Below, in pieces: positions 1 to 64,000 of a stretch of 64,000 bases of DNA (position 1 is its first letter; every line of letters begins with the position of its first letter). This DNA comes from Streptomyces griseus subsp. griseus. GTDB lineage: Bacteria > Actinomycetota > Actinomycetes > Streptomycetales > Streptomycetaceae. Under the pieces are notes generated by a model. That model worked only from the letters and a program-made list of their open reading frames with translations. It was not told the origin of the DNA and did not search any database. The stretch covers positions 372,001 to 436,000 of the forward strand of contig NZ_CP032543.1 of NCBI RefSeq assembly GCF_003610995.1, in the 5' to 3' direction. The translations under genes and the position numbers were made by a program.

Positions 1-875
1 GCGCGCTGGGCGCCCCGCCCGTCGGGGGCCGGGGCGGTGGGGTGGTGGGCGTCCGTGCTGGAACCGGCCCCGGTGAGCAGGGCGCGGGCCCGGCCGCCCC
101 GGGCGCGGGCCGCCTCCTCGCGCTCCAGGACGAGCATGGCGGCCCCCTCGCCGATCACGAACCCGTCCCGGTCGTCGGCGAACGGCCGCGAGGCACCGGC
201 CGGATCGGCGGTACGGGTGGAGAGCGCGCCCATCCGCGCGAACGCGGTCACCACCAGCGGGGTGAGCACCGACTCCGCGCCCCCGGCCACCACCACGTCG
301 CAGCCGCCGCCGAGCAGCAGATCGCGGGCGACGGCGATCGCGGTGGCCCCGGAGGCGCAGGCGGTCGCGGGCGCCAGGGACGGGCCGCCCGCCTTCAGGG
401 CGATGGCGACCTCGCCCGCCGCCGCGTTGGGGATCATCATCGGGACGAGCAGCGGCGAGACCGCCTCCGGCCCCGACGCGGCCAGCCTGGCGGCGTTGTC
501 GACCAGGACGGAGACGCCCCCGACACCGACGCCGAGCACCACGCCGACCCGGCCGCCGTCCCACACCGCCGGGTCGAGACCGGCGTCGGCGACGGCCTGC
601 CGGGCCGCGACGACGGCCAGTTTCACGAACCGGGCCATCCGCCACACCGAGCGGCCGCCCACCGCCTCGTCCAGGTCGATGGAGTCGACCGCGCAGGCGA
701 AGTCGACCGGGAGACCGGCCAGTTCCGGCCGTCGGCGGGCGGTGGAGTGCCCGGAGCACAGCCCCTCCCAGAAGCTGTGCTCATCAGCCCCTGCGGGTGT
801 CACCAGGCCGACCCCCGTCACCGCGATGGCGGTGCCGGTGGCGGCTCCGGTGCCCTGATCAGCGGACTGCGACAT
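1..875 (-). CDS. beta-ketoacyl-ACP synthase II (KAS II), 3' end beyond window
   Basis: Condensing enzyme of the thiolase fold that elongates acyl chains with malonyl-ACP in the cytosol. The protein starts MSQSADQGTGAATG at 873-875 and reads without a stop to the left window edge, about 291 codons. The nucleophile Cys sits in PATACASGATA, so this is a true ketosynthase and not a chain-length factor (those carry Gln there). N-terminal VTGVGLVTPAG is typical of KAS I/II. Its start lies inside the end of the upstream KAS III gene (17-bp overlap), so the two are translationally coupled. The His residues of the Cys-His-His triad lie beyond the window. A role in a specialised fatty-acyl or polyketide pathway is inferred from the KAS III-KAS II pairing; the cluster itself is outside the window. 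Confidence 0.88.
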   Translation of the reverse strand, partial: MSQSADQGTGAATGTAIAVTGVGLVTPAGADEHSFWEGLCSGHSTARRRPELAGLPVDFACAVDSIDLDEAVGGRSVWRMARFVKLAVVAARQAVADAGLDPAVWDGGRVGVVLGVGVGGVSVLVDNAARLAASGPEAVSPLLVPMMIPNAAAGEVAIALKAGGPSLAPATACASGATAIAVARDLLLGGGCDVVVAGGAESVLTPLVVTAFARMGALSTRTADPAGASRPFADDRDGFVIGEGAAMLVLEREEAARARGGRARALLTGAGSSTDAHHPTAPAPDGRGAQR

Positions 876-2001
876 GCTGTGTTCCTTCCGTAGAATCCGT
901 CGAGATGGTCTGCGGGGTCCCCGGCCACCGAAGTGCCGCCGAACCCCAGGTCAATCCGCCCCCGAACGCGGTGAGCAGCACCCGGTCCCCGCCCTGGAGC
1001 AGCCCCCGGCCCGCCGCGTCGGCCAGCGCCAGGGGGATGGAGGCGGCGCCGGTGTTGCCGACCCGCTCCAGATGGGTGACACAGCGCTGCGGCGCGATGC
1101 CGACCCGGTCCGCGACGGCGCGCAGGATCCGCGCGTTGGCCTGGTGCGGCACGAAGTGGTCGACCTCGGCCGGGTCCCAGCCCACCCGCTCCAACAGCAC
1201 CCGGCACGAGCCGGTCATCCGCTCCACGGCGTGCTGGTAGACGGTCTGGCCCTGCATCCGGAAGTACGCGTCCGACAGCGCCGGCGGCTTCCCGTCCGCC
1301 CGGGCCCGGGCGCCGCCGCCGGGGACGGTGATCAGGCCGTCGCCGGTGCCGTCGCTGCCCAGGTCGAAGGCGAGCAGTTCACCGGGGTCACCGGTCCGCC
1401 CGGCCGCCACCAGGGCCGCGCCCGCTCCGTCGCCGAAGACGACACCGGCGGAGCGGTCGTCGGGGTCGAGCCAGGTCGAGTAGACGTCGGCGCCGACCAG
1501 CAGGATGCGCCCGTAGAGCCCGGAGGCGATCAGCCCGTGGCTCAGGGCGAGCCCGTAGACGAAGCCGCTGCACACGGCCGCGATGTCCAGCGCCGGTACG
1601 GTGCCGAGGCCGAGCCGGGCCGCGAGGGCGGGGGCGGTGCCGGGGCAGAGGTGGTCGGGGGTGGCGGTGGCGAGGACCACCGCCTCCACCGGTCCGGCCG
1701 CCGGGGAACCCGCGAGCAGCCGTGAGGCCGCCTCGTAGGCGAGGTCACCGGTGGCGACCCCGGGCCCGGCGCGGTGCCGGCCGCCGATGCCGGTGCGGCG
1801 GCGGACCCAGGCGTCGTCGACGCCCCAGTCGGCGGGGAGCTGATCGTTGGGGACCGGCTCGCCCGGCACCCAGCCCGCCACGCTCTCCAGCACCGCCGTG
1901 CGCCCGCCGCCGTCCGCTAAGGCGCGCTCCCGCGCCTGCGGCCCCGCACCGCTGCCCACTGCCCGTCTGCTCGCCACCCGCTGCCCCGATCCCGTTGTCA
2001 T
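859..2001 (-). CDS. beta-ketoacyl-ACP synthase III (FabH-like)
   Basis: 380-residue KAS III that would condense an acyl-CoA starter with malonyl-ACP. All three catalytic signatures are visible: Cys in AVCSGFVYG, His in VPHQANARI and Asn in GNTGAASIPLAL. Homology to FabH begins around residue 34 (RTAVLESVAGWVPG). The first ~33 residues are low-complexity and basic, so translation may begin further in, but no better start is obvious. It is the first gene of a pair with the KAS II. Primary-metabolism fabH usually sits with fabD, acpP and fabF; no ACP or malonyl transferase gene lies here, so a dedicated starter role in secondary metabolism is more likely (inference). Confidence 0.88.
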   Translation of the reverse strand: MTTGSGQRVASRRAVGSGAGPQARERALADGGGRTAVLESVAGWVPGEPVPNDQLPADWGVDDAWVRRRTGIGGRHRAGPGVATGDLAYEAASRLLAGSPAAGPVEAVVLATATPDHLCPGTAPALAARLGLGTVPALDIAAVCSGFVYGLALSHGLIASGLYGRILLVGADVYSTWLDPDDRSAGVVFGDGAGAALVAAGRTGDPGELLAFDLGSDGTGDGLITVPGGGARARADGKPPALSDAYFRMQGQTVYQHAVERMTGSCRVLLERVGWDPAEVDHFVPHQANARILRAVADRVGIAPQRCVTHLERVGNTGAASIPLALADAAGRGLLQGGDRVLLTAFGGGLTWGSAALRWPGTPQTISTDSTEGTQHVAVR

Positions 2002-2081
2002 ACTGCGAACGGTTGACGAACGGCGGGACGCCTGGCGAGGGTGCGTTCGACTGGGCCGAACGGGTCATGACGGTTTGTCAG

Positions 2082-3038
2082 TTATGGCCGAGCGCCTCCC
2101 TGCGCCCCTTCACGACCGAGCGCCTCCCGGAGCTCTGCCGCGTCGGGCGGGTTGGCACCGGCCCGGGAGACGGTGACGGCGGCCGCGGCCACCGCGTGGC
2201 GCAGTACGTCGGTGAGGGTGTCCCGGTCCACGGCGTGCAGCCGCTCCCGCGCCCCGGCGCCGAGGAGGCCGTGCGCCGCCAGCGCGTGGAGGGTCCCCGA
2301 CATGAACGCGTCGCCCGCGCCGACGGTGTCCACGACCTCGACCGTCGCGGCCCCCACCGTGATCCGGCCGCCGGGCAGCACCGCCAGGGCGCCGTCGCCG
2401 CCCCGGGTGACGAGGACGGCGGCCGGCCCCTGCTCCAGCCAGCGCACGGCGACTCTCTCCGGCTCCTCCCCCGGATACAGCCACGCCAGGTCCTCGTCGC
2501 TCGCCTTGACCAGGTCGCTCAGGGCGACGCACGCCTCGACCCGGGCCACGGCCGCCGCGTGGTCGCCCATGAGGGCGGGCCGCACGTTGGGGTCGTAGCT
2601 GACGGTCGCGGTGGTCCGGGCGGCGCGCACGATGTCCAGGACCGTGGCCGCCCCCGGCTCCACCACCGCACCGATCGACCCGGTGTGCACATGGCCCGGA
2701 GCGGGGCCGACGGCGACCGGGGCGAGGGTCCAGGCGATGTCGAAGGCGTACGAGGCCTGCCCGGCCCCGTCCAGGGTGACGACGGCCGACGGGGTGGCGG
2801 TCGTGGAGCCGTCGGTACGGACGGTGACTCCGGCGGAGGCCAGGTGGTCCCGGATCAGCTGCCCGTTCGGGTCGGCGCCGAGCTGGGTGAGGAGGGTGGC
2901 GCGGTGGCCGAGGCGGGCCAGGCCGTAGGCGACGTTGGCGGGGCTGCCGCCGGGGTGGGCCCGGTCGTCCTGGTCCGGCTGCCGGACGATGTCGGCGACG
3001 CATTCGCCGACGACCAGCAGTTCGCTGTGGTCGAGCAT
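2082..3038 (-). CDS. PfkB-family carbohydrate kinase (fructokinase-like)
   Basis: 318-residue ribokinase-fold sugar kinase that phosphorylates a small sugar with ATP in the cytosol. N-terminal signature GGSPANVAYGLARLG and C-terminal PfkB signature DTVGAGDAFMSG, whose Asp is the catalytic base, are both intact. The ATG at 3038 is chosen because GGAGAT precedes it by 7 bases; an open frame continues to 3095 but has no site. The gene ends in TAA, which is uncommon in this GC background. It stands alone between the KAS pair and an MFS operon, so the sugar cannot be named from context; fructose is the usual substrate for this sequence type. Confidence 0.88.
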   Translation of the reverse strand: MLDHSELLVVGECVADIVRQPDQDDRAHPGGSPANVAYGLARLGHRATLLTQLGADPNGQLIRDHLASAGVTVRTDGSTTATPSAVVTLDGAGQASYAFDIAWTLAPVAVGPAPGHVHTGSIGAVVEPGAATVLDIVRAARTTATVSYDPNVRPALMGDHAAAVARVEACVALSDLVKASDEDLAWLYPGEEPERVAVRWLEQGPAAVLVTRGGDGALAVLPGGRITVGAATVEVVDTVGAGDAFMSGTLHALAAHGLLGAGARERLHAVDRDTLTDVLRHAVAAAAVTVSRAGANPPDAAELREALGREGAQGGARP

Positions 3039-3151
3039 GGGGGTGGATCTCCTCAACTGCCGTGACGTGGGTGTCCTCGGGTCCTCCGCACCCATTCAGC
3101 CCGATGCTGCCCGCCGGGCGGAAGCCACCCGGCGCATCGGGCACCGTCCGG

Positions 3152-4555
3152 TCACCGTTCAGGCGCCGATACGGCCGGAACGGGCTGCGCGGAGGGCACG
3201 GACACCTGCGGGCTCACGGCGACCCGGCGGGCCCAGAGCAGGGCCACGGCCAGCACGACCGCGGCGGCCAGCAGCCAGGGCAGCGGGCCGAGCGGCAGGG
3301 CCCCGGCGGCCAGTCCGGCGCCGGCGGCCACCAGCTGGAGGGCGAGCGACTGGACCGAGAGGGCGGTGGCGCGGCCCGAGGCGTCGACCCGGCGGTGCAG
3401 CAGGTCGTTGGTGTTGGGGCCCACGACCCCGAGCCCCAGGTACACCAGCCCGTAGCCGGTGACGGCGGCCGTCGTGGCGAGGGGGCTGGTGGCGCCGGTG
3501 GTGACACCCAGCAAGATCAGTCCGAGCGCGACCACCCCACCGCCGGACAGCACCGCGCGCTCACTGCTGCGAGTCAGCCTGGCGGCGAGCGGGGCGAGTT
3601 GGCTGCCGAGGGCGGAGCACAGGAATCCGGCGCAGGCGAGTCCGGCGAAGAGCAGCGCCCCGGATTCGGCCGTTCCCATCAGGGCGGCGGCCCGGCCCGG
3701 GGTGAGCAGTTCGACGGCGGCCAGCGCGGCCCCGGCGGCGCTCGCGGTCAGCAGGATGCGCCGGATGAGGGCGTCCCGGGCGCCGAGCCGGAGCCCGGCG
3801 CCGATGGCGGCGGGCACACCGCCGACGACCCCGCGCAGGGTGGCCGGGGGCCGGGGCGGTTCGGGCAGGGCGCTCAGCACGTAGAGGACGAAGACGATCT
3901 CGACGAGCGCGCCGAGGAGGGCGGGTACGGAGAGCGGGATGACGAGCCCGCCGGTCGTGCCGGTCAGCCACTCCCCCACGCCGATGCCGGGGCCGAGCAG
4001 CCAGGGCAGCCCGCCGCCGAGCAGGGTTCCGAGCGCGAGGGCCGCCGACATGGCGGAGCTGCCGCGCGCCAGGCCCGTACGGAGGTCGGCGTCGGGGCCC
4101 GCGTGGGCGTGGACGGTGTCGACGTACCAGGCTTCGGCGGGTCCGCTGGACAGGGCGCGGGCGCAGCCCATCAGGGCCATGCCGAGAGTGATGGCCCAGG
4201 CCGCTCCGGCGAGACCGAAGAGGGTGAAGGCGGTGCAGTTGAGCAGCCCGGCGGTGGCCAGGACGGCACGGCGCCCGATGACGTCGGAGAGTCCGCCGGT
4301 GGGCAGCTCCATCGCGGCGGCCGTGAGGGAGTGCACGGCGAAGAACCCGGCGATGGCGGCGAGGCCCATGCTCCGGTCGGTGAAGAGGAGCACGCCGGTC
4401 GCGACGGACATGCCGACGGGGAGCCAGAAGAGGAAGGAGACCGTGGTGAACCGGCGGCGCGCGGTCAGCGGGTCGAGGCCGCGCCCGGTGGGAGCGGGCG
4501 GTCTCGGTATCGACGCCTCGTCGCCGGACCGGGGGGTGTCGGTTCCGGCGCTCAC
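3152..4555 (-). CDS. MFS transporter
   Basis: 467-residue major facilitator with about 12 hydrophobic segments, probably a drug or metabolite exporter. The loop motif between TM2 and TM3 is readable as GGLSDVIGRRAVL, matching the family A-motif. The start is GTG at 4555, overlapping the stop of the upstream regulator by 4 bp (GTGA), so the two are translationally coupled. N- and C-terminal tails are hydrophilic. The paired ArsR-type regulator suggests inducible expression. No substrate can be read from the sequence. Confidence 0.85.
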   Translation of the reverse strand: MSAGTDTPRSGDEASIPRPPAPTGRGLDPLTARRRFTTVSFLFWLPVGMSVATGVLLFTDRSMGLAAIAGFFAVHSLTAAAMELPTGGLSDVIGRRAVLATAGLLNCTAFTLFGLAGAAWAITLGMALMGCARALSSGPAEAWYVDTVHAHAGPDADLRTGLARGSSAMSAALALGTLLGGGLPWLLGPGIGVGEWLTGTTGGLVIPLSVPALLGALVEIVFVLYVLSALPEPPRPPATLRGVVGGVPAAIGAGLRLGARDALIRRILLTASAAGAALAAVELLTPGRAAALMGTAESGALLFAGLACAGFLCSALGSQLAPLAARLTRSSERAVLSGGGVVALGLILLGVTTGATSPLATTAAVTGYGLVYLGLGVVGPNTNDLLHRRVDASGRATALSVQSLALQLVAAGAGLAAGALPLGPLPWLLAAAVVLAVALLWARRVAVSPQVSVPSAQPVPAVSAPER

Positions 4556-5193
4556 GAGGCGGGCCCCTCCGCGTCGGGGGCGGGTTCCGGTGCCAGCGGA
4601 AGTCCGGCCGTGACGACCACGACCTGTTCGGCACGGGGGTCGTCCGCGTCGCGGGCGGTCAGTTCGGCCATCTTCGTGGCGACCGTCTCCCACAGCTCGG
4701 TCAGCGACTCCGGGGTCAGCCGGGGCAGGGAGTCGCTCAGGCCCGACGGCTCCTGCCAGGCGGTGTCCAGCCGGCCGTTCTCCAGGTCGTCCTCGTGGCG
4801 GGCCAGCGAGCGCTCCAGGTGTTCGAGCTGGCGGCGGCGGAGCGTGCTGAGCGCGGCCCGGCCTCCGGGGGCCCGGTGCATGGCCTCGTTGCTCCACGAG
4901 GTGAGGGTGTGCACGGCCTTCCAGCGGCGTTCGCGGCTGTCGCGATGGTCGGCCTCGGCGACGAACGCGTACTTGGCGAGTACCCGCAGGTGGTAGCTGG
5001 TGGAGGCGGACGACTCGCCCGTCCGCGCGGCCAGCTCGCTGGCGGTGGCCGGGCCGTGCCGGCGCAGCAGCCCGAGCAGTTCGATCCGCAGGGGGTGGGT
5101 GAGGGCCTTGAGCGCGGCTCCGTCGCGGCCGGGATCGAGTACGCGGCGGGTGGGTTCGCTGTCCATGGCAGGAGCGTAGGACGGATCGCCCAC
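4552..5193 (-). CDS. ArsR-type winged-helix transcriptional regulator
   Basis: 213-residue DNA-binding protein. Residues ~27-90 form a winged helix (ALTHPLRIELLGLLRRHG, then ASELAARTGESSASTSYHLR), followed by a longer C-terminal region than metal-sensing ArsR proteins have. No metal-binding cysteines are seen. It is first in an operon with the MFS gene and likely controls it and itself. I favour the GTG at 5193: a TACTTT -10-like hexamer ends 7 bases upstream, the spacing of a leaderless transcript. An alternative ATG at 5166 has no ribosome binding site. Confidence 0.82.
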   Translation of the reverse strand: MGDPSYAPAMDSEPTRRVLDPGRDGAALKALTHPLRIELLGLLRRHGPATASELAARTGESSASTSYHLRVLAKYAFVAEADHRDSRERRWKAVHTLTSWSNEAMHRAPGGRAALSTLRRRQLEHLERSLARHEDDLENGRLDTAWQEPSGLSDSLPRLTPESLTELWETVATKMAELTARDADDPRAEQVVVVTAGLPLAPEPAPDAEGPAS

Positions 5194-5199
5194 TTTCCC

Positions 5200-5226
5200 A
5201 AAGTATTTTTGCAGAATATTTTTTGG
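5200..5226 (-). promoter_or_regulatory. AT-rich promoter/operator of the ArsR-MFS operon
   Basis: A sharply AT-rich patch in otherwise GC-rich DNA. On the minus strand it reads two copies of AAAAATA(T/C)T about 13 bp apart and a TACTTT hexamer at 5205-5200 just before the GTG start. The repeats could be operator half-sites for the regulator it precedes (inference); the hexamer fits a TANNNT -10 box for a leaderless mRNA. Confidence 0.5.
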
Positions 5227-5250
5227 AGAGTTGGACCAGACCCTCTCCCC

Positions 5251-5808
5251 TCAGCCGGCGGACCGCGCTCGAAGGACCTCGATGACCTCCCTGCACCAGT
5301 CGCGGTTGGCGCGCTCGAAGTCCAGCCCGCGGCGGCAGGTCAGATAGGGGCCGATCCGCTCTCCGTACCGCAGGAACTCCTCCTCCGCCCGCTCGCCGCG
5401 CATCCCCTTGAGCAGCGCCTCGAACTGCGCGGCCTTGGCCCCGGCGAACTCCGCCCGCTCGGCCAGCCGGGCGATCAGCTCACCGGGGTCGAGATGGTCG
5501 GCCGCCTGGACCTTGACGAGCAGGTCGTCCCGGATGAACGAGGGCTTGGCGGCGACCGCCGCGAACCGCTCCAGCTCGGCGAGACCGCCGTCGGTGACCC
5601 GGAACAGGCGCTTGTTGGGCCGGGTGTCCTGCACGACCTCACGCCCGGCGACCAGGCCCTCCTTCTCCAGCTTGGCCAGCTCGGCGTACAGCTGCTGGGG
5701 CAGCGCGTGCCAGAAGTTGGCGACGCCCATGTCGAAGGCCTTGGCCAGCTCGTATCCGCTCAGCTCCTCGTCCAGCAGCGCCGCCAGCACGGCGTGGCGC
5801 AGGGCCAT
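5251..5808 (-). CDS. PadR-family transcriptional regulator
   Basis: 185-residue PadR regulator. N-terminal winged helix ALRHAVLAALLDEELSGYEL carries the family's SGYEL motif and is followed by a C-terminal helical dimerisation region (EFAGAKAAQFEALLKG). The ATG at 5808 is preceded by GGGAGGC at a good distance, so I prefer it to the upstream ATG at 5838. It is divergent from a SnoaL-like gene across a perfect 42-bp palindrome, its probable binding site. PadR proteins are usually ligand-released repressors of the neighbouring gene. Confidence 0.88.
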   Translation of the reverse strand: MALRHAVLAALLDEELSGYELAKAFDMGVANFWHALPQQLYAELAKLEKEGLVAGREVVQDTRPNKRLFRVTDGGLAELERFAAVAAKPSFIRDDLLVKVQAADHLDPGELIARLAERAEFAGAKAAQFEALLKGMRGERAEEEFLRYGERIGPYLTCRRGLDFERANRDWCREVIEVLRARSAG

Positions 5809-5869
5809 CGGACCGCCTCCCTCTCGGTGTCCGCGCACCCCTGTCCAGGAGCGCGCGGTCCATGATAGT

Positions 5870-5911
5870 CATGAAAGTGACTACTCATATTTATGAGTAG
5901 TCACTTTCATG
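5870..5911. promoter_or_regulatory. Perfect 42-bp palindrome, probable PadR operator
   Basis: Left arm 5870-5889 and right arm 5892-5911 are exact reverse complements of 20 bp with a TT centre. Each arm also contains a smaller dyad, TGACTACTCA (5878-5887) and TGAGTAGTCA (5894-5903). It lies 62 bp from the PadR start and 25 bp from the SnoaL-like start, covering where both promoters should be. It is far more AT-rich than its surroundings. Binding by PadR is inferred from position and symmetry. Confidence 0.75.
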
Positions 5912-5935
5912 AGCACCAGCCTTCGAGGAGACGCC

Positions 5936-6361
5936 ATGACCACCGCAGTGGACCGCTTCCGCACGGCCGTCGACACCCGCGACCTCAGCGCCCTGGACGA
6001 TCTGTTCACCGAGGACGTCCGGTTCTACAGCCCGGTGAAGTTCACCCCGTTCGAGGGCCGGCCCATGGTGCTGGGGCTCTTCGGGGTCCTGCTGCGCACC
6101 TTCGAGGACTTCCGCTACGTCGGAGAGTTCGGGGGCACGGCACAGACCAGCGTGGACGGCGCCGAGGCCCCGGCCGCGGTCCTCCTCTTCCGAGCGACCG
6201 TGAACGGCAAGGAGATCCACGGCATCGACCTGGTCCACCTCGCCGAGGACGGGCGGATCAAGGAATTCACCGTGATGGTCCGGCCCCAGTCCGCCGTGCA
6301 CGCGCTCGGCGAGGCGGTCCTCGCCGGGCTGGTGGCCGACGGACTGGTCCCGACGGAGTAG
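5936..6361 (+). CDS. SnoaL-like / NTF2-fold protein
   Basis: 141-residue alpha+beta-barrel protein of the SnoaL/NTF2 superfamily (AVDTRDLSALDDLFTEDVRFYSP at the start, WD-poor barrel, HLAEDGRIKEFTVMVRP near the end). Such proteins act as small isomerases or hydrolases, or simply bind ligands; no catalytic residues can be assigned here. The start at 5936 has GAGGAG 6 bases upstream. It is divergent from the PadR gene and likely repressed by it, so a role in handling a small aromatic or toxic compound is plausible but unproven. Confidence 0.8.
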   Translation: MTTAVDRFRTAVDTRDLSALDDLFTEDVRFYSPVKFTPFEGRPMVLGLFGVLLRTFEDFRYVGEFGGTAQTSVDGAEAPAAVLLFRATVNGKEIHGIDLVHLAEDGRIKEFTVMVRPQSAVHALGEAVLAGLVADGLVPTE

Positions 6362-6372
6362 CCCTCTCCCGG

Positions 6373-7226
6373 CTATCCCTCCAGCGCGTCCGCGACCAGG
6401 CCGAGGAAGCGGGCGTGGTCGCGGGGGCCGTACAGGGGCTCCGGGTTCCACGGCACGACCGGCTCCCCGCCGTCCCGGCCCAGCTCGTCGGGGGGGCGGC
6501 GTGGGCGCGGATGTCGGCGAGGATCACATCGGGGCGCAGCGCGAAGGTCCCGGCCCGGTCGAGGGTGGACCAGTTGGCCCCGGGGCCCGGGGCCGGCTCC
6601 ACCAGGTGGACGCCGAGCTCGGTCAGGACGCGCAGCTCGGGCCACATCCCGGGGCGGGCGACATGGGCCTGATCGGGTCCGGCCGGGGAGAGGGCGAGGA
6701 CGCGGGGCGGGTCGGCCGCACCGGCGGCGGCGACGGCCCGCAGCCGCTCCCGGGCGGCGTCGAGGTCGGCGTCCGCGTCGGCGCGGCCCCCGGCGCCGAG
6801 CGAGCGGGCCAGCTCGGCGAACCGGTCGCCGATCTCCTCGAACGTCCGGGCCTGGCTCACATCGAGGACGACGACCGGGACCCGCTCCTCCAGCTGCTTG
6901 GCGGTCTCCGGCGCCAGCCCGTACACATGGCCGTTGCCGTAGCTCACCGCGACCACCAGATCGGTCCCGCCGCTCAGCAGCCGCTCCACGTCCAGCCCGC
7001 TCCCCGCGCCGACGTACGCGACCTCGTCCAGCGGAAGCGTGCCGGTCTTCTCACGGTCGGGCTCGGGACCGTCGTGGTCGGAGCCGAAGATCCCCTGCGG
7101 CCGGATGCCGAGGCCCCACAGCGTCGCCCCGGCCTGGACATAGGCGAGCACCCGCTCGGGCCGCCGGGGCGCCGTCGACAGCTGACCCCGGTCGTCGGAG
7201 AAACGCCATTCGCTCTGTTCCGTCAC
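6373..7226 (-). pseudogene. FecB-type solute-binding protein, 1-nt frameshift
   Basis: A periplasmic-binding-protein-2 fold (RVLAYVQAGATLWGLGI, DLVVAVSYGNG, ADPPRVLALSPAG, PDVILADIRAHAAP). The frame breaks at a run of seven Gs (6490-6496 on the + strand). Downstream the family C-terminus continues in another frame (VVPWNPEPLYGPRDHARFLG) to the TAG at 6373. One extra C in the coding strand would restore a single 284-residue protein. The start is GTG at 7226. There is no signal peptide or lipobox, so a membrane-anchored uptake role is doubtful, and no permease or ATPase is adjacent. The break may be a sequencing error. Confidence 0.75.
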
Positions 7227-7451
7227 GCCACACACGCCCCTCTGCCACCGACTGCCGTACCGCTTGTGCGAGTTCGTACAGGTGTACCTGCCCACCTGCT
7301 CACCGCCACACCCCTCGACCCGGCACCGACCTTCGTACCACCCCGTATGCGGCGCGACGGGCGGTCGAGTTCACCCGGTGTTAGAAAGGAGACACGTTCA
7401 GCGATCTTGGCGGCCGCCTCCGCCCGCCCTCTCCGATGGAGACAACTCCCC

Positions 7452-8297
7452 ATGCGCGCACCCCTCTTGAAAGTGACTCTGGCCGCCGGCCTCGCCGCGT
7501 CCCTCTGCGCCGCCCCGTTCCTCACCGATACGTCGGCGAGCGCCCCGGCCGCTCCGGCTCCGGCTTCCGGAGCGGTGCGCTGCCCGGTCGTGGACGTGCT
7601 GGTGGTCCACACCCCCAAGGCCGCCGAACGGCTCGGCGGCCAGCACCGGGTCCCGGCGTCGGCCCAGCGGATCGCGACCCGGATGAACCGCTCGCTGGCG
7701 GCCGACGGGCTCTGCGGGACCATCCGGATCGTCCACCCCTACACGGCGAAGGAGTACGACGGTTCGGAGGAGTTCCGCGCCGCGTACGCCGTACTGAAGG
7801 ACCACACCTCGGGGCTCGGGCGCCAGGTGCACGAGCAACGCGAGCGGTACGGCGCCGATCTGGTGACGCTCGTCGTGGAGCGGGCCGAGCGGGGCGGCGG
7901 CACCGCGGACTACACGTCCGCCCTCGACAGCTCCACCCATGAGTACGCGTACTCCGTCGTCGAGGTCGACGGGATCGAACTGGACTCGGCGAGCCACGAG
8001 ATCGGGCACAACCTGGGCCTGGCCCACGACCGCACGACGCTGGCGTCGGACACCGGCGGGTCGATGAACGTGAGCCGCACCCGCCCGTACAACACCGGCT
8101 GGATCACCGAGGACGGGCAGCACTACACCCTCATGGCGTACCGCGCCTCGTGCGGCACCCACTGCAAGCGCATCAGCCGGTTCTCCAGTGCGAAGGGGAG
8201 CTGGCGGGGCCACCGGCTCGGCGACGAATCGAACGACAGTGTGCGGGTGCTGCGCGAGACGATGCCGATCGTGGCCGGATACCGTTCGAAGACCTGA
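7452..8297 (+). CDS. secreted zinc metalloprotease (reprolysin-like)
   Basis: 281-residue exported metalloprotease. Residues 1-~30 are a Sec signal (MRAPLLKVTLAAGLAASLCA). The zinc motif HEIGHNLGLAHD gives three His ligands and the catalytic Glu of the metzincin clan, and a downstream Met in YTLMAYRAS fits the Met-turn. Cysteines in the C-terminal part (RASCGTHCKR) may form a disulfide. The start at 7452 follows GGAGA. It is divergent from the solute-binding protein gene across 225 bp. Probably degrades extracellular protein; substrate unknown. Confidence 0.85.
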   Translation: MRAPLLKVTLAAGLAASLCAAPFLTDTSASAPAAPAPASGAVRCPVVDVLVVHTPKAAERLGGQHRVPASAQRIATRMNRSLAADGLCGTIRIVHPYTAKEYDGSEEFRAAYAVLKDHTSGLGRQVHEQRERYGADLVTLVVERAERGGGTADYTSALDSSTHEYAYSVVEVDGIELDSASHEIGHNLGLAHDRTTLASDTGGSMNVSRTRPYNTGWITEDGQHYTLMAYRASCGTHCKRISRFSSAKGSWRGHRLGDESNDSVRVLRETMPIVAGYRSKT

Positions 8298-8362
8298 CCC
8301 GGCCGGGCCCCGTGGCCCGTGACCGGGCCGTACCGTCACGCCGCCACGACAAGGACCCCCTC

Positions 8363-9373
8363 ATGGACCGCATGCGCGCCGTGCGCCTGCACCTGCCCAC
8401 CCGCACGCTCTCCGTCGAGGAGGTGGCGAAGCCGGTGCCGGGGCCCGGCGAGGTGCTGGTGAAGGTGGCGGCTGCCGGGGTCTGTCTCTCCGATGTGCAT
8501 CTCGTGGACGGCACGCTGACGCCGGTGTATCCGGCGGGCGACTCCGTCACCCTGGGCCATGAGGTGGCCGGGACCGTCGACGCGCTCGGGCCCGGTGTCG
8601 AGGGCTGGACGGCCGGGCAGAGAGTGGTCCTCCAGGCGGGCGAGCGACGCGGAGGCCGGACGCACACGAGAGGGGTCGACTACGACGGCGGCTGGGCCGA
8701 GTACGCCCTCGCCTCGGCCGCCACCCTCGTCGCCCTGCCCCCCACGCTCCCCCTCGACCAGGCGGCGATCATCCCGGACGCGGTCTCGACCCCCTGGGCG
8801 GCGGTGACCGTCACCGGTGAGGTACGCCCCGCGCAGGCCGTCGCGGTCTGGGGCGCGGGCGGGCTCGGGGCACACGCCGTGCAACTGCTGCGGGCCGTGG
8901 GCGCGTGCCCGGTCATCGCGGTGGACCCGGCCCCCGCCGCCCGGGACCGGGCCCTGCACTTCGGGGCCGATCTGGCGCTGGACTCCGGAGACCCGCTGCT
9001 GCGGGAGCAGGTGCTCGGAGCGACGGGCGGCGCGGGGCTGGAGGCGGCCTTCGACTTCGCGGGCGTACCCGCCGTCCGGGAGCAGGCCTTGGGCGTGCTG
9101 GCACCGAAGGGGCGCCTGGTGCTGGTGGGGCTGAACGACCAGCCGCTGACGGTCGCCCACTCCACCCGGTTCAGCTACCTCCAGCACCGGATCCTGGGGC
9201 ACTACGGCTCCGAGGAGCACCATGTGGCACAGCTCGTCCGGCTCGCCGAGGGCGGGCGGCTGGACTTCTCCCGGTCGATCACCGGCGTACTGCCGCTGGA
9301 GGAGGCGGCGACGGCGGTGCGGCGGATGGAGACCAAGGAGGGCGACCCGGTCCGCCTCATCCTGCGGCCGTAG
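8363..9373 (+). CDS. zinc-type alcohol dehydrogenase (MDR family)
   Basis: 336-residue medium-chain dehydrogenase. The N-terminal GroES-like domain has the catalytic zinc ligands (GVCLSD, GHEVAG), and the Rossmann fold has AVWGAGGLGAHAVQLL for NAD(P)H binding. The four-cysteine structural zinc lobe is absent; that region reads QAGERRGGRTHTRGVDYDGG instead. It reversibly oxidises an alcohol; substrate unknown. The start is the ATG at 8363 with AAGGA upstream. Its 3' end overlaps the convergent YihY gene by 17 bp. Confidence 0.87.
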   Translation: MDRMRAVRLHLPTRTLSVEEVAKPVPGPGEVLVKVAAAGVCLSDVHLVDGTLTPVYPAGDSVTLGHEVAGTVDALGPGVEGWTAGQRVVLQAGERRGGRTHTRGVDYDGGWAEYALASAATLVALPPTLPLDQAAIIPDAVSTPWAAVTVTGEVRPAQAVAVWGAGGLGAHAVQLLRAVGACPVIAVDPAPAARDRALHFGADLALDSGDPLLREQVLGATGGAGLEAAFDFAGVPAVREQALGVLAPKGRLVLVGLNDQPLTVAHSTRFSYLQHRILGHYGSEEHHVAQLVRLAEGGRLDFSRSITGVLPLEEAATAVRRMETKEGDPVRLILRP

Positions 9374-10331
9374 CGGGATCCTCCTTCGGTTCCGGCTTCG
9401 GTTCCGGTTCCGGTTCCGGCTTAGGCTCCGGCTTCGGCTTCGGCACCTTCGCCGGCTCCCGCCGGTCCAGCTCCACGTTGAACTGGGCGCCGGCGAGCAG
9501 GGAGAGGTTGGCGAACCAGACCCAGATCAGGAAGACCACCAGCCCGGCGAGGGAGCCGTAGAGCCTGCTGTAGCTGCCGACCTGGGTCGCGTACAACGCG
9601 AAGAGCGCCGACGCGGTGAGCCAGAGGAAGGCCGCCAGCACGCCGCCGGGCAGGCCGCGGCGGACGCCGCGCGCGGAGCGGGGGCCGGTGCTGAAGAGGA
9701 CCAGGATCAGGCAGGCGACGAGGCAGAGCAGCACCGGCCACTTCAGGACGACCCACAGGGTCTGCCCCTCGTGGGGCAGGCCGACGCGGCCGCCGAGCCA
9801 GCGGGCCAGGGGGCCGGTCATGACGAGGGCGAAGGCGCTGGTCATCAGGAGGACGAGCAGGCCGATCGCCGAGAGGACGATGATGTGCGCCTGGCGCAGT
9901 GGCGGGCGGTTGTCCCGGACGCCGTGCATGGCGTGCATCGCGCGGCGGAAGACCGCGAGGTAGCTGCACGCGGACCACACGGCGCTGACCGACCCGGTGG
10001 CGACGAGCAGCCAGACGGCGGAGCGCTTCTCGGTGGCCGCCTCCAGCGGGCGGCGCAGCGCCTCCCCCGACTCGGCGGGTGCGAAGGCCGTGATGTCGGC
10101 GATCAGGGCGGTGGTCGCGCCGGGGTTGGCGAGGCCGATCACGGAGACGGTGACGAGGAGGGCCGGGAGCAGCGCGAGGATGGCGTAGTAGGTGAGCGCG
10201 GCGGCCCAGTCGGTGATGTCGTCGTTCCACAGCGATACGGGGGTGCGGCGCAGGGCGGTCAGCCAGTGGCGCGGCGCGCGGGGGCGCCCGGTGGCGGTGC
10301 GTTCCGCGGCTGCGGCGGTCTGGGTGGGCAA
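9357..10331 (-). CDS. YihY/BrkB-family inner-membrane protein
   Basis: About 324 residues with six hydrophobic segments (DDITDWAAALTYYAILALLP near the start, then LVVFLIWVWFANLSLLAGAQ before the tail), typical of the YihY/BrkB family, whose function is not settled. The C-terminus is a Lys/Pro/Glu repeat (KPKPEPKPEPEPEPKPEP). I place the start at TTG 10331, which has GGAGAA six bases upstream; an open frame extends to 10442 but encodes only Arg/Pro-rich residues. The end overlaps the alcohol dehydrogenase gene. Confidence 0.8.
   Translation of the reverse strand: MPTQTAAAAERTATGRPRAPRHWLTALRRTPVSLWNDDITDWAAALTYYAILALLPALLVTVSVIGLANPGATTALIADITAFAPAESGEALRRPLEAATEKRSAVWLLVATGSVSAVWSACSYLAVFRRAMHAMHGVRDNRPPLRQAHIIVLSAIGLLVLLMTSAFALVMTGPLARWLGGRVGLPHEGQTLWVVLKWPVLLCLVACLILVLFSTGPRSARGVRRGLPGGVLAAFLWLTASALFALYATQVGSYSRLYGSLAGLVVFLIWVWFANLSLLAGAQFNVELDRREPAKVPKPKPEPKPEPEPEPKPEPKEDPATAAG
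9384..9447 (-). repeat. hexanucleotide microsatellite in the YihY C-terminus
   Basis: Degenerate GGTTCC/GGCTTC 6-bp units in tandem, encoding the Lys-Pro-Glu-Pro tail of the membrane protein. Such runs can change length by slippage without breaking the frame. Confidence 0.7.
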
Positions 10332-10496
10332 GCTGGTTCTCCGGGGACGTGTTCGGACGCGGCGGGGCGGGGCGGGGCGCTCGTCCGACGGACGCCCCGA
10401 CTTCCCTCGATCCTCTCCTGCCACGTACCGGCCCGGGCACACCTGCCCGGGCCGTATGGCCTTCCCTGATGTTCCGTGGGCCGTCCCGGCGGGCGG

Positions 10497-10814
10497 TCAG
10501 TCGTTGACGGCCGTGAGGAGGACCACCGCGTCCTGGAGGGCAAGGAGCCCGTGCCGCTCCTGCGGGATCGGGTGGAGGGTGCCGGCCGGGAGGTCGGCGT
10601 CGCCGGAGCCGGCGGTGAGGCGGACCGTGCCGCGCAGGACCAGGAGGGAGGCGGCGGGCGGGGCGTTGTGTTCGTCGAGGGCCGAGCCGGAGGTGAGCGC
10701 GATCACCGTCTGGCGCAGGGGCGGTTCCTGGATGAGGAGGTGCGCACTGCGGCCGTGCGCGGAGGTGCGGGCGGCGGCCAGGTGCTCCTCGGCGAGTGCG
10801 TTGAGGTCGTCCAT
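10497..10814 (-). CDS. small cupin-domain protein
   Basis: 105-residue single cupin barrel (LDEHNAPPAASLLVLRGTVRLTAG, then LPAGTLHPIPQERHG). His residues that could bind a metal are present (H in DEHNAP and H in ERHGLLAL). Enzymatic or storage/sensor role cannot be decided. The start at 10814 is chosen because homology begins there; an open frame runs upstream to 10958 but is Arg-rich noise. It stands alone between the YihY and LacI genes. Confidence 0.75.
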   Translation of the reverse strand: MDDLNALAEEHLAAARTSAHGRSAHLLIQEPPLRQTVIALTSGSALDEHNAPPAASLLVLRGTVRLTAGSGDADLPAGTLHPIPQERHGLLALQDAVVLLTAVND

Positions 10815-10985
10815 GGTGCCTACTCTGCCGCAGCGCCTGCCGCCCCGCGATCGTGCCGGCCGCGGGACGGCGGGGCGGATCGCGACGCCTGGAGCGGGCC
10901 AGCTGGATGAACGCAGGATTTCCCTCATGTTACGCAAGTAGCCGACAGCTGCACGCACAAGGCGGCGACCCAGATGTGGGGCTGC

Positions 10986-11993
10986 TCAGCGGGGCGCTTT
11001 CGCGGTCGAACCGCGCACCACCAGCTCCGGCTCGAACAGCAGCTCGCCGGGCGGCACCGCACCTCCCTGGATGCCCGCGCAGAGCAGTTCGACGGCGGCC
11101 CGGCCCATCGCCTCGATGGGCTGGCGGATCGTGGTCAGCGGGGGTTCGGTGCAGCTCATGAAGGCCGAGTCGTCGAAGCCGACGACCGAGACGTCCGAGG
11201 GCACGCCGAGGCCACGCCTGCGGGCCGCCCGGACAGCGCCGAGCGCCAGCGGGTCGCTGGCGCAGATGATGCCGGTGATCCCTCGCTCCAGCAGCCGGGA
11301 GGCGGCGGCCTGACCACCCTCCAGGGAGAACATCGACCTCTCGATGTTCTCCTCGGGCAGCTGCCCTCCGGTGGCGGATGCGACGGAGCGGGCCGCCGCC
11401 AGCTTGCGGCGGGAGGGCACGTGGTCGGAGGGACCGATCACCACGCCGATGCGCTCGTGGCCGAGGGAGGCCAGGTGGCGCCAGGCGCGTTCGATGGCGA
11501 CCGCGTCGTCGCAGGAGACGCAGGGGAAGTCGAGTCCTTCTATGGGGGCGTTGATCAGCACGACGGGGATGCGCCGCTCGGCCAGCCGGTGGTAGTGCTC
11601 ATGGGCCTCGTCGGCCTGGGCGAAGAGGCCGCCGGCGAAGACCACCCCGGAGACCTGCTGCTGGAGCAGGAGGTCCACGTAGTCGGCCTCCGAGACGCCG
11701 CCCTTGGTCTGGGTGCACAGGACCGGCGTGAGCCCCTGCTGGGCGAGTGCGCCGCCGATCACCTCGGCGAAGGCCGGGAAGATCGGGTTCTGGAGCTCGG
11801 GGAGGACGAGGCCGACCAGCCGGGCCCGCTCGCCGCGCAGCTGGGTGGGGCGCTCGTAGCCGAGGACGTCCAGCGCCGTGAGCACGGACTGCCGGGTGGT
11901 CCGGGAGACCCCGGGCTTGCCGTTGAGCACCCGGCTCACCGTGGCCTCGCTGACCCCAACCTTCTTGGCAACCTGAGCAAGTCGTCGCGTCAT
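10986..11993 (-). CDS. LacI-family regulator, MalR/Reg1-like
   Basis: 335-residue repressor. The N-terminal HTH (KKVGVSEATVSRVLNGKPGV) and hinge are followed by a periplasmic-binding-like sensor domain (LVGLVLPELQNPIFPAFAEV ... IICASDPLALGAVRAARRRG). The sequence closely resembles the Streptomyces MalR/Reg1 regulators of maltose, alpha-amylase and other alpha-glucan genes (family recall, not a search). Its neighbour is an alpha-1,3-glucanase and an amylase lies 15 kb away, which fits an alpha-glucan regulon. Two ATGCAA repeats lie just upstream of its start. Confidence 0.85.
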   Translation of the reverse strand: MTRRLAQVAKKVGVSEATVSRVLNGKPGVSRTTRQSVLTALDVLGYERPTQLRGERARLVGLVLPELQNPIFPAFAEVIGGALAQQGLTPVLCTQTKGGVSEADYVDLLLQQQVSGVVFAGGLFAQADEAHEHYHRLAERRIPVVLINAPIEGLDFPCVSCDDAVAIERAWRHLASLGHERIGVVIGPSDHVPSRRKLAAARSVASATGGQLPEENIERSMFSLEGGQAAASRLLERGITGIICASDPLALGAVRAARRRGLGVPSDVSVVGFDDSAFMSCTEPPLTTIRQPIEAMGRAAVELLCAGIQGGAVPPGELLFEPELVVRGSTAKAPR

Positions 11994-12015
11994 GACCGCA
12001 AGACTAACGTAAGCA

Positions 12016-12042
12016 ATGCAAACTTCCGACTTACCGATGCAA
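12016..12042 (-). promoter_or_regulatory. paired ATGCAA repeats upstream of the MalR-like gene
   Basis: ATGCAA occurs at 12016-12021 and again at 12037-12042, 21 bp apart (two helical turns), in the short spacer between the regulator and the glucanase stop. The spacing suits a dimeric LacI-family protein, so autoregulation is likely (inference). Confidence 0.45.
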
Positions 12043-12113
12043 GGAATATACGCGGAAAGGGCGCCTCCCGGCCAACGGGAGACACCCCTTCCTCCGTTCT
12101 GCCCGCCTCCTCG

Positions 12114-15100
12114 CTACGGGTTGATGTTGATCTTGAAGGTGGAGGTCGTGTTCCGGATGTCCTGGGCGTTGTTGCTGAGCCTCAGCCGGTTGAAGGTGAC
12201 CTCGCCGACCGCGGGACCCTGCCCCGCCTCCGGCATCTCGTTGGCCCAGAGGCCGAAGCCGGACTTGGCGTCGAAGGCGTCACCGCTCTTGCGCGCACCC
12301 GAGATCGACACATCGGTGAGCACGGTGTCCTTGATCGGGAACTGCGGCTGTCCGCCGACGTAGTTCGTCTGGAACATGATGCCGCTGTACGTCGGATCGA
12401 CGATGTCCACGTTGGAGATCCGGATCCCCTGGAACACCTTGGAGGCGGAGAAGAGCCAGATTCCGGGGAAGGTCTGCGACCCCCAGAAGTGGCCGCCGGA
12501 CCGGACGATCGAGACGTTCTCGATCTTCGTCGGCTGGGTCCCGAAGCCGTTCATCGGATAGCCGAAGTCCAGCGAGCTGACCGTGATCCCGGAGTACACC
12601 AGGGTGTCGGCGATGTGGATGTTGCGGAAGGTGTTGTCGTACCCGCCGTAGACGGCCACACCCGCCGCCCGCCAGGTGAGGATCGAGGTCAGGTTCTCGT
12701 AGAGGTTGTTCTTCATGTCCGCTCCCCCGGCGTCGATCGCCGAGAAGAGCGCGAAGCTGTCGTCACCGGTGGCTCGCGCCTCGATGTTGGTGACGAGGTT
12801 GTCGGTGGACCCGTTGGTCATGTTGATGCCGTCGGCGAACATGTTGCGGATCCGGGAGTTCTTGATGGTGATGCTGTCGGTGTTGGCGCCCCAGTAGAGG
12901 CACACCATGTGCTCGTTCCAGATGTTGTCGATCACGATGTCCGACACGTTGGCGAAGTCGAACACCTTGCCCGGCCCGTCGATGCGGGAGGTGTAGTTGC
13001 CGAAGTAGGCGAAGTTGGCGAACGAGGACCCCTTGGCACTGGCCTCGGCCCGGAAGCCGATGTCGGTGTTGTCCTGTGTGCTGGGGGCGTTGAACCGGGT
13101 GTACCAGGGCCCGGCGCCGACCACCTTGACCGCTTTCCCGTACACCTGGAACTTGCTGGCGGTGCTGTACTCCCCGGGCGGCAGGTAGACGCCGACCAGG
13201 TTTCCGGTGGTGTCCATGCGGACCCGGTCCAGGGCGTTCTGCACGTCCTGGTGGGTGAACCCGGTCGGCATGGTGTACGCGGCGGGGTTCGGGTTGGCGA
13301 CCGGTGCGACCTGCTCCAGGCTGATGAAGTCGATCGCGTACGTCGTGGAGTTGGCGGCGTCCTTCTGGAGCCGGATCTTGGCCCCGGCCGGGACGGTCTT
13401 CCCCAGCATGACGTTGGCCTCGTCATAGATGTGGCGGGGAGCTCCGGAGCCCGGGGAGTTGCCGGGTGCGGCCTCGTTCCCGTACAGCCAGGCGTACTTG
13501 GAGGTGAGGTCGATGGCTTTGAGGAAGGTGCCGTCCACGTAGAGGTTCAGCGTGGAGTTGATCCCGCCGCCGCCCGCGGAGTCCGGGATGGAGAACCGGG
13601 TGACGAGCGTGTTGGTGGCCGCCCGGGTGGTGAACTCGACGTAGTTGCCGCTGTTGTTGAGGGTGACGGCCTTACGTCCGGAGGCCTCGCCCGCGATGTC
13701 GCCGACGGTCCGGTTGGGGCCGACGACCTGGGCGCCGCCGCCGGTGGTGCCGTCCTCCGCCTCGTACATGGCGTACGGCATGTTGGCGCCGCGGCCGACG
13801 AAGAGGGACTCGGTGGAGGTGTTGTTCTCGCGCTTGACCGGCAGTTCGTTGGCGTCGGCCGCCAGCACCGTGCGCAGGGTGTACGAGCCGTTGACGGCGG
13901 TCCAGGTGCCGAGGGAGACGGGTGCGGTGGTGGCGCCCGCCGCGATGGTCCCGGTGTGCGCGCCGGTGAAGGTCTTCACCGTGGCGCCCTGGGAGTTGAG
14001 CAGCGTGAGCGTGATGCCGTGGCTGCCGCTCGCGGAGGCGATGGTGCCCTGGTTCTTGATGGCGACGGAGAAGGTGACGGTGTTGCCCGCCGACGGGGCG
14101 GAGGGCGAGGTGGTGACGGATGTCGCGACCAGGTCGGAGCTGGAGACCGGCTGCACGACCAGCGGGGAGGCCGCCGTGTAGGTGTTGTTGGTCTCGTTCT
14201 GCTCGATGACCTCGTTCTCCGGGTCCGCGACCGCGCTCAGGACGTAACTGCCCGCGCCCCGGGCTCCGATGGCCGCGCTGACCTGGGTGGAGGCACCGGC
14301 GGCCAGGGCGCCGACGCTGCCGGTGGCGACCTTGGAGCCGCCGAGCCTGAACTCGACCTTGCTGGCCGGTGCGGCGAGCGCACCCGCGTTGCGGACGGTG
14401 GCGGTCAGGGTGATGGTGTCGGACTCCACCGGGGTGGCCGGGGATGCGGTGATGCCGGTGACCTGGAGGTCGGGGTTGGCCGCCGGGGCGCCCAGCACCT
14501 GGAACTCCGCGACCTGGCCGGCGCCGGAGCCGCTGTTGGCGGTGAACTTCAGCTGGACGTCGGCGATACGGGCGGAGACCGGGATGGTCACCGTGTTGCC
14601 GCTCGCCGGGCTGAAGGCGTAATCCTTCGCGGCTACCAGGGAGTTGAAGGACGAGGAGCTCTGCTCGCGGCCCAGGACCTCGATCCGCTGGGTGCGCGGG
14701 CCCCAGCTGCTGTCCGGGTTGAGCTTGACGACGACGCTCTGGGTGTCGGCGTTGGAGCCGAGCTGGACCGTGAGCGTGTTGGGGTAACTGCCTCCCGCGC
14801 CCTCCCAGTAGGTGGCGGTGCTGTTGTCGTTGGCGTTGGCGGCGACGAAGGTGTGCACCACCGAGGAGGCCGTGATCGGCTTGTTGACCGCGAGGTTGGA
14901 GGCGGCCCCCGTGGAGCCGTTGCGCGTCACGGTGTTGCTGTCGGTCGACACGTTGCCCGCCGCGTCCTTGGCCCGGACGAAGTAGCTGACCGTGGCGGTG
15001 GCCGGCTGGGTGTCGGTGTACGTCAGGACGTTGCCCGCGACCGAGCCGCGCAGCACGTTGTTGGCGTAGACGTCGTAGCCGGTGACGCCCTTGTTGTCGG

Positions 15101-16403
15101 TGGATGCCTGCCAGGTGAGCCGGATCTGGCCGGCGGCCGGCTCGGTGAACGCAAGCGCGGTGGGGGCGGTGGGCGCCTGGGTGTCACCCGTGTCACCGGT
15201 GCGGGTGACGGTGTTGCTGTTGGACGAGACGTTCCCGGCCGCGTCCTTGGCGCGCACGTAGTACGAGACGGTCTGCCCGGCCGGGCGGGTGTCGGTGTAC
15301 GTGGTGACGTTGCCCGCGACGGTGGCCAGCAGGGTGTTGTTCGCGTAGATGTCGTAGCCGGTGACGCCGGTGTTGTCCGTGGCCGCCTTCCAGGTCAGCC
15401 GGATCTGGCCGGTGGCGGGCTCGGTGAACGCCAGATCGGCCGGTGCGGTCGGGGCCTGGGTGTCGCCGGTCGCGGGTCCGTAGACCTCCAGCTCGGCCAG
15501 CTGGGCCGAGGGGCTGCCGGAGTTGGCGGTGACCAGGACGCGGACGTACCGGGTGGTGGTGGGATCGAAGGAGATCGTCGCCGACTGTCCGCCCGCCGCG
15601 TCGAAGCGGTACTCCTTCGAGGCGGTGAGATCGGTGAACTCGGCCCCGTTGGTGGAGGCTTGGAGCTTCAGCGTCTGGCTGCGCGCCGCCCAGCCGTCGG
15701 GGAGCCGCAGGACGACCCGGTCCACGCGGACCGACGAGCCGAGGTCGGCCTCGATCCACTGCGGGAACGCGTTCTCCCGGCTCGCCCAGTAGCTGGCCCG
15801 GTTGCCGTCGTTGGCGTTGGCGGCGACGTAGCTCCCGTTGCCGCTGCTGGCCTTGAGGGTCTTCCCGGCCGCGAGGTTGCCCGACGACTCGGCGGCCGCC
15901 CGGACCTCCAGCTCGGAGAGCTGAGCGGCCTGCCAGCCGGTGTTGGCGGTGATGTTCACCCGGACGAAGCGGGTCAGCGTGGCCGGGAATTCCACCTTGA
16001 CCGTGTTGGCGGAGCCGGGGCTGAAGGAGTACGCCGCCGAACCCTTCAGGGTCGCGAAGCTGGTGCCGTCCGCGCTGCCCTGGAGGGAGAGGGTCTGGGT
16101 GCGGCTCTCCCAGGACGGCGGGAGCTTCAGCGTCACCTCGTCGACGCGGGCGGACGAGCCGAGGTCGGTCTGCACCCACTGGGGCAGGTTGCCGCCCGCG
16201 CTCTCCCAGTACGTCGACGCGTTGCCGTCGGTGATGTTGGGTGCGGGGTACTCGGCATGGGCGCTGCTCGCCGTCGCGGCCCGGCCCGCGGCGAGGTTGG
16301 GTCCGTCGGCCGCCGAAGCGGTGAGCGACGGCCAGCCGATCATCAGAAGACTGGTCGTGACCAAGGCGGATATCGCCCGCCATCTCCAGCGTTGGGCTCT
16401 CAT
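12114..16403 (-). CDS. secreted GH87 alpha-1,3-glucanase (mycodextranase family), multidomain
   Basis: 1,429-residue exported enzyme that would hydrolyse alpha-1,3-glucan such as fungal wall glucan or mutan. Order: signal peptide 1-~31; two discoidin/F5-8C modules (~35-170, ~178-310); two FN3 modules (~318-500) of near-identical sequence; a third discoidin module (~505-645); two CARDB modules (~650-880); a CBM6-like beta-sandwich (~885-1040, YAMYEAEDGT); and a right-handed beta-helix GH87 domain to the end. Asp in FADGINMTNG (~1190) and the Asp pair in TGDDSFALF (~1214) match the catalytic Asp cluster known for GH87. GGGGAG precedes the ATG at 16403. It is next to the MalR-like regulator. Confidence 0.85.
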   Translation of the reverse strand: MRAQRWRWRAISALVTTSLLMIGWPSLTASAADGPNLAAGRAATASSAHAEYPAPNITDGNASTYWESAGGNLPQWVQTDLGSSARVDEVTLKLPPSWESRTQTLSLQGSADGTSFATLKGSAAYSFSPGSANTVKVEFPATLTRFVRVNITANTGWQAAQLSELEVRAAAESSGNLAAGKTLKASSGNGSYVAANANDGNRASYWASRENAFPQWIEADLGSSVRVDRVVLRLPDGWAARSQTLKLQASTNGAEFTDLTASKEYRFDAAGGQSATISFDPTTTRYVRVLVTANSGSPSAQLAELEVYGPATGDTQAPTAPADLAFTEPATGQIRLTWKAATDNTGVTGYDIYANNTLLATVAGNVTTYTDTRPAGQTVSYYVRAKDAAGNVSSNSNTVTRTGDTGDTQAPTAPTALAFTEPAAGQIRLTWQASTDNKGVTGYDVYANNVLRGSVAGNVLTYTDTQPATATVSYFVRAKDAAGNVSTDSNTVTRNGSTGAASNLAVNKPITASSVVHTFVAANANDNSTATYWEGAGGSYPNTLTVQLGSNADTQSVVVKLNPDSSWGPRTQRIEVLGREQSSSSFNSLVAAKDYAFSPASGNTVTIPVSARIADVQLKFTANSGSGAGQVAEFQVLGAPAANPDLQVTGITASPATPVESDTITLTATVRNAGALAAPASKVEFRLGGSKVATGSVGALAAGASTQVSAAIGARGAGSYVLSAVADPENEVIEQNETNNTYTAASPLVVQPVSSSDLVATSVTTSPSAPSAGNTVTFSVAIKNQGTIASASGSHGITLTLLNSQGATVKTFTGAHTGTIAAGATTAPVSLGTWTAVNGSYTLRTVLAADANELPVKRENNTSTESLFVGRGANMPYAMYEAEDGTTGGGAQVVGPNRTVGDIAGEASGRKAVTLNNSGNYVEFTTRAATNTLVTRFSIPDSAGGGGINSTLNLYVDGTFLKAIDLTSKYAWLYGNEAAPGNSPGSGAPRHIYDEANVMLGKTVPAGAKIRLQKDAANSTTYAIDFISLEQVAPVANPNPAAYTMPTGFTHQDVQNALDRVRMDTTGNLVGVYLPPGEYSTASKFQVYGKAVKVVGAGPWYTRFNAPSTQDNTDIGFRAEASAKGSSFANFAYFGNYTSRIDGPGKVFDFANVSDIVIDNIWNEHMVCLYWGANTDSITIKNSRIRNMFADGINMTNGSTDNLVTNIEARATGDDSFALFSAIDAGGADMKNNLYENLTSILTWRAAGVAVYGGYDNTFRNIHIADTLVYSGITVSSLDFGYPMNGFGTQPTKIENVSIVRSGGHFWGSQTFPGIWLFSASKVFQGIRISNVDIVDPTYSGIMFQTNYVGGQPQFPIKDTVLTDVSISGARKSGDAFDAKSGFGLWANEMPEAGQGPAVGEVTFNRLRLSNNAQDIRNTTSTFKININP

Positions 16404-16574
16404 AGCTCCCCGATCTTCGGCCTCGGCGCGGGACGCGTCGAAGGCGCGGCTCTGGATCCGTAGTCAGGAAACACGCGATTCTGCACGCACTACGGCTTGG
16501 TTTTGCGTTGTGCGGTCAGAGAGTTGCAGAGAAATGAGAGACCGTCCACTGTTCCGGCAACAGCCGGATGGTGC

Positions 16575-16619
16575 GGGCCGGTGAGCGGATCAGCTACCGC
16601 GATCACCGCTCACCGGCCC
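16575..16619 (-). terminator. hairpin terminator downstream of the S8 peptidase
   Basis: Perfect 14-bp arms (16575-16588 and 16606-16619) with a 17-nt loop, 15 bp beyond the stop of the minus-strand peptidase. There is no U-tract, as is usual in Streptomyces. It should shield the glucanase promoter from read-through. Confidence 0.7.
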
Positions 16620-16633
16620 CACCTGGCGGTGTG

Positions 16634-17824
<1,191 letters not shown>

Positions 17825-17922
17825 GCAGGTCTCCTCGGGTGGGGGCGTTCGCGGAGCGGATACGCATCCGCGAAGAGCGAATACCCGTTCCGCGGCCCCC
17901 GCCCGTGCGGCGCCTGGGCCGT

Positions 17923-19041
17923 TCAGCCGGACAGCGCAACGCCCGCCGCGCGCTCCAGCTCGGCCAGTTCCCGGTCGGGGTCGGTCCCGGGGTCGTGGTT
18001 CGCCCAGCTGCCGACCGCCACTTCGGCGGTGATGCCGGGCCCGAATCCGGCGATCAGGCCCTGCGCGGACTCGGCCGCGCCACCGTCGTCGAAGAGGCGG
18101 GCGAGCGCGTCGAAGACGACGGAGCTGGCGATGTTGCCGCGTTCGGTGAGGGTGGCCCGGCTGTAGCGGAACATCTCCATCGGCAGGTTCAGGAAGTGGC
18201 AGAGGTCGTCGAGGATGCGCGGGCCGCCGGCGTGGACGATGAAGAAGTCCATGTCGGGCACCGACCAGCCGTGCAGGTCGACCAGGTCCTGGAGGACCGG
18301 CGCGAGCATCTCCATGGTGCCGGGCACGCGCTTGTCCAGCAGGAAGTGGAATCCGGTGTCGCGGACGGCGTAGGAGATCCAGTCCTCGGTGTCGGGCACG
18401 AGGTGGGAGCCGTTGCGCTCCAGCTTCATGCCGGTGCCGCCCTGCCCCCGGACGACGGCGGCGGAGATGGCGTCCCCGAACAGGCCGTTGGAGAGCAGCG
18501 ATCCGACGCCGATGTCGGTGGGCTGGTAGCAGAGCGAGCAGAACTCGCAGGAGACGATGAGGACGTTGGAGTCGGGGTAGGCCCGGCAGAAGTCGTGGGC
18601 CCGGTTGATCGCCGCGCCCCCGGCCGCGCAGCCGAGCTGGGCGATGGGCAGTTGTCTGGTCCCGGGTCTGAACCCCATGGTGTTGATGAGCCAGGCGGTC
18701 AGCGAGGGCATCATGAAGCCGGTGCAGGAGACGTAGACGATCAGGTCGATGTCGTCCGGGTCGGTCCCGGCGTTGGCGAGGGCCTGCCGTACGACTTCGG
18801 GGACCCGGGTTTTGGCCTCGGCCTCGTACACCTGGTTGCGCAGCTCGAAGCCGGGGTGCCTGAGGGTCTCCTCGATCGGCTGCACCAGGTGGCGGGTCTG
18901 GACCCCGGTGTTCCGGATGAGCCTCAGGACGAGGTCGCGCTGGGGGTGCCCGTGGTGGGTCTCCCGGGCCAGCTCCAGGGTCTGCTGCATCGTGATGACG
19001 TGTTCGGGCACAGCGATGGCGGGTCGGCACAGGGTCGCCAT
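17923..19041 (-). CDS. rppA: type III polyketide synthase RppA (1,3,6,8-tetrahydroxynaphthalene synthase)
   Basis: 372-residue homodimeric chalcone-synthase-fold enzyme that builds THN from five malonyl-CoA. The catalytic Cys is residue 138 (QLGCAAGGAA), with His in VHAGGPRILDD and Asn in ERGNIASSVVF completing the triad. Length and sequence match the Streptomyces RppA group. The start at 19041 follows GAGGAG. It lies 34 bp after the stop of a P450 gene on the same strand. That pair makes the HPQ (hexahydroxyperylenequinone) melanin precursor in known Streptomyces. Confidence 0.93.
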   Translation of the reverse strand: MATLCRPAIAVPEHVITMQQTLELARETHHGHPQRDLVLRLIRNTGVQTRHLVQPIEETLRHPGFELRNQVYEAEAKTRVPEVVRQALANAGTDPDDIDLIVYVSCTGFMMPSLTAWLINTMGFRPGTRQLPIAQLGCAAGGAAINRAHDFCRAYPDSNVLIVSCEFCSLCYQPTDIGVGSLLSNGLFGDAISAAVVRGQGGTGMKLERNGSHLVPDTEDWISYAVRDTGFHFLLDKRVPGTMEMLAPVLQDLVDLHGWSVPDMDFFIVHAGGPRILDDLCHFLNLPMEMFRYSRATLTERGNIASSVVFDALARLFDDGGAAESAQGLIAGFGPGITAEVAVGSWANHDPGTDPDRELAELERAAGVALSG

Positions 19042-19075
19042 GGGTTCTCCTCGTATCTGGGAGCGGAGGCTCTCG

Positions 19076-20341
19076 TCACCACGTGACGGGCAGGGCGAGC
19101 GGGTAACGCCAGATGGACGTCGTGTTCCACCGGATGTCCTCGGGCTCGGCGTCGAGACGCAGGGCCGGGAAGCGGGCCAGCAGGGTGGAGAAGGCCACTT
19201 CCAGTTCCATGGTGGCGAGCGGCGCACCCAGGCAGTGGTGGGCGCCCCAGCCGAACGTCATGTGCGGGATCGAGGGCCTGGCGGGGTCCAGCTCGTCGGG
19301 GCGGTCGAACTTGGCGGCGTCCCGGTTGGCCGTCAGGTACGACACATGGACCACGTCGCCCGCCTTGATGGCGACCCCGCCCAGTTCCACGTCCTCCAGG
19401 GCGATCCGGGGGATGCCGACGCCCTTGCGGAAGGGGATATACCGCAGCAGCTCCTCCAGCGTGCGGGGCAGCCGCTCGGGTTCGGCCTGGAGCGTCTTCA
19501 GCAGCTGGGGCCGGGTGAGCAGGGTGTAGGCGATGTTGCCGAGCTGGTAGGTCGTGGTGTCCTGGCCGGTGATCAGCAGGACCATCGCCATGACGGCCAG
19601 TTCCCTGTCGTCGAGGAGTTCGTCGCCGTCGCGGGCGGTGGCCAGGGTGCTGATGAGGTCCTGGCCCGGGGAGCGGCGGCGCTCGGCGGTCAGCTCGGTG
19701 AAGTAGCCGCGCAGTTCGGCCTTGGCCCGTACGGCGTCCTCCTTGCCCGCCGCGCCGACGTTCATCATCGTCATGGCGTGGGCGCGCAGCCACGGGCGGT
19801 CGGCCTCGGGGATGTCGAGGGCCTCGCAGATGGTGATCAGCGGCAGCGGAGAGGAGACCCGGGCGACGAAGTCGGCTGGTGAGCCCTCGTCCTCCATCCC
19901 GTCCAGCAGCCGGTCCACGACGCGCTGGGTGCCCTCCCGCATCTGCTCGACGCGGCGCGGGGTGAAGCTCTTGGCGACCAGGCTGCGCAGCCGGCTGCTG
20001 GCGGGCGGGTCCATGAGATTGATGGACTCGGCCTGGACGATCGGCTCGGGGGTCATCCGGGGGAAGTCCCGGCCGAGTACGGCGCTGCGGCTGAAGCGCC
20101 GGTCGGTGGTGACCGTCCGGACGTCCTCGTACCGGGTGACGAGCCAGGCCTCGCCCTCTCCGTACGCCATACGGATGCGGGAGACGGGCTCCTCGGTGAG
20201 CAGTTCCTTGAGCTGGGGGTCGAACTCCAGCTGCTGTGCGAAGTCGAACGGACAGCTCCGTACGGTTTCCTTGTCGTGGACCGAGGGGTCGTGCGTCGAG
20301 GCGTCGTGCACCGAGGCGTTCTGCACCGAGGTTTCTCCCAA
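19076..20341 (-). CDS. cytochrome P450 (CYP158/P-450mel-like)
   Basis: 421-residue soluble P450. The heme-thiolate motif is FGWGAHHCLGAP, the ExxR is in LEELLRY, and the I-helix reads ITGQDTTTYQLG rather than the usual AGxxT. Next to rppA, the expected reaction is oxidative coupling of THN or flaviolin into dark biaryl or perylenequinone pigment. Here it precedes rppA, whereas rppA comes first in the best-known clusters. Residues ~5-24 are a His/Asp/Ser-rich repeat (ASVHDASTHDPSVHD) made by four 15-bp units and are unlikely to be part of the fold. Confidence 0.9.
   Translation of the reverse strand: MGETSVQNASVHDASTHDPSVHDKETVRSCPFDFAQQLEFDPQLKELLTEEPVSRIRMAYGEGEAWLVTRYEDVRTVTTDRRFSRSAVLGRDFPRMTPEPIVQAESINLMDPPASSRLRSLVAKSFTPRRVEQMREGTQRVVDRLLDGMEDEGSPADFVARVSSPLPLITICEALDIPEADRPWLRAHAMTMMNVGAAGKEDAVRAKAELRGYFTELTAERRRSPGQDLISTLATARDGDELLDDRELAVMAMVLLITGQDTTTYQLGNIAYTLLTRPQLLKTLQAEPERLPRTLEELLRYIPFRKGVGIPRIALEDVELGGVAIKAGDVVHVSYLTANRDAAKFDRPDELDPARPSIPHMTFGWGAHHCLGAPLATMELEVAFSTLLARFPALRLDAEPEDIRWNTTSIWRYPLALPVTW
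20276..20335 (-). repeat. four 15-bp tandem units at the P450 N-terminus
   Basis: Units 20276-20290, 20291-20305, 20306-20320 and 20321-20335 share GTGCACCGAGGCGTC with a few changes each. They encode a five-residue repeat of the SVHDx type. The frame is kept, so copy number can drift harmlessly. Confidence 0.75.
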
Positions 20342-20476
20342 CGACCGGTTCGGGGGTTTCAGGGCGTCCCGGCTCAGGGCCCGGAACAGACCTCCCCTGT
20401 GTCCCCCGTGGTACCGCGAAACATGTCACCGGTGTTCCGCAGTCAGCCGATCAGAGGGGGCGCACGCTCCCCCCTG

Positions 20477-21283
20477 TCACCCCGCCAGGACGTGGTGGCG
20501 GCCGATCGGCAGCATCAGGGGCCGGCCGGACACGGGGTCCTCGATGACGCGGCTGTCCAGGCCGAAGACGGCACGGACGGTCTCCTCGGTCAGCACCTCG
20601 GCCGGGGCGCCGACGGCGTGCAGGGTGCCGTCGGCGAGGGCGATGAGGTGGTCGGCGTACCGGGCGGCGAGGTTGAGGTCGTGGAGCACCATCACGATCG
20701 TGGTGCCGCGCGACCGGTTCAGGTCGGTGAGCAGGTCCAGGACCTCGATCTGGTGGCTGGCGTCCAGGAACGTGGTGGGCTCGTCCAGCAGGAGCAGGTC
20801 GGTCTGCTGGGCCAGGGCCATGGCGATCCAGACGCGCTGGCGCTGGCCGCCGGAGAGCTCGTCCACGGCGCGGTCGGCGAGCGGTTCGGTGGCCGTCGCC
20901 TCCAGGGCCGAGGCCACGGCGGCGTCGTCCTTCTCGTTCCAGCGGGAGAACATCGACTGGTGGGGGTGGCGGCCCCGGCCCACGAGGTCGGAGACGGTGA
21001 TGCCCTCGGGCGCCACCGGTGACTGCGGCAGCAGGCCGAGCGTACGGGCCAACTCCTTGGCGGGGAGGCGGTGCACCTCCTTGCCGTCCAGCACGACCCG
21101 GCCCTCGCGGGGTGCGAGCAGGCGGGACATCGAGCGCAGCAGGGTCGACTTGCCGCAGGCGTTGGCACCGACGACGACGGTGATCCTGCCCGGCGGTACG
21201 ACGAGGTCGAGGGAGGAGACGACCGTACGGTCGCCGTAGCCGAGGGTGAGGTGTTCGGCGGTCAGTTGGTGGTCGGTGGTCAT
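20477..21283 (-). CDS. iron-siderophore ABC transporter, ATP-binding protein
   Basis: 268-residue FecE/FepC-type ATPase on the inner face of the membrane. Walker A GANACGKST, Q-loop LLPQSPVAPEG, signature LSGGQRQRVW, Walker B LLLLDEPTTFLD and H-loop VLHDLN are all intact. It is the last gene of the operon; its ATG overlaps the upstream permease stop (ATGA). Confidence 0.93.
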   Translation of the reverse strand: MTTDHQLTAEHLTLGYGDRTVVSSLDLVVPPGRITVVVGANACGKSTLLRSMSRLLAPREGRVVLDGKEVHRLPAKELARTLGLLPQSPVAPEGITVSDLVGRGRHPHQSMFSRWNEKDDAAVASALEATATEPLADRAVDELSGGQRQRVWIAMALAQQTDLLLLDEPTTFLDASHQIEVLDLLTDLNRSRGTTIVMVLHDLNLAARYADHLIALADGTLHAVGAPAEVLTEETVRAVFGLDSRVIEDPVSGRPLMLPIGRHHVLAG

Positions 21284-22353
21284 AGCGAGCCTCCCGCCCG
21301 GTTGGTGCGGATGATGAGGTAGACGAGGTAGGGGGCGCCGAGGACGCCGGTGACGACACCCACCGGGTAGCGCTCGCCGAAGGCGAACTGGCCGGTGAAG
21401 TCGGCGACGAGGACCAGCAGGGAGCCGACGAGCCCGGCGGGCACCAGCAGGGAGCCGCCCGCGCCGACGATCCGGGCCGCGATGGGGCCGGAGAGGAACG
21501 CCACGAACGCGATGGGCCCGGCGGCGGCCGTGGCGAAGGCGATGAGCCCGACGGCGGCCACGATCACGGTGATCCGGGTGCGTTCGACCCGTACGCCGAG
21601 GGCGGAGGCGGTGTCGTCGCCGAGCTGCATCGCGGAGAGGCTGCGGGCCTGGCCGAGGAGGAGCGGGGTGAGGACGGCGGCCGCGGCCAGGACGGGGACG
21701 ACCTGGTCCCAGGTGGCGCCGTTGAGGCTGCCGGTCAGCCACCGCATCGCCTCCTGGAGGTCCCATTCGGCGGCCTGGGAGAGGACGTAGGAGGTGACGC
21801 TGTCCAGCATCGCGGAGATGCCGATGCCGATGAGGATGAGCCGGGTCCCGACGACTCCGCCCCGGAAGGCGAGCGAGTAGACGAGCAGGGCGACACCGAG
21901 GCCCGCGGCGATGGCGAGGGCGGAGACCTGCACCTCGCCGAGGGAGAGGGTGACGATGGCGATGGCCGCGGCCGCGCTCGCCCCGGAGCTGATGCCGATG
22001 ATGTCGGGGCTGGCGAGCGGGTTGCGGAGCATCGTCTGGAAGGTGACACCGGCCAGCCCGAAGCTGAATCCGGCCACCAGGGCGAGGACCGCGCGCGGCA
22101 GCCGGAGCCGCCCGACGGTGAAGGTGGCGCCCGGCACCTGCTCGCCGAGGATCACCCGGAACACGTCGCCGGGCGGGTAGAACGTCCGGCCGGCCATCAG
22201 CGTCACGGCGAACGCGGTGACGACGAGGGCGGCCAGGACCAGGATCACCAGGCGCCTGCGGGAGGCGCCCCGGATACGGCGGCGGGTGGCGGCCGCGACG
22301 GAGGCCGGGTACGCCTCCTTGGGGGCCGGCCGGGTGAGGGCGGGGGCGCTCAC
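21280..22353 (-). CDS. iron-siderophore ABC transporter permease (FecD-type)
   Basis: 357-residue FecCD-family permease with about ten membrane helices (RLPRAVLALVAGFSFGLAGV, NPLASPDIIGISSGAS are family landmarks). The start is GTG 22353, overlapping the previous permease stop by 4 bp. It pairs with the other permease to form the membrane channel for a ferri-siderophore. Confidence 0.92.
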   Translation of the reverse strand: MSAPALTRPAPKEAYPASVAAATRRRIRGASRRRLVILVLAALVVTAFAVTLMAGRTFYPPGDVFRVILGEQVPGATFTVGRLRLPRAVLALVAGFSFGLAGVTFQTMLRNPLASPDIIGISSGASAAAAIAIVTLSLGEVQVSALAIAAGLGVALLVYSLAFRGGVVGTRLILIGIGISAMLDSVTSYVLSQAAEWDLQEAMRWLTGSLNGATWDQVVPVLAAAAVLTPLLLGQARSLSAMQLGDDTASALGVRVERTRITVIVAAVGLIAFATAAAGPIAFVAFLSGPIAARIVGAGGSLLVPAGLVGSLLVLVADFTGQFAFGERYPVGVVTGVLGAPYLVYLIIRTNRAGGSL

Positions 22354-23393
22354 AGGGCACGCACCTTCTGTCGGCGGACGATGTAGATGAAGAAGGGGGC
22401 GCCGATCAGCGCGGTCACGATGCCCACGTCGATCTCGGCGGGGCGCGCGACGATCCGCCCGGCCACATCGGCGGCGGTGAGCAGGACCGCGCCGAGCAGT
22501 GCCGAGAGCGGCAGCAGCCAGCGGTGGTCGACGCCGACGAGCAGCCGGCAGGTGTGCGGGACGACGAGCCCGACGAAGCCGATGGGTCCGGCGACGGCGG
22601 TCGCCGCTCCGCACAGCAGTACGGCACCGAGCGCGGCGACCGCCCTTGCGACGGCGACCCGTTCACCGAGTCCGGCCGCCAACTCGTCTCCCAGAGCAAG
22701 GGAGTTGAGGGCGCGCGCGGAGAGCAGGCAGATGGCGAAGCCGACCGCGAGGAACGGCGCCACCTGTCCGATGCGCTCGAAGGAGGCGCCGCCGACGCCG
22801 CCGATCTGCCAGAGCTTGAAGCTTCCGGCGATGTCGTTACGGGGCAGGATGACGGCGCTGACGAGCGAGGCGAACGCGGCGGAGGTCGCGGCCCCGGCGA
22901 GTGCCAGCTTGAGCGGGGTGGCCCCGCCTCTGCCGAGCGTCCCGACGGTGTAGACGAACAGGGCGGAGAGGGCGGCGCCCGCGATGGCCACCCAGATGTA
23001 GCCGGTCGGCGAGGAGAGCCCGAAGAACGCGACGGCGGTGACGACGGCGAGCGAGGCGCCCATGTTGACGCCGAGGATGCCCGGGTCGGCCAGCGGGTTA
23101 CGGGTCACGCCCTGCATCACCCCGCCGGCGAGGCCCAGCGCGGCGCCGATGACGACCGCGAGGACCGTACGGGGGATCCGCTTCGTGGCCGCCGCCTGCC
23201 CCAGGGTCTCGTCGGCTCCGCCGAGCGCCGCCTGGACGTCGGCCCAGGGGACGTCGCGCGAGCCGAACGCGACGGACGCCACCATGACGGCGGCCAGGAG
23301 GAGGACGGCGGCGAGGAGCCAGAGCGTGCGGACGCCCGCCGGACGCCGGGCCATGGAGGCGTCCGGCGGGCGCCGGTCGGTGACAGCGGTCAC
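22350..23393 (-). CDS. iron-siderophore ABC transporter permease (FecC-type)
   Basis: 347-residue FecCD permease. RIPRTVLAVVIGAALGLAGG and NPLADPGILGVNMGAS are the paired landmarks, and GPIGFVGLVVPHTCRLLVG is the cytoplasmic coupling region. The GTG start at 23393 overlaps the stop of the binding-protein gene by 4 bp (GTGA). Heterodimer partner of the following permease. Confidence 0.92.
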   Translation of the reverse strand: MTAVTDRRPPDASMARRPAGVRTLWLLAAVLLLAAVMVASVAFGSRDVPWADVQAALGGADETLGQAAATKRIPRTVLAVVIGAALGLAGGVMQGVTRNPLADPGILGVNMGASLAVVTAVAFFGLSSPTGYIWVAIAGAALSALFVYTVGTLGRGGATPLKLALAGAATSAAFASLVSAVILPRNDIAGSFKLWQIGGVGGASFERIGQVAPFLAVGFAICLLSARALNSLALGDELAAGLGERVAVARAVAALGAVLLCGAATAVAGPIGFVGLVVPHTCRLLVGVDHRWLLPLSALLGAVLLTAADVAGRIVARPAEIDVGIVTALIGAPFFIYIVRRQKVRAL

Positions 23394-24430
23394 TTGACCT
23401 TGTCCGCGGCCTTGGCGAGCGCCGCGGCGTAGTCGTCCAGCACGTAACCGATCGACAGCGGCGTCGGGTTGGCGGCGGTGGCCAGCGGCGAGCTGCCGGG
23501 CAGCAGATAGGTCGAACTGCGCTTGACGGCAGGGATCTTGGAGAGCAGCGGGTCCTTGGTGATCGCCTTGAGCAGGTCGCCCGTGTCGTCGCCGTAGCCG
23601 GTGATGATGTCCACGTCGTCGAACGCGTCGATCTGCTCGGCGCTCTTGGTGAGGGCGAACTTCTTCGTCCCCTCGGACGCCTTCGCGATGCTGCCCGGGG
23701 TCGTCATGCCCAGGTCCTCGAAGAACTGCGTCCGGGTGTCGTGGGTGGTGTAGAAGCCGATCTCGCTGACGTCGTTGGGGTCGACGTGCGTCATGAACAT
23801 CGCCGACTTGCCCTTGAGCTGCGGGTACTTGGCGGCGGTCTTCGCTATGTCCCCGTCCAGCTTCGTGATCAGCTTCTCGCCCTCGTCGGCGAGGCCGATC
23901 GCCTCGCTGTTGGTGCGGATGATCTCGCGCCACGGGGTCGCCCAGGCGGCGTCCGGGTAGGCGACGACGGGGGCGATCTCGCTGAGGGTGTCGTAGTCCT
24001 TCTTGGTCAGCCCGGAGTAGGCGGCGAGGATGACGTCGGGCTTGGTGTCGGCGACGGCCTCGAAGTCGATCCCGTCGGTCTCGTCGAACAGCACCGGCGT
24101 CTTGGCCTTGAGCTCGGTCAGCCGCTCCTCGACCCAGGGCAGCACCCCGTTGCCGTCGTCGTCGCCGAAGTTGGCGGCGGCCATGCCGACGGGCACGACA
24201 CCGAGGGCCAGCGGCACCTCGTGGTTGGCCCAGTTGACCGTGGCGACGCGCTTCGGCTTGGCGGGGATGGTGGTCTTGCCCAGGGCGTGTTCGACCGTCA
24301 GCGGGAAGCCGCCGGCGGCGCTCCCCTCGCCCTTCTTGTTCCCGGCGTCACCGTTGCCGTTCCCGCCGCAGGCGGCGACGGAGACGAGGGCGGCTGCCAC
24401 GGCGAGCAGGCGGAGGCGGTGTGAGGACAT
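23390..24430 (-). CDS. iron-siderophore substrate-binding lipoprotein (FecB/FhuD-type)
   Basis: 346-residue lipoprotein. The signal ends in lipobox VAAC (Cys ~21), then a Gly/Asn-rich linker and a PBP2 fold (RVATVNWANHEVPLALGVVP ... PDVILAAYSGLTKKDYDTLS). It captures the ferri-siderophore outside the membrane and feeds the two permeases. It is first in a four-gene operon with 4-bp overlaps throughout, preceded by an iron box, so expression should rise when iron is scarce. The exact siderophore cannot be read. Confidence 0.92.
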   Translation of the reverse strand: MSSHRLRLLAVAAALVSVAACGGNGNGDAGNKKGEGSAAGGFPLTVEHALGKTTIPAKPKRVATVNWANHEVPLALGVVPVGMAAANFGDDDGNGVLPWVEERLTELKAKTPVLFDETDGIDFEAVADTKPDVILAAYSGLTKKDYDTLSEIAPVVAYPDAAWATPWREIIRTNSEAIGLADEGEKLITKLDGDIAKTAAKYPQLKGKSAMFMTHVDPNDVSEIGFYTTHDTRTQFFEDLGMTTPGSIAKASEGTKKFALTKSAEQIDAFDDVDIITGYGDDTGDLLKAITKDPLLSKIPAVKRSSTYLLPGSSPLATAANPTPLSIGYVLDDYAAALAKAADKVK

Positions 24431-24527
24431 GGGTGAGTACCCGGCTTTCCGGAGGTCGGGGTGCCGCTTCCCGCACGTCCGGGCATGGGCCGACGTCGTG
24501 GAGGGTGCACTGCGGAGGCAGAGCGGC

Positions 24528-24546
24528 TTAGGTAAGGCTTGCCTTC
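24528..24546 (-). promoter_or_regulatory. iron box (DmdR1/IdeR-type operator)
   Basis: TTAGGTAAGGCTTGCCTTC matches the consensus TTAGGTTAGGCTAACCTAA at 14 of 19 positions by eye and contains the dyad AAGGC-TT-GCCTT. It sits ~98 bp upstream of the lipoprotein start, the expected place for iron-dependent repression of the siderophore importer. Confidence 0.75.
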
Positions 24547-24655
24547 GTACTTTATGAGAGTGGACGCCTGCGTCGCAATCAACCGTTTGAGACAGTCGTT
24601 GTAGCGATAGGGACATCCGGAAGTGCCGCTCGCGCCCGGTCGACCGCCCGGCGTC

Positions 24656-25429
24656 TCACCCCGCCCGGAAGGAGCCCGGCGTCAGCCCGGTCGTCCGCCG
24701 GAAGGCCACACCGAAGGCGCTCGCCGAGCGGTAGCCGACCTGTTCGGCCACCGACTCGACGTCCCAGCCACGGGTCAGCAGGTCGATCGCGCGCTGGGCG
24801 CGGACCGCCGCGACCCAGCGGACGAAGCTCGTGCCCGTCTCGGCGCTGAACGCGCGCGTGATCGTCCGGGTGCTCACCTCCAGCTCGGCCGCCCACTCCG
24901 CCAGCGTCCGCTGGTCGCCCGGATCCTCGCGTACCGCGTCCGCGACGGGGCGCAGGAGGTCGGAGGTGGGGATCTGCACGAGCAGTTCCCGGGGTGAGGG
25001 CGCGAGGACGTCGAGGACGAGCGCCTCGGTCGCGGACCGGGAGGAGGGGGCGAGTCCGGGTTCGCCGAGCCGTTCCAGCAGGAGGCGCAGCAGGGGGGTG
25101 ATCTCGACGGCGACCGGGGTGTCGGAGATCGACGACGTCGTCCGGAAGCCGAAGAAGCTCGCGCGGAACCAGGTGCCCGCCGTCGCCGATCCGGAGTGCA
25201 GGGTCCCGGCGGGCATCCACAGGCCCAGGGCGGGGGTGATCGTCCAGATGCGTTCGCCGACCACCGCCGAGGAGGCGCCCCGCTCGTTCCAGAGCAGTTC
25301 GTGGAAGGGGTGGGAGTGGGCGTCCCAGAGGGTGTCGTGGGAGACGACCTCGTCGTAGGGCTGGATGACGAAGGGGGTGTCGACCGATCCGGGCGCATGC
25401 GCCGGCAGCGATCGGGTCTCCCTGGTCAT
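24656..25429 (-). CDS. AraC-family transcriptional regulator
   Basis: 257-residue regulator with an N-terminal cupin sensor (SHPFHELLWNERGASS, GLWMPAGTLHSG) and two C-terminal HTH motifs (TLAEWAAELEVSTRTITRAF and VESVAEQVGYRSASAFGVAF). It lies upstream of, and on the same strand as, the siderophore importer. AraC proteins beside such operons commonly activate uptake when the cognate siderophore is present (inference). The start at 25429 has no strong ribosome binding site. Confidence 0.85.
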   Translation of the reverse strand: MTRETRSLPAHAPGSVDTPFVIQPYDEVVSHDTLWDAHSHPFHELLWNERGASSAVVGERIWTITPALGLWMPAGTLHSGSATAGTWFRASFFGFRTTSSISDTPVAVEITPLLRLLLERLGEPGLAPSSRSATEALVLDVLAPSPRELLVQIPTSDLLRPVADAVREDPGDQRTLAEWAAELEVSTRTITRAFSAETGTSFVRWVAAVRAQRAIDLLTRGWDVESVAEQVGYRSASAFGVAFRRTTGLTPGSFRAG

Positions 25430-25545
25430 GGGCGCTCAGGCCTTCCTGGTCGTACGGTGCGGCCCCCGGCCGTCCGGGGGCCGGCCGCGGCGGGTGTCTC
25501 TCGCATCCGCCCAGCCTAGAAGGTCGCTCCGGCGGGTCCCAGCCG

Positions 25546-26040
25546 ATGTCATCAGCTGCTCCATCGCGGCTCCGGAGGCCCTTCACCCTCCCCCGGAGCA
25601 GCACCTGCCCGGTCGCCCCGTTCCCCAGCGGCGACGAGGCGGCTCCGCTGACGCGGTACGCGGACGCCAGGGCCGCCCTGTCCGGCCCCCGGGCTGAGCC
25701 GGGAGGGACTGGCCTCGCGGACGCCGCACGGGTGTCGGACGGTGAGGCGGAGGGGATTCGCGGCAGCCCCATGGCCAAGGCCCTCGACGACGAGGGGCAT
25801 GAGCGCCGGCGGTGGATGGCGGGCAGGGGGTTCACCGCCAGGTGGGCGGCGACGCTGGAGCCCGGCATGGAGGCCGTGGCGGACCGGATGGCCGACGGCA
25901 TGCCGGACCACGGCTCCCCGGCGGAGCTGGTGGACAGCCTCCCCACGTCCTTCCGCCGGAACCCCACCCTGCGGGCCGCCGAGGAGGGGACCTCGTCCCC
26001 GTCAAGTACGACGCGGTCGTCCATGGTCTGCGCACGCTGC
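25546..26040 (+). pseudogene. cytochrome P450 N-terminal remnant
   Basis: The frame reads P450-like pieces: PSGDEAAPLTRYADARAALS (like the conserved GDEAWLVTRYADVR segment), then GHERRRWMAGRGFTARWAATLEPGME (like the HTRLRRLVAKAFTARR region) and GSPAELVDSLPTSF. It then decays; GDLVPVKYDAVVHGLR appears in another frame. No heme-binding Cys motif, I-helix or ExxR is present, and only ~165 of ~400 residues remain. I read it as a deleted and frameshifted P450; it could also be chance composition. Confidence 0.5.
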
Positions 26041-26290
26041 CCGTCATCTGGTGGCGGCGCCGGGGTCCTTCCGTACGGGAGGACCGGTCGCGCTCCCGGC
26101 GCCCGCACCGGGGCGTGCGGGAGCGTGGCGTTCCGCCGTCTGCTTCAACTCGACGTTTGCATGAGGGCAGTTACGTCCTTCAGGTGAAAGGGCTACCGCT
26201 TTCGCCGTGCCCGGGGCTGTTCGGCCGGACAGTTGGGTGGGCCGACCGGACTCCGGTCGGCGGGACCGTACGGTGAAAGGTGACGGATTC

Positions 26291-26824
26291 ATGACCACTG
26301 AGGCCACCCGGCGGGTCGCGCTCGTCTTCTCCCTGTTCGATGCCAACGCCAACGGGGTCCTGGAGGCCGACGACTTCGATCTCATGGCCGAGCGCGTGGT
26401 GCGGCAGGCGCATGCGTCGGACCAGGCGGCGAAGGACGCGATGCGCGCGGCGTTCCGTCGGTACTGGACGACCCTGCTCACCGAACTCGACGCCGACGGG
26501 GACGGCGAGATCAGCTTCGAGGAGTTCACCGCCTGTGTGCTGTCGCCGGAGCGGTTCGACGCGACGGTCGCCGTCTTCGCCGAGGCGCTGGCCGCGCTCG
26601 GCGACCCGGACGGCGACGGGCTGATCGAGCGTCCCCTGTTCATGGCGCTGATGACGGCGATCGGGTTCGAGCCCGCCAACATCGACGCGCTCTTCGACGC
26701 GTTCGAGCCGGCCGACGGCGACCGGATCCGGGTGGAGACGTGGGTCGCCGGGATCAAGGACTACTACGCCCCCGGAAAGGCCGGCATCCCCGGCGACCAC
26801 CTGGTCGTCGGCACCCCGGTCTGA
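26291..26824 (+). CDS. EF-hand calcium-binding protein (calerythrin-like)
   Basis: 177-residue cytosolic protein with four EF-hand loops: DANANGVLEADDF, DADGDGEISFEEF, DPDGDGLIERPLF and a weaker EPADGDRIRVETW. The length and spacing match the sarcoplasmic-type calcium proteins known as calerythrin or CabA in actinomycetes, thought to buffer or sense calcium. Start at 26291 after AAAGGTGA. It stands alone, ending at a bidirectional hairpin. Confidence 0.9.
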   Translation: MTTEATRRVALVFSLFDANANGVLEADDFDLMAERVVRQAHASDQAAKDAMRAAFRRYWTTLLTELDADGDGEISFEEFTACVLSPERFDATVAVFAEALAALGDPDGDGLIERPLFMALMTAIGFEPANIDALFDAFEPADGDRIRVETWVAGIKDYYAPGKAGIPGDHLVVGTPV

Positions 26825-26848
26825 CCGGACGCCCCCGCGTGACCGGAC

Positions 26849-26885
26849 GGTGGACGCCCCGCCCGCGAGGGGAGGGGCGTCCACC
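26849..26885. terminator. bidirectional hairpin between EF-hand and thioesterase genes
   Basis: Perfect 12-bp arms 26849-26860 and 26874-26885 with a 13-nt loop, placed 25 bp after the EF-hand stop and 15 bp after the end of the convergent thioesterase gene. It can serve both. Confidence 0.75.
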
Positions 26886-26900
26886 GCTCGCCGTCCGCAC

Positions 26901-27317
26901 TCAGCCGGTCAGCAGGTCCGGGTCGCCCGCCAGCGCGGCCAGGCGGCCCTGCGGGTCCGGGACGAGGCGGCGTTCGGCCAGATCGAGGACGCCGGCCACC
27001 CCGGTGATCTCCGCCGCCACCGAGCCGTCCTCCATGACGACCTGCTGCTCCAGGGTGAACGTCTTCCCCGAGCCGTACTCGAAGCGGCAGGTGACGCGTA
27101 CCCGCTCCCCGCCCCGCAGCTCGCGCAGGTACTTCACGGTGACCTCCAGCTGCACCGGGCCGATCCCGTCGGCCAGCAGCTTCTCCTGGGGAAGCCCGGC
27201 GGCCCGCAGCAGCTCCCAGCGGGCGTGTTCGGCGTACTGGAGGTAGACGGCCTGGTTGAGGTGGCCCTGAGTGTCGAGTTCGTAGCCGCGCACGGTCACG
27301 TCAACGGAGAAGGTCAT
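26901..27317 (-). CDS. acyl-CoA thioesterase (4HBT hot-dog fold)
   Basis: 138-residue single hot-dog protein that hydrolyses acyl-CoA. The active-site segment YELDTQGHLNQAVYLQYAEHAR has the Asp and the GHLNNxxY-like motif of the 4-hydroxybenzoyl-CoA thioesterase/YbgC group. Acts in the cytosol as a multimer. Substrate chain unknown; no biosynthetic neighbours. Confidence 0.88.
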   Translation of the reverse strand: MTFSVDVTVRGYELDTQGHLNQAVYLQYAEHARWELLRAAGLPQEKLLADGIGPVQLEVTVKYLRELRGGERVRVTCRFEYGSGKTFTLEQQVVMEDGSVAAEITGVAGVLDLAERRLVPDPQGRLAALAGDPDLLTG

Positions 27318-27412
27318 GTCCGTGCGAACGCCTCCGCCCGGCGGCCCATTCCGGCGGACCGGTCCTGCCCGATCCCTTTACGGGCCTGTCATGCACCGGT
27401 AACTTCCACCCC

Positions 27413-27453
27413 GCAAGAGATTGCAGCAACATTCCGGCAGAGCTTTCTGCCGG
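27413..27453 (+). promoter_or_regulatory. dyads upstream of the amylase gene
   Basis: Two overlapping dyads, GCAAGAGATTGC (27413-27424) and TTGCAGCAA (27421-27429), resemble the TTGCA-type sites reported for MalR/Reg1 control of Streptomyces amylases. Just after them a perfect hairpin with 8-bp arms and a GCTT loop lies at 27434-27453, probably in the 5' UTR. The regulator assignment is an inference. Confidence 0.45.
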
Positions 27454-27514
27454 ATCGTGTCCGCTCGCCGAACCCCGAGGCGCGTCAGGGTTCTCCCCTC
27501 CCCTGGAGACACGT

Positions 27515-30500
27515 ATGAGACGCACCCCTCACCGGCTGTCCGGACGCCCGCTCGCGGCGGCCCTGGCAGCCGGACTGCTGGGACTCCTCACCTCCGTTCC
27601 GCAGGCGGCTCCCGCCCCGGCCGGCACCCCCGTCGCGGCCACGGCCGCCGCCGAGGCCACAGCGACCGTCTTCTACTCCACGAAGACCCGCAACTGGTCG
27701 GCGTACCACCTGCATTACGCCCTCGACGGCGGCTCCTGGACCACCGTGCCCGGCAGCCGTATGCAGTCCGCCTGCACCGACTGGGTCAAGTTCACCGTCC
27801 CCCTCGGCGGCGCGAGCGGGCTGAGAGCCGCCTTCAACAACGGCTCGGGCACCTGGGACAACAACGCGGGCCGCGACTACGACCTGGGCACCGGGAACAT
27901 CACCGTCAAGGACGGGGTCGTGGCGCACAGCGACCCGTGCGCGGGCACGGGCCCCGAGGAGCCGGACCCCGGCGGGCCGAACACCGCCTCCGTCTACTAC
28001 GCGACGTCCACCGTCGGCTGGTCCACCGTCAACCTGCACTACCGCCCGCACGGCGGAGCCTGGACGGCGGTCCCGGGCGTCGGCATGGAGGCGGCCTGCG
28101 CGGGCTGGGTGAAGCGGACCGTCGACCTGGGCGGCGCCACCGGCCTCCAGGCCGCGTTCAACAACGGCAACGGGGTCTGGGACAACAACAACGGCGGTGA
28201 CTACACCCTCCCTGCCGGGCTCACCATCGTGCAGGACCGCAAGGTGACCGCCACGGCGAAGGACCCCTGCGCCGCCGAGGAGCCGGACACCGAGGCACCC
28301 TCCGTGCCCACCGGGGCGAGGGCCGCGGCGGACGGGGTGTCCGTCCTGGTGACCTGGGAACCCGCCACCGACAACCGGGGGGTGACGAAATATCAGGTCA
28401 CACGGACCGGCGGCACGAAGGGCACCCTGGTCACCGATGCCGGCTCCACCGTCCTGGCCGACACCGGACTCGAGGCCAGGACCGCCTACCGCTACACCGT
28501 CCGGGCCGTCGACGCCGCCGGGAACGTCTCGGCCGAGTCCGCCCCGGCCACCGCCACCACCGGTGAGAAGCCCACCGCACCGGCGACGGGCACACCGCTG
28601 GGCACCGATCCCCGCAAGGACCCCATCTACTTCGTGCTCACGGCCCGCTTCAACGACGGCGACGCCACGAACAACCGAGGCGGCAGCCAGCACGAGAAGT
28701 CGGGCAACGCGGCCGGCGACGACCCCATGTTCCGGGGGGACTTCAAGGGACTGGTGCAGAAACTCGACTACGTCAAAGGGCTCGGCTTCTCCGCGATCTG
28801 GATCACGCCGGTCGTCCTCAACCGCTCGGACTACGACTACCACGGCTACCACGGCTACGACTTCTACAGGGTCGACCCACGGCTGGAGTCGGCCGGCGCC
28901 TCGTACCAGGATCTCATCAACGCGGCCCACGCCAAGGGCATGAAGATCTACCAGGACATCGTCCACAACCACTCCTCGCGCTGGGGCGCCAAGGGCCTGT
29001 TCACCCCGACGGCGTACGGCGTCCGCGACTCCCAGTGGAGCCGGTACTACGACGAGAGGAACGACGGCTTCGCGTACGACGGCCTCACCGTCGAGCCCAA
29101 GTCGGGGAAGTCGTACTACAACGGCGACCTGTGGTCCACGGCCGAGCCGTCCGGCAACACCTGCGTAGGCTGGGGCACACCCACCGGGCAGACCTCACCG
29201 GAGGGGTACCGGATCTACAACTGCCAGTGGCCGAGCCCCACTTCGGGGATGTTCCCCAAGGCGCTCTACCACAACTGCTGGATCGGGAACTGGGAGGGCG
29301 AGGACTCCCGCTCCTGCTGGCTGCACGACGACCTCGCCGATCTCAACACCGAGAACGCCCAGGTGCAGAACTACCTGATCGGCGCGTACAACAAGTACAT
29401 CGACATGGGCGTCGACGGCTTCCGGCTCGACACGGCGGTGCACATCCCCCGCACCACCTGGAACCGCCGCTTCCTCCCCGCGATCCAGGAGCGGGTAACC
29501 CAGCGGTTCGGCGCCGAGGCGGCGCGGAACTTCTTCGTCTTCGGCGAGGTCGCCGCCTTCGTCAACGACAAGTGGAACCGCGGATCGGTCAACCACTCCG
29601 CGCAGTTCTTCACGTGGAAGGAGCGCAAGGAGTACAGCGCGGACGACGAGAAGGCCGCCCTGGAGATGTACGGCTACGAGCAGCAGCAGGGCACGGCGGC
29701 CCAGCCCGTATCCGACAACGCCTTCCTCAGGGGGAACGCCTACCACGCACCGGACCGCAGCCGGTTCTCCGGGATGAACGTCATCGACATGCGGATGCAC
29801 ATGAACTTCGGTGACGCGGACAACGCCTTCCACAACGGCAAGGACTCCGACGACAGTTACCACGACGCCACCTACAACGTGGTCTACGTCGACAGCCACG
29901 ACTACGGGCCCAACAAGAGCAGCGAGCGGTACGCGGGCGGCACGGACGCGTGGGCCGAGAACATGTCGCTGATGTGGACCTTCCGGGGCATCCCGACGCT
30001 CTACTACGGCTCCGAGATCGAGTTCCAGAAGGGGAAGCGGATCGACTGCGGGCCCACGTGTCCGCTGGCCTCGACCGGACGGGCGTACTTCGGGGACCGG
30101 CTGGCCGGTGAGGTGACGGCGTCCGATTTCGGCAAGGTGGCCTCGGCCACCGGCAAGGTCGCCGACACGCTGGCCGCGCCCCTGGCCCGGCACCTTCAGC
30201 GGCTCAACGAGATCCGGCGCGCGATCCCCGCGCTCCAGATGGGCCAGTACGCGACGGAGGGCATCAGCGGCTCCATGGCGTACAAACGGCGCTACACCGA
30301 CACGGCGAGCGGCACCGACAGCTTCGCCCTGGTGACGGTCTCCGGGAGTGCCACGTACACCGGCATCCCCAACGGCACGTACCAGGACGCCGTGACGGGT
30401 GACACCAAGGTGGTGAGCGGAGGCACGCTCGCGGTCCCGGCCCCCGGGAAGGGGAACCTGCGCGTGTACGTCCTGGACCTCGGCGGGAAGAACGCCGCGC

Positions 30501-30538
30501 CCGGGAAGATCGGCGCTGCGGGCCCGTACCTCAAGTAG
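27515..30538 (+). CDS. secreted GH13 alpha-amylase with two CBM25 and one FN3 domain
   Basis: 1,007-residue exported starch-degrading enzyme. Signal 1-~35; CBM25 starch-binding modules at ~48-145 and ~158-250 (both with WDNN and FNNG landmarks); FN3 ~265-352; then the GH13 barrel. Conserved regions: DIVHNH (~480), GVDGFRLDTAVH (nucleophile Asp ~640), FVFGEVA (acid/base Glu ~678) and YVDSHDYG (~793; Ser replaces the usual Asn before His-Asp). Start after GGAGAC. Monocistronic. The CBMs point to granular starch or glycogen as target. Confidence 0.92.
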   Translation: MRRTPHRLSGRPLAAALAAGLLGLLTSVPQAAPAPAGTPVAATAAAEATATVFYSTKTRNWSAYHLHYALDGGSWTTVPGSRMQSACTDWVKFTVPLGGASGLRAAFNNGSGTWDNNAGRDYDLGTGNITVKDGVVAHSDPCAGTGPEEPDPGGPNTASVYYATSTVGWSTVNLHYRPHGGAWTAVPGVGMEAACAGWVKRTVDLGGATGLQAAFNNGNGVWDNNNGGDYTLPAGLTIVQDRKVTATAKDPCAAEEPDTEAPSVPTGARAAADGVSVLVTWEPATDNRGVTKYQVTRTGGTKGTLVTDAGSTVLADTGLEARTAYRYTVRAVDAAGNVSAESAPATATTGEKPTAPATGTPLGTDPRKDPIYFVLTARFNDGDATNNRGGSQHEKSGNAAGDDPMFRGDFKGLVQKLDYVKGLGFSAIWITPVVLNRSDYDYHGYHGYDFYRVDPRLESAGASYQDLINAAHAKGMKIYQDIVHNHSSRWGAKGLFTPTAYGVRDSQWSRYYDERNDGFAYDGLTVEPKSGKSYYNGDLWSTAEPSGNTCVGWGTPTGQTSPEGYRIYNCQWPSPTSGMFPKALYHNCWIGNWEGEDSRSCWLHDDLADLNTENAQVQNYLIGAYNKYIDMGVDGFRLDTAVHIPRTTWNRRFLPAIQERVTQRFGAEAARNFFVFGEVAAFVNDKWNRGSVNHSAQFFTWKERKEYSADDEKAALEMYGYEQQQGTAAQPVSDNAFLRGNAYHAPDRSRFSGMNVIDMRMHMNFGDADNAFHNGKDSDDSYHDATYNVVYVDSHDYGPNKSSERYAGGTDAWAENMSLMWTFRGIPTLYYGSEIEFQKGKRIDCGPTCPLASTGRAYFGDRLAGEVTASDFGKVASATGKVADTLAAPLARHLQRLNEIRRAIPALQMGQYATEGISGSMAYKRRYTDTASGTDSFALVTVSGSATYTGIPNGTYQDAVTGDTKVVSGGTLAVPAPGKGNLRVYVLDLGGKNAAPGKIGAAGPYLK

Positions 30539-30719
30539 CCGCCTCACCCGGCGACCCGCCGCACCGTGCGCAGCAGGTACTCCCTGCGGTCCGGCGGGTC
30601 GTGGTCGGTGCGCGGGCGGTCCGGAGTCGGGCCGGTCACCGGGCGGTGGCCGTCGGACGCGGACTCCAGGACCCCCTCGGCGCGGGTCGCCCCGGGCAGC
30701 GGGGTCGTCACGCCGTCGG
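30539..30719. other. 181-bp spacer, possible gene remnant
   Basis: Between the amylase stop and the convergent galM stop. A minus-strand frame here reads LHNRLTDGVTTPLPGATRAE and continues to RREYLLRTVRRVAG at 30544. It is not recognisable and has no start or ribosome binding site of its own. No hairpin stands out. Confidence 0.3.
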
Positions 30720-31814
30720 TCAGGCGGTTGTGGAGGGCCGCAACCGGTTTCCCTTCCCGTGCAGATGCGGAAAGCGCCATTCGGTGCGGCTGCGCAGGGT
30801 TTCGCCGGGGCGCAGCACGGTGCTGGGGTGGGCGGGGTGGTTGGGTGAGTCGGGCAGGTGCTGGGTCTCCAGGCAGAGCGAGCCGTGGCGTTCGTGGCGG
30901 CGGCCGGTGCCGTCGGTGAACGCGCTGTCGAGTTGGTTGGCGGTGTAGACCTGGAGCCCCGGTTCGGTGGTCCACAGCTCCAGGGTGCGCCGGTCGCCGG
31001 GGGCGGTGAGGCGGGCGGCGCGGCGGAGGGTGCCGGGGGCCGCCTCGCGCAGTACCCAGCAGTGGTCGAAGCCGCCGGCCAGGGCGAGTTGGGGGTGGGG
31101 GCGGGAGAGGGCGTTCCGTATCGGCTGCGCGGTGGTGAGGTCGAAGGGGGTGCCGGTGACCGGGGCCGGCGGGCCTTCGGGGATGGAGCCCGCGTCGACG
31201 GGGAGGTAGTCGTCGGCATCGACCTGGAGGGTGTGGCCGAGGATGTCGTCGGCGCCGAGGTTGAGGTAGGCGTGGTTGGTGAGGTTGACGACGGTGGGCC
31301 GGTCGGTGACGGCCGTGTACTCCAGGGCGAGCGTGCCGGTGGTGTCCAGGGTGTAGGTGGCGGTGACGTCGAGTGCGCCGGGGAAGCCCATGTCGCCGTC
31401 GGGGCTGTGCAGGGTGAGGCGGAGGACGGCGGCGGAGTCCGTTCGGTCGGCGGTGGCCTGCCAGACCTTGGTGTGGAAGCCGTCCGGGCCGCCGTGCAGG
31501 GCGTGGCCCCGGTCGTTGGCGGGGATGTGGTGCGTGGTGCCGTCGAGGGTGAAGCGGCCGTGGGCGATGCGGTTGGCGTACCGGCCGACGATCGCCCCGA
31601 AGTAGGGGTTCTTGTCGGTGTAGTCGTCGAGGGCGGGCAGCGAGCGGACGACCGGGCCGGGGGCGCCGTCGGTGTCCGGCACGGTGAGGCTGTGCAGGAC
31701 ACCGCCGTAGGTGAGGATCCCGGCCCGTACGCCGGTGCCGGAGTCCAGGGTCCAGAGGTCGGTGTCGCTCTTCCCGTGGGCGCGGCCGAACGGTTTGCGG
31801 TGCACGGTGGGCAT
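30720..31814 (-). CDS. galM: aldose 1-epimerase (galactose mutarotase family)
   Basis: 364-residue beta-sandwich mutarotase that interconverts alpha and beta anomers of free aldoses. Catalytic His in NLTNHAYLNL and general-base Glu in CLETQHLPDSPNHP are in place; HALHGGPDGFH gives the other conserved His. No signal peptide, so cytosolic. It is the last gene of the furanose-import operon, 28 bp after the LacI stop; AAGGACTCCTC precedes the ATG. In this setting it would feed imported arabinose or galactose into central metabolism. Confidence 0.9.
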   Translation of the reverse strand: MPTVHRKPFGRAHGKSDTDLWTLDSGTGVRAGILTYGGVLHSLTVPDTDGAPGPVVRSLPALDDYTDKNPYFGAIVGRYANRIAHGRFTLDGTTHHIPANDRGHALHGGPDGFHTKVWQATADRTDSAAVLRLTLHSPDGDMGFPGALDVTATYTLDTTGTLALEYTAVTDRPTVVNLTNHAYLNLGADDILGHTLQVDADDYLPVDAGSIPEGPPAPVTGTPFDLTTAQPIRNALSRPHPQLALAGGFDHCWVLREAAPGTLRRAARLTAPGDRRTLELWTTEPGLQVYTANQLDSAFTDGTGRRHERHGSLCLETQHLPDSPNHPAHPSTVLRPGETLRSRTEWRFPHLHGKGNRLRPSTTA

Positions 31815-31842
31815 GAGGAGTCCTTGGGGGTGCGGACGACGT

Positions 31843-32862
31843 CTAGCGGGAGTGGCGGGGTCCGGTGGATTCGCGGAGGACGAGGCGGTAGCCGGGGCGG
31901 GGCCGCCGGGGTTCGGCGACCGGGGTGCCGGCGAGGCGTTCGACGAGGCTGTCGACGGCGAGCCGGGCGATGGCCGCCTTGTCGGGCGCGATGGTGGTGA
32001 GGGTGGTGGACCCGTACCGGCTCTCCTCGATGTCGTCGAAGCCGACGACGGCGATGTCGCCCGGGATGGTCAGGCCGCGCTCGGTGATGGTGCGCATGGC
32101 GCCGATGGCGATCATGTCGTTGTACGCGAACACGGCGTCGGGCCGCTCGCCCCGGTCGAGGAGCGAGGCCATGGCGGCGGCGCCGTCCTCCCTGCCGTAG
32201 CCGTCGGTGACGACGACGAGGGACTCGTCGGGGGTGATGCCGGAGGCGGCCAGCTCCTCGCGCCAGCCGCGCAACCGGAGGTGGGCGGGCTGGCGTTCCT
32301 GTCCGGTACGGGAGCCGAGGAAGGCGATCCGGCGGTGGCCGTGGGCGATGAGGTGGGCGACGGCCTCCCGGGCGGCGGCCACGTTGTCGATGGCGATGTG
32401 GTCGTACGGGGCCTCGTACTCCCGCTCCCCCAGCAGCACCAGCGGCGCCGTCTCCGTCCGGGCCATCAGGTCCTCGGTCTCCAGGTGGATGGGGCTGAGG
32501 ATGAGTCCGTCGATGACATGGGACCGGAACCCCTGGCTGACCAGCAGCTCCTTCTCGCGCAGACCTCCGGTGTGGTCGACCAGGACCGTGTAGTCGTGCC
32601 GGGCGGCGGCGTCGACGACCTCACCGGCCAGCTCCGCGAAGTACGGGTTGCCGAACTCGGGTACGGCCAGCGCGATGATGCCGGTGCGGCCCTTGCGCAG
32701 ATGGCGGGCGGTGAGGTTCGGCCGGTAGCCGAGCTCGTCGATGGCCTGCTGCACCTTGGCCCGCATCTTGGGGGTGACGTGCTGGTAGTTGTTGACCACG
32801 TTCGACACGGTCTTGATGGACACGCCCGCCCGTTGAGCTACGTCCTTGAGGCTGACGCCCAC
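31843..32862 (-). CDS. LacI-family transcriptional regulator
   Basis: 339-residue repressor with HTH KDVAQRAGVSIKTVSNVVNN, hinge, and a sugar-binding core (GIIALAVPEFGNPYFAELAG ... DAVFAYNDMIAIGAMRTITE). It sits between the second permease and galM on the same strand. It probably senses the imported sugar and represses both the importer operon and the divergent hydrolases through the CAACGTT-centred sites at 37917 and 38108 (inference). Confidence 0.88.
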   Translation of the reverse strand: MGVSLKDVAQRAGVSIKTVSNVVNNYQHVTPKMRAKVQQAIDELGYRPNLTARHLRKGRTGIIALAVPEFGNPYFAELAGEVVDAAARHDYTVLVDHTGGLREKELLVSQGFRSHVIDGLILSPIHLETEDLMARTETAPLVLLGEREYEAPYDHIAIDNVAAAREAVAHLIAHGHRRIAFLGSRTGQERQPAHLRLRGWREELAASGITPDESLVVVTDGYGREDGAAAMASLLDRGERPDAVFAYNDMIAIGAMRTITERGLTIPGDIAVVGFDDIEESRYGSTTLTTIAPDKAAIARLAVDSLVERLAGTPVAEPRRPRPGYRLVLRESTGPRHSR

Positions 32863-32919
32863 GGCACTCCTTGTACTCGGTTCGACTCGTCCCTGCCCGG
32901 TCCGCCTGGTCCGTCCGGT

Positions 32920-33966
32920 TCAGGTGGTTCTCCGGCTGCGCGCGAGGTAACGCTGCGCCACCACGACAACGATAAGGAAGCCGCCGCTGACCACCGATTG
33001 GTACGAGGAGTTGAGCGAGCCGATCTGGTTGATGAGGTTCTGGATCACGGCGAGCAGCAGGACGCCCCAGAGGGTCCCGCTGATCGATCCGGCGCCGCCG
33101 ATGAGGAGCGTGCCGCCGATGACGACGGCGGAGATCGCGTCCAGCTCCATGCCGACGCCGACGATGGTGACGCCGGAGGAGAGGCGGGCGGCGTTCAGCG
33201 CTCCGGCGAGTCCGGCGAGCAGTCCGCTGAGCGTGTAGACGAGGATCTTCGTACGGGCGACGGGCAGGCCCATCAGGGTGGCCGCGTCGCTGCTGCCGCC
33301 GACGGCGAACAGGGTCTGCCCGAACGAGGTCCGCTGGAGCAGCAGTCCGCCGACGCCGAAGAGGACGAGGGCGACGAGGATCGGGTGGCCGAAGCCCCAG
33401 ACGCTGCCCTGGCCGAGTTCGGCGAACGCGGAGTCCTTGGGGACGAGGTAGGTGGTGGCGCCCTCGTCGGTGAAGGCGAGGAGGATGCCGCGCGCCGCGA
33501 GGAGGGAGGCGAGCGTGACGATGAAGGGTGCCATGTTCGCGCGGGCGATGAGGAGGCCGTTGACCAGCCCGATCGCGGAGCAGACCACGAGGGGGACGAG
33601 CAGCGCGGCGAGGAAGCCCCACTGCGAGGCCCAGGCCGCCAGGACTCCCCCGAGGGCGAAGACGGAGCCCACGGAGAGGTCGATGCCACCGGTGATGATG
33701 ACCAGCGTCATGCCGAGGGCGACGATCGCGAGGAACGATGCCTGGACGGTGACGCCCCGGGCATTGTCGACGCTGGCGAAGGTCGGATAGACGAACGAGG
33801 CGATGAGGATCACGGTCAGCAGGACCGCGAGGACGCCTTGCCGCTGGACGAGTTCGCCGATACGGGAGCCGGTGGAGCGCTCGGGCCGGGGCTCGGGGCG
33901 GGAGGGCGTGTTCTTGAGGGGCGCCGGCACCTGGGGGGCCAGGGCGGCGGGGGTGGTGTTCTTCAT
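32920..33966 (-). CDS. sugar ABC transporter permease (YjfF/RbsC family)
   Basis: 348-residue BPD_transp_2 permease with about ten helices; the family landmark GMTLVIITGGIDLSVGSVFALGG is clear (residues ~85-107). It overlaps the preceding permease by 4 bp (ATGA). Together with that protein it forms an asymmetric membrane pair, as in the E. coli ytfQ-ytfR-ytfT-yjfF galactofuranose importer, where YjfF is the last subunit encoded. Confidence 0.9.
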   Translation of the reverse strand: MKNTTPAALAPQVPAPLKNTPSRPEPRPERSTGSRIGELVQRQGVLAVLLTVILIASFVYPTFASVDNARGVTVQASFLAIVALGMTLVIITGGIDLSVGSVFALGGVLAAWASQWGFLAALLVPLVVCSAIGLVNGLLIARANMAPFIVTLASLLAARGILLAFTDEGATTYLVPKDSAFAELGQGSVWGFGHPILVALVLFGVGGLLLQRTSFGQTLFAVGGSSDAATLMGLPVARTKILVYTLSGLLAGLAGALNAARLSSGVTIVGVGMELDAISAVVIGGTLLIGGAGSISGTLWGVLLLAVIQNLINQIGSLNSSYQSVVSGGFLIVVVVAQRYLARSRRTT

Positions 33967-34940
33967 CGGGACCGACGCTCCCGGGCGACGTAGACGGCGG
34001 CGATGATGATGGCCGCCTGGGCGATCTGTGCGGTGGAGTCGGGCAGGTCGTGCTTGACGAGGGTGGCGCGCAGCAGCTGCATCAGCAGGGCGCCCGCGAC
34101 GGTGCCGAGCACCCGGATGGAGCCCCCGTTGAGCGGGGTGCCGCCGACGACGACGGCCGTGATGGCGGAGAGCTCCATGAGGGTGCCGAGCGAGGACGGG
34201 TCGCTGGCGGTGAGCCGGGCGGTGGCGAGGATGCCGGCGAGCGCGGCCATCGTGCCGCAGAGGACGTAGACGCCGATCAGAACGCGTTTGACGGGCAGTC
34301 CGGACAGTCCGGCGGCGGCCCGGTTGCCGCCGATGGCGACGATCTGGCGGCCGAAGGTGGTGCGCTGCACCAGGAACGCGACGGCCAGCGCGAGCACGCC
34401 CGCGATGAGGACGACGAGCGGGATGCCGAGGAAGGAGCCGGTGCCGAGCGCCAGGATGTCGGGGTTGACGATCTGCTTGAGCTGGCCGTCCGCCATCACC
34501 AGGGCCAGGCCCCGGCCGCCGACGAACAGGGCGAGGGTCGCCACGATGGGTTGCAGCCCGACGAGCGAGACGAGCGTCCCGTTGATCGCGCCGACCACCG
34601 CACCGGCGAGCAGCGCGATCAGGAGCGCGGGGACCAGGCCGTAGCCGAGGTAGAGCGGCAGCAGGGCGGCGGCGAGCGCCATGGTGGAGCCGACGGAGAG
34701 ATCGATGCCCTCGGTGCCGATGACCAGGGCCATGCCGAGCGCGACGATGACGATGGGGGCGACCTGGACGAGCTGGGTGCGCAGGTTGTCGGCCGTCATG
34801 AAGTGCTCGGTGAACAGGGCGTTGAAGAGCAGGACGACGGCGACGGCCGCGTACACGCCGTACTCCTGGTACCAGGCGGGGTCGCGCAGCCGGGCCAGTG
34901 GCTTCGCGGGGCGTGGCAGGGTGGCCTGGGGGGTGGTCAT
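33963..34940 (-). CDS. sugar ABC transporter permease (YtfT/RbsC family)
   Basis: 325-residue permease of the same family (GMALVIGTEGIDLSVGSTMA). Its ATG overlaps the ATPase stop (ATGA), and its stop overlaps the next permease. A two-permease arrangement with one double ATPase is characteristic of furanose and some pentose importers. Confidence 0.9.
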   Translation of the reverse strand: MTTPQATLPRPAKPLARLRDPAWYQEYGVYAAVAVVLLFNALFTEHFMTADNLRTQLVQVAPIVIVALGMALVIGTEGIDLSVGSTMALAAALLPLYLGYGLVPALLIALLAGAVVGAINGTLVSLVGLQPIVATLALFVGGRGLALVMADGQLKQIVNPDILALGTGSFLGIPLVVLIAGVLALAVAFLVQRTTFGRQIVAIGGNRAAAGLSGLPVKRVLIGVYVLCGTMAALAGILATARLTASDPSSLGTLMELSAITAVVVGGTPLNGGSIRVLGTVAGALLMQLLRATLVKHDLPDSTAQIAQAAIIIAAVYVARERRSR

Positions 34941-36574
34941 CGGGGGTCCTCCTGGCCGTTCGCCGGGGCTTTCCCGTCGGCGTCGGCCTCGTGGCTGCGG
35001 TCGGCGGGCTCGGCGGCGGGCGTGTGGTCGGCGAGCACTTCGAGGAGGCGGCTCTCCTCCACCTCGTCACCGGCGAGTTCACCGGCGACGGCGCCGCCGC
35101 GCAGCACGACGATGCGGTCGGCGCCCTCGATGAGCTCCTCGATGTCGGAGGAGATCAGCAGCACGGCGAGGCCTTCGCGGGCGAGGTCGTCGATGAGGCT
35201 CTGCACCTCGGCCTTGGCGCCGACGTCGATGCCCCGGGTCGGCTCGTCGAGGAGCAGCACCTTGGGTTCCAGACAGAGCCACCGGGCGAGGAGTACCTTC
35301 TGCTGGTTGCCGCCGGAGAGTTCGCCGACCTTCTGCTCGGGGCTGGAGGCCTTGATCCTCAGCCGCTCCATGAAGATGTCGACGATGCGGTCCTGCTTCT
35401 CGCGGGAGACGATCCCGGCGCGGGAGAGCCGGGGCATCGCGGCGAGCACGATGTTCTCGCGCACGGAGAGCTGGGGGATGATCCCTTCGGCCTTGCGGTC
35501 CTCCGGGAGCATGCTGATGCCCGCGCGGATGGCGGCGGCCGGGGTGGGGCGGCCGATGCGCTTGCCGTCGACGGTGATCTCGCCGCCGTCCAGGGACAGC
35601 GCGCCGGTCAGCGCCTTGGCGGTCTCGCTGCGCCCGGAGCCCAGCAGCCCGCCGAGTCCCAGCACCTCACCTCCGTACAGCTGGAGGGATATGTCGTGCA
35701 GTTGGTGGCGGCGGTCGAGGCCGGTGGCGGTGAGGACGGGGGTGCGGGCCACGTCGTGCCCGGCGGCGTCGAAGCTGGTGAGGCCCTCGCGGCGGACCTC
35801 GGCGAGGTCGCGGCCGAGCATCATCGAGACGAGCCGCATCCGGTCCAGGTCGGCCAGGTCGCCGGTGTGGATGTGGCGGCCGTCGCGCAGGACGGTGACC
35901 CGGTCGCAGATGCGGTAGAGCTCGTCCATGCGGTGGCTGACGTAGAGGACGGCGATGCCCTGGCCGCGCAGGTTCTCGATGACCCGGAAGAGGGTCTCGA
36001 CCTCGCGGGGCTCCAGCGAGGAGGTGGGTTCGTCCATGATGACGACCTGCGCCTGTACGGAGACGGCGCGGGCGAGGGCCACCATCTGCTGGGTGCCGAT
36101 CCCCAGGGTGTGCAGGGGGCGTTTGGGGTCGACGCGGACGCCGAAACCGTCGAGGAGTTCGGTGGTCTCGCGGTTCATCCGGGCGAAGTCGATGAGGCCG
36201 AAACGGTTCTTCGGCTCGCGGCCCAGGAAGATGTTGCGCGCCACGCTCATCAGCGGGACGAGGTTGACCTCCTGGTAGATGGTGGAGATCCCGGCCTGCT
36301 GCGCCTCGAAGGGCCGGGCGAAGCGGACGGGCTCGCCCGCCACCCGTATCTCGCCGTCGTCGCTCTGGTAGACGCCGGTCAGCACCTTGATGAGGGTGGA
36401 CTTGCCAGCCCCGTTCTCGCCGACGAGCGCGTGGGTCTCCCCGGCGCGCAGCGAGAAGGAGACGCCGTCCAGGGCGACGACGCCGGGGAACCGCTTGCTG
36501 ACCGAGCGGGCTTCGAGCACGGGTTCCGCGACGGCGGTCTCCGCGTGCCGGGGTGTCGCTTCGGTGGGTGCCAT
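34937..36574 (-). CDS. sugar ABC transporter ATPase, duplicated (YtfR/RbsA-type)
   Basis: 545-residue protein with two ABC cassettes. Cassette 1: Walker A GENGAGKST (~52-60), signature LGIGTQQMVALARA, Walker B VVIMDEPTSSL. Cassette 2 has a degenerate Walker A (GLLGSGRSETAKAL) but a normal signature LSGGNQQKVLLAR and VLLLDEPTRGID, as in RbsA and YtfR, where only one site hydrolyses ATP well. It follows the binding-protein gene by 86 bp and is coupled to the permeases downstream. Confidence 0.92.
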   Translation of the reverse strand: MAPTEATPRHAETAVAEPVLEARSVSKRFPGVVALDGVSFSLRAGETHALVGENGAGKSTLIKVLTGVYQSDDGEIRVAGEPVRFARPFEAQQAGISTIYQEVNLVPLMSVARNIFLGREPKNRFGLIDFARMNRETTELLDGFGVRVDPKRPLHTLGIGTQQMVALARAVSVQAQVVIMDEPTSSLEPREVETLFRVIENLRGQGIAVLYVSHRMDELYRICDRVTVLRDGRHIHTGDLADLDRMRLVSMMLGRDLAEVRREGLTSFDAAGHDVARTPVLTATGLDRRHQLHDISLQLYGGEVLGLGGLLGSGRSETAKALTGALSLDGGEITVDGKRIGRPTPAAAIRAGISMLPEDRKAEGIIPQLSVRENIVLAAMPRLSRAGIVSREKQDRIVDIFMERLRIKASSPEQKVGELSGGNQQKVLLARWLCLEPKVLLLDEPTRGIDVGAKAEVQSLIDDLAREGLAVLLISSDIEELIEGADRIVVLRGGAVAGELAGDEVEESRLLEVLADHTPAAEPADRSHEADADGKAPANGQEDPR

Positions 36575-36660
36575 GGATCCTGGCCTTCCGGTGTTACGGG
36601 AATGGGGCCGGGCCGCCGTGAGCGCCGGGGGCGTCGCGGCGGCCGGCCGTCCGGTCGGGG

Positions 36661-37746
36661 TCAGTAGGCTCCGCCGAGCGAGTCCTTGGCGTTGGCCTCG
36701 TCGTACTCCCGGTCGGTGATGATGACGTTCTCGGGGATCTCCTCACCGGCGTAGAACTTCTGCGCGGTGGCGAAGGCGAGCGGGCCGAAGCGCGGGTTGG
36801 ACTCGATGACCGCGTTGTACTCGCCGTTGGCCAGGGCCTGGACGGCGTTGCGGGTGCCGTCGACCGAGACGATCTTGACGTCCTTGCCGGGCTTCTTGCC
36901 GGCCGCCTTGATCGCGGTGAGGGCGCCGAGGCCCATCTCGTCGTTCTCGGCGTAGACGGCGGTGATGTCGGGCTTGGACTGGATGAGCTGCTCCATGACC
37001 TGCTGGCCCTTGTCGCGGGCGAACTCGCCGGTCTGCTGGGCGACGATCTCCAGGCCGGGCGCCTCGGCCTTCACCTGGTCGACGAAGCCCTTGGTGCGGT
37101 CGGTGGTGACGTTGTTGCCGGAGGCGCCGAGCAGGATCGCGACCTTGCCCTTGCCGCCGGTCACCTTGATCATCGCATCGGCGGCGCGCTTGCCCTGCTC
37201 CACGAAGTCGGAGCCGAGGAAGGCCACATAGTCCTTGCAGGCGGTGGAGTTCACCTTGCGGTCGATGGTGAGGACCGGCACCTTCTTGGCTGCCGCCGCC
37301 TTCAAGGCGGGCTCCAGACCGTCGGAGTTGAGCGGCGCGACGATGAGGAACTGGGCACCCTGCGACAGCATGTCCTGGATGTCGCTGATCTGCTTGGAGA
37401 GCTGGGACTGCGCGTTGGTGGTGAGGAGCTTCTTCACGCCGATCTTCTTCGCCTCGTCCTTGATGGACTGGGTCTCGGCGATCCGGAACGGGTTGGCCTC
37501 CTTCTCCGACTGGGAGAAGCCGACCACGGCGTTCTTCAGGTCCAGCTTCGGCGCGCCGTAGGTCTCCAGCGAGCAGCCCGAACCGGAGGTGGAGTCGGGG
37601 GACTTGGCTTCCTGGGCACCCTGGCTGCTGTCGCCGCCCGCGTTGTTCGAGGTCTCCGACTTGGCGCAGCCGGCGGCGGCCAGCGTGGCGGTGGCGGCGA
37701 GGAGGCAGGCCACGGCGAGGGTACGGGGTCGACGCTGGATCATCAT
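36661..37746 (-). CDS. sugar-binding lipoprotein (YtfQ-like, furanose importer)
   Basis: 361-residue substrate-binding lipoprotein. The signal ends at lipobox AAGC (Cys ~27), followed by a Ser/Gly linker and the Peripla_BP_4 fold (VVGFSQSEKEANPFRIAETQ, QFLIVAPLNSDGLEPALKAA, VYAENDEMGLGALTAIKAAG). The N-terminal GFSQSE..NPFR..ET segment is like galactofuranose-binding YtfQ. The start is the first of two adjacent ATGs at 37746, with AAGGAG ten bases upstream. First gene of the minus-strand operon, divergent from the GH127 gene. Arabinofuranose or galactofuranose is the expected ligand (inference from neighbours). Confidence 0.9.
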   Translation of the reverse strand: MMIQRRPRTLAVACLLAATATLAAAGCAKSETSNNAGGDSSQGAQEAKSPDSTSGSGCSLETYGAPKLDLKNAVVGFSQSEKEANPFRIAETQSIKDEAKKIGVKKLLTTNAQSQLSKQISDIQDMLSQGAQFLIVAPLNSDGLEPALKAAAAKKVPVLTIDRKVNSTACKDYVAFLGSDFVEQGKRAADAMIKVTGGKGKVAILLGASGNNVTTDRTKGFVDQVKAEAPGLEIVAQQTGEFARDKGQQVMEQLIQSKPDITAVYAENDEMGLGALTAIKAAGKKPGKDVKIVSVDGTRNAVQALANGEYNAVIESNPRFGPLAFATAQKFYAGEEIPENVIITDREYDEANAKDSLGGAY

Positions 37747-37916
37747 GCGCGGAACGCTCCTTGGCGGGTTGACGGCACGCGCGGCGGCGTGCGGTCGGGC
37801 ATGCGGGACGAGGCATGGGCCGCGCGGCGGCTGCTGCCACTGCACTCCTCACGACCCTGCTCCGACGTGCGGGAACAGCGGCCGCGAGAGCCTGCTCGGG
37901 CTGTCGGCGGCTCGGT

Positions 37917-37930
37917 TTACAACGTTATAT
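37917..37930. promoter_or_regulatory. putative LacI operator 1
   Basis: TTACAACGTTATAT, core CAACGTT, with the AT-rich stretch continuing to 37932. It is ~170 bp from the binding-protein start and probably overlaps the importer promoter. It shares the pattern TTNCAACGTT with operator 2. Confidence 0.5.
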
Positions 37931-38107
37931 ATGCGGTGCGGCACGGGCGGCAAGAGTGGGGCCGATGCGTTTCCAAAATGTGTCGGCCACCCGGCGGGGC
38001 GCCCGCGCGGGATACCCACGGCCATCGGCCCGCCCTACGGCAACGGGTCCTGCGCACCCCCTGGACAGCCGCCCGGCACCGTGCTGTCATACCGCCGGAC
38101 GCCATAT

Positions 38108-38121
38108 TTCCAACGTTGCAA
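38108..38121. promoter_or_regulatory. putative LacI operator 2
   Basis: TTCCAACGTTGCAA is palindromic apart from one base pair and centred on CG, as LacI-family sites usually are. It lies 251 bp upstream of the GH127 start and 191 bp from operator 1. Confidence 0.55.
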
Positions 38122-38372
38122 GAACGGATGCCGTACGCCGGACCGCCCGCGCGACGGCGACCTTCGGCGTGTGCTCGCCGCACGTTCGCTCCTCGCGCCC
38201 GACCGGCCGCCCCGCCGCTCCCCCGGCCGGGCGGCCGCGCACCACGCCCCGCGCACCACGCACCGCACGTCTCGCCCTGCACCAGCCCGCGCACCCGCAC
38301 CGCGCGCGGCCACCACCCCCACCGAGCCGGCCGCAGCTCAGGCGGTCCCGGCTCAGAGCAGGAGCCGTACCG

Positions 38373-40817
38373 ATGCCCCTGAACCGCAGGCAGCTCATCA
38401 CCACCGCCGTGGCCACCGCCGTGGCCACCGGTACGGCGAGCCGATGGGCCACCGCCGCGACACCCGAGCGCCACCGGGTGGCAGCGGCCCCCGGCGGCCA
38501 CTACTCCCCCAACGCCGCGCCCCTGCACCCGACCGCGTTCCTCAAGCTGCCGCCGGGCAAGGTGAAGGCGCGCGGCTGGCTGGCCGGTCAACTCCGGCTC
38601 CAGCTGGAGGGGTTGTGCGGCCGGTACGAGGAGTTCTCGCACTTCCTGGACTTCACGGCGACCGGCTGGGTCCGCCCCGACCGTGGCGGCTGGGAGGAAG
38701 TCCCCTACTGGCTCAGGGGGTACGCCGACCTCGCGATCGTCACCGGGGACACGGCCGCGCTGGCCACCACCCGCCGCTGGATGGACGCGATCCTCGCCAC
38801 CGGGCAGAGCGACGGCTTCTTCGGCCCGAAGGCACTGCGGACCTCCCTCAACGGCGGCCCCGACTTCTGGCCGTTCCTGCCGCTGATCCAGGCGCTGCGC
38901 TCCTGGCAGGAGTACAGCGGTGACACCCGGATCATCCCTTTCCTCAGCCGCTTCTTCCGCTATATGGGGGCCCAGGGTCCCGGCGCCTTCGACTCCAGTT
39001 GGATCGCCCTGCGTTGGGGCGACGGCCTGGACAGCGCGATGTGGCTCTACAACCGGACCGGCGACGCCTTCCTCCTGGACCTCGTCGACAAGATCCACCG
39101 CTACGGGGCGGACTGGGGCGACAACCTGGTCAACCCGCACAACGTCAACATCGCCCAAGGCTTCCGTGAACCGGCCCAGTTCGCGCTGCGCAGCGGCTCG
39201 GCCACCGACACCCGCAACACCTACGGCACGTACGCGAAGGCGATGGACGGCTACGGGCAGTTCCCCGGTGGCGGGTTCGCCGGGGACGAGAACGCCCGGC
39301 CCGGTCACGGTGACCCGCGCCAGGGGTTCGAGACGTGCGGGATCGTCGAGTTCATGGCCAGCCACCAGCTGCTCACCCGGATCACCGGGGACCCGCTGTG
39401 GGCGGACCGGTGCGAGGAGCTGGCGTTCAACTCGCTCCCGGCGTCGCTGGACCCATCGGGAAAGGCCGTCCACTACATCACCTGCGCCAACAGCGTGGAC
39501 CTGGACGACGAGCCCAAGCGCGACCGCCAGTTCCAGAACCCGTTCGCGATGCTGGCGTATCTGCCGGGCGTCGACCAGTACCGCTGCTGCCCGCACAACT
39601 ACGGTATGGGGTGGCCCTACTTCACCGAGGAGCTGTGGCTCGCCACTCCGGACGGCGGGCTCGCGGCGGCGATGTACGCGCCGAGCGAGGTGACGGCGAA
39701 GGTCGCGGACGGCACGGAGGTGACGTTCACCGAGGAGACCGGCTACCCCTTCACGGACACGGTCACGCTCGCCCTCACCGCGCCGAAACCGCTGCGCTTC
39801 CCGCTGGTCCTGCGCGTCCCCGCCTGGTGCACGGCCCCCGAGATCCGCGTCAACGGGCAGCGGGTCTCCGCCCCGGCCGGCCCGGCCTTCACCCGGATCG
39901 ACCGCACCTGGGCGAACGGCGACCGGGTCACCCTGCGGCTGCCGCAGCGGACCACCGTACGGACCTGGGCGGAGAACCACGGTTCCGTCAGCGTGGACCA
40001 CGGGCCGCTGACGTACTCGCTCCGGATCGGTGAGCGGTACGACCGGATCGGCGGCAGCGCCACGTTCCCGGAGTACGCGGTCCACGCCACGAGCCCCTGG
40101 AACTACGGCCTCGTCCTGGACCCCACCCGACCCACCGCCGGCCTGAGCCACCGCTCCACGGGCCGAGCCCCCGGCGACAACCCGTTCACCCACTCCGGGA
40201 CCCCGCTCACGATGACCGCCCGCGCCCGTCGCGTCCCGGAGTGGACGGCGGACGACGAACACGTGGTCGCGCCCCTCCAGCCGAGCCCGGCGCGCTCCAC
40301 CGAGCCGGTCGAGGAGGTCACGCTCATCCCGATGGGCGCGGCGCGGCTGCGGATCACGTCCTTCCCGACGGCCGCCCCGGACGCGGAACCATGGCTGGCG
40401 GACCGCTGGTACCGGATCGCCAACCGCCACTCCGGGAAGGTGCTCGGCGTGGACGGGATGTCCACCGCCGACAGCGCCCACGTCGTGCAGTTCGGCGACA
40501 CGGGGACGGCCGACCACCTCTGGCGGCTGGTGGCCAACGGCGACGGCTGGTACCGGATCCGCAACCGGCACTCCGGCAAGGTGCTCGGCGTCGACCTGAT
40601 GTCCACCGCGAACAGCGCGCATGTCGTCCAGTTCGACGACAACGACACCGCCGACCACCTCTGGCAGCTCGTTCCGGACGGGGGCGGCTGGTACCGCGTG
40701 CGCAACCGGAACTCGGACAAGGTGCTCGGCGTGGACGGGATGTCCACCGCCGACAGCGCCCATGTCGTCCAGTACGACGACAACGGAACGGCCGACCATC
40801 TGTGGCGGCTCCTCTGA
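38373..40817 (+). CDS. Tat-exported GH127 beta-L-arabinofuranosidase-family enzyme with RICIN-type lectin tail
   Basis: 814-residue secreted enzyme. The N-terminus MPLNRRQLITTAVATAVATG is a twin-arginine signal. The GH127 (former DUF1680) alpha/alpha barrel spans ~50-660. Residues matching the zinc-thiolate site of HypBA1 are Glu and Cys in GFETCGIVEF (~320, 322) and the Cys pair in YRCCPHN (~405-406), one of which is the nucleophile; Glu in GDENARPG (~306) is the candidate acid/base. The last ~136 residues are three 47-residue beta-trefoil repeats (CBM13-like). AGGAG precedes the ATG. Expected action: removal of beta-L-arabinofuranose from plant glycoprotein or arabinan. Confidence 0.88.
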   Translation: MPLNRRQLITTAVATAVATGTASRWATAATPERHRVAAAPGGHYSPNAAPLHPTAFLKLPPGKVKARGWLAGQLRLQLEGLCGRYEEFSHFLDFTATGWVRPDRGGWEEVPYWLRGYADLAIVTGDTAALATTRRWMDAILATGQSDGFFGPKALRTSLNGGPDFWPFLPLIQALRSWQEYSGDTRIIPFLSRFFRYMGAQGPGAFDSSWIALRWGDGLDSAMWLYNRTGDAFLLDLVDKIHRYGADWGDNLVNPHNVNIAQGFREPAQFALRSGSATDTRNTYGTYAKAMDGYGQFPGGGFAGDENARPGHGDPRQGFETCGIVEFMASHQLLTRITGDPLWADRCEELAFNSLPASLDPSGKAVHYITCANSVDLDDEPKRDRQFQNPFAMLAYLPGVDQYRCCPHNYGMGWPYFTEELWLATPDGGLAAAMYAPSEVTAKVADGTEVTFTEETGYPFTDTVTLALTAPKPLRFPLVLRVPAWCTAPEIRVNGQRVSAPAGPAFTRIDRTWANGDRVTLRLPQRTTVRTWAENHGSVSVDHGPLTYSLRIGERYDRIGGSATFPEYAVHATSPWNYGLVLDPTRPTAGLSHRSTGRAPGDNPFTHSGTPLTMTARARRVPEWTADDEHVVAPLQPSPARSTEPVEEVTLIPMGAARLRITSFPTAAPDAEPWLADRWYRIANRHSGKVLGVDGMSTADSAHVVQFGDTGTADHLWRLVANGDGWYRIRNRHSGKVLGVDLMSTANSAHVVQFDDNDTADHLWQLVPDGGGWYRVRNRNSDKVLGVDGMSTADSAHVVQYDDNGTADHLWRLL
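40407..40814 (+). repeat. three 141-bp tandem repeats encoding the lectin tail
   Basis: Units begin at 40407, 40548 and 40689, exactly 141 bp apart, each coding WYRIxNRHSGKVLGVDxMST and a following Asp-rich half. DNA identity between units is high, suggesting recent internal duplication of a carbohydrate-binding beta-trefoil subdomain. Confidence 0.9.
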
Positions 40818-40867
40818 AACCACCACTCACCCTCCGCCGGTACAACCATGAAAGGGATGTTCAAACC

Positions 40868-43219
40868 ATGCGCCCAGCACCCGCACCCCGCCCCCGCACC
40901 TGGTGGCGGAGATTAACGGCCACCACCGGCCTCCTCGCCCTGGTGGCCACCGCCCTCGTCGGCAGCGGCACCTCCCCGGCGGCTGCCGCGCCCGCCGCCT
41001 GGACGCCGAAGCCGGCGCCCATGACGACGCCGTGGACGAACCAGGTCCCGGTCGACAAGCCGCTGCCGGAGTATCCGCGCCCGCAGCTGACCCGCCCCGA
41101 CTGGACGAACCTCAACGGCATCTGGGACTTCGCGGTCACCGGCCGTGACGCGGGGCAGCCCGCCACGTTCCCGGAGCAGATCCGCGTCCCGTTCGTCGCC
41201 GAGTCGGCGCTCTCCGGCATCCAGCGCCGGATCACCCAGAACGACAAGCTCTGGTACAAGCGGACCTTCACCGTCCCCGCCAACTGGAACAACCGCCGGG
41301 TGAAGCTGCACTTCGGGGCATCCGACTGGCAGACCACGGTCTGGGTCAACGGCACCCAGGTCGGCGCGCACAAGGGCGGCTTCGACTCGTTCGCGTACGA
41401 CATCACACCGCAGCTCAACGGCGGTACGAACACGGTCGTGGTCTCCGTCTACGACCCGAGCCAGACCGGCGGGCAGGCGGTCGGCAAGCAGCGCATCAGC
41501 GATGTGAAGCCGCACCCGGGTGGCGGGATCTTCTACACGGCGGCCTCCGGCATCTGGCAGACGGTCTGGCTGGAACCGGTCGCCTCCGCCCACATCACCC
41601 GTCTCGACATGACGCCGAACCTGGGCAACAACACCCTGCGGGTGCGGGCCCAGACGTCCGGTGCGGCGGGGAGGAGCGCCCGGATCACCGTCTCCAGCGG
41701 CGGTACGGTGGTGGGCTCGGCGACCGGTGCGGTGGGCGGGGAGATCTCCGTACCCGTTCCGAATCCGCGGCTGTGGAGCCCGGAGGACCCGTTCCTGTAC
41801 GACGTGCGGGCCGACCTCCTCGACGGCTCGGCGGTCACCGACACGGTCGGCAGCTACACGGGTATGCGGTCGGTGGGTCTGGCGAAGGTGGACAACATCC
41901 TGCGGCCGGTGCTCAACGGGAAGTTCGTCTTCCAGACCGGCACGCTGGATCAGGGCTACTGGCCGGACGGCATCTACACCGCGCCGAGTGACGAGGCACT
42001 GAGGTACGACCTCCAGGCCCACAAGGACCTGGGGTTCAACATGGTCCGCAAGCACATCAAGGTGGAGCCGCAGCGGTGGTTCTACTGGGCGGACCAGCTG
42101 GGGCTGCTGGTCTGGCAGGACATGCCGTCGATGGACACCGGCAAGGTCCCGGACGGGCCCTCGCGCACCCAGTGGGAGGCGGAGTACCGGGCGATCATCG
42201 ACCAGCACCGCAGCTCGCCCTCGGTGGTCATGTGGGTCAACCAGAACGAGGGCTGGGGCCAGTACGACCAGGCCAGGATCGCCGACGAGGTCAAGGCGCA
42301 GGACCCGTCGCGCCTCGTCAACAACATGAGCGGGGTCAACTGCTGCGGCTCGGTGGACGGCGGCAACGGTGACGTGGTCGACAACCACATCTACGTCGGC
42401 CCGGGCAACACCGCGCCGACCGCGACCCGGGCCGCCGTGCTGGGCGAGTTCGGCGGGCTCGGCTACAAGGTGCCGGGCCACGAGTGGTACCCGGGCGGCG
42501 GGTTCAGCTACGAGGACCAGCCGAGCGTCTCGGCCCTCAACAACCGGTTCGTCGGCCTGCTGGACGCCATCCGGATCGGCCAGCTCCCCGCCGGGCTCTC
42601 TGCGTCGGTCTACACGGAGATCACGGACGTCGAGAACGAGGCGAACGGACTGCTGACCTACGACCGCCAGGTCGTCAAGGTCGACACCGCCCGGGTGAAG
42701 GCCGCCAACCAGGCTCTCATCCAGGCGTCCCGCAACCCCGCTCCCCCGGTGACGCTGCCCACCGGCCAGTACAAGTCCCTGCGGGTCACGACGCCGGGAC
42801 ACACCACCAAGCACCTGCGCCACTACGACTCCCTGGCCTTCACCGAGGTGGTGAACAGCGGGAGTCCGGCCGTGTTGAAGGCGGACGCGACCTGGAAGAT
42901 CGTCACCGGCCTCGCCAACAGCAACTGCTACTCCTTCGAGTCCCGGAACTACCCCGGCGAGTTCCTCCGCCACCGCGAGTTCCGGGTCCGGCGCGACGCC
43001 AACGACAACTCCGCGCTCTTCAAGGCGGACGCGACCTGGTGCGCGGTCGCCGGGAACGGCGGGGTGCGGTTCACCAGCGCCAACCTGCCGGGCAGCTATC
43101 TGCGCCACATCGACTCGGAGGTATGGCTGGCCACCCCGGGCGGCGGACGGGCCTTCGACAGCCCCGCCCTCTTCACCGAGGACACGACGTGGGCGGTGGA
43201 CGCTCCCTGGGCTCCGTGA
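40868..43219 (+). CDS. secreted GH2-family glycosidase with C-terminal CBM42 (AbfB)
   Basis: 783-residue exported enzyme. Signal 1-~40; GH2 sugar-binding domain (~60-220, with VWVNGTQVGAHKGGFDSFAY), Ig-like domain (~230-330), TIM barrel (~335-600) with acid/base Glu in WVNQNEGWGQYD (~461) and nucleophile Glu in VLGEFGGLGY (~526); arabinofuranose-binding beta-trefoil CBM42 from ~632 to the end (HLRHYDSLAF, FLRHREFRVR, YLRHIDSEVW). It is 50 bp after the GH127 gene and probably cotranscribed. The CBM42 ties it to arabinofuranose-decorated polymers; the bond cleaved could be a beta-galactoside or an arabinoside. Confidence 0.87.
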   Translation: MRPAPAPRPRTWWRRLTATTGLLALVATALVGSGTSPAAAAPAAWTPKPAPMTTPWTNQVPVDKPLPEYPRPQLTRPDWTNLNGIWDFAVTGRDAGQPATFPEQIRVPFVAESALSGIQRRITQNDKLWYKRTFTVPANWNNRRVKLHFGASDWQTTVWVNGTQVGAHKGGFDSFAYDITPQLNGGTNTVVVSVYDPSQTGGQAVGKQRISDVKPHPGGGIFYTAASGIWQTVWLEPVASAHITRLDMTPNLGNNTLRVRAQTSGAAGRSARITVSSGGTVVGSATGAVGGEISVPVPNPRLWSPEDPFLYDVRADLLDGSAVTDTVGSYTGMRSVGLAKVDNILRPVLNGKFVFQTGTLDQGYWPDGIYTAPSDEALRYDLQAHKDLGFNMVRKHIKVEPQRWFYWADQLGLLVWQDMPSMDTGKVPDGPSRTQWEAEYRAIIDQHRSSPSVVMWVNQNEGWGQYDQARIADEVKAQDPSRLVNNMSGVNCCGSVDGGNGDVVDNHIYVGPGNTAPTATRAAVLGEFGGLGYKVPGHEWYPGGGFSYEDQPSVSALNNRFVGLLDAIRIGQLPAGLSASVYTEITDVENEANGLLTYDRQVVKVDTARVKAANQALIQASRNPAPPVTLPTGQYKSLRVTTPGHTTKHLRHYDSLAFTEVVNSGSPAVLKADATWKIVTGLANSNCYSFESRNYPGEFLRHREFRVRRDANDNSALFKADATWCAVAGNGGVRFTSANLPGSYLRHIDSEVWLATPGGGRAFDSPALFTEDTTWAVDAPWAP

Positions 43220-43246
43220 TCCCGCGGAGCGGATGAGCGACGACCT

Positions 43247-43295
43247 GGCCGGCCCGGCGGCGACGGGACTTCTCTCCGTCGCCGCCGGGCCGGCC
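43247..43295 (+). terminator. strong hairpin terminator after the GH127-GH2 genes
   Basis: Perfect 20-bp arms 43247-43266 and 43276-43295 with a 9-nt loop, 27 bp after the GH2 stop. Confidence 0.85.
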
Positions 43296-43461
43296 GCTGT
43301 CGTGGGGGGCGAGGGCGGGTTGAGGTGGAGAGCCTCGCCGCCCGGACCGGCACCGGAACGCCCTGATGCCGACGCTCTGATGGCCGCGGACCGGCTCAGT
43401 GAACTCGACGCGCTCGTCGTCGGGCAGCGGTGGTGGCGCCGCACCGGATGATGCCGATCAT

Positions 43462-43505
43462 GGCGGACCGGTCCGCTCCCGTCGTCGGGAGCGGACCGGT
43501 CCGCC
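43462..43505 (-). terminator. strong hairpin terminator after the PA14-GH2-LamG gene
   Basis: Perfect 20-bp arms 43462-43481 and 43486-43505 around a TCGT loop, 5 bp beyond the stop of the minus-strand gene. Unrelated in sequence to the 43247 hairpin. Confidence 0.88.
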
Positions 43506-43510
43506 TCCCG

Positions 43511-46500
43511 CTACGGCTTCAGGCTGCCGTACAGGGCGGTCACCTCGTCGGCGGTCAGGGCCTTGTCGTACACCCCGACCTGATCGACCGAGCCGTTCCA
43601 GAAGTCGCCCTTCGCCCCCGCGTACTGGGCCCGGCCGACGGAGAGCGGGCCGGTGCTCACATCGGCGGGACCGGCCTCGGTGGTGGCGGCGAGCTTTCCG
43701 TCGACGTACAGCTTGGCCTCACCGCCCTGCCGGACGCCGACCAGGTGGTACCACTTCCCGGTCTCCGGTGTGATCTCCAGGCGGGCCCGCTTGCCTCCCG
43801 GGGTGGAGAAGGCGAACGCACCCTGCCCGTACTGGAGGTAGAAGGGGTTCTCGGTGCGCCGGCCGTCCTGGCTGACGACGGTGGCGTAGTTGCCGGGCAG
43901 GGCGTCCAGCGAGGCCCACGCGGAGACCGTGTAGTCCTTGGTGGTGTCCACGACGGGACCGGTGCTCTGCGCGTACTGGCCTTCACCGCTGAACTTCAGT
44001 GCCGAGCCCTTCACCCCCGGCGTCCAGGACGCGCCGCCGGTCAGGGCGAGGTGGGCCTTGTTGGGGCCGCTGTCGCGGGCGGTGGTGCCCTTGTTCTCGT
44101 CCAGCGACCAGGAACCACCGCCCTTCAGCTCGTCACGCTGACCGGCCTTGGCGCCGGCGGCGATGACCTGGCGGTTGATGTCCCGGACCTTCCTCGGGTC
44201 GACCTTGATCTCGCGACGGTCGTACGTCCAGAGCCCGTTGAGCTCGTTCTCCAGGTCGCTGACCTGGGTGTAGACGGAGCCGGACAGTTCGGCACCGGCA
44301 GCCGCGAGGTAGTAGGTACGGGTGTTGTCGACGTATTTCGCGGTGAGGGCGGCCTTGTCGGCAACCCCGCTGTAGATGTTGGCGGGCGCACCCGGCCACA
44401 TGTGCCCCGGCGTCCGGAGCGTGAAGCCGCCGTGCTCGCCGTCCATCGCGGCGCGACGGTCGTCCGGGAAGGCCGGGTCGTCGTTCACGTAGTCGTGGTG
44501 GTCGATGATCTCACCCTTGCCGGAATCGCCCTTGGACGCACAGCAGTTGACCCCACTGTGGGCGTTGACCACACGGGACGGGTCCAGTGCCTTGACCTCC
44601 TCGGCGATCTCACCGGTCGCCGTCCGGTCCCACTCGCCCCAGCCCTCGTTGAAGACGATCCAGCCGCTGATCGAGGGGTAGTTGTGGAACTGCTTCATCA
44701 GCTCCTTGCCCTGCGTGAGGAAGGCGTTCTTGCCGGCGTCGTTGTCGATGTCGGCGTTGACGAAGTCCTGCCACACCAGCAGGCCGAGCCGGTCGGCGTG
44801 GTAGTACCAGCGCGGCGACTCCACCTTGATGTGCTTGCGTACGGCGTTGAAGCCGAGGTCCTTCTGTGCCTTGAGGTCGAAGGTGAGGGCCGCGTCGCTG
44901 GGCTGGGTGTACAGGCCGTCGGGCCAGAAGCCCTGGTCCAGCATGGCGAGGGAGAAGAACGGCTTCCCGTTGAGGACGAGCTTCTGGTAGCCGCCGACCT
45001 CCGCGATCTTCAACTGGCGCATGCCGAAGTAGCTCTCGACGCTGTCCTTGGACCGGCCGTCGGTGAGCGACACGTCGAGGTCGTACAGGTAGGGGTCGTC
45101 CGGCGACCAGAGGCGCGGGTTCTTGAGCTGGAGGCTCAGCTCACGGTTGGCGGGGCCGGTGACCGTGGCGACGGCCTTGCCCTTGTGGTCGCGGGCGACG
45201 GCGGTGATACGGGCACCGGCCGACGCCTTCGCGGAGTTGACGGTGACGGCGAGGCGGCCGGTGTCGATGTCCGGCGTGGTGGTCAGGGAGTCGATGGCGG
45301 CGGGCGCGACCGGCTCCATCCAGACGGTCTGCCAGATGCCGGAGGTCGGGGTGTAGACGATGCCGCCGGGGTTGGTGGACTGCTTGCCCTTGGGCTGGTT
45401 CGGGCCGGTCTTGTCGGTGACGGCGACGACGATCTCCTGAGGGCCGGTGCCCTTGAGCGCGTCGGTGATGTCGGCGCTGAACCCGGTGTACCCGCCGGTG
45501 TGTTCGGCGACCTTGGTGCCGTTGACCCAGACCGTGGACCGGTAGTCGACGGCGTCGAAGTTGAGCTTCAGCCGCTGGTTCTTGCCCGACGTGCCCTTGC
45601 CGACCGACCAGTTCTTCGGCACGGTCACGAGCTTGCGGTAGAACATGTGGTCCTCGTCGCGCTCCAGGCCGGAGAGCTGGGACTCCACCGGGAACGGCAC
45701 GATGATCCGCTCGCCGAGCTTCTTGCCGAAGACCGGCTTCTGGCCCTCGGTGGCCCCGGCGAACTCCCAGGGGCCGTTGAGGTTCTTCCACTTGTCGCGG
45801 ACCTGCTGCGGGCGCGGGTATTCGGGCAGCGGGTTGTTGACGTTCAGCTTGTCGCCCCAGGTGGTGGTGAGGCGGTGCGTGGAGAGGTTCTTGGCCGTCC
45901 GGCCGATCTCCGGGACGGTCTCGCTCCCCGAGGTCAGCCCGCCCTTGCCGTCGTAGACGACCTTGACCCGCTGGTCCTTCAGTACGGGGGCGGCGAGGTC
46001 GATGATCAGTGCGCGGGGGTTGTCCGAGGCGCGGCTCACCGACTTGACCGGCATCGGGGAGGTGTCGACCTCGATCTTGAGGTGGTCCTTCACCTTGCCG
46101 AAGTTCGTGACGCGGTCCTTGAAGGTGGCCTGGAGGCGCTTGCCGCTCTTCGCGACGCTCAGGGCGACGGGGTAGACCTCGAAGCCGGCGGGCGGGGTGA
46201 AGGCGGACTCGGGCACGATCTGCTTCTTGAGCGTGTCGCTCTGCCAGCGCAGGAACATGCTGGCGCCGCCGGTGTCCTGGAACATCTCCAGCTTGAAGTC
46301 GTGCTTCTCGCCCGCCTTCAGGGCGATCGGCGCGCTGTGCTGCTCGTTGTCCCAGTCGGGTTCCCAGTGGTCGATGACAACGTTGCCGTCGAGGGAGAGC
46401 CGGAAGCCGTTGTCGCCGATGGCCGAGAAGGTGTACGAGCCCGTCTCGGGCGCTTCGAGCTGCCCCGTCCACCGGGCGGTGGTGTGCTCGGTCTTACCGG

Positions 46501-46798
46501 TCGCCGACTCGAACGTCCCCGTGAGACCGGGGAAGTTGATGTCCGGGTCCAGGGAGGTGGCCCCGAGCTCGGCGAAGTCACGGGCGCCGGGGGCGGACAT
46601 GCTGAAGTACTCGCCCTTCAGCCCGTGAACATCGGTGACCGGGTCTTCGGCCGTGAACGCGGTGGCGGTGGCCGGTGCCGGGGTGGCGGGCGCGGCGGCG
46701 GCCGTCGGGACAAGAGTGGCGCCGACCGGTATCAGGAGCGCGGCGGCACAGGTGAGAGCCCTGAACAGGGCACGGGGGCGCGGGTGTTGTCGTGTCAA
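43511..46798 (-). CDS. secreted PA14-GH2-LamG glycosidase
   Basis: 1,095-residue exported enzyme. Signal 1-~37 (FRALTCAAALLIPVGATLVP); PA14 carbohydrate-binding domain ~55-196 (LKGEYFSM ... GDNGFRLSLDG); a linker with a small beta-domain; GH2 sugar-binding, Ig-like and barrel domains ~330-870 with acid/base Glu in WIVFNEGWGEWD (~716) and nucleophile Glu in MDGEHGGF (~788); C-terminal LamG/concanavalin-like domain ~920-1092. Start chosen as TTG 46798, with GAGGA seven bases upstream. It shares the YPRPQ...NLNGxWxFA core with the CBM42 GH2 enzyme, so the two are paralogues. Convergent with the furanoside genes and probably part of the same system. Confidence 0.87.
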   Translation of the reverse strand: MTRQHPRPRALFRALTCAAALLIPVGATLVPTAAAAPATPAPATATAFTAEDPVTDVHGLKGEYFSMSAPGARDFAELGATSLDPDINFPGLTGTFESATGKTEHTTARWTGQLEAPETGSYTFSAIGDNGFRLSLDGNVVIDHWEPDWDNEQHSAPIALKAGEKHDFKLEMFQDTGGASMFLRWQSDTLKKQIVPESAFTPPAGFEVYPVALSVAKSGKRLQATFKDRVTNFGKVKDHLKIEVDTSPMPVKSVSRASDNPRALIIDLAAPVLKDQRVKVVYDGKGGLTSGSETVPEIGRTAKNLSTHRLTTTWGDKLNVNNPLPEYPRPQQVRDKWKNLNGPWEFAGATEGQKPVFGKKLGERIIVPFPVESQLSGLERDEDHMFYRKLVTVPKNWSVGKGTSGKNQRLKLNFDAVDYRSTVWVNGTKVAEHTGGYTGFSADITDALKGTGPQEIVVAVTDKTGPNQPKGKQSTNPGGIVYTPTSGIWQTVWMEPVAPAAIDSLTTTPDIDTGRLAVTVNSAKASAGARITAVARDHKGKAVATVTGPANRELSLQLKNPRLWSPDDPYLYDLDVSLTDGRSKDSVESYFGMRQLKIAEVGGYQKLVLNGKPFFSLAMLDQGFWPDGLYTQPSDAALTFDLKAQKDLGFNAVRKHIKVESPRWYYHADRLGLLVWQDFVNADIDNDAGKNAFLTQGKELMKQFHNYPSISGWIVFNEGWGEWDRTATGEIAEEVKALDPSRVVNAHSGVNCCASKGDSGKGEIIDHHDYVNDDPAFPDDRRAAMDGEHGGFTLRTPGHMWPGAPANIYSGVADKAALTAKYVDNTRTYYLAAAGAELSGSVYTQVSDLENELNGLWTYDRREIKVDPRKVRDINRQVIAAGAKAGQRDELKGGGSWSLDENKGTTARDSGPNKAHLALTGGASWTPGVKGSALKFSGEGQYAQSTGPVVDTTKDYTVSAWASLDALPGNYATVVSQDGRRTENPFYLQYGQGAFAFSTPGGKRARLEITPETGKWYHLVGVRQGGEAKLYVDGKLAATTEAGPADVSTGPLSVGRAQYAGAKGDFWNGSVDQVGVYDKALTADEVTALYGSLKP

Positions 46799-46884
46799 GG
46801 CGTCGTCCTCGTTGAAGAGCCGGGAGTACCTCGAACCGCCGAGGCACTGCACATAGTCGAACATTGAGCCACAACACCAAACAC

Positions 46885-46901
46885 TGCACAACGGTCGTGC
46901 A
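46885..46901. promoter_or_regulatory. near-perfect 17-bp palindrome upstream of the PA14-GH2 gene
   Basis: TGCACAACGGTCGTGCA is symmetric about its central base with one mismatched pair. It lies 87 bp upstream of the TTG start. A nearby TTTTCAACGATAGAAA (46910-46925) weakly resembles the CAACGTT sites of the furanoside operon. Confidence 0.45.
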
Positions 46902-46972
46902 CACAGAATTTTCAACGATAGAAATCGGTGTACGGGCGTGGCCTCGCACGCCCGAGCAGTCACCCCGCCCCC

Positions 46973-47200
46973 TCACGGAAGCCCCTGCCCCAGAAAGGCC
47001 GATGCCGTCGCCACGAACCGGTCGGGGTCGAAGATCCACGGGCAGTGGCCCCCCTCGGGCTGTTCGGTCAGCCTGGCATGGGGGAACAGTTCCGCACATT
47101 CCCCCGCCGCCATGGGCGGGCTGTTCAGGCCGAACTCGCCGACGAGCAGCAGCACCGGCCCCTCGGAGGCGGCGAGCGCCGCGCGGGTGGCCTCCGGGCA
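46973..47200 (-). pseudogene. alpha/beta hydrolase, C-terminal fragment
   Basis: About 75 residues of an alpha/beta hydrolase end, GPVLLLVGEFGLNSPPMAAG through GGHCPWIFDPDRFVATASAF, including the His (GGHCPW) that closes the catalytic triad. The nucleophile Ser and all of the N-terminal fold are missing. The homology stops near 47200, exactly where a truncated gene on the other strand begins. Confidence 0.65.
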
Positions 47201-47205
47201 ACGAC

Positions 47206-47685
47206 ATGGTCGCGCTGTTCGCCGGGACCGGCTGGCCCCAGGAACGGATCGTCCGGCTCACCGGCACGAGCCAGCCCGCCGTCTCCAAGCAGGTGTCCAC
47301 GCACGGGCCAGGCAGCCCACCGCCCCCGGCGAAGCTCACCCTCGACCAGAACGACGCGCCCTGGCTCGAAGGACGCCCGCGGGGCCTGGGCGAGGCGGTC
47401 TCCGAGGCCCGCCGCCACGAGTCCCGCCGCACCCCCTTCGCCGACGCCCTCGGCCGGGGAAGGAAGCGCTTCGCACCTGAGAACGTCGACACGCTGCGAC
47501 GCCTCGTCGGGGAGGACCTGAGGGTGCACCGCGAGGAGGTTCCGGCCTGTCATCGGGCGGCGTACGACACCATCAGCGGGGGGCTCGGCGTTCCCGCGCG
47601 GTCGGGCGCCACCACCGGGTCCCTTTCGGTGCGCCGCACCCTGGCCCACCGCATCCTGCGGGACCGGCTCGGGGGCGATATCTGA
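47206..47685 (+). pseudogene. HTH protein, N-terminally truncated
   Basis: The frame contains a helix-turn-helix-like segment (WPQERIVRLTGTSQPAVSKQ) and a C-terminal tail (SGATTGSLSVRRTLAHRILR). The ATG at 47206 gives 159 residues but has no ribosome binding site, and it abuts the broken hydrolase. I do not recognise the family. Best read as the 3' part of a regulator gene that lost its start in a deletion. Confidence 0.5.
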
Positions 47686-47791
47686 GGTGTGACCAGCGGG
47701 TTCACCCATTCCTCTCAGCGTTTTCCCATGAAATGCCGTTCCGGGGGTATCCGGAGTTCAGCCAGAAAGCTCACGCGACGGGGTGACCGCC

Positions 47792-48208
47792 ATGAACGAC
47801 CGCATGCTGATGACACTCTCACCGGACGGGGAGACCCGTACCGATTACGTCTGCCGACCGGAGAAGGCCGCCGACGCACGGGACGCGGTCAGCAGCTTCG
47901 TCGCCCGGCTGCACCCCGCGCCGGCCTCGCACGTGGTGCAGAATCTGCTGCTCCTCGTGTCGGAACTGGTCACCAACGCTGTCCGGCACGCCGGAGCGGT
48001 GACCGCGCTCTGGCTGACCGCCGATCGCACGGGCGTCCACGTCCAGGTCACCGACCCGAGCCCGGCACACCCGCAGGACCGGACGCCCGACATGACAGGC
48101 CGCACCGGCGGCTTCGGCTGGCCGATGGTCCAGCGGCTCTCCCAGGAGGTCACGGTCCGCGAGTCGCCGGACGGCGGGAAGGTCATCCTCGCCACCGTGC
48201 TCCGTTGA
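47792..48208 (+). CDS. HATPase_c ATP-binding protein (anti-sigma/RsbW-like)
   Basis: 138-residue GHKL-type ATPase. N-box LLVSELVTNAVRHAG, G1-like VTDPSPAHP and G2-like GGFGWPMVQ are present. Stand-alone proteins of this type in Streptomyces act as serine kinases toward anti-anti-sigma factors or as partners of XRE regulators. The ATG at 47792 is preferred; a GTG at 47783 is possible. No sigma factor gene is adjacent. Confidence 0.82.
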   Translation: MNDRMLMTLSPDGETRTDYVCRPEKAADARDAVSSFVARLHPAPASHVVQNLLLLVSELVTNAVRHAGAVTALWLTADRTGVHVQVTDPSPAHPQDRTPDMTGRTGGFGWPMVQRLSQEVTVRESPDGGKVILATVLR

Positions 48209-48388
48209 CGAAGGGCGAGCAAAGGGCGACAGAGCCCGCACGGCACCCCGGAACCCGCGCCGAGTGAGCAACCTGGCCATGACGGGCGCCGATCTCCACG
48301 TCTCAACAGAATTCGGACATGACACAGCGGCCCGCAGCGCCGATGGCGCCCTGACTCCTCCTGGAGACCCATATCGGGCTCCACGGTG
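48209..48388. other. 180-bp spacer without recognisable feature
   Basis: Between the HATPase stop and the FHA-ABC remnant. No frame with a start, no hairpin and no repeat stands out. Confidence 0.4.
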
Positions 48389-49040
48389 ATGAGTCCGAGC
48401 GGTAACCACCATGCCGGGCGTGCCCCCGAGAGCGACATCGTCATCGACGACGCCCGGGTCTCCTGGCACCACGCGGTCCTCCACCCAGAGGCCGGGCACT
48501 GAACGCTCCAGGGCGAGGACAGCACCAACGGCATGTGCACCGGTGGCCACCGCATCCACGAGTCGGGTGTCGGCGCCGCCAGCATCATCCACTTCGGTAA
48601 CCCGAGCGACGGACTCCGCGCCATGCTTGTGGGCCGCGAGGCCCCCACCCGCCCGGCCGTGGCGGACCGTCCCAGCGCTGTCTCCATCCCCGCCGCCACC
48701 GGCACCTCTCGGCAGCCCACCACCGTACGGCCGCTGCCCGCGAAGACCGTCCGCATCGACCGCGACGCGGGCAACGACCTCGTCATCGACGACCTTCCTG
48801 GTCTCCCGGCGCATCGCCCTCGTCCCGCAGGACGACATCCCGCACTCACAGCTGACCGTACGCACAAGCCCTCGGGTAGGCCGCCGAGCTCCGCTTCCCG
48901 CAGGAAACGGCGAAGGACGAGCGGGAGGCCGGCGTTTCCGAGGTCATCCATGAACTCGGCCTGGAACAACGGGCGAACCAGCCCATCCACAGCCTCTCCG
49001 GCGGCCAGCCGGGAGCGCGTGAGCGTGGCCGCCCCCGCAG
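48389..49040 (+). pseudogene. FHA-domain ABC transporter ATPase, heavily decayed
   Basis: Pieces of one gene appear in order but in different frames. FHA domain 1: ESDIVIDDARVSWHHAVLHP, a TGA where Trp is expected, then EDSTNGMCTGGHRIHESGVG and IIHFGNPSDGLRAMLVG. FHA domain 2 start: KTVRIDRDAGNDLVIDDL followed by a frameshift into VSRR. ABC cassette: ALVPQDDIPHSQLTVRT, an in-frame stop, AAELRFPQ, and the signature HSLSGGQ near 48990-49010; RERVSVA follows in a shifted frame. The Walker A region and all membrane helices are gone. Intact homologues are large FHA-ABC exporters. Confidence 0.75.
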
Positions 49041-49070
49041 GAGCAACAGACCAACTCCTGGCGCACGCGT

Positions 49071-49146
49071 GAACCACTGGCCGACGTGCCAACCACTAGT
49101 GCACGCGTCAGCAACTGGGGCCCTCATGAACCACTTGCCGACGCGC
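49071..49146. repeat. imperfect direct repeat in the pseudogene tail
   Basis: GAACCACTGGCCGACGTGC at 49071-49089 recurs at 49128-49146 with two changes. A weaker copy of the same pattern lies between them. It may mark where the rest of the FHA-ABC gene was lost. Confidence 0.4.
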
Positions 49147-49211
49147 GATCCTTCAGCGCACCGCGGGAGCGTCCAGCGCGCCGCGCGGACACTCGGCACA
49201 CGCGCGGACGT

Positions 49212-49565
49212 CTAGCGCACCGCGTCCGGCCGGGGCTTGGCCGTCTTCTCCAGCTCGGGGATCTCCACCGGGGCACCCGCCCCCTTGGCCCGTCCCAGTC
49301 CGGCCGACGCGGCTGCGGCGTGCAGGGAGCGCAGCGCCAGCAGCAGGAATCCGATGTCGTCGAGGTAGACGGGGTCCGGCATCAGGTCGACCGGGGAGAT
49401 CGTGTAGACGACGGCTGCCCAGACGAGCGCCTTGTTGTGCAGCGGGATCCCGGCGTCGACCAGGAGCTTCCTGGCCTTGAAGACGCGCACCAGCAGTACG
49501 GCGGCGAAAGCCAGCATGATCAGCGCGGCGACGGCGGCGACAACGAGCCAAACGGTGGTGTCCAT
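49212..49565 (-). CDS. DUF1232 (YkvA-type) membrane protein
   Basis: 117-residue protein with one clear N-terminal membrane helix (VWLVVAAVAALIMLAFAAVL) and the DUF1232 core WAAVVYTISPVDLMPDPVYL-D, where the SPVDLxPD motif is diagnostic. Function of the family is unknown. Monocistronic. Confidence 0.85.
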   Translation of the reverse strand: MDTTVWLVVAAVAALIMLAFAAVLLVRVFKARKLLVDAGIPLHNKALVWAAVVYTISPVDLMPDPVYLDDIGFLLLALRSLHAAAASAGLGRAKGAGAPVEIPELEKTAKPRPDAVR

Positions 49566-49657
49566 GGCTCATCGTCTACCCACTCGGCCGCCGATGACGG
49601 GATGATACGGAAGTTGGCCGGCATCGCGCGGAAGCCGGTCGGCGGGGTTGGCGTGTC

Positions 49658-49915
49658 TCAGCCCGCGGTGTTCTTGCTACGCCGACGGCTGCGGCGCTTC
49701 AGCGCGCGTCGTTCGTCCTCGGCGAGGCCTCCCCAGACACCGGAGTCCTGGCCGTTCTCCAGCGCCCATTCCAGGCATTGGGCCTGGACCGGGCAGGTCC
49801 GGCAGACCGCCTTGGCCTCCGTGGCCTGGACGACGGCGGGACCGGAGGTCCCGATGGGGAAGAACAGGTCCGGGTCCTCCTCGCGGCAGGCCGCGTGCGT
49901 GCGCCAGTTCTCCAT
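49658..49915 (-). CDS. WhiB-family iron-sulfur regulator (WblE-like)
   Basis: 85-residue Wbl protein. Four conserved cysteines at residues 10, 38, 41 and 47 (HAAC, AVCRTC, AQC) bind a 4Fe-4S cluster; GVWGG is followed by a basic tail (RRALKRRSRRRSK). Sequence and length resemble WblE. Start at 49915, since MENWRTHAAC begins there and GGGAG lies upstream; the frame stays open to 50005. Such proteins bind the principal sigma factor and tune transcription to redox or antibiotic stress. Confidence 0.9.
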   Translation of the reverse strand: MENWRTHAACREEDPDLFFPIGTSGPAVVQATEAKAVCRTCPVQAQCLEWALENGQDSGVWGGLAEDERRALKRRSRRRSKNTAG

Positions 49916-49997
49916 GCTGCTCACTCCCGGTGTCGGATGCGTGCCGTAGGCGCCCTGCCGTACGGCCGTACCGTGCGGGTGACCGGCGATCGGCGCC

Positions 49998-51119
49998 TCA
50001 AACACGTGGGCGCCGGGGAACTGGATCTGTCGCCGGGATGGGTCGGTGCAGGGCGAGGAGGGCCTGGTCGTCCTGAATCCGGCCGCCGGTGTGGCGCCCG
50101 ACGTCCTCGATGAGCAGCTGGAGGATCTGCGCGGGGGTCGGCGGGTCGCCGACGAGCGAGCGGTGGCGCAGGAGGCGGGGCAGCCGTACGACCGCGTCGT
50201 AGAAGACCCCGGCCTCGTCCCGGGCCTCGGTGACGCCGTCCGTGTAACAGAGGAGCGTGGAGCCGGGCGGGAAGGGGAACGTGTCGACCGGGAACGACCA
50301 GGTGCCCAGGGCGGCCATACCGAGCGGAGGCGCCTCCTGGGACGGTTCGAGGACGGTGGCCGTGCCGTCGGCTGCCAGCAGCAGCGGGGGCGGGTGGCCG
50401 CAGTTGACGATGCGTACGGTGTCGAGGCCGGCGGTGAACTCGGCGATCAGCGCGGTGGTGAACCCCTCGTCCTGCTCCTGGCCGCCGCGCCGTCCGCCCT
50501 CGCGCAGCAGGGCCCTCTCCAGCGCGGTCACCAGGCCCAGCAGGTCCTCCGCCTCGTCAGCGGCATACCGGAAGGCGCCCAGGTCCGCGCAGACCGCGCT
50601 GACGGCGCCCAGCCCCTTGCCCCGGACGTCCCCGACCATGACGCGCACCCCGTGCGGGGTGTCCTGCACGACATAGAGGTCGCCCCCGATCATGGCCTCG
50701 TCCTCGGCGGGGACGTAGCGGGCGGCGATCCGGAGGTCGCCCAGCCGTGACGGGGGCCGGGGCAGTACGGCGGCCTGGGCCACGGCGGCGACCTGGCGGG
50801 CCCGACGGGTCCGGGCGCTCTGGCCCTCCAGGGCCCGGTGGATGAGGACGGCGAGCACGGTCACGGCCAGAAGGGTGAGCTGGTTGGCGACGCCCCGGTG
50901 CCAGCCGAAGGTTCCGTCGACCCAGGCGAGGACAGCGTGGACGGCCATCGAGAGGACGCCGATCGCGATGATGCCGGGCAGGCTCAGCAGGGATGCGGCG
51001 GCCACGGGGGCAGCCATCAGCAGAGGCGCGGAGGTCACGTCCGTCGGGGTCGCCAGATCGATCACGACGGCCAGCACGATGACCCCCACCGGGATCCACT
51101 GGGCCCTGCGCAGCTGCAC
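49998..51119 (-). CDS. membrane-anchored PP2C/SpoIIE-type phosphatase
   Basis: 373-residue protein with four or so N-terminal helices (WIPVGVIVLAVVIDLA, LPGIIAIGVLSMAVHAVLAW) and a SpoIIE phosphatase domain (IGGDLYVVQDTPHGVRVMVG, RGKGLGA, VNCGHPPPLLL, LLCYTDGVTEARD) with the metal-binding Asp residues. It would dephosphorylate an anti-anti-sigma factor at the membrane. The start is GTG 51119 after GGGGGAG. It is close to two HATPase genes, the usual opposing kinases, though no antagonist gene is here. Confidence 0.87.
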   Translation of the reverse strand: MQLRRAQWIPVGVIVLAVVIDLATPTDVTSAPLLMAAPVAAASLLSLPGIIAIGVLSMAVHAVLAWVDGTFGWHRGVANQLTLLAVTVLAVLIHRALEGQSARTRRARQVAAVAQAAVLPRPPSRLGDLRIAARYVPAEDEAMIGGDLYVVQDTPHGVRVMVGDVRGKGLGAVSAVCADLGAFRYAADEAEDLLGLVTALERALLREGGRRGGQEQDEGFTTALIAEFTAGLDTVRIVNCGHPPPLLLAADGTATVLEPSQEAPPLGMAALGTWSFPVDTFPFPPGSTLLCYTDGVTEARDEAGVFYDAVVRLPRLLRHRSLVGDPPTPAQILQLLIEDVGRHTGGRIQDDQALLALHRPIPATDPVPRRPRV

Positions 51120-51190
51120 CACTCCCCCACGCTGTACGGCCCGGGCGCGGACCGCATCCCGGCGGCGGCCGTGCGGGCTCCGGCCGGTCC

Positions 51191-52023
51191 TCAGAGCGGC
51201 AGCGGGGTGCCTGGGGACGGGGCGGCGGCGCACGCGGCGTCGAGACGGATGCGGTGGGCCATCACGGCCTCCGGGTCGTCCACGAGGTCGACGCGGACCC
51301 CCGGCGTCTCCAGGACGGCCTGGTCGCCGATCTCCGGGGCGGGCACCCGCAGCAGGTGCAGGGGCGGCATGGCGGTCATGGCGTGCGGTGGGTGGTCCAG
51401 CGGCACCACCTGGACGGTGACGTGCTGCTGCCGCATCGCCTCGGCCAGAGCGCGACGCTGCCCGGCCATGGTCTCCGCATCGCCCACCCGGGTGTGCAGG
51501 GCGGCGGCCGGGAACAGCGCCCACAGGGCCGTACCGCGCTCGCTCAGCCGGCGCCGCCGCTCCCGCAGCAGTTCCAGGCGGGCCTCCAGCAGGGCGGGGC
51601 TGTCGTCGGGGTAGCGCATCCGGTAGAGCCCGGCGGCATAGGCGGAGGTCCGCAGCAGCTCGGGCACGAGGGCGGGGTGCCAGGTGCGGACCAGGCTGGC
51701 CGAGGACTCCACGCCGATGACCTCCTGCTGCCAGCTCTCCATCGCGTCCCGCCACCGGTGCCACCAGCCGGGCAGGTTCGCGGCCCCGAGCCCGGCCAGG
51801 ATCGGCCCGGCGACCGGGGCGGGGCCCCGTAGCAGCGCAGCAGCTCGGCGACCTGCCGGGCGTCGAGGCCGGTCTCGGCCCGTTCGATCCGCCGTACGGT
51901 CGCGGGGTGCGCGCCCAGAGCGTCGGCTGCGGCCCGGAGGGAGACGCCCGCCTGTTCCCGCAGAATTCGCAGCCGGGCCGCCAGGACGCGGTGCTGCACC
52001 GTGGGACCGGAGCGGGGTCGCAT
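51191..52023 (-). pseudogene. XRE-family regulator with DUF5753, 1-nt frameshift
   Basis: The N-terminal HTH (LRILREQAGVSLRAAADALG, ATVRRIERAETG) reads from the ATG at 52023 to ELLRCYGAP. The DUF5753 part (AGLGAANLPGWWHRWRDAME ... EIGDQAVLETPGVRVDLVDD) follows in the next frame to the stop at 51191. One missing base in the G/C run near 51818-51832 explains the break. Intact, it would be a ~277-residue BldB/WhiJ-type developmental regulator. It is divergent from a HATPase gene across a palindromic operator, a common Streptomyces pairing. The indel may be a sequencing error. Confidence 0.78.
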
Positions 52024-52077
52024 GCTCGTACCTCGTTCGTCGAGCCCCGGGGCGGAGCCGTGGACACTCTGTCGCTT

Positions 52078-52095
52078 GCAAAGTATGCACTTTGC
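52078..52095. promoter_or_regulatory. palindromic operator between XRE and HATPase genes
   Basis: GCAAAGT-ATGC-ACTTTGC: perfect 7-bp arms with a 4-bp spacer in the 87-bp divergent intergenic region. Its position and symmetry suit the adjacent XRE regulator. Confidence 0.6.
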
Positions 52096-52110
52096 GCCGA
52101 GAGTACATAC

Positions 52111-52602
52111 ATGTCGGAAATAGTCAGTTGCGCAGAACGCGCTCCGGAAGGTGGGGGAGTCAGAGGTGCACACAGCTGGTGGGTCCCCCGGTTGCCCGGG
52201 GGCGTTTCCGAAGCCCGTCACCGGGTCCAGGACGCGATGCACGCGTGGGGAGAACCCGCGGAACGCATCGAGGCGGCGGCTCTGATAGTGACCGAACTGG
52301 TCACCAACGCCGTACAGCACACCAGCACCCGCCGGATCCGCTGTCGACTTCTCCGCTCGGCCGAGGGGGTGCGGATCTGCGTGTGGAACCGCGGCCGCGC
52401 CCGTATCCCGGCCCCGGCGCCCCCGGCCGACTCCGTGGGGCTGCCCGTCGCGGCGGCTCCACCGGCCGACGGACCCGACGGCGACGATTCACTCGACTGC
52501 CTGACCGAGGACGGCAGGGGCCTCCTGCTGGTGGACGCCCTGGCGGCCCGGTGGGGTACGCGAGCGGCGCTGGCCGGCCGGCTCGTCTGGGCCGACGTCT
52601 GA
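52111..52602 (+). CDS. HATPase_c ATP-binding protein
   Basis: 163-residue GHKL-fold protein with N-box ALIVTELVTNAVQHT and a G2-like GRGLLLVDALAARWG. The first ~25 residues are variable. Divergent partner of the XRE/DUF5753 regulator; in Streptomyces such pairs are thought to act as an anti-regulator module, with the ATPase-like protein antagonising the DNA-binding one. Start ATG 52111, short leader. Confidence 0.82.
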   Translation: MSEIVSCAERAPEGGGVRGAHSWWVPRLPGGVSEARHRVQDAMHAWGEPAERIEAAALIVTELVTNAVQHTSTRRIRCRLLRSAEGVRICVWNRGRARIPAPAPPADSVGLPVAAAPPADGPDGDDSLDCLTEDGRGLLLVDALAARWGTRAALAGRLVWADV

Positions 52603-52693
52603 TGCTCCCCTCGTGACCAGGGGCCGGGACTCCCCCGTTCGACGAGGGGACGGTCTCCCGGGCGATCAGGCCCGGGTGGGCGGGCCCCGGTGA

Positions 52694-53389
52694 TCAGGCG
52701 GGGGCGGTACGGCACTCCGGGTGACCCCAGCCGTTCGGGTTCTTCGCGATCGGCTCCTTCGCCGCGTACGTCCTTCCGCAGTGGCACCGCCCTGCGAACC
52801 GCGCCTTGATGGTGCCGTTGGACCGCCCCGCGCTCTTCGCCTTCGCCTCACCCGCGCCGCCGCCCGCCTCCGTACGCCCCTTCGTGGAGCGCGCCTGGGC
52901 GGGTACGGGCAGGGCGGTCGCCCCGTGCGCCGTACCGGCCGGTCGCTGCGCCACCGCCGCCTCGCTGGCGGCCTGGTCGGCGAGCGCGTTGAGCGGGTCG
53001 CCGTCCACCTGGTGGGCGGGCACATAGCGGAACGTCACCGTACGGGCGGTGAGCAGCGCGTCGATACGGGTGACCAGTTCGCGGTTGGCGACCGGCTTGC
53101 CCGACGAGGTCTTCCAGCCGTTGCGCTTCCAGCCCGGCAGCCACTTGGTCACGGCGTTCATCGCGTACTGCGAGTCCATCCGCACCTCGACGCGGACCGC
53201 CGGGTCGGTGGATTCCAGCAGTTCGGCCAGGGCGGTGAGCTCGGCGACGTTGTTCGTCGCGGTGCCCAGCGGGCCCGCCTCCCAGCGCTCGGGGGTGCCC
53301 TGCGCGTCGGCGACGACCCAGGCCCAGGCGGCCGGTCCGGGATTTCCCTTGGACGCCCCGTCACACGCGGCGATGATGCTCTCGTTCAT
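52694..53389 (-). CDS. ribonuclease HI with cysteine-bearing C-terminal extension
   Basis: 231-residue RNase H. Catalytic acids are Asp in [13 protein letters not shown], Glu in [13 protein letters not shown], Asp in [11 protein letters not shown] and Asp in [16 protein letters not shown]. The enzyme cuts RNA in RNA-DNA hybrids. After the RNase H core (~150 residues) comes a low-complexity linker and a short module [20 protein letters not shown]...GHPECR with three Cys and a His, possibly a zinc knuckle. That tail is not part of classical RNase HI. Start at 53389. Confidence 0.87.
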
Positions 53390-53460
53390 CCCTCGATCAT
53401 GCCAGCCCCGCATGATCGTCCGGGCCGCCGGCCGCGACCCGCTCAGGGCGTGATCCGGCC

Positions 53461-54253
53461 TCAGGGCACGATCGAGTCGATGTATCCGCCGTCGACCCGT
53501 ACCGCCGCCCCGGTCGTCGCCGACGCCTGAGCGGAGCTGAGGTAGACGACCAGGCCGGCGATCTCCTCGGGCTCGATGAGCCGCTGGAGCAGCGACTGCG
53601 GCCGGTGCAGCCGCATGAACTCGCGCTGCGCCTCCTCCCAGGGGAGGTCCTTGTCGACGAGTTCGCGGACGAAGTCCTCGACCCCGCCGGTGTGGGTGGG
53701 GCCGGCGATCACGGAGTTCACCGTCACGCCGGTACCGGCCGCCTCCTTGGCGAAGCCCCGGGAGACGGCGAGGAGCGCGGTCTTGGACATGCCGTAGTGG
53801 ATCATCTCGGCGGGGATGACGATCGCGGAGTCGCTGGCGATGTTCAGCACCCGCCCCCACCCCTGACCGGTCATCGACGGCAGGTAGTGGCGGATGAGGC
53901 GCACCGCGCTGAGCACATTGGTGTCGAAGTACGTACGCCACTCCTCGTCGGTGATCTCCAGGGGCGGGCGGGAGCCGAAGATGCCGAGGTTGTTGACGAG
54001 GATGTCGGTCTCCGGGACGGCCTCGTACAGCTCGGCGGCACCCTCCTCCGTGGTCAGGTCGCAGGCCACCGTCGTGACGCCCGCCCGCCACCTCGGCGCG
54101 CAGCGAGCGCGCCGCCGCGTCCAGCCGTTCCCGGCCGCGCCCGGTCAGGACGACCTCGGCGCCCGCGGCGGCCAGCCCGGTGGCGATGGCGAGGCCGATG
54201 CCCTGCGAGGATCCGGTCACCACCGCGTTCTTGCCCGTCAGTTCGATGCGCAC
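53461..54253 (-). pseudogene. short-chain dehydrogenase (SDR), 1-nt frameshift
   Basis: From GTG 54253 (GGGGAGAA upstream) the frame reads the Rossmann motif [20 protein letters not shown] and [16 protein letters not shown]. The rest follows in another frame: [10 protein letters not shown], the catalytic [20 protein letters not shown] (Ser, Tyr, Lys) and [14 protein letters not shown] to the TGA at 53461. One extra G in the GCGGGCGGGC tract near 54085 explains it. All catalytic residues are otherwise intact, so a sequencing error is plausible. Divergent from the ABC exporter. Confidence 0.8.
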
Positions 54254-54382
54254 GCCGCTTCTCCCCTTGCTCGCTCCGGTCGCTTCCCTCTGCCTGTCGG
54301 GCAGGCGCCCCGGAACCGCCGTACTCACCCTCAGATTGGCACCGGTCCACGGCCGGCGCCCGGCGGAGTGCGGCGCGCCGCA

Positions 54383-54413
54383 TTGACCTCAACCAAAGTT
54401 CAGGTTCTAGCTT
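54383..54413 (+). promoter_or_regulatory. SoxR/MerR-type promoter with 19-bp spacer
   Basis: -35 TTGACC (54383-54388), 19-bp spacer, -10 TAGCTT (54408-54413). The spacer contains the dyad ACCTCAAC-CAAA-GTTCAGGT (54386-54405), one mismatch from symmetry and close to the SoxR box CCTCAAG...CTTGAGG. The overlong spacer with a centred dyad is the hallmark of MerR-family activation. It faces the ABC exporter gene. Confidence 0.7.
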
Positions 54414-54458
54414 GCTCAGCAGTCCGCACATCCAGGCCGGCAGATTTCGGAGCGCCCC

Positions 54459-56348
54459 ATGGACATGGAAGTCACCGCATGGACATCGCTGCACAGCGCG
54501 ATGAACGCCGAGCAGGACCGGCGGCCCTTCTCCAAGGCGACGCTGCGCCGCATCCTGGTCTTCGCCCGGCCCCACAGGAGCCGGATCAACCGGTTCCTCC
54601 TGCTCAGCACCGTCACCGCGCTGCTCGCGGTGGCCACCCCCGTCCTCGCCGGGCGCGTCGTGGACGCCATCGTGCGGGGCGCGGACTCCGGGACGGTCAC
54701 CCGGCTCGCCCTGCTGATCGCCCTGATCGCGGTCGCCGAGGCCGGGCTCGGCCTGCTCACCCGGTGGCTGTCGGCCAACCTCGGCGAGGGACTGATCCTC
54801 GATCTGCGGACGGCGGTCTTCGACCATGTGCAGCGGATGCCGGTCGCCTTCTTCACCCGCACCCGGACCGGCGCCCTGGTCAGCCGGCTCAACAACGACG
54901 TGATCGGCGCCCAGCGGGCATTCAGCAACACGCTCTCCGGTGTCGTCTCCAACCTCGTCACCCTGCTGCTGACGCTCGCCGTGATGCTCACGATCTCCTG
55001 GCAGATCACGCTGCTCTCTCTGGTCCTGCTGCCGGTGTTCGTCGTACCGGCCCGCCGGATGGGGGCCAGGATGGCCGGGCTCCAGCGGGAGGCGGCCAAC
55101 CACAACGCCTCGATGGGCACCCAGATGACCGAGCGGTTCTCCGCCCCCGGCGCCACTCTCGTCAAGCTCTTCGGCCGCCCGTCGCTGGAGTCCGCGGAGT
55201 TCGCCGAGCGGGCCCGCCGGGTGCGGGACATCGGGGTCCGCTCCGCCATGGCCCAGTCCGCGTTCATCACCGCGCTCACCCTGGTCTCCGCCCTCGCGCT
55301 CGCCCTGGTCTACGGGCTCGGCGGCCACTACGCGCTGCGCGGCACACTGGAGCCAGGCGCCGTGGTCTCCCTCGCCCTGCTGCTGACCCGGCTGTACGCC
55401 CCGCTGACCGCGCTGGCCGGGGCCCGGGTCGAGGTGATGAGCGCGCTCGTCAGCTTCGAGCGGGTCTTCGAGGTGCTGGATCTCAAGCCGCTGATCGCCC
55501 AGAAGCCGGACGCCCGTCAGGTGCCGGAGGGTCAGGTCTCGGTCGAGTTCGAGAAGGTCTCCTTCGGCTACCCGTCCGCGGAGAAGGTCTCCCTCGCCTC
55601 GCTGGAGGAGGTCGCGACGCTGGACAACCGGGGCGGCACCCCGGTCCTGCACGAGGTCTCCTTCCGGGCCGAACCCGGGCAGATGATCGCCCTGGTGGGC
55701 TCGTCGGGCGCGGGCAAGTCGACCATCGCCCAGCTGCTGCCGAGGCTGTACGACGCGGACGCCGGTGCCGTACGGCTCAACGGGATCGACGTACGGGATC
55801 TGAGCGCCGACTCCATCCGCGACACGCTGGGGATGGTCACCCAGGACGGGCACCTCTTCCACGAGTCCGTACGCGCCAATCTGCTGCTCGCCCGGCCCGA
55901 CGCCTCCGAGGACGACATCCGCGACGCGCTGCGCCGCTCCCGGCTGGAGGGGCTGATCGCCTCGCTGCCGGAGGGGCTGGACACGGTGGTCGGCGAGCGC
56001 GGTTACCGGCTCTCCGGCGGTGAGCGCCAGCGGCTCACCATCGCCCGGCTGCTGCTGGCCCGTCAGCGGGTCGTCATCCTCGACGAGGCGACCGCGCACC
56101 TCGACTCCACCTCCGAGGCCGCCGTCCAGGAGGCCCTGGCCGAGGCACTGGAGGGGCGGACCGCCGTGGTGATCGCCCACCGGCTCTCCACCGTACGGGC
56201 GGCCGACCAGATCCTGGTCGTCGAGGCGGGCCGGATCGTGGAGCGCGGCACCCACAGCGAACTGCTCGCGGCCGGGGGGCGTTACGAGGAGCTGTACCGC
56301 ACCCAGTTCGACCGGCCGTCGGCGGACGAGGCCCAGCCGGTCGGCTGA
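54459..56348 (+). CDS. ABC exporter, fused permease-ATPase (MsbA/LmrA-type)
   Basis: 629-residue half-transporter that works as a dimer. Six helices in residues ~40-330 (RINRFLLLSTVTALLAVATP, SALALALVYGLGGHYAL), then the ATPase: Walker A GSSGAGKST, Q-loop VTQDGHLF, signature RLSGGERQRL, Walker B RVVILDEAT, H-loop IAHRLS. Probably exports a drug or redox-active metabolite. The SoxR-like promoter upstream suggests induction by redox-cycling compounds; an ABC transporter is among reported SoxR targets in S. coelicolor. The ATG at 54459 is 46 bp after the -10. Confidence 0.92.
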   Translation: MDMEVTAWTSLHSAMNAEQDRRPFSKATLRRILVFARPHRSRINRFLLLSTVTALLAVATPVLAGRVVDAIVRGADSGTVTRLALLIALIAVAEAGLGLLTRWLSANLGEGLILDLRTAVFDHVQRMPVAFFTRTRTGALVSRLNNDVIGAQRAFSNTLSGVVSNLVTLLLTLAVMLTISWQITLLSLVLLPVFVVPARRMGARMAGLQREAANHNASMGTQMTERFSAPGATLVKLFGRPSLESAEFAERARRVRDIGVRSAMAQSAFITALTLVSALALALVYGLGGHYALRGTLEPGAVVSLALLLTRLYAPLTALAGARVEVMSALVSFERVFEVLDLKPLIAQKPDARQVPEGQVSVEFEKVSFGYPSAEKVSLASLEEVATLDNRGGTPVLHEVSFRAEPGQMIALVGSSGAGKSTIAQLLPRLYDADAGAVRLNGIDVRDLSADSIRDTLGMVTQDGHLFHESVRANLLLARPDASEDDIRDALRRSRLEGLIASLPEGLDTVVGERGYRLSGGERQRLTIARLLLARQRVVILDEATAHLDSTSEAAVQEALAEALEGRTAVVIAHRLSTVRAADQILVVEAGRIVERGTHSELLAAGGRYEELYRTQFDRPSADEAQPVG

Positions 56349-56360
56349 GCCGGGCGTCCG

Positions 56361-56621
56361 TCAGCGGCGGACGAGGCGGGGACGCTCGGTGGTGCGCAGG
56401 CGCCGCAGGGCGTCCCCGCCGCAGCTGCGCCATTGCTTCGGCGAGACCCGGGGGCGGTTGGTGCCGTTGGTGACGAGCGCGTTCACCGAGGTCATCGGGT
56501 CCGCCGCCATGGACTTGGCGAGCAGCACGCCGACCACCAGCGGCAGCAGCGTGACCGCCAGGGCGGTGCCTGCGGTGGTGACGTGCTGGATGCGGGGGCG
56601 GTGCTGCGCTGCGGTGTCCAT
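56361..56621 (-). CDS. small membrane protein, unknown function
   Basis: 86 residues with one membrane helix (TALAVTLLPLVVGVLLAKSM) and a basic, Arg-rich C-terminus. No family recognised. It is convergent with the ABC exporter (12 bp between stops). Coding bias is good, but there are no supporting neighbours. Confidence 0.5.
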   Translation of the reverse strand: MDTAAQHRPRIQHVTTAGTALAVTLLPLVVGVLLAKSMAADPMTSVNALVTNGTNRPRVSPKQWRSCGGDALRRLRTTERPRLVRR

Positions 56622-56783
56622 GGCCTCATTCGAACAGAGCCCGGACGGCGGAACATCGGGGCAGGTACTCAGCGGTGGCGGCCGCGCATACTCAGACGCG
56701 CGTACGGGGACGCTGGGGGCGCGGCCCCGGACCGCGGGGCCACGGCCGCGGGACGGCCGCCGGACCACGGAAGGGCCACGCCG

Positions 56784-57449
56784 ATGAGCGAGCACCAGGG
56801 ACAGCCCGCGGAACGCCCGGGCGGGACCTCCGGGCTCCCGGCCGCGACGGTGTTCGACGCGCTGGGCACCGAGTACGAGCGGGCGTTCGCGGGTTCCGCC
56901 GCCTACGGCGCCTCGCTGGACCGGCTGCTGGAGCACCTCGCGCCGGGCAGCCGGGTCCTGGACGTGGGCAGCGGTACGGGCGTTCCGACCGCGCGGCGGC
57001 TGGCCGGGGCCGGACACCGGGTGGTGGGCGTCGACGTCTCCCCGGTGATGACCGCCCTGGCGGCGCGGCAGGTGCCGGAGGGCGAGTTCCGGTGCGCCGA
57101 CATCCGGGAGGCGGCGTGGGCGGACGGGGAGTTCGACGCCGTCTGTGTCTACTTCTCGCTGCTGCAGCTGTCACGCGGCGAGCAGCGGGAGCTGCTGGGC
57201 CGGCTGGCCCGGGCGGTGAAGCCGGGCGGCCGGCTGGTGGTGGCCACCGTCCCGGTGGACGTGGCGGACGCGAGCGCCGTCTTCATGGGGCAGCCGGTGG
57301 TGGTGTCGAGTTTCGGCGAGGACGAGTTCGCCTCCGTGGTGGCCGGAGCGGGGTTCGCGGTGGAGGAGCGGCACAGCGTCCTGTTCACCCCGGATCACCC
57401 GGCGGGCGCACCCGAGCCGCACCTCTTCCTGCACGGCCGTCGCAGCTGA
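56784..57449 (+). CDS. class I SAM-dependent methyltransferase
   Basis: 221-residue Rossmann-fold methyltransferase. Motif I is VLDVGSGTGVPTARRLA (Gly-rich SAM loop), followed by acidic GVDVSPVM, motif II FRCADIREAAWADGEFDAV and LARAVKPGGRLVVAT. The acceptor is unknown; neighbours give no hint. The ribosome binding site is weak (GAAGGG). Confidence 0.85.
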   Translation: MSEHQGQPAERPGGTSGLPAATVFDALGTEYERAFAGSAAYGASLDRLLEHLAPGSRVLDVGSGTGVPTARRLAGAGHRVVGVDVSPVMTALAARQVPEGEFRCADIREAAWADGEFDAVCVYFSLLQLSRGEQRELLGRLARAVKPGGRLVVATVPVDVADASAVFMGQPVVVSSFGEDEFASVVAGAGFAVEERHSVLFTPDHPAGAPEPHLFLHGRRS

Positions 57450-57749
57450 CACCCCTGCCCCAAATCCTTTCGCAATCACAAAGAACAAGCCGAATGAATG
57501 ACAAGAATGGCGCATTCGCGTTCCTTCACAAGAAGGTAATGCGATAGCAAAGTTCCGCTCTATATGCTGAGCTGTAGTCGTATCCGTCCGAACGCCGACC
57601 GTGCGTCCGGACGGGCCGGATGTTCGGAAGAACACGAGGTGGAGCACACCCCCACCTCCGAACATTCATACGGATAGAGACAGCGCATTCGTCAATTGAC
57701 CCGACCACACCGCTCCCCGGCCCCGCCGGATGCAGGAGGCAGGCCACCC
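57450..57749. other. 300-bp region upstream of the SulP-carbonic anhydrase genes
   Basis: Unusually AT-rich for this window between 57470 and 57580, which should hold a promoter; TATATG at ~57560 is a candidate -10 element but no clean -35 is evident. A two-part stem lies at 57620-57665. No gene. Confidence 0.5.
57620..57665 (+). promoter_or_regulatory. two-part stem structure in the leader of the SulP operon
   Basis: Outer arms ATGTTCGG (57620-57627) and CCGAACAT (57658-57665) enclose inner arms GAGGTGG (57636-57642) and CCACCTC (57652-57658), with an 8-nt bulge on the left only. It could be a terminator for the methyltransferase gene or an RNA control element. Confidence 0.45.
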
Positions 57750-57932
57750 ATGAAGTCCCTTGCCGTAACCACCCGGACTTTCACCGGGCACGACACCGCG
57801 AACGCAAAGGAGACCGGGCTCCCCACCTACGCCCGGCCCCCGAGACCTTTCCGCGTGAGCCCCGGCGTAGTGCACCCCGGCTCCATCAGCGTTCACCGGC
57901 CGGAGAACGGCCCGTCGTGCGGCCGCCTCTGA
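57750..57932 (+). CDS. small ORF upstream of SulP, possible leader peptide
   Basis: 60 codons from the ATG at 57750, with a strong AGGAGG ten bases upstream, ending 74 bp before the SulP start. Product MKSLAVTTRTFTGHDTANAK and onward has no recognisable domain, signal or run of regulatory codons. It may be a leader peptide or chance. Confidence 0.35.
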   Translation: MKSLAVTTRTFTGHDTANAKETGLPTYARPPRPFRVSPGVVHPGSISVHRPENGPSCGRL

Positions 57933-58006
57933 CGGCTTCCCGCCCCACCCGTCCGCGCCCCGGCCCCGCCGGGGCGCGGACCTCACCCTCAAGGGAATCG
58001 TCACCC

Positions 58007-59475
58007 GTGATCTCCGTGAAGGAACTCAAGAACCCCCACGTCGTACGGCGCGACCTGCTGGCGTCACTCGTCGTCTTCCTGGTCGCCCTCCCCCTCTGCG
58101 TCGGCGTCGCCGTCGCCTCCGGCGTACCCGCCGAACTCGGCCTGGTCACCGGCATCGTCGGCGGCCTGGTCGTCGGCATGCTGCCGGGCAGCAAGCTCCA
58201 GGTCAGCGGACCCGCCGCCGGCCTCACCGTCCTGGTCTACGAGGCGGTCACGGAGTTCGGCCTCGCCACCCTCGGCCGATCGTCCTGGCCGCCGGCCTGC
58301 TCCAGGTGGTGCTGGGCGTGGCGCGCTTCGGCCGCTGGTTCCGCGCCATCTCCGTCTCCGTGGTGCAGGGCATGCTCGCGGGCATCGGCCTGGTCATCGT
58401 GCTCGGCCAGCTGTACGCCATGGCCGACACCGAACAGCCGGGCACCGCCCTCGCCAAACTGGCCGGGCTTCCCGGCCTCGCCGTCGAGATCGTCACCAAC
58501 AACGAGGCCATGACCGCCTTCGGCCTCGGCGCCGGGACCGTCGCCGTCCTGCTGATCTGGCCGAAGCTGCCCGCCGCCGTACGGATCGTGCCCGCGCCGC
58601 TCGCCGCGGTCGGCCTGGCCACCGCCGTCGCCGCCCTGGCCGGGCTGCGGCCGCTGGTGGCCGATGTGAACGGGCTGCTGCACGCTATCGATCTCCCGGG
58701 CGCGGCGGAGTTCGGCAACCTGGCCAACGTGGCCGTGATCGGCACGGTCCTCGCCTTCGCCCTCATCGCCTCGGCCGAGAGCCTGTTCAGCGCGGCGGCC
58801 ATCGACCGGATGCACGACGGCCCCCGTACGGACTACGACAAGGAACTCGTCGCGCAGGGCGTGGGCAACACGATCTGCGGGGCGCTCGGCGCACTCCCGA
58901 TGACCGCCGTCATCGTCCGCAGCGCGGCCAACGTCCAGGCCGGGGCCACCACCGCGCTCTCCCGGGTCGCCCACGGGCTGTGGCTGCTGCTCTTCGCCGC
59001 CCTGCTGCCCGCCGCCATCGGCATCATCCCGCTCGCCTCGCTCGCCGGGATCCTGGTGCACGCCGGGTGCAAGCTGGTGCCGGTCAAGGAGTTCGGCCCA
59101 CTCTGGCGCGAACACCGCGGGGAGGCCGTGCTGTTGGCGGTCACCGCGCTGGCCATCGTGGTGACCAACCTCTTCGAGGGGGTGGTGCTGGGTCTGCTGC
59201 TGGCCGTGGTCAAGTCGGCCTGGGAGACCTCCCACGTACAGCTCTCCACCCGCGAACTCACCGGCGGCCGGGTCGTGGTGACCCTCACGGGCAACGCGAC
59301 CTTCCTCCGACTGCCGCGCATCCTGGAGCAGTTGGAGAAGTTGCCGCAGGATCAGCCCATAGAGCTGGACCTCAGCGGCCTGCGTCATCTCGACCACGCC
59401 TGCCGGGTGGCACTGGAGAACTGGGCACGCCGGCACAACGACGCGGAGACCGACCCGGTCACGATCCGCCGGTAG
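58007..59475 (+). pseudogene. SulP-family anion transporter with STAS domain, 1-nt frameshift
   Basis: From GTG 58007 (AAGGGA upstream) the protein reads LLASLVVFLVALPLCVGVAV and GPAAGLTVLVYEAVTEFGLA. It then loses frame at CTCGGCCGATC (~58277), where one more C would give the expected LGPIVLAAGLLQVVLG. The rest is intact in the next frame: about eight further helices and a C-terminal STAS domain (VVVTLTGNATFLRLPRILEQ). SulP proteins import sulfate or bicarbonate. The carbonic anhydrase that follows points to bicarbonate. The break may be a sequencing error. Confidence 0.82.
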
Positions 59476-59482
59476 CCGGGGA

Positions 59483-59524
59483 TCCTGCTCCTGGTGGACC
59501 GCACGCACCCCACCAGGAGCAGGA
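59483..59524 (+). terminator. hairpin between SulP and carbonic anhydrase genes
   Basis: Perfect 15-bp arms 59483-59497 and 59510-59524 with a 12-nt loop, 7 bp after the SulP stop. It either ends the SulP transcript or attenuates expression of the carbonic anhydrase gene. Confidence 0.7.
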
Positions 59525-59657
59525 CCGGAACGTGCGTACGAAAGAGAGTGACGCAGGCGTACTGCGGTCGCGTGGCGGGCCCGGCGACAGGCCTCCGCCC
59601 CGGTCGCGGGGCTGCGTGGGTTCGGGGCTCCCTCCGCGCCGGGCACCTGGAGCGGCC

Positions 59658-60136
59658 ATGAGCGTGACCGAAGAGTTCCTCGCCCACAACGAGGTGTACG
59701 TGTCGACGTTCGACGGTCCCCTCCCGCTTCCGCCCGCCGGAGCGCCGTCGTCCCCTGCATGGACGCGCGGCTGAACCTGTACGGCATCCGCGGCCTCGCC
59801 GAGGGTGACGCGCATGTCATCAGGAACGCGGCAGGCGTGGTGACCGAGGATGTGGCGCGGTCCCTGGCGATCAGTCAGCGGCTGCTGGGCACCCGGGAGA
59901 TCGTGCTGATCCACCACACCCACTGCGGCATGGTGACCTTCTCCGACGACACCTTCCGCCAGGACATCGAGAAGGAGACCGGTATCCGGCCGCCGTGGTC
60001 CGCCGAGGCGATCCCGGACGCCGCCGACGACGTACGGCAGTCCCTGCGGCGGGTGACGGGCGGTCCGTTCATCCCGCACACCGGCCAGGTCCGCGTCTTC
60101 GACGTCGCCACCGGCCGCCTCGACGAGGTCGTCTGA
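59658..60136 (+). pseudogene. beta-carbonic anhydrase, 1-nt frameshift
   Basis: Starts MSVTEEFLAHNEVYVSTFDG at 59658, loses frame near 59735, and continues as VVPCMDARLNLYGIRGLAEG and IVLIHHTHCGMVTFSDD to the TGA at 60136. The zinc ligands (Cys in PCMDAR, His and Cys in HHTHCGM) and the Asp-Arg dyad are all present. Adding one C in GCC-GGAGC restores ARSAVVPCMDAR. Converts CO2 to bicarbonate; paired with the SulP transporter. Likely functional if the indel is an error. Confidence 0.82.
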
Positions 60137-60193
60137 CGGCCGGCGGGGCTGACGCCGCTCAGGGCGCGACAGCCGCGGACCTGGCCGGGGCGC

Positions 60194-60628
60194 TCACGCC
60201 GCCGTGGTGAGCTGTGCGCGGCCGAAGAGGAGGGCGTAGCCGGTCGGCAGGGCCTCGATGACGCGGGTGACGAGGGCCGGGTCCATCAGCGCGCCGACAG
60301 CGGCCAGGACGGTGCCCGCGTCCCAGCGGGCGGTCGCCGCGGTGCCGCCGGTCCGCGCGGCCAGGTCGTCCACGAAGCAGGCGGCCGGGGACGGGGTGAT
60401 GCCGGGGGCCTCGGAGGTGAACACCAGGGCGGCCTCCCTGGGGAGCGCGGCGGCGAAGGCGACCCGCTCCTCACCGGTGATCTGGGCACCGAGTCCGCCC
60501 AGGACGGCACGGAGGGCTTCCTCGGCCCGCACCCGGGTGGGGTAGGCGCCCTCGTATCTGATCTTCTCCAGCAGCCGGTCGAACGTCATGGCCTTCGGGG
60601 CGGCGATGGTCCGAGGCTCAGCAATCAT
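60194..60628 (-). CDS. DUF2267 protein
   Basis: 144-residue helical protein of the DUF2267 family (TFDRLLEKIRYEGAYPTRVR, AEEALRAVLGGLGAQITGEE, and LPTGYALLFGRAQL at the end). Function unknown. I use the ATG at 60628, with GAAGGGC upstream; a second ATG at 60589 begins exactly at the domain. Confidence 0.72.
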   Translation of the reverse strand: MIAEPRTIAAPKAMTFDRLLEKIRYEGAYPTRVRAEEALRAVLGGLGAQITGEERVAFAAALPREAALVFTSEAPGITPSPAACFVDDLAARTGGTAATARWDAGTVLAAVGALMDPALVTRVIEALPTGYALLFGRAQLTTAA

Positions 60629-60726
60629 GGCGGCGGAGGCCCTTCTCGTCGTCGTGCGGTGTCGGGTTCTCTCTGGCTTCTTCTCCGAAAGTGCCGTCCT
60701 ACACCCCCTGGGGGGTATTCGGCGGA

Positions 60727-60924
60727 TCACCGTGGCTGCGGATGGCCGAAAAGGAGGTCGTACCCCGTCGGCAGCTGGAGCAGGACGCGGCGCAGCAGCT
60801 CCGCGTCGGCCAGGTCACCGGCCTCCCCTCCCCCGCCGACTCCCCGCCGGACCACCTGCGCCGGGCCCCGGCCGCCGACGGCGCCGCGCCTCTCGTCGCC
60901 CCGCCCGCGGCGGTCCGGTCTCAT
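60727..60924 (-). pseudogene. DUF2267 paralogue, C-terminal remnant
   Basis: The end ADAELLRRVLLQLPTGYDLLFG matches the C-terminus of the adjacent DUF2267 protein (LPTGYALLFG). Upstream the frame turns Arg/Gly-rich and the N-terminal helices are missing. Probably a decayed tandem copy. The real 5' limit is unclear. Confidence 0.45.
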
Positions 60925-61022
60925 CTGCCCTCGGGGCAGCGCCAGTCGGCCGGCCGGATCGATTCGCTCACCCGCCGCACCGGCGAGCCGCGCGAGGACA
61001 CCGCGGCCGGGCGGCGGAACAA

Positions 61023-61060
61023 CTGAGCGGCGGAGGGCTCCGGAGCCCTCCGCCGCTCAG
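61023..61060 (-). terminator. 38-bp loop-less palindrome, terminator of the DUF574 methyltransferase
   Basis: Left half 61023-61041 and right half 61042-61060 are exact reverse complements with no spacer. It begins 20 bp beyond the stop of the minus-strand methyltransferase. Confidence 0.78.
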
Positions 61061-61080
61061 CGCGCTCTGCACCTCACCGC

Positions 61081-61866
61081 CTACGGCTTGCGGGCCACCA
61101 GCCCCCACTGGTCGACCAGCACCGGGTCGTCCTCCTCGGGACGCCAGAGCGCGATCGACAGGAAGCCCGGCTCGATGATCTCCAGACCTTCGGCGCAGCC
61201 GGTGATCTCCTCCGGCTCCCGCACCAGGTACGGCGGGTTCTCGCCGGAGTCGTACGCCTCCTGCGCGGCCAGCGTCTGCGGGGTCTTCACCGTGTCGCAG
61301 AGCACCAGGTAGCTGCCGGACGGCATCCGGGCCAGGTACCGCTGGACGACGTCGATGCCGTCGGCCGGGGTGAGGTGCCCCAGCGTCGAGAGCAGCAGGA
61401 CGGCGACGGGCTGGGAGAGGTCGAGGGTCTTCGCCGCCTCGTCCACCACCGTGTCCGTGTCGGACAGGTCGGCGTCCACGTAGTCCGTCCGGCCCTCAGG
61501 GGTGCTGGTCAGCAGGGCGTGGGCGTGGGCCAGGACGATGGGGTCGTTGTCCACGTAGACGATCCGGGCGTCCGGTGCGATGGTCTGCGCCACCTCGTGG
61601 GTGCTGTTCGCCACCGGCAGGCCGGTGCCCACGTCCAGGAACTGACGGATACCCAGCGAGGCGAGGTGCCGGATCGCCCGGGCCTGGAACGCGCGGGAGG
61701 CGCGCGCGATATCGACCATCTGCGGGTAGGCCGCGCTCACCGCGTCGGCCAGTTCGCGGTCCACGGGGTAGTTGTCCTTGCCACCCAGCCAGGCGTTCCA
61801 CACCCTCGCCGAGTGCGGCACGTCGGAGCGGATCCTGCGGCGGAACTCAACGTCGTCGGCGCTCAT
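61081..61866 (-). CDS. SAM-dependent methyltransferase, DUF574 family
   Basis: 261-residue protein of the actinomycete DUF574 group. N-terminal signature SARVWNAWLGGKDNYPVDRE, SAM loop FLDVGTGLPVANSTHEVAQ, acidic strand end IVYVDNDPIVLAHAHALL. Streptomyces genomes carry many copies; substrates are unknown. Monocistronic, ending at a perfect palindrome. Confidence 0.9.
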   Translation of the reverse strand: MSADDVEFRRRIRSDVPHSARVWNAWLGGKDNYPVDRELADAVSAAYPQMVDIARASRAFQARAIRHLASLGIRQFLDVGTGLPVANSTHEVAQTIAPDARIVYVDNDPIVLAHAHALLTSTPEGRTDYVDADLSDTDTVVDEAAKTLDLSQPVAVLLLSTLGHLTPADGIDVVQRYLARMPSGSYLVLCDTVKTPQTLAAQEAYDSGENPPYLVREPEEITGCAEGLEIIEPGFLSIALWRPEEDDPVLVDQWGLVARKP

Positions 61867-61988
61867 GTCTCTCCTCTACTCACTGTCCGTGCAAGGCTGT
61901 TGACCGCATCACCGCCGGTGGGAGCCTTGAGCTGACGGTACCTCGCCCTCTCCGCGCACGCAGCGGCGCGTCGGCATATTCCGCATGC

Positions 61989-62918
61989 TCATACCAGGTT
62001 GGCGTCCAGCCGGGTCAGACGCGCCGACTCCTCCCACAGCGCCCGTGCCATCTCCATGTCCCGTGCCCGGGCGGACCTGCGGGCCGGTCCCGGGGCGCCC
62101 CGGGTCTCGCCCAGGTGGCGGGGGCCGTAGTACGAGGCGCCGGGCGCGTCCGGAAGCGTCGCCGCGTACAGCGTGGGCAGGGCGCCGGCGGAGGCGGGCT
62201 GGGTGTAGACGCGTGATGCCCTCTCCAGCTTGGCCGCCCAGTTCCGGCCGGACAGTTTCGGGCCCGCCTGCCCCAGCTCCGTCGCGGCGAGGCCCGGGTG
62301 CGCGGCCAGGGCGAGCAGGTCGCGGCCGGAGGCGCGGGCGCGCCGGTCGAGCTCCGCGGTGAAGAGCAGGTTGGCCAGCTTGGACTGCGCGTAGGCGCCC
62401 CATTTGCTGTAGCCGCGCTCGGCGTTCAGATCGTCGAGGTCGACGCGGCCGATGCGGTGGCCGAGCGAGGAGAGCGTGACCACCCGGGCCGGTCCCGCCA
62501 CGCCCAGCAGCGGCAGCAGCTGGAGGGTCAGGGCGAAGTGGCCGAGGTGGTTGGTGCCGAACTGCATCTCGAAGCCGTCCGCCGTGCGCAGGAGCGGCAG
62601 GGCCATCACCCCGGCGTTGTTCACCAGGAGGTCGAGGCGGCCGTCGGCCTCCTTCGCGATGGTGTCCGCCGCTTCGGTGACGGAGGCCAGGTCCGCCAGG
62701 TCGAGGCGGACGAGGCGGGTGTCGGAGCGGGGTGCGGCGCGGCGGACGGCCTCCAGGGCGCGCCGGCCCCGCTCGGCGTCGCGGCAGGCGAGGACCGTAC
62801 GGGCGCCGGACCGGGCGAGGGCGAGCGCGGTGACGGCCCCGATGCCGCTGTTGGCACCGGTGACCACGGCGGTCCTGCCGGAGAGGTCGGGCATGTCGTG
62901 CAGATTCCAGGAGTGCAT
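61989..62918 (-). CDS. short-chain dehydrogenase (SDR), retinol-dehydrogenase-like
   Basis: 309-residue SDR. Cofactor loop TAVVTGANSGIGAVTALALA, LLVNNAGVM, catalytic Ser in VVTLSSLGH and YAQSK (Tyr, Lys). The Arg after the first strand (ACRDAERG) favours NADP. The ATG at 62918 has GGGGAGG eight bases upstream, so I take it as the start. However, the same frame is open for another 158 codons upstream through an AhpD-like domain with no stop, so a 467-residue fusion can also be read. Confidence 0.87.
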   Translation of the reverse strand: MHSWNLHDMPDLSGRTAVVTGANSGIGAVTALALARSGARTVLACRDAERGRRALEAVRRAAPRSDTRLVRLDLADLASVTEAADTIAKEADGRLDLLVNNAGVMALPLLRTADGFEMQFGTNHLGHFALTLQLLPLLGVAGPARVVTLSSLGHRIGRVDLDDLNAERGYSKWGAYAQSKLANLLFTAELDRRARASGRDLLALAAHPGLAATELGQAGPKLSGRNWAAKLERASRVYTQPASAGALPTLYAATLPDAPGASYYGPRHLGETRGAPGPARRSARARDMEMARALWEESARLTRLDANLV

Positions 62919-63392
62919 GCCGCACACCTCCCCGGCGGGGGCCGCGTCACACACCGCTCGGCCGAACTGGCCCACCTGGTAGTCGCCCGCCGGCTGCTGG
63001 ACGATCACGTGCAGCCGGTCGAAGGCGTTGATGAGGACGATCAGGGAGACCAGCGCGACCCACTGGTCGTCGTCGTAGTGCTCGGCGGCCCGGGCCCGGA
63101 CCTCGTCCGGGGCCCCTCCGGCCGCGTCCGCGATGCGGGCGCCCTGCTCCGTCAGCTCCGGGGCGGGGCGCCCGGCGTCGGTGAAGACCGTCGCCTCCCG
63201 CCACACCGCGACCAGGTCGAGGCGCAGGGACGTCTCACCGGCGGCCTCGGCCTCCTCGGTGTGCAGGTCGGTGCGGAACCCGCGGCCGTTGATCTGACCG
63301 GCCCGGATCTTCACCAGCTCCCGCGTCGTGGCGGACAGCCCTGTCTCCGAGACCGCCCGGCCCGCCTGGATGTGACACGGGTGCCGCGTCAC
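62919..63392 (-). pseudogene. AhpD-like carboxymuconolactone decarboxylase domain, catalytic cysteines lost
   Basis: In frame with the SDR that follows. The family core is plain (LSATTRELVKIRAGQINGRG, AGETSLRLDLVAVWREATVF, LVSLIVLINAFDRL). The alkylhydroperoxidase CxxC found in NGCGFCxDMH of relatives reads NGRGFRTDLH here, so both cysteines are Arg. The N-terminal ~20 residues are also missing and no stop separates it from the SDR. Either a decaying peroxidase gene or a new non-catalytic fusion domain. Confidence 0.65.
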
Positions 63393-63484
63393 CCGTGCGG
63401 GCCGTCCGGGAGGCCGCGCGGGGACGGCGGCTCAAGAATCGGAAGGTGCCGCGCCGAGGGAACGACAACGCCGCAGTGGAACGG

Positions 63485-64000
63485 ATGGTCCGTACGGTCA
63501 TCCGCCGACGGAAGAGGTCCCTGCGCGAGCAGGACGTCACCGTCACCGACCCGCCGAAGGTGCGCCGGGCCGTCACGGCCGCCGCCCTCGGCAACACCAT
63601 GGAGTGGTTCGACTTCGGCGTCTACGCCTACCTCGCCGGAACGCTCGGCAAGGTGTTCTTCCCCTCCAGTTCGCCGGGCGCCCAGGTCGTCTCCACCTTC
63701 GCGACCTTCGCCGCGGCCTTCCTGGTGCGCCCGCTCGGCGGACTGGTCTTCGGGCCGCTGGGCGACCGTGTGGGACGCCAGAAGGTGCTGGCGCTCACCA
63801 TGATCATGATGGCGGCCAGCACGTTCGCCGTCGGCTTCCTCCCCACGTACGCCGCGGTCGGCTTCGCCGCCCCGCTCCTGCTGCTGGTCTGCCGCCTGGT
63901 CCAGGGCTTCTCGACCGGCGGGGAGTACGCGGGCGCCACGACGTACATCGCCGAGTACGCCCCCGACAAGCGGCGCGGCTTCCTCGGCAGCTGGCTGGAT
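63485..64000 (+). CDS. MFS transporter, metabolite:H+ symporter type (ProP-like), cut by window edge
   Basis: First 172 residues. VRRAVTAAALGNTMEWFDFG is the signature of the MHS subfamily (proline/betaine, citrate, shikimate symporters), followed by FLVRPLGGLVFGPLGDRVGR (MFS A-motif) and LVCRLVQGFSTGGEYAGATT. About four helices lie in the window; the rest is beyond 64000. The ribosome binding site is weak (GTGGAACGG). Probable uptake of a compatible solute. Confidence 0.88.
   Translation, partial: MVRTVIRRRKRSLREQDVTVTDPPKVRRAVTAAALGNTMEWFDFGVYAYLAGTLGKVFFPSSSPGAQVVSTFATFAAAFLVRPLGGLVFGPLGDRVGRQKVLALTMIMMAASTFAVGFLPTYAAVGFAAPLLLLVCRLVQGFSTGGEYAGATTYIAEYAPDKRRGFLGSWLD

Follow-up and report, generated by a model that had tools for sequence, protein, structure and literature searches.

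A candidate LacI-controlled locus for galactofuranose scavenging in Streptomyces griseus

A gene cluster of Streptomyces griseus subsp. griseus is proposed here, with a probability of roughly three in four, to be a LacI-controlled locus for the scavenging of galactofuranose (Galf), a rare sugar that abounds on moulds. It lies in a stretch of 64,000 nucleotides (the window) of a single-contig genome, and the proposal draws on gene content, residue conservation, shared and conserved sites, co-occurrence and linkage, and the Leloir genes. Two secreted GH2 exo-beta-D-galactofuranosidases would strip terminal beta-D-Galf from Galf-bearing glycans, with fungal galactomannan as their likely natural target, and a GH127-like zinc-cysteine glycosidase would remove a 1,2-cis furanoside that the GH2 enzymes cannot cut. 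The furanose form is predicted to be taken up by a GafA/YtfQ-like ABC importer. GalM would then help in the conversion of furanose to pyranose, and galT-galE-galK, located elsewhere on the chromosome, would feed the galactose into the Leloir pathway. The original prediction of a dedicated furanose-specific glycan system is thus retained, since the two GH2 proteins, the binding protein and probably the GH127-like protein are of furanose-acting kinds and operator-like sites are shared.

The locus and its GH2 enzymes

Open reading frame and Pfam analysis recovered every gene of the original prediction (importer, LacI, GalM, GH127 and two GH2 enzymes; Table 1), in the arrangement described there, with GH127 and the GH2 carrying CBM42 divergent to the importer and the second GH2, with PA14 and LamG, convergent. 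Translation probably begins at 37746 in the binding protein, at 38373 in the GH127-like protein and at 40868 in GH2 + AbfB; the start codon of GH2 + PA14 is at 46864 or further in.

Table 1. Features of the candidate galactofuranose locus; positions are those of the window unless C1 is given.
Feature	Position	Strand	Basis or remark
Window	C1:372001-436000		Single-contig 7.24 Mb genome, Streptomyces griseus subsp. griseus
GalM-like aldose 1-epimerase	30720..31814	-	PF01263, E 2e-81
LacI-family regulator	31843..32862	-	PF00356, PF13377; predicted binder of the three operators
ABC sugar permease, YjfF position	32920..33966	-	PF02653
ABC sugar permease, YtfT position	33963..34940	-	PF02653
Double ABC ATPase, YtfR-like	34937..36574	-	Pfam and E. 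coli comparison
GafA/YtfQ-like sugar-binding lipoprotein	36661..37746	-	Lipobox Cys27; first open frame up to 37845
GH127-like zinc-cysteine glycosidase with C-terminal ricin-B lectin	38373..40817	+	PF07944, E 1e-28
Secreted GH2 + AbfB/CBM42, ORF1110-type predicted beta-D-galactofuranosidase	40868..43219	+	Pfam and PDB match
Secreted GH2 + PA14 + LamG, predicted beta-D-galactofuranosidase	43511 to about 46864	- (convergent)	Pfam and PDB match
Putative operator 1, TTTACAACGTTATATA	37916..37931	n/a	Precedes importer operon
Putative operator 2, TTTCCAACGTTGCAAG	38107..38122	n/a	Precedes GH127-GH2
Putative operator 3, TTTTCAACGATAGAAA	46909..46924	n/a	Precedes GH2 + PA14

Three other features of the window were recorded. 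An alpha-amylase with two CBM25 stretches and FN3 (27515-30538, +) adjoins GalM; it has a homologue at the equivalent position in many relatives and is probably unrelated to Galf. About 14 kb from the locus lies a large secreted alpha-1,3-glucanase with CatAgl domains and three F5/8-type C domains (12114-16403, -), a possible second fungal cell-wall enzyme. A type III polyketide synthase is found beside a cytochrome P450 (17923-20341, -).

The best PDB match of the GH2 + AbfB protein was 9j6n, 'Beta-D-galactofuranosidase 2', at 1097 bits, with the first unrelated entry at 507 bits, and the identity to this enzyme, ORF1110, was 78.6% over 589 residues. For GH2 + PA14 + LamG the best match was also 9j6n, at 504 bits and 49.3% identity over 552 residues. 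Seventeen of the 18 acidic residues mutated in ORF1110 could be mapped, D336 being set aside for its mismatch with the numbering, and all 17 are identical in GH2 + AbfB and kept in GH2 + PA14 + LamG. In the excerpt of PMC4560423, the D336A mutant of Table 2 misfits the 9j6n numbering and the remaining 17 mutants fit. According to the same excerpt, ORF1110 from Streptomyces sp. JHA19 cleaves pNP-beta-D-Galf, leaves pNP-alpha-L-Araf and the tested pyranosides uncut, frees galactose from A. fumigatus galactomannan and can dispense with its AbfB domain. CBM42 had been taken as an arabinofuranose signal, but the AbfB domain of ORF1110 sits on a Galf-specific enzyme that is negative for Araf-ase activity. 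Two Galf-ase types, AbfB and PA14, have been reported in Actinobacteria (PMC5391426), and the locus holds one GH2 of each architecture. Judging from this homologue, the GH2 enzymes of the window may act as ORF1110 does; their assignment stays provisional because 9J6M, placed in GH2_18, belongs to a group that, in the excerpt of PMC12243196, also contains alpha-L-arabinofuranosidases. A GH2 + AbfB protein 95% identical to that of the window was found in another S. griseus locus.

The importer and the sugar catabolism of the host

Compared with E. coli proteins, the binding protein was nearest to YtfQ (36% identity) and the ATPase to YtfR (46%, 414 bits), followed by AraG at 396 bits. For the permease at the YtfT position RbsC (150 bits) outscored YtfT (128 bits), and the one at the YjfF position gave 157 bits with RbsC, 157 with AraH and 152 with YjfF. 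The order had been called identical to ytfQ-ytfR-ytfT-yjfF; the gene order holds, but only the binding protein and the ATPase are nearest to the furanose system. The binding protein reached 206 of the 510 bits required for the NCBIfam YtfQ family (NF041827). Its nearest solved homologue was GafA of M. smegmatis (209 bits), and with 40% identity to MSMEG_1712, besides the 36% to YtfQ, it falls outside the GafA set as delimited in PMC10191376 (threshold of 45% identity to the queries). From these comparisons the importer is GafA/YtfQ-like and not a YtfQ orthologue, and its cargo is for this reason given as a prediction.

In the pocket, the Trp that covers the sugar ring in GafA is replaced by Phe. 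The pocket Arg of YtfQ is kept where RbsB has Phe, and the site at which a bulky Phe restricts a Shewanella protein to Araf is Glu by alignment. The motif NPFR is intermediate between NPFF of RbsB and SGWR of YtfQ, and in the fold comparison Galf-, Araf- and ribose-binding proteins tie, including ribose-binding 2ioy. Furanose binding has been published for GafA proteins; the known ones also bind L-Araf, YtfQ with an apparently higher affinity than for galactose, the M. smegmatis GafA binds both L-Araf and D-Galf, and many gaf operons adjoin araBAD (PMC10191376). We count against the galactofuranose reading the low identity to YtfQ, the score below the family cut-off, the Phe for Trp, the fold tie, permeases that are no nearer to YtfT and YjfF than to RbsC, and the published L-Araf binding and araBAD linkage of GafA systems (PMC10191376).

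These features raise the question of whether only the hydrolases act on Galf, with the importer serving a different sugar, ribose for instance. The first permease being nearest to RbsC and the second tied with it, the intermediate NPFR motif and the fold tie with 2ioy speak for this. It is nevertheless highly improbable given that a Galf-ase-like GH2 is no farther than 15 kb away for 33 of 37 importers in the genus, that there are two permeases as in GafABCD, that the YtfQ Arg is kept, and that inspection of the annotated genes at the locus revealed no ribokinase.

The catabolic genes of the host bear on the choice between the two furanoses. A search for AraA-type arabinose isomerases with the AraA_N profile, which matched 5 of 14 control genomes, E. 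coli among them, gave no match in this genome. Across 121 Streptomyces genomes AraA was present in 17, namely in 3 of 37 genomes with the importer and in 14 of 84 others, and no association of importer and AraA was found (p 0.27). The genome does contain galK (272 bits) and, beside it, galT (141 bits, cut-off 102) and galE (373 bits, cut-off 262). The original prediction had read the cluster as a dedicated arabinofuranoside-scavenging locus for plant glycans, in line with its PF07944 and AbfB (CBM42) domains and with the frequent linkage of arabinose genes to GafA-type importers (PMC10191376). We now regard this as very doubtful: the nearest characterised GH2 is Galf-specific with a dispensable AbfB, according to the excerpt describing it, the genome lacks AraA, and the Leloir galactose genes are present. 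Arabinofuranose as the main substrate was rejected on the nearest GH2, the missing AraA and the lack of a genus-wide association, and the sugar of the locus is probably galactofuranose rather than arabinofuranose.

Shared sites and recurrence of the locus

A CAACG(T/A)T core is common to three sites, at 37916, 38107 and 46909, which precede the importer, GH127-GH2 and the PA14 GH2, respectively. Allowing up to two mismatches, the pattern gave six matches in the window (three places on both strands) where 0.93 were expected, and 1 of 100 shuffles reached six. With at most one mismatch it occurred at five forward places in the whole genome, three of them in the locus. A control pattern gave two forward and two reverse matches genome-wide, which we count against the galactofuranose reading. 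Operators 1 and 2 were present in 23/23 close relatives each, and operator 3 in 22/22 relatives with GH2 + PA14. Alignment of 25 intergenic sequences identified operator 1 as the best-conserved 16-mer (0.998; mean 0.645), with operator 2 (0.950) fifth among the 16-mers listed. Ten loci with other gene orders were inspected by eye (L035, L036, L038, L042, L044, L054, L057, L061, L062 and L066), and all ten had similar sites before the importer and before GH2 or the LacI/GH2 divergence. The LacI protein of the locus would accordingly be the candidate to bind the three putative operators.

Two of the genomic matches lie elsewhere. The mismatch-free site at C1:7144111 has a second LacI gene on one side and a Gfo/Idh/MocA oxidoreductase on the other (region C1:7138500-7150500, L082), and the site at C1:2069147 (L083), with one mismatch, precedes a protein that combines PA14, DUF7133, CBM35 and 3-keto-disaccharide hydrolase domains. 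Cores resembling CAACGTTG are widespread among LacI-family operators. Both sites were for this reason left out of the LacI target set, and a wider LacI regulon was rejected. A CUT1-type binding protein is encoded near C1:7144111, and a third GH2 (C1:7136003-7137337, 39% to GH2 + AbfB) about 7 kb from it; L082 is perhaps a second sugar locus. In five loci (L007, L008, L010, L014 and L020) the PA14 GH2 has an additional LacI gene upstream, about 46% identical and in two pieces in L014, which is preceded by a palindrome with core GCAACGTTGC.

The arrangement of importer divergent to GH127 recurs in 23 close relatives, the synteny that the original prediction had proposed as a check, and ten further loci have equal gene types in other orders; the arrangement is therefore beyond chance. 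The nearest relatives among the loci found were Streptomyces, for instance S. cyaneofuscatus, with a GH127-like protein 96% identical. No match to GH2 + AbfB was found in four of the 23 (L012, L013, L016 and L020), and one (L021) is a short contig. Besides the order of the window, we observed PA14-GH2 and GH127 with divergent LacI and importer, a row of PA14-GH2, GH127, LacI, GalM and importer, and an order particular to L038.

A scan with the GH127-like protein, from which the best 80 of 588 confirmed stretches were kept, gave flanks with a Galf-ase-like GH2 in 39 loci, a binding protein in 34, both in 32 and neither in 39; in the subset of 59 loci whose flanks each extended 9 kb or more, the counts were 33 for GH2, 28 for the binding protein and 27 for both. 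The 39 of these best 80 without importer or GH2 in the flank count against the galactofuranose reading, as does one locus (L027) with importer and GH127 and no GH2 in its flanks. Nine neighbour proteins of four GH127-only loci (L023, L037, L046 and L049) were scanned, along with a tenth protein from L036, and no carbohydrate catabolism theme was found in the nine, so these neighbours are uninformative on the substrate. In two loci of Ktedonobacteria, L064 and L069, a GH127-like gene of about 59% identity lies some 5-6 kb from permeases of 35-40%, accompanied in L069 by an ATPase (53%) and a binding protein (37%); these could be a distant version of the system.

In the genus sample, whose counts ignore relatedness, GH127 occurred in 27 of 121 genomes, the binding protein in 37 and the Galf-ase-like GH2 in 60. 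A 28th GH127 genome (36% identity) and GH2 matches of 37-44% identity were dropped; at the raw threshold the GH2 count was 61 genomes. Binding protein and GH2 co-occurred in 36/37 genomes (Fisher 1.3e-13, ignoring relatedness), mostly at no more than 15 kb as given above. The corresponding figures were 26/27 for GH127 and GH2 (Fisher 6e-9, ignoring relatedness), with 16/27 at this distance, and 24/27 for GH127 and binding protein (Fisher 5e-13, ignoring relatedness), with 14/27. Since 13 of the 37 importer genomes lack GH127, importer and Galf-ase form the core of the locus and the GH127-like enzyme is an accessory.

The GH127-like enzyme and comparison with known systems

The GH127-like protein has a twin-arginine-like signal (RR, by eye) and the catalytic-domain fold of GH127/GH146 (clan GH-P). 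Aligned with Ara127N, it has the Glu acid/base, the zinc-binding Glu-Cys-Cys and the Cys nucleophile, and E306, E320, C322, C405 and C406 are invariant in 81/81 sequences; one realignment leaves out L032 and L066. Its identity to solved members of the two families is 14-19%, and its sole NCBIfam match was to aceric acid hydrolase, at 73 of 950 bits. The GH127 label given originally thus stands for fold and catalytic residues, but the relationship is remote; this label was also the sole basis of the further reading towards extensins and plants. No claim on pocket size is made from the model because loops 302-321 and 365-405 have pLDDT below 50.

Beta-L-Araf and alpha-D-Galf have a common ring stereochemistry. 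We tentatively suggest that the enzyme is an alpha-D-galactofuranosidase, a possibility consistent with a zinc-cysteine machinery kept in a sequence remote from the beta-L-arabinofuranosidases, and with conserved operators common to its gene, the two predicted beta-D-Galf-ases and the furanose-type importer. Penicillium varians and Talaromyces flavus are among the fungi whose polysaccharides contain alpha- and beta-D-Galf (excerpt of PMC7278926), and the locus would then strip both galactofuranose anomers. No named alpha-D-galactofuranosidase was found among the matches listed in the literature searched. Characterised members of GH127/GH146 are beta-L-arabinofuranosidases. With the catalytic residues kept and the nearest solved binding protein, M. 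smegmatis GafA, taking both L-Araf and D-Galf (PMC10191376), a mixed system may be considered. In such a system Galf would be set free by the GH2 enzymes and beta-L-Araf by the GH127-like enzyme, with plant hydroxyproline-rich proteins as one possible source of the beta-L-Araf, and D-Galf and L-Araf would both enter through the importer. The missing AraA, the lack of an importer-AraA association in the genus and the remote identity to the solved enzymes make this unlikely.

The proposed galactofuranose system is made of known components; no account of the whole assembly turned up among the matches listed in the literature searched, nor was a Streptomyces locus with Galf-ase and importer described in them. 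An excerpt of a review (PMC7278926) calls the exact function of galactofuranosidase and its part in Galf metabolism unclear. The locus supplies a missing context: shared sites and genome linkage connect its predicted Galf-ases with an importer of furanose type, a mutarotase and a regulator, and release, capture and conversion therefore each become separately testable. It also draws attention to GH127-like enzymes that form a uniform group and may act on a substrate other than the textbook one of the family. Galf has been studied as a marker of fungal infection (title of PMC5583699), and the LacI regulator and the binding protein might serve as Galf sensors.

Among known systems, ORF1110 (PDB 9j6m/9j6n, GH2_18) has a catalytic domain 78.6% identical to that of the window protein and an AbfB domain in common with it; it was published as an enzyme, and the excerpt of PMC4560423 mentions no importer or regulator locus. 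ORF0643, the PA14-type Galf-ase of Streptomyces sp. JHA26 (PMC5391426), likened here by domains alone, has PA14 and GH2 in common with the second window protein, which carries LamG in addition. In the importers GafABCD and YtfQRT-YjfF (PMC10191376) the binding protein, the double ATPase and the two permeases follow one another as they do in the window; the window importer differs in its 36-40% identity, in the Phe for the pocket Trp and in its predicted regulation with Galf-ases in place of araBAD. Finally, HypBA1, Ara127N and BT0349 (GH127/GH146, clan GH-P) have the fold and the Glu and Glu-Cys-Cys-Cys residues in common with the window protein, whereas the latter adds a ricin-B lectin, is 14-19% identical to the solved members, and belongs to a type that, among the loci of the best 80 of 588 confirmed stretches, adjoins a Galf-ase-like GH2 in 39.
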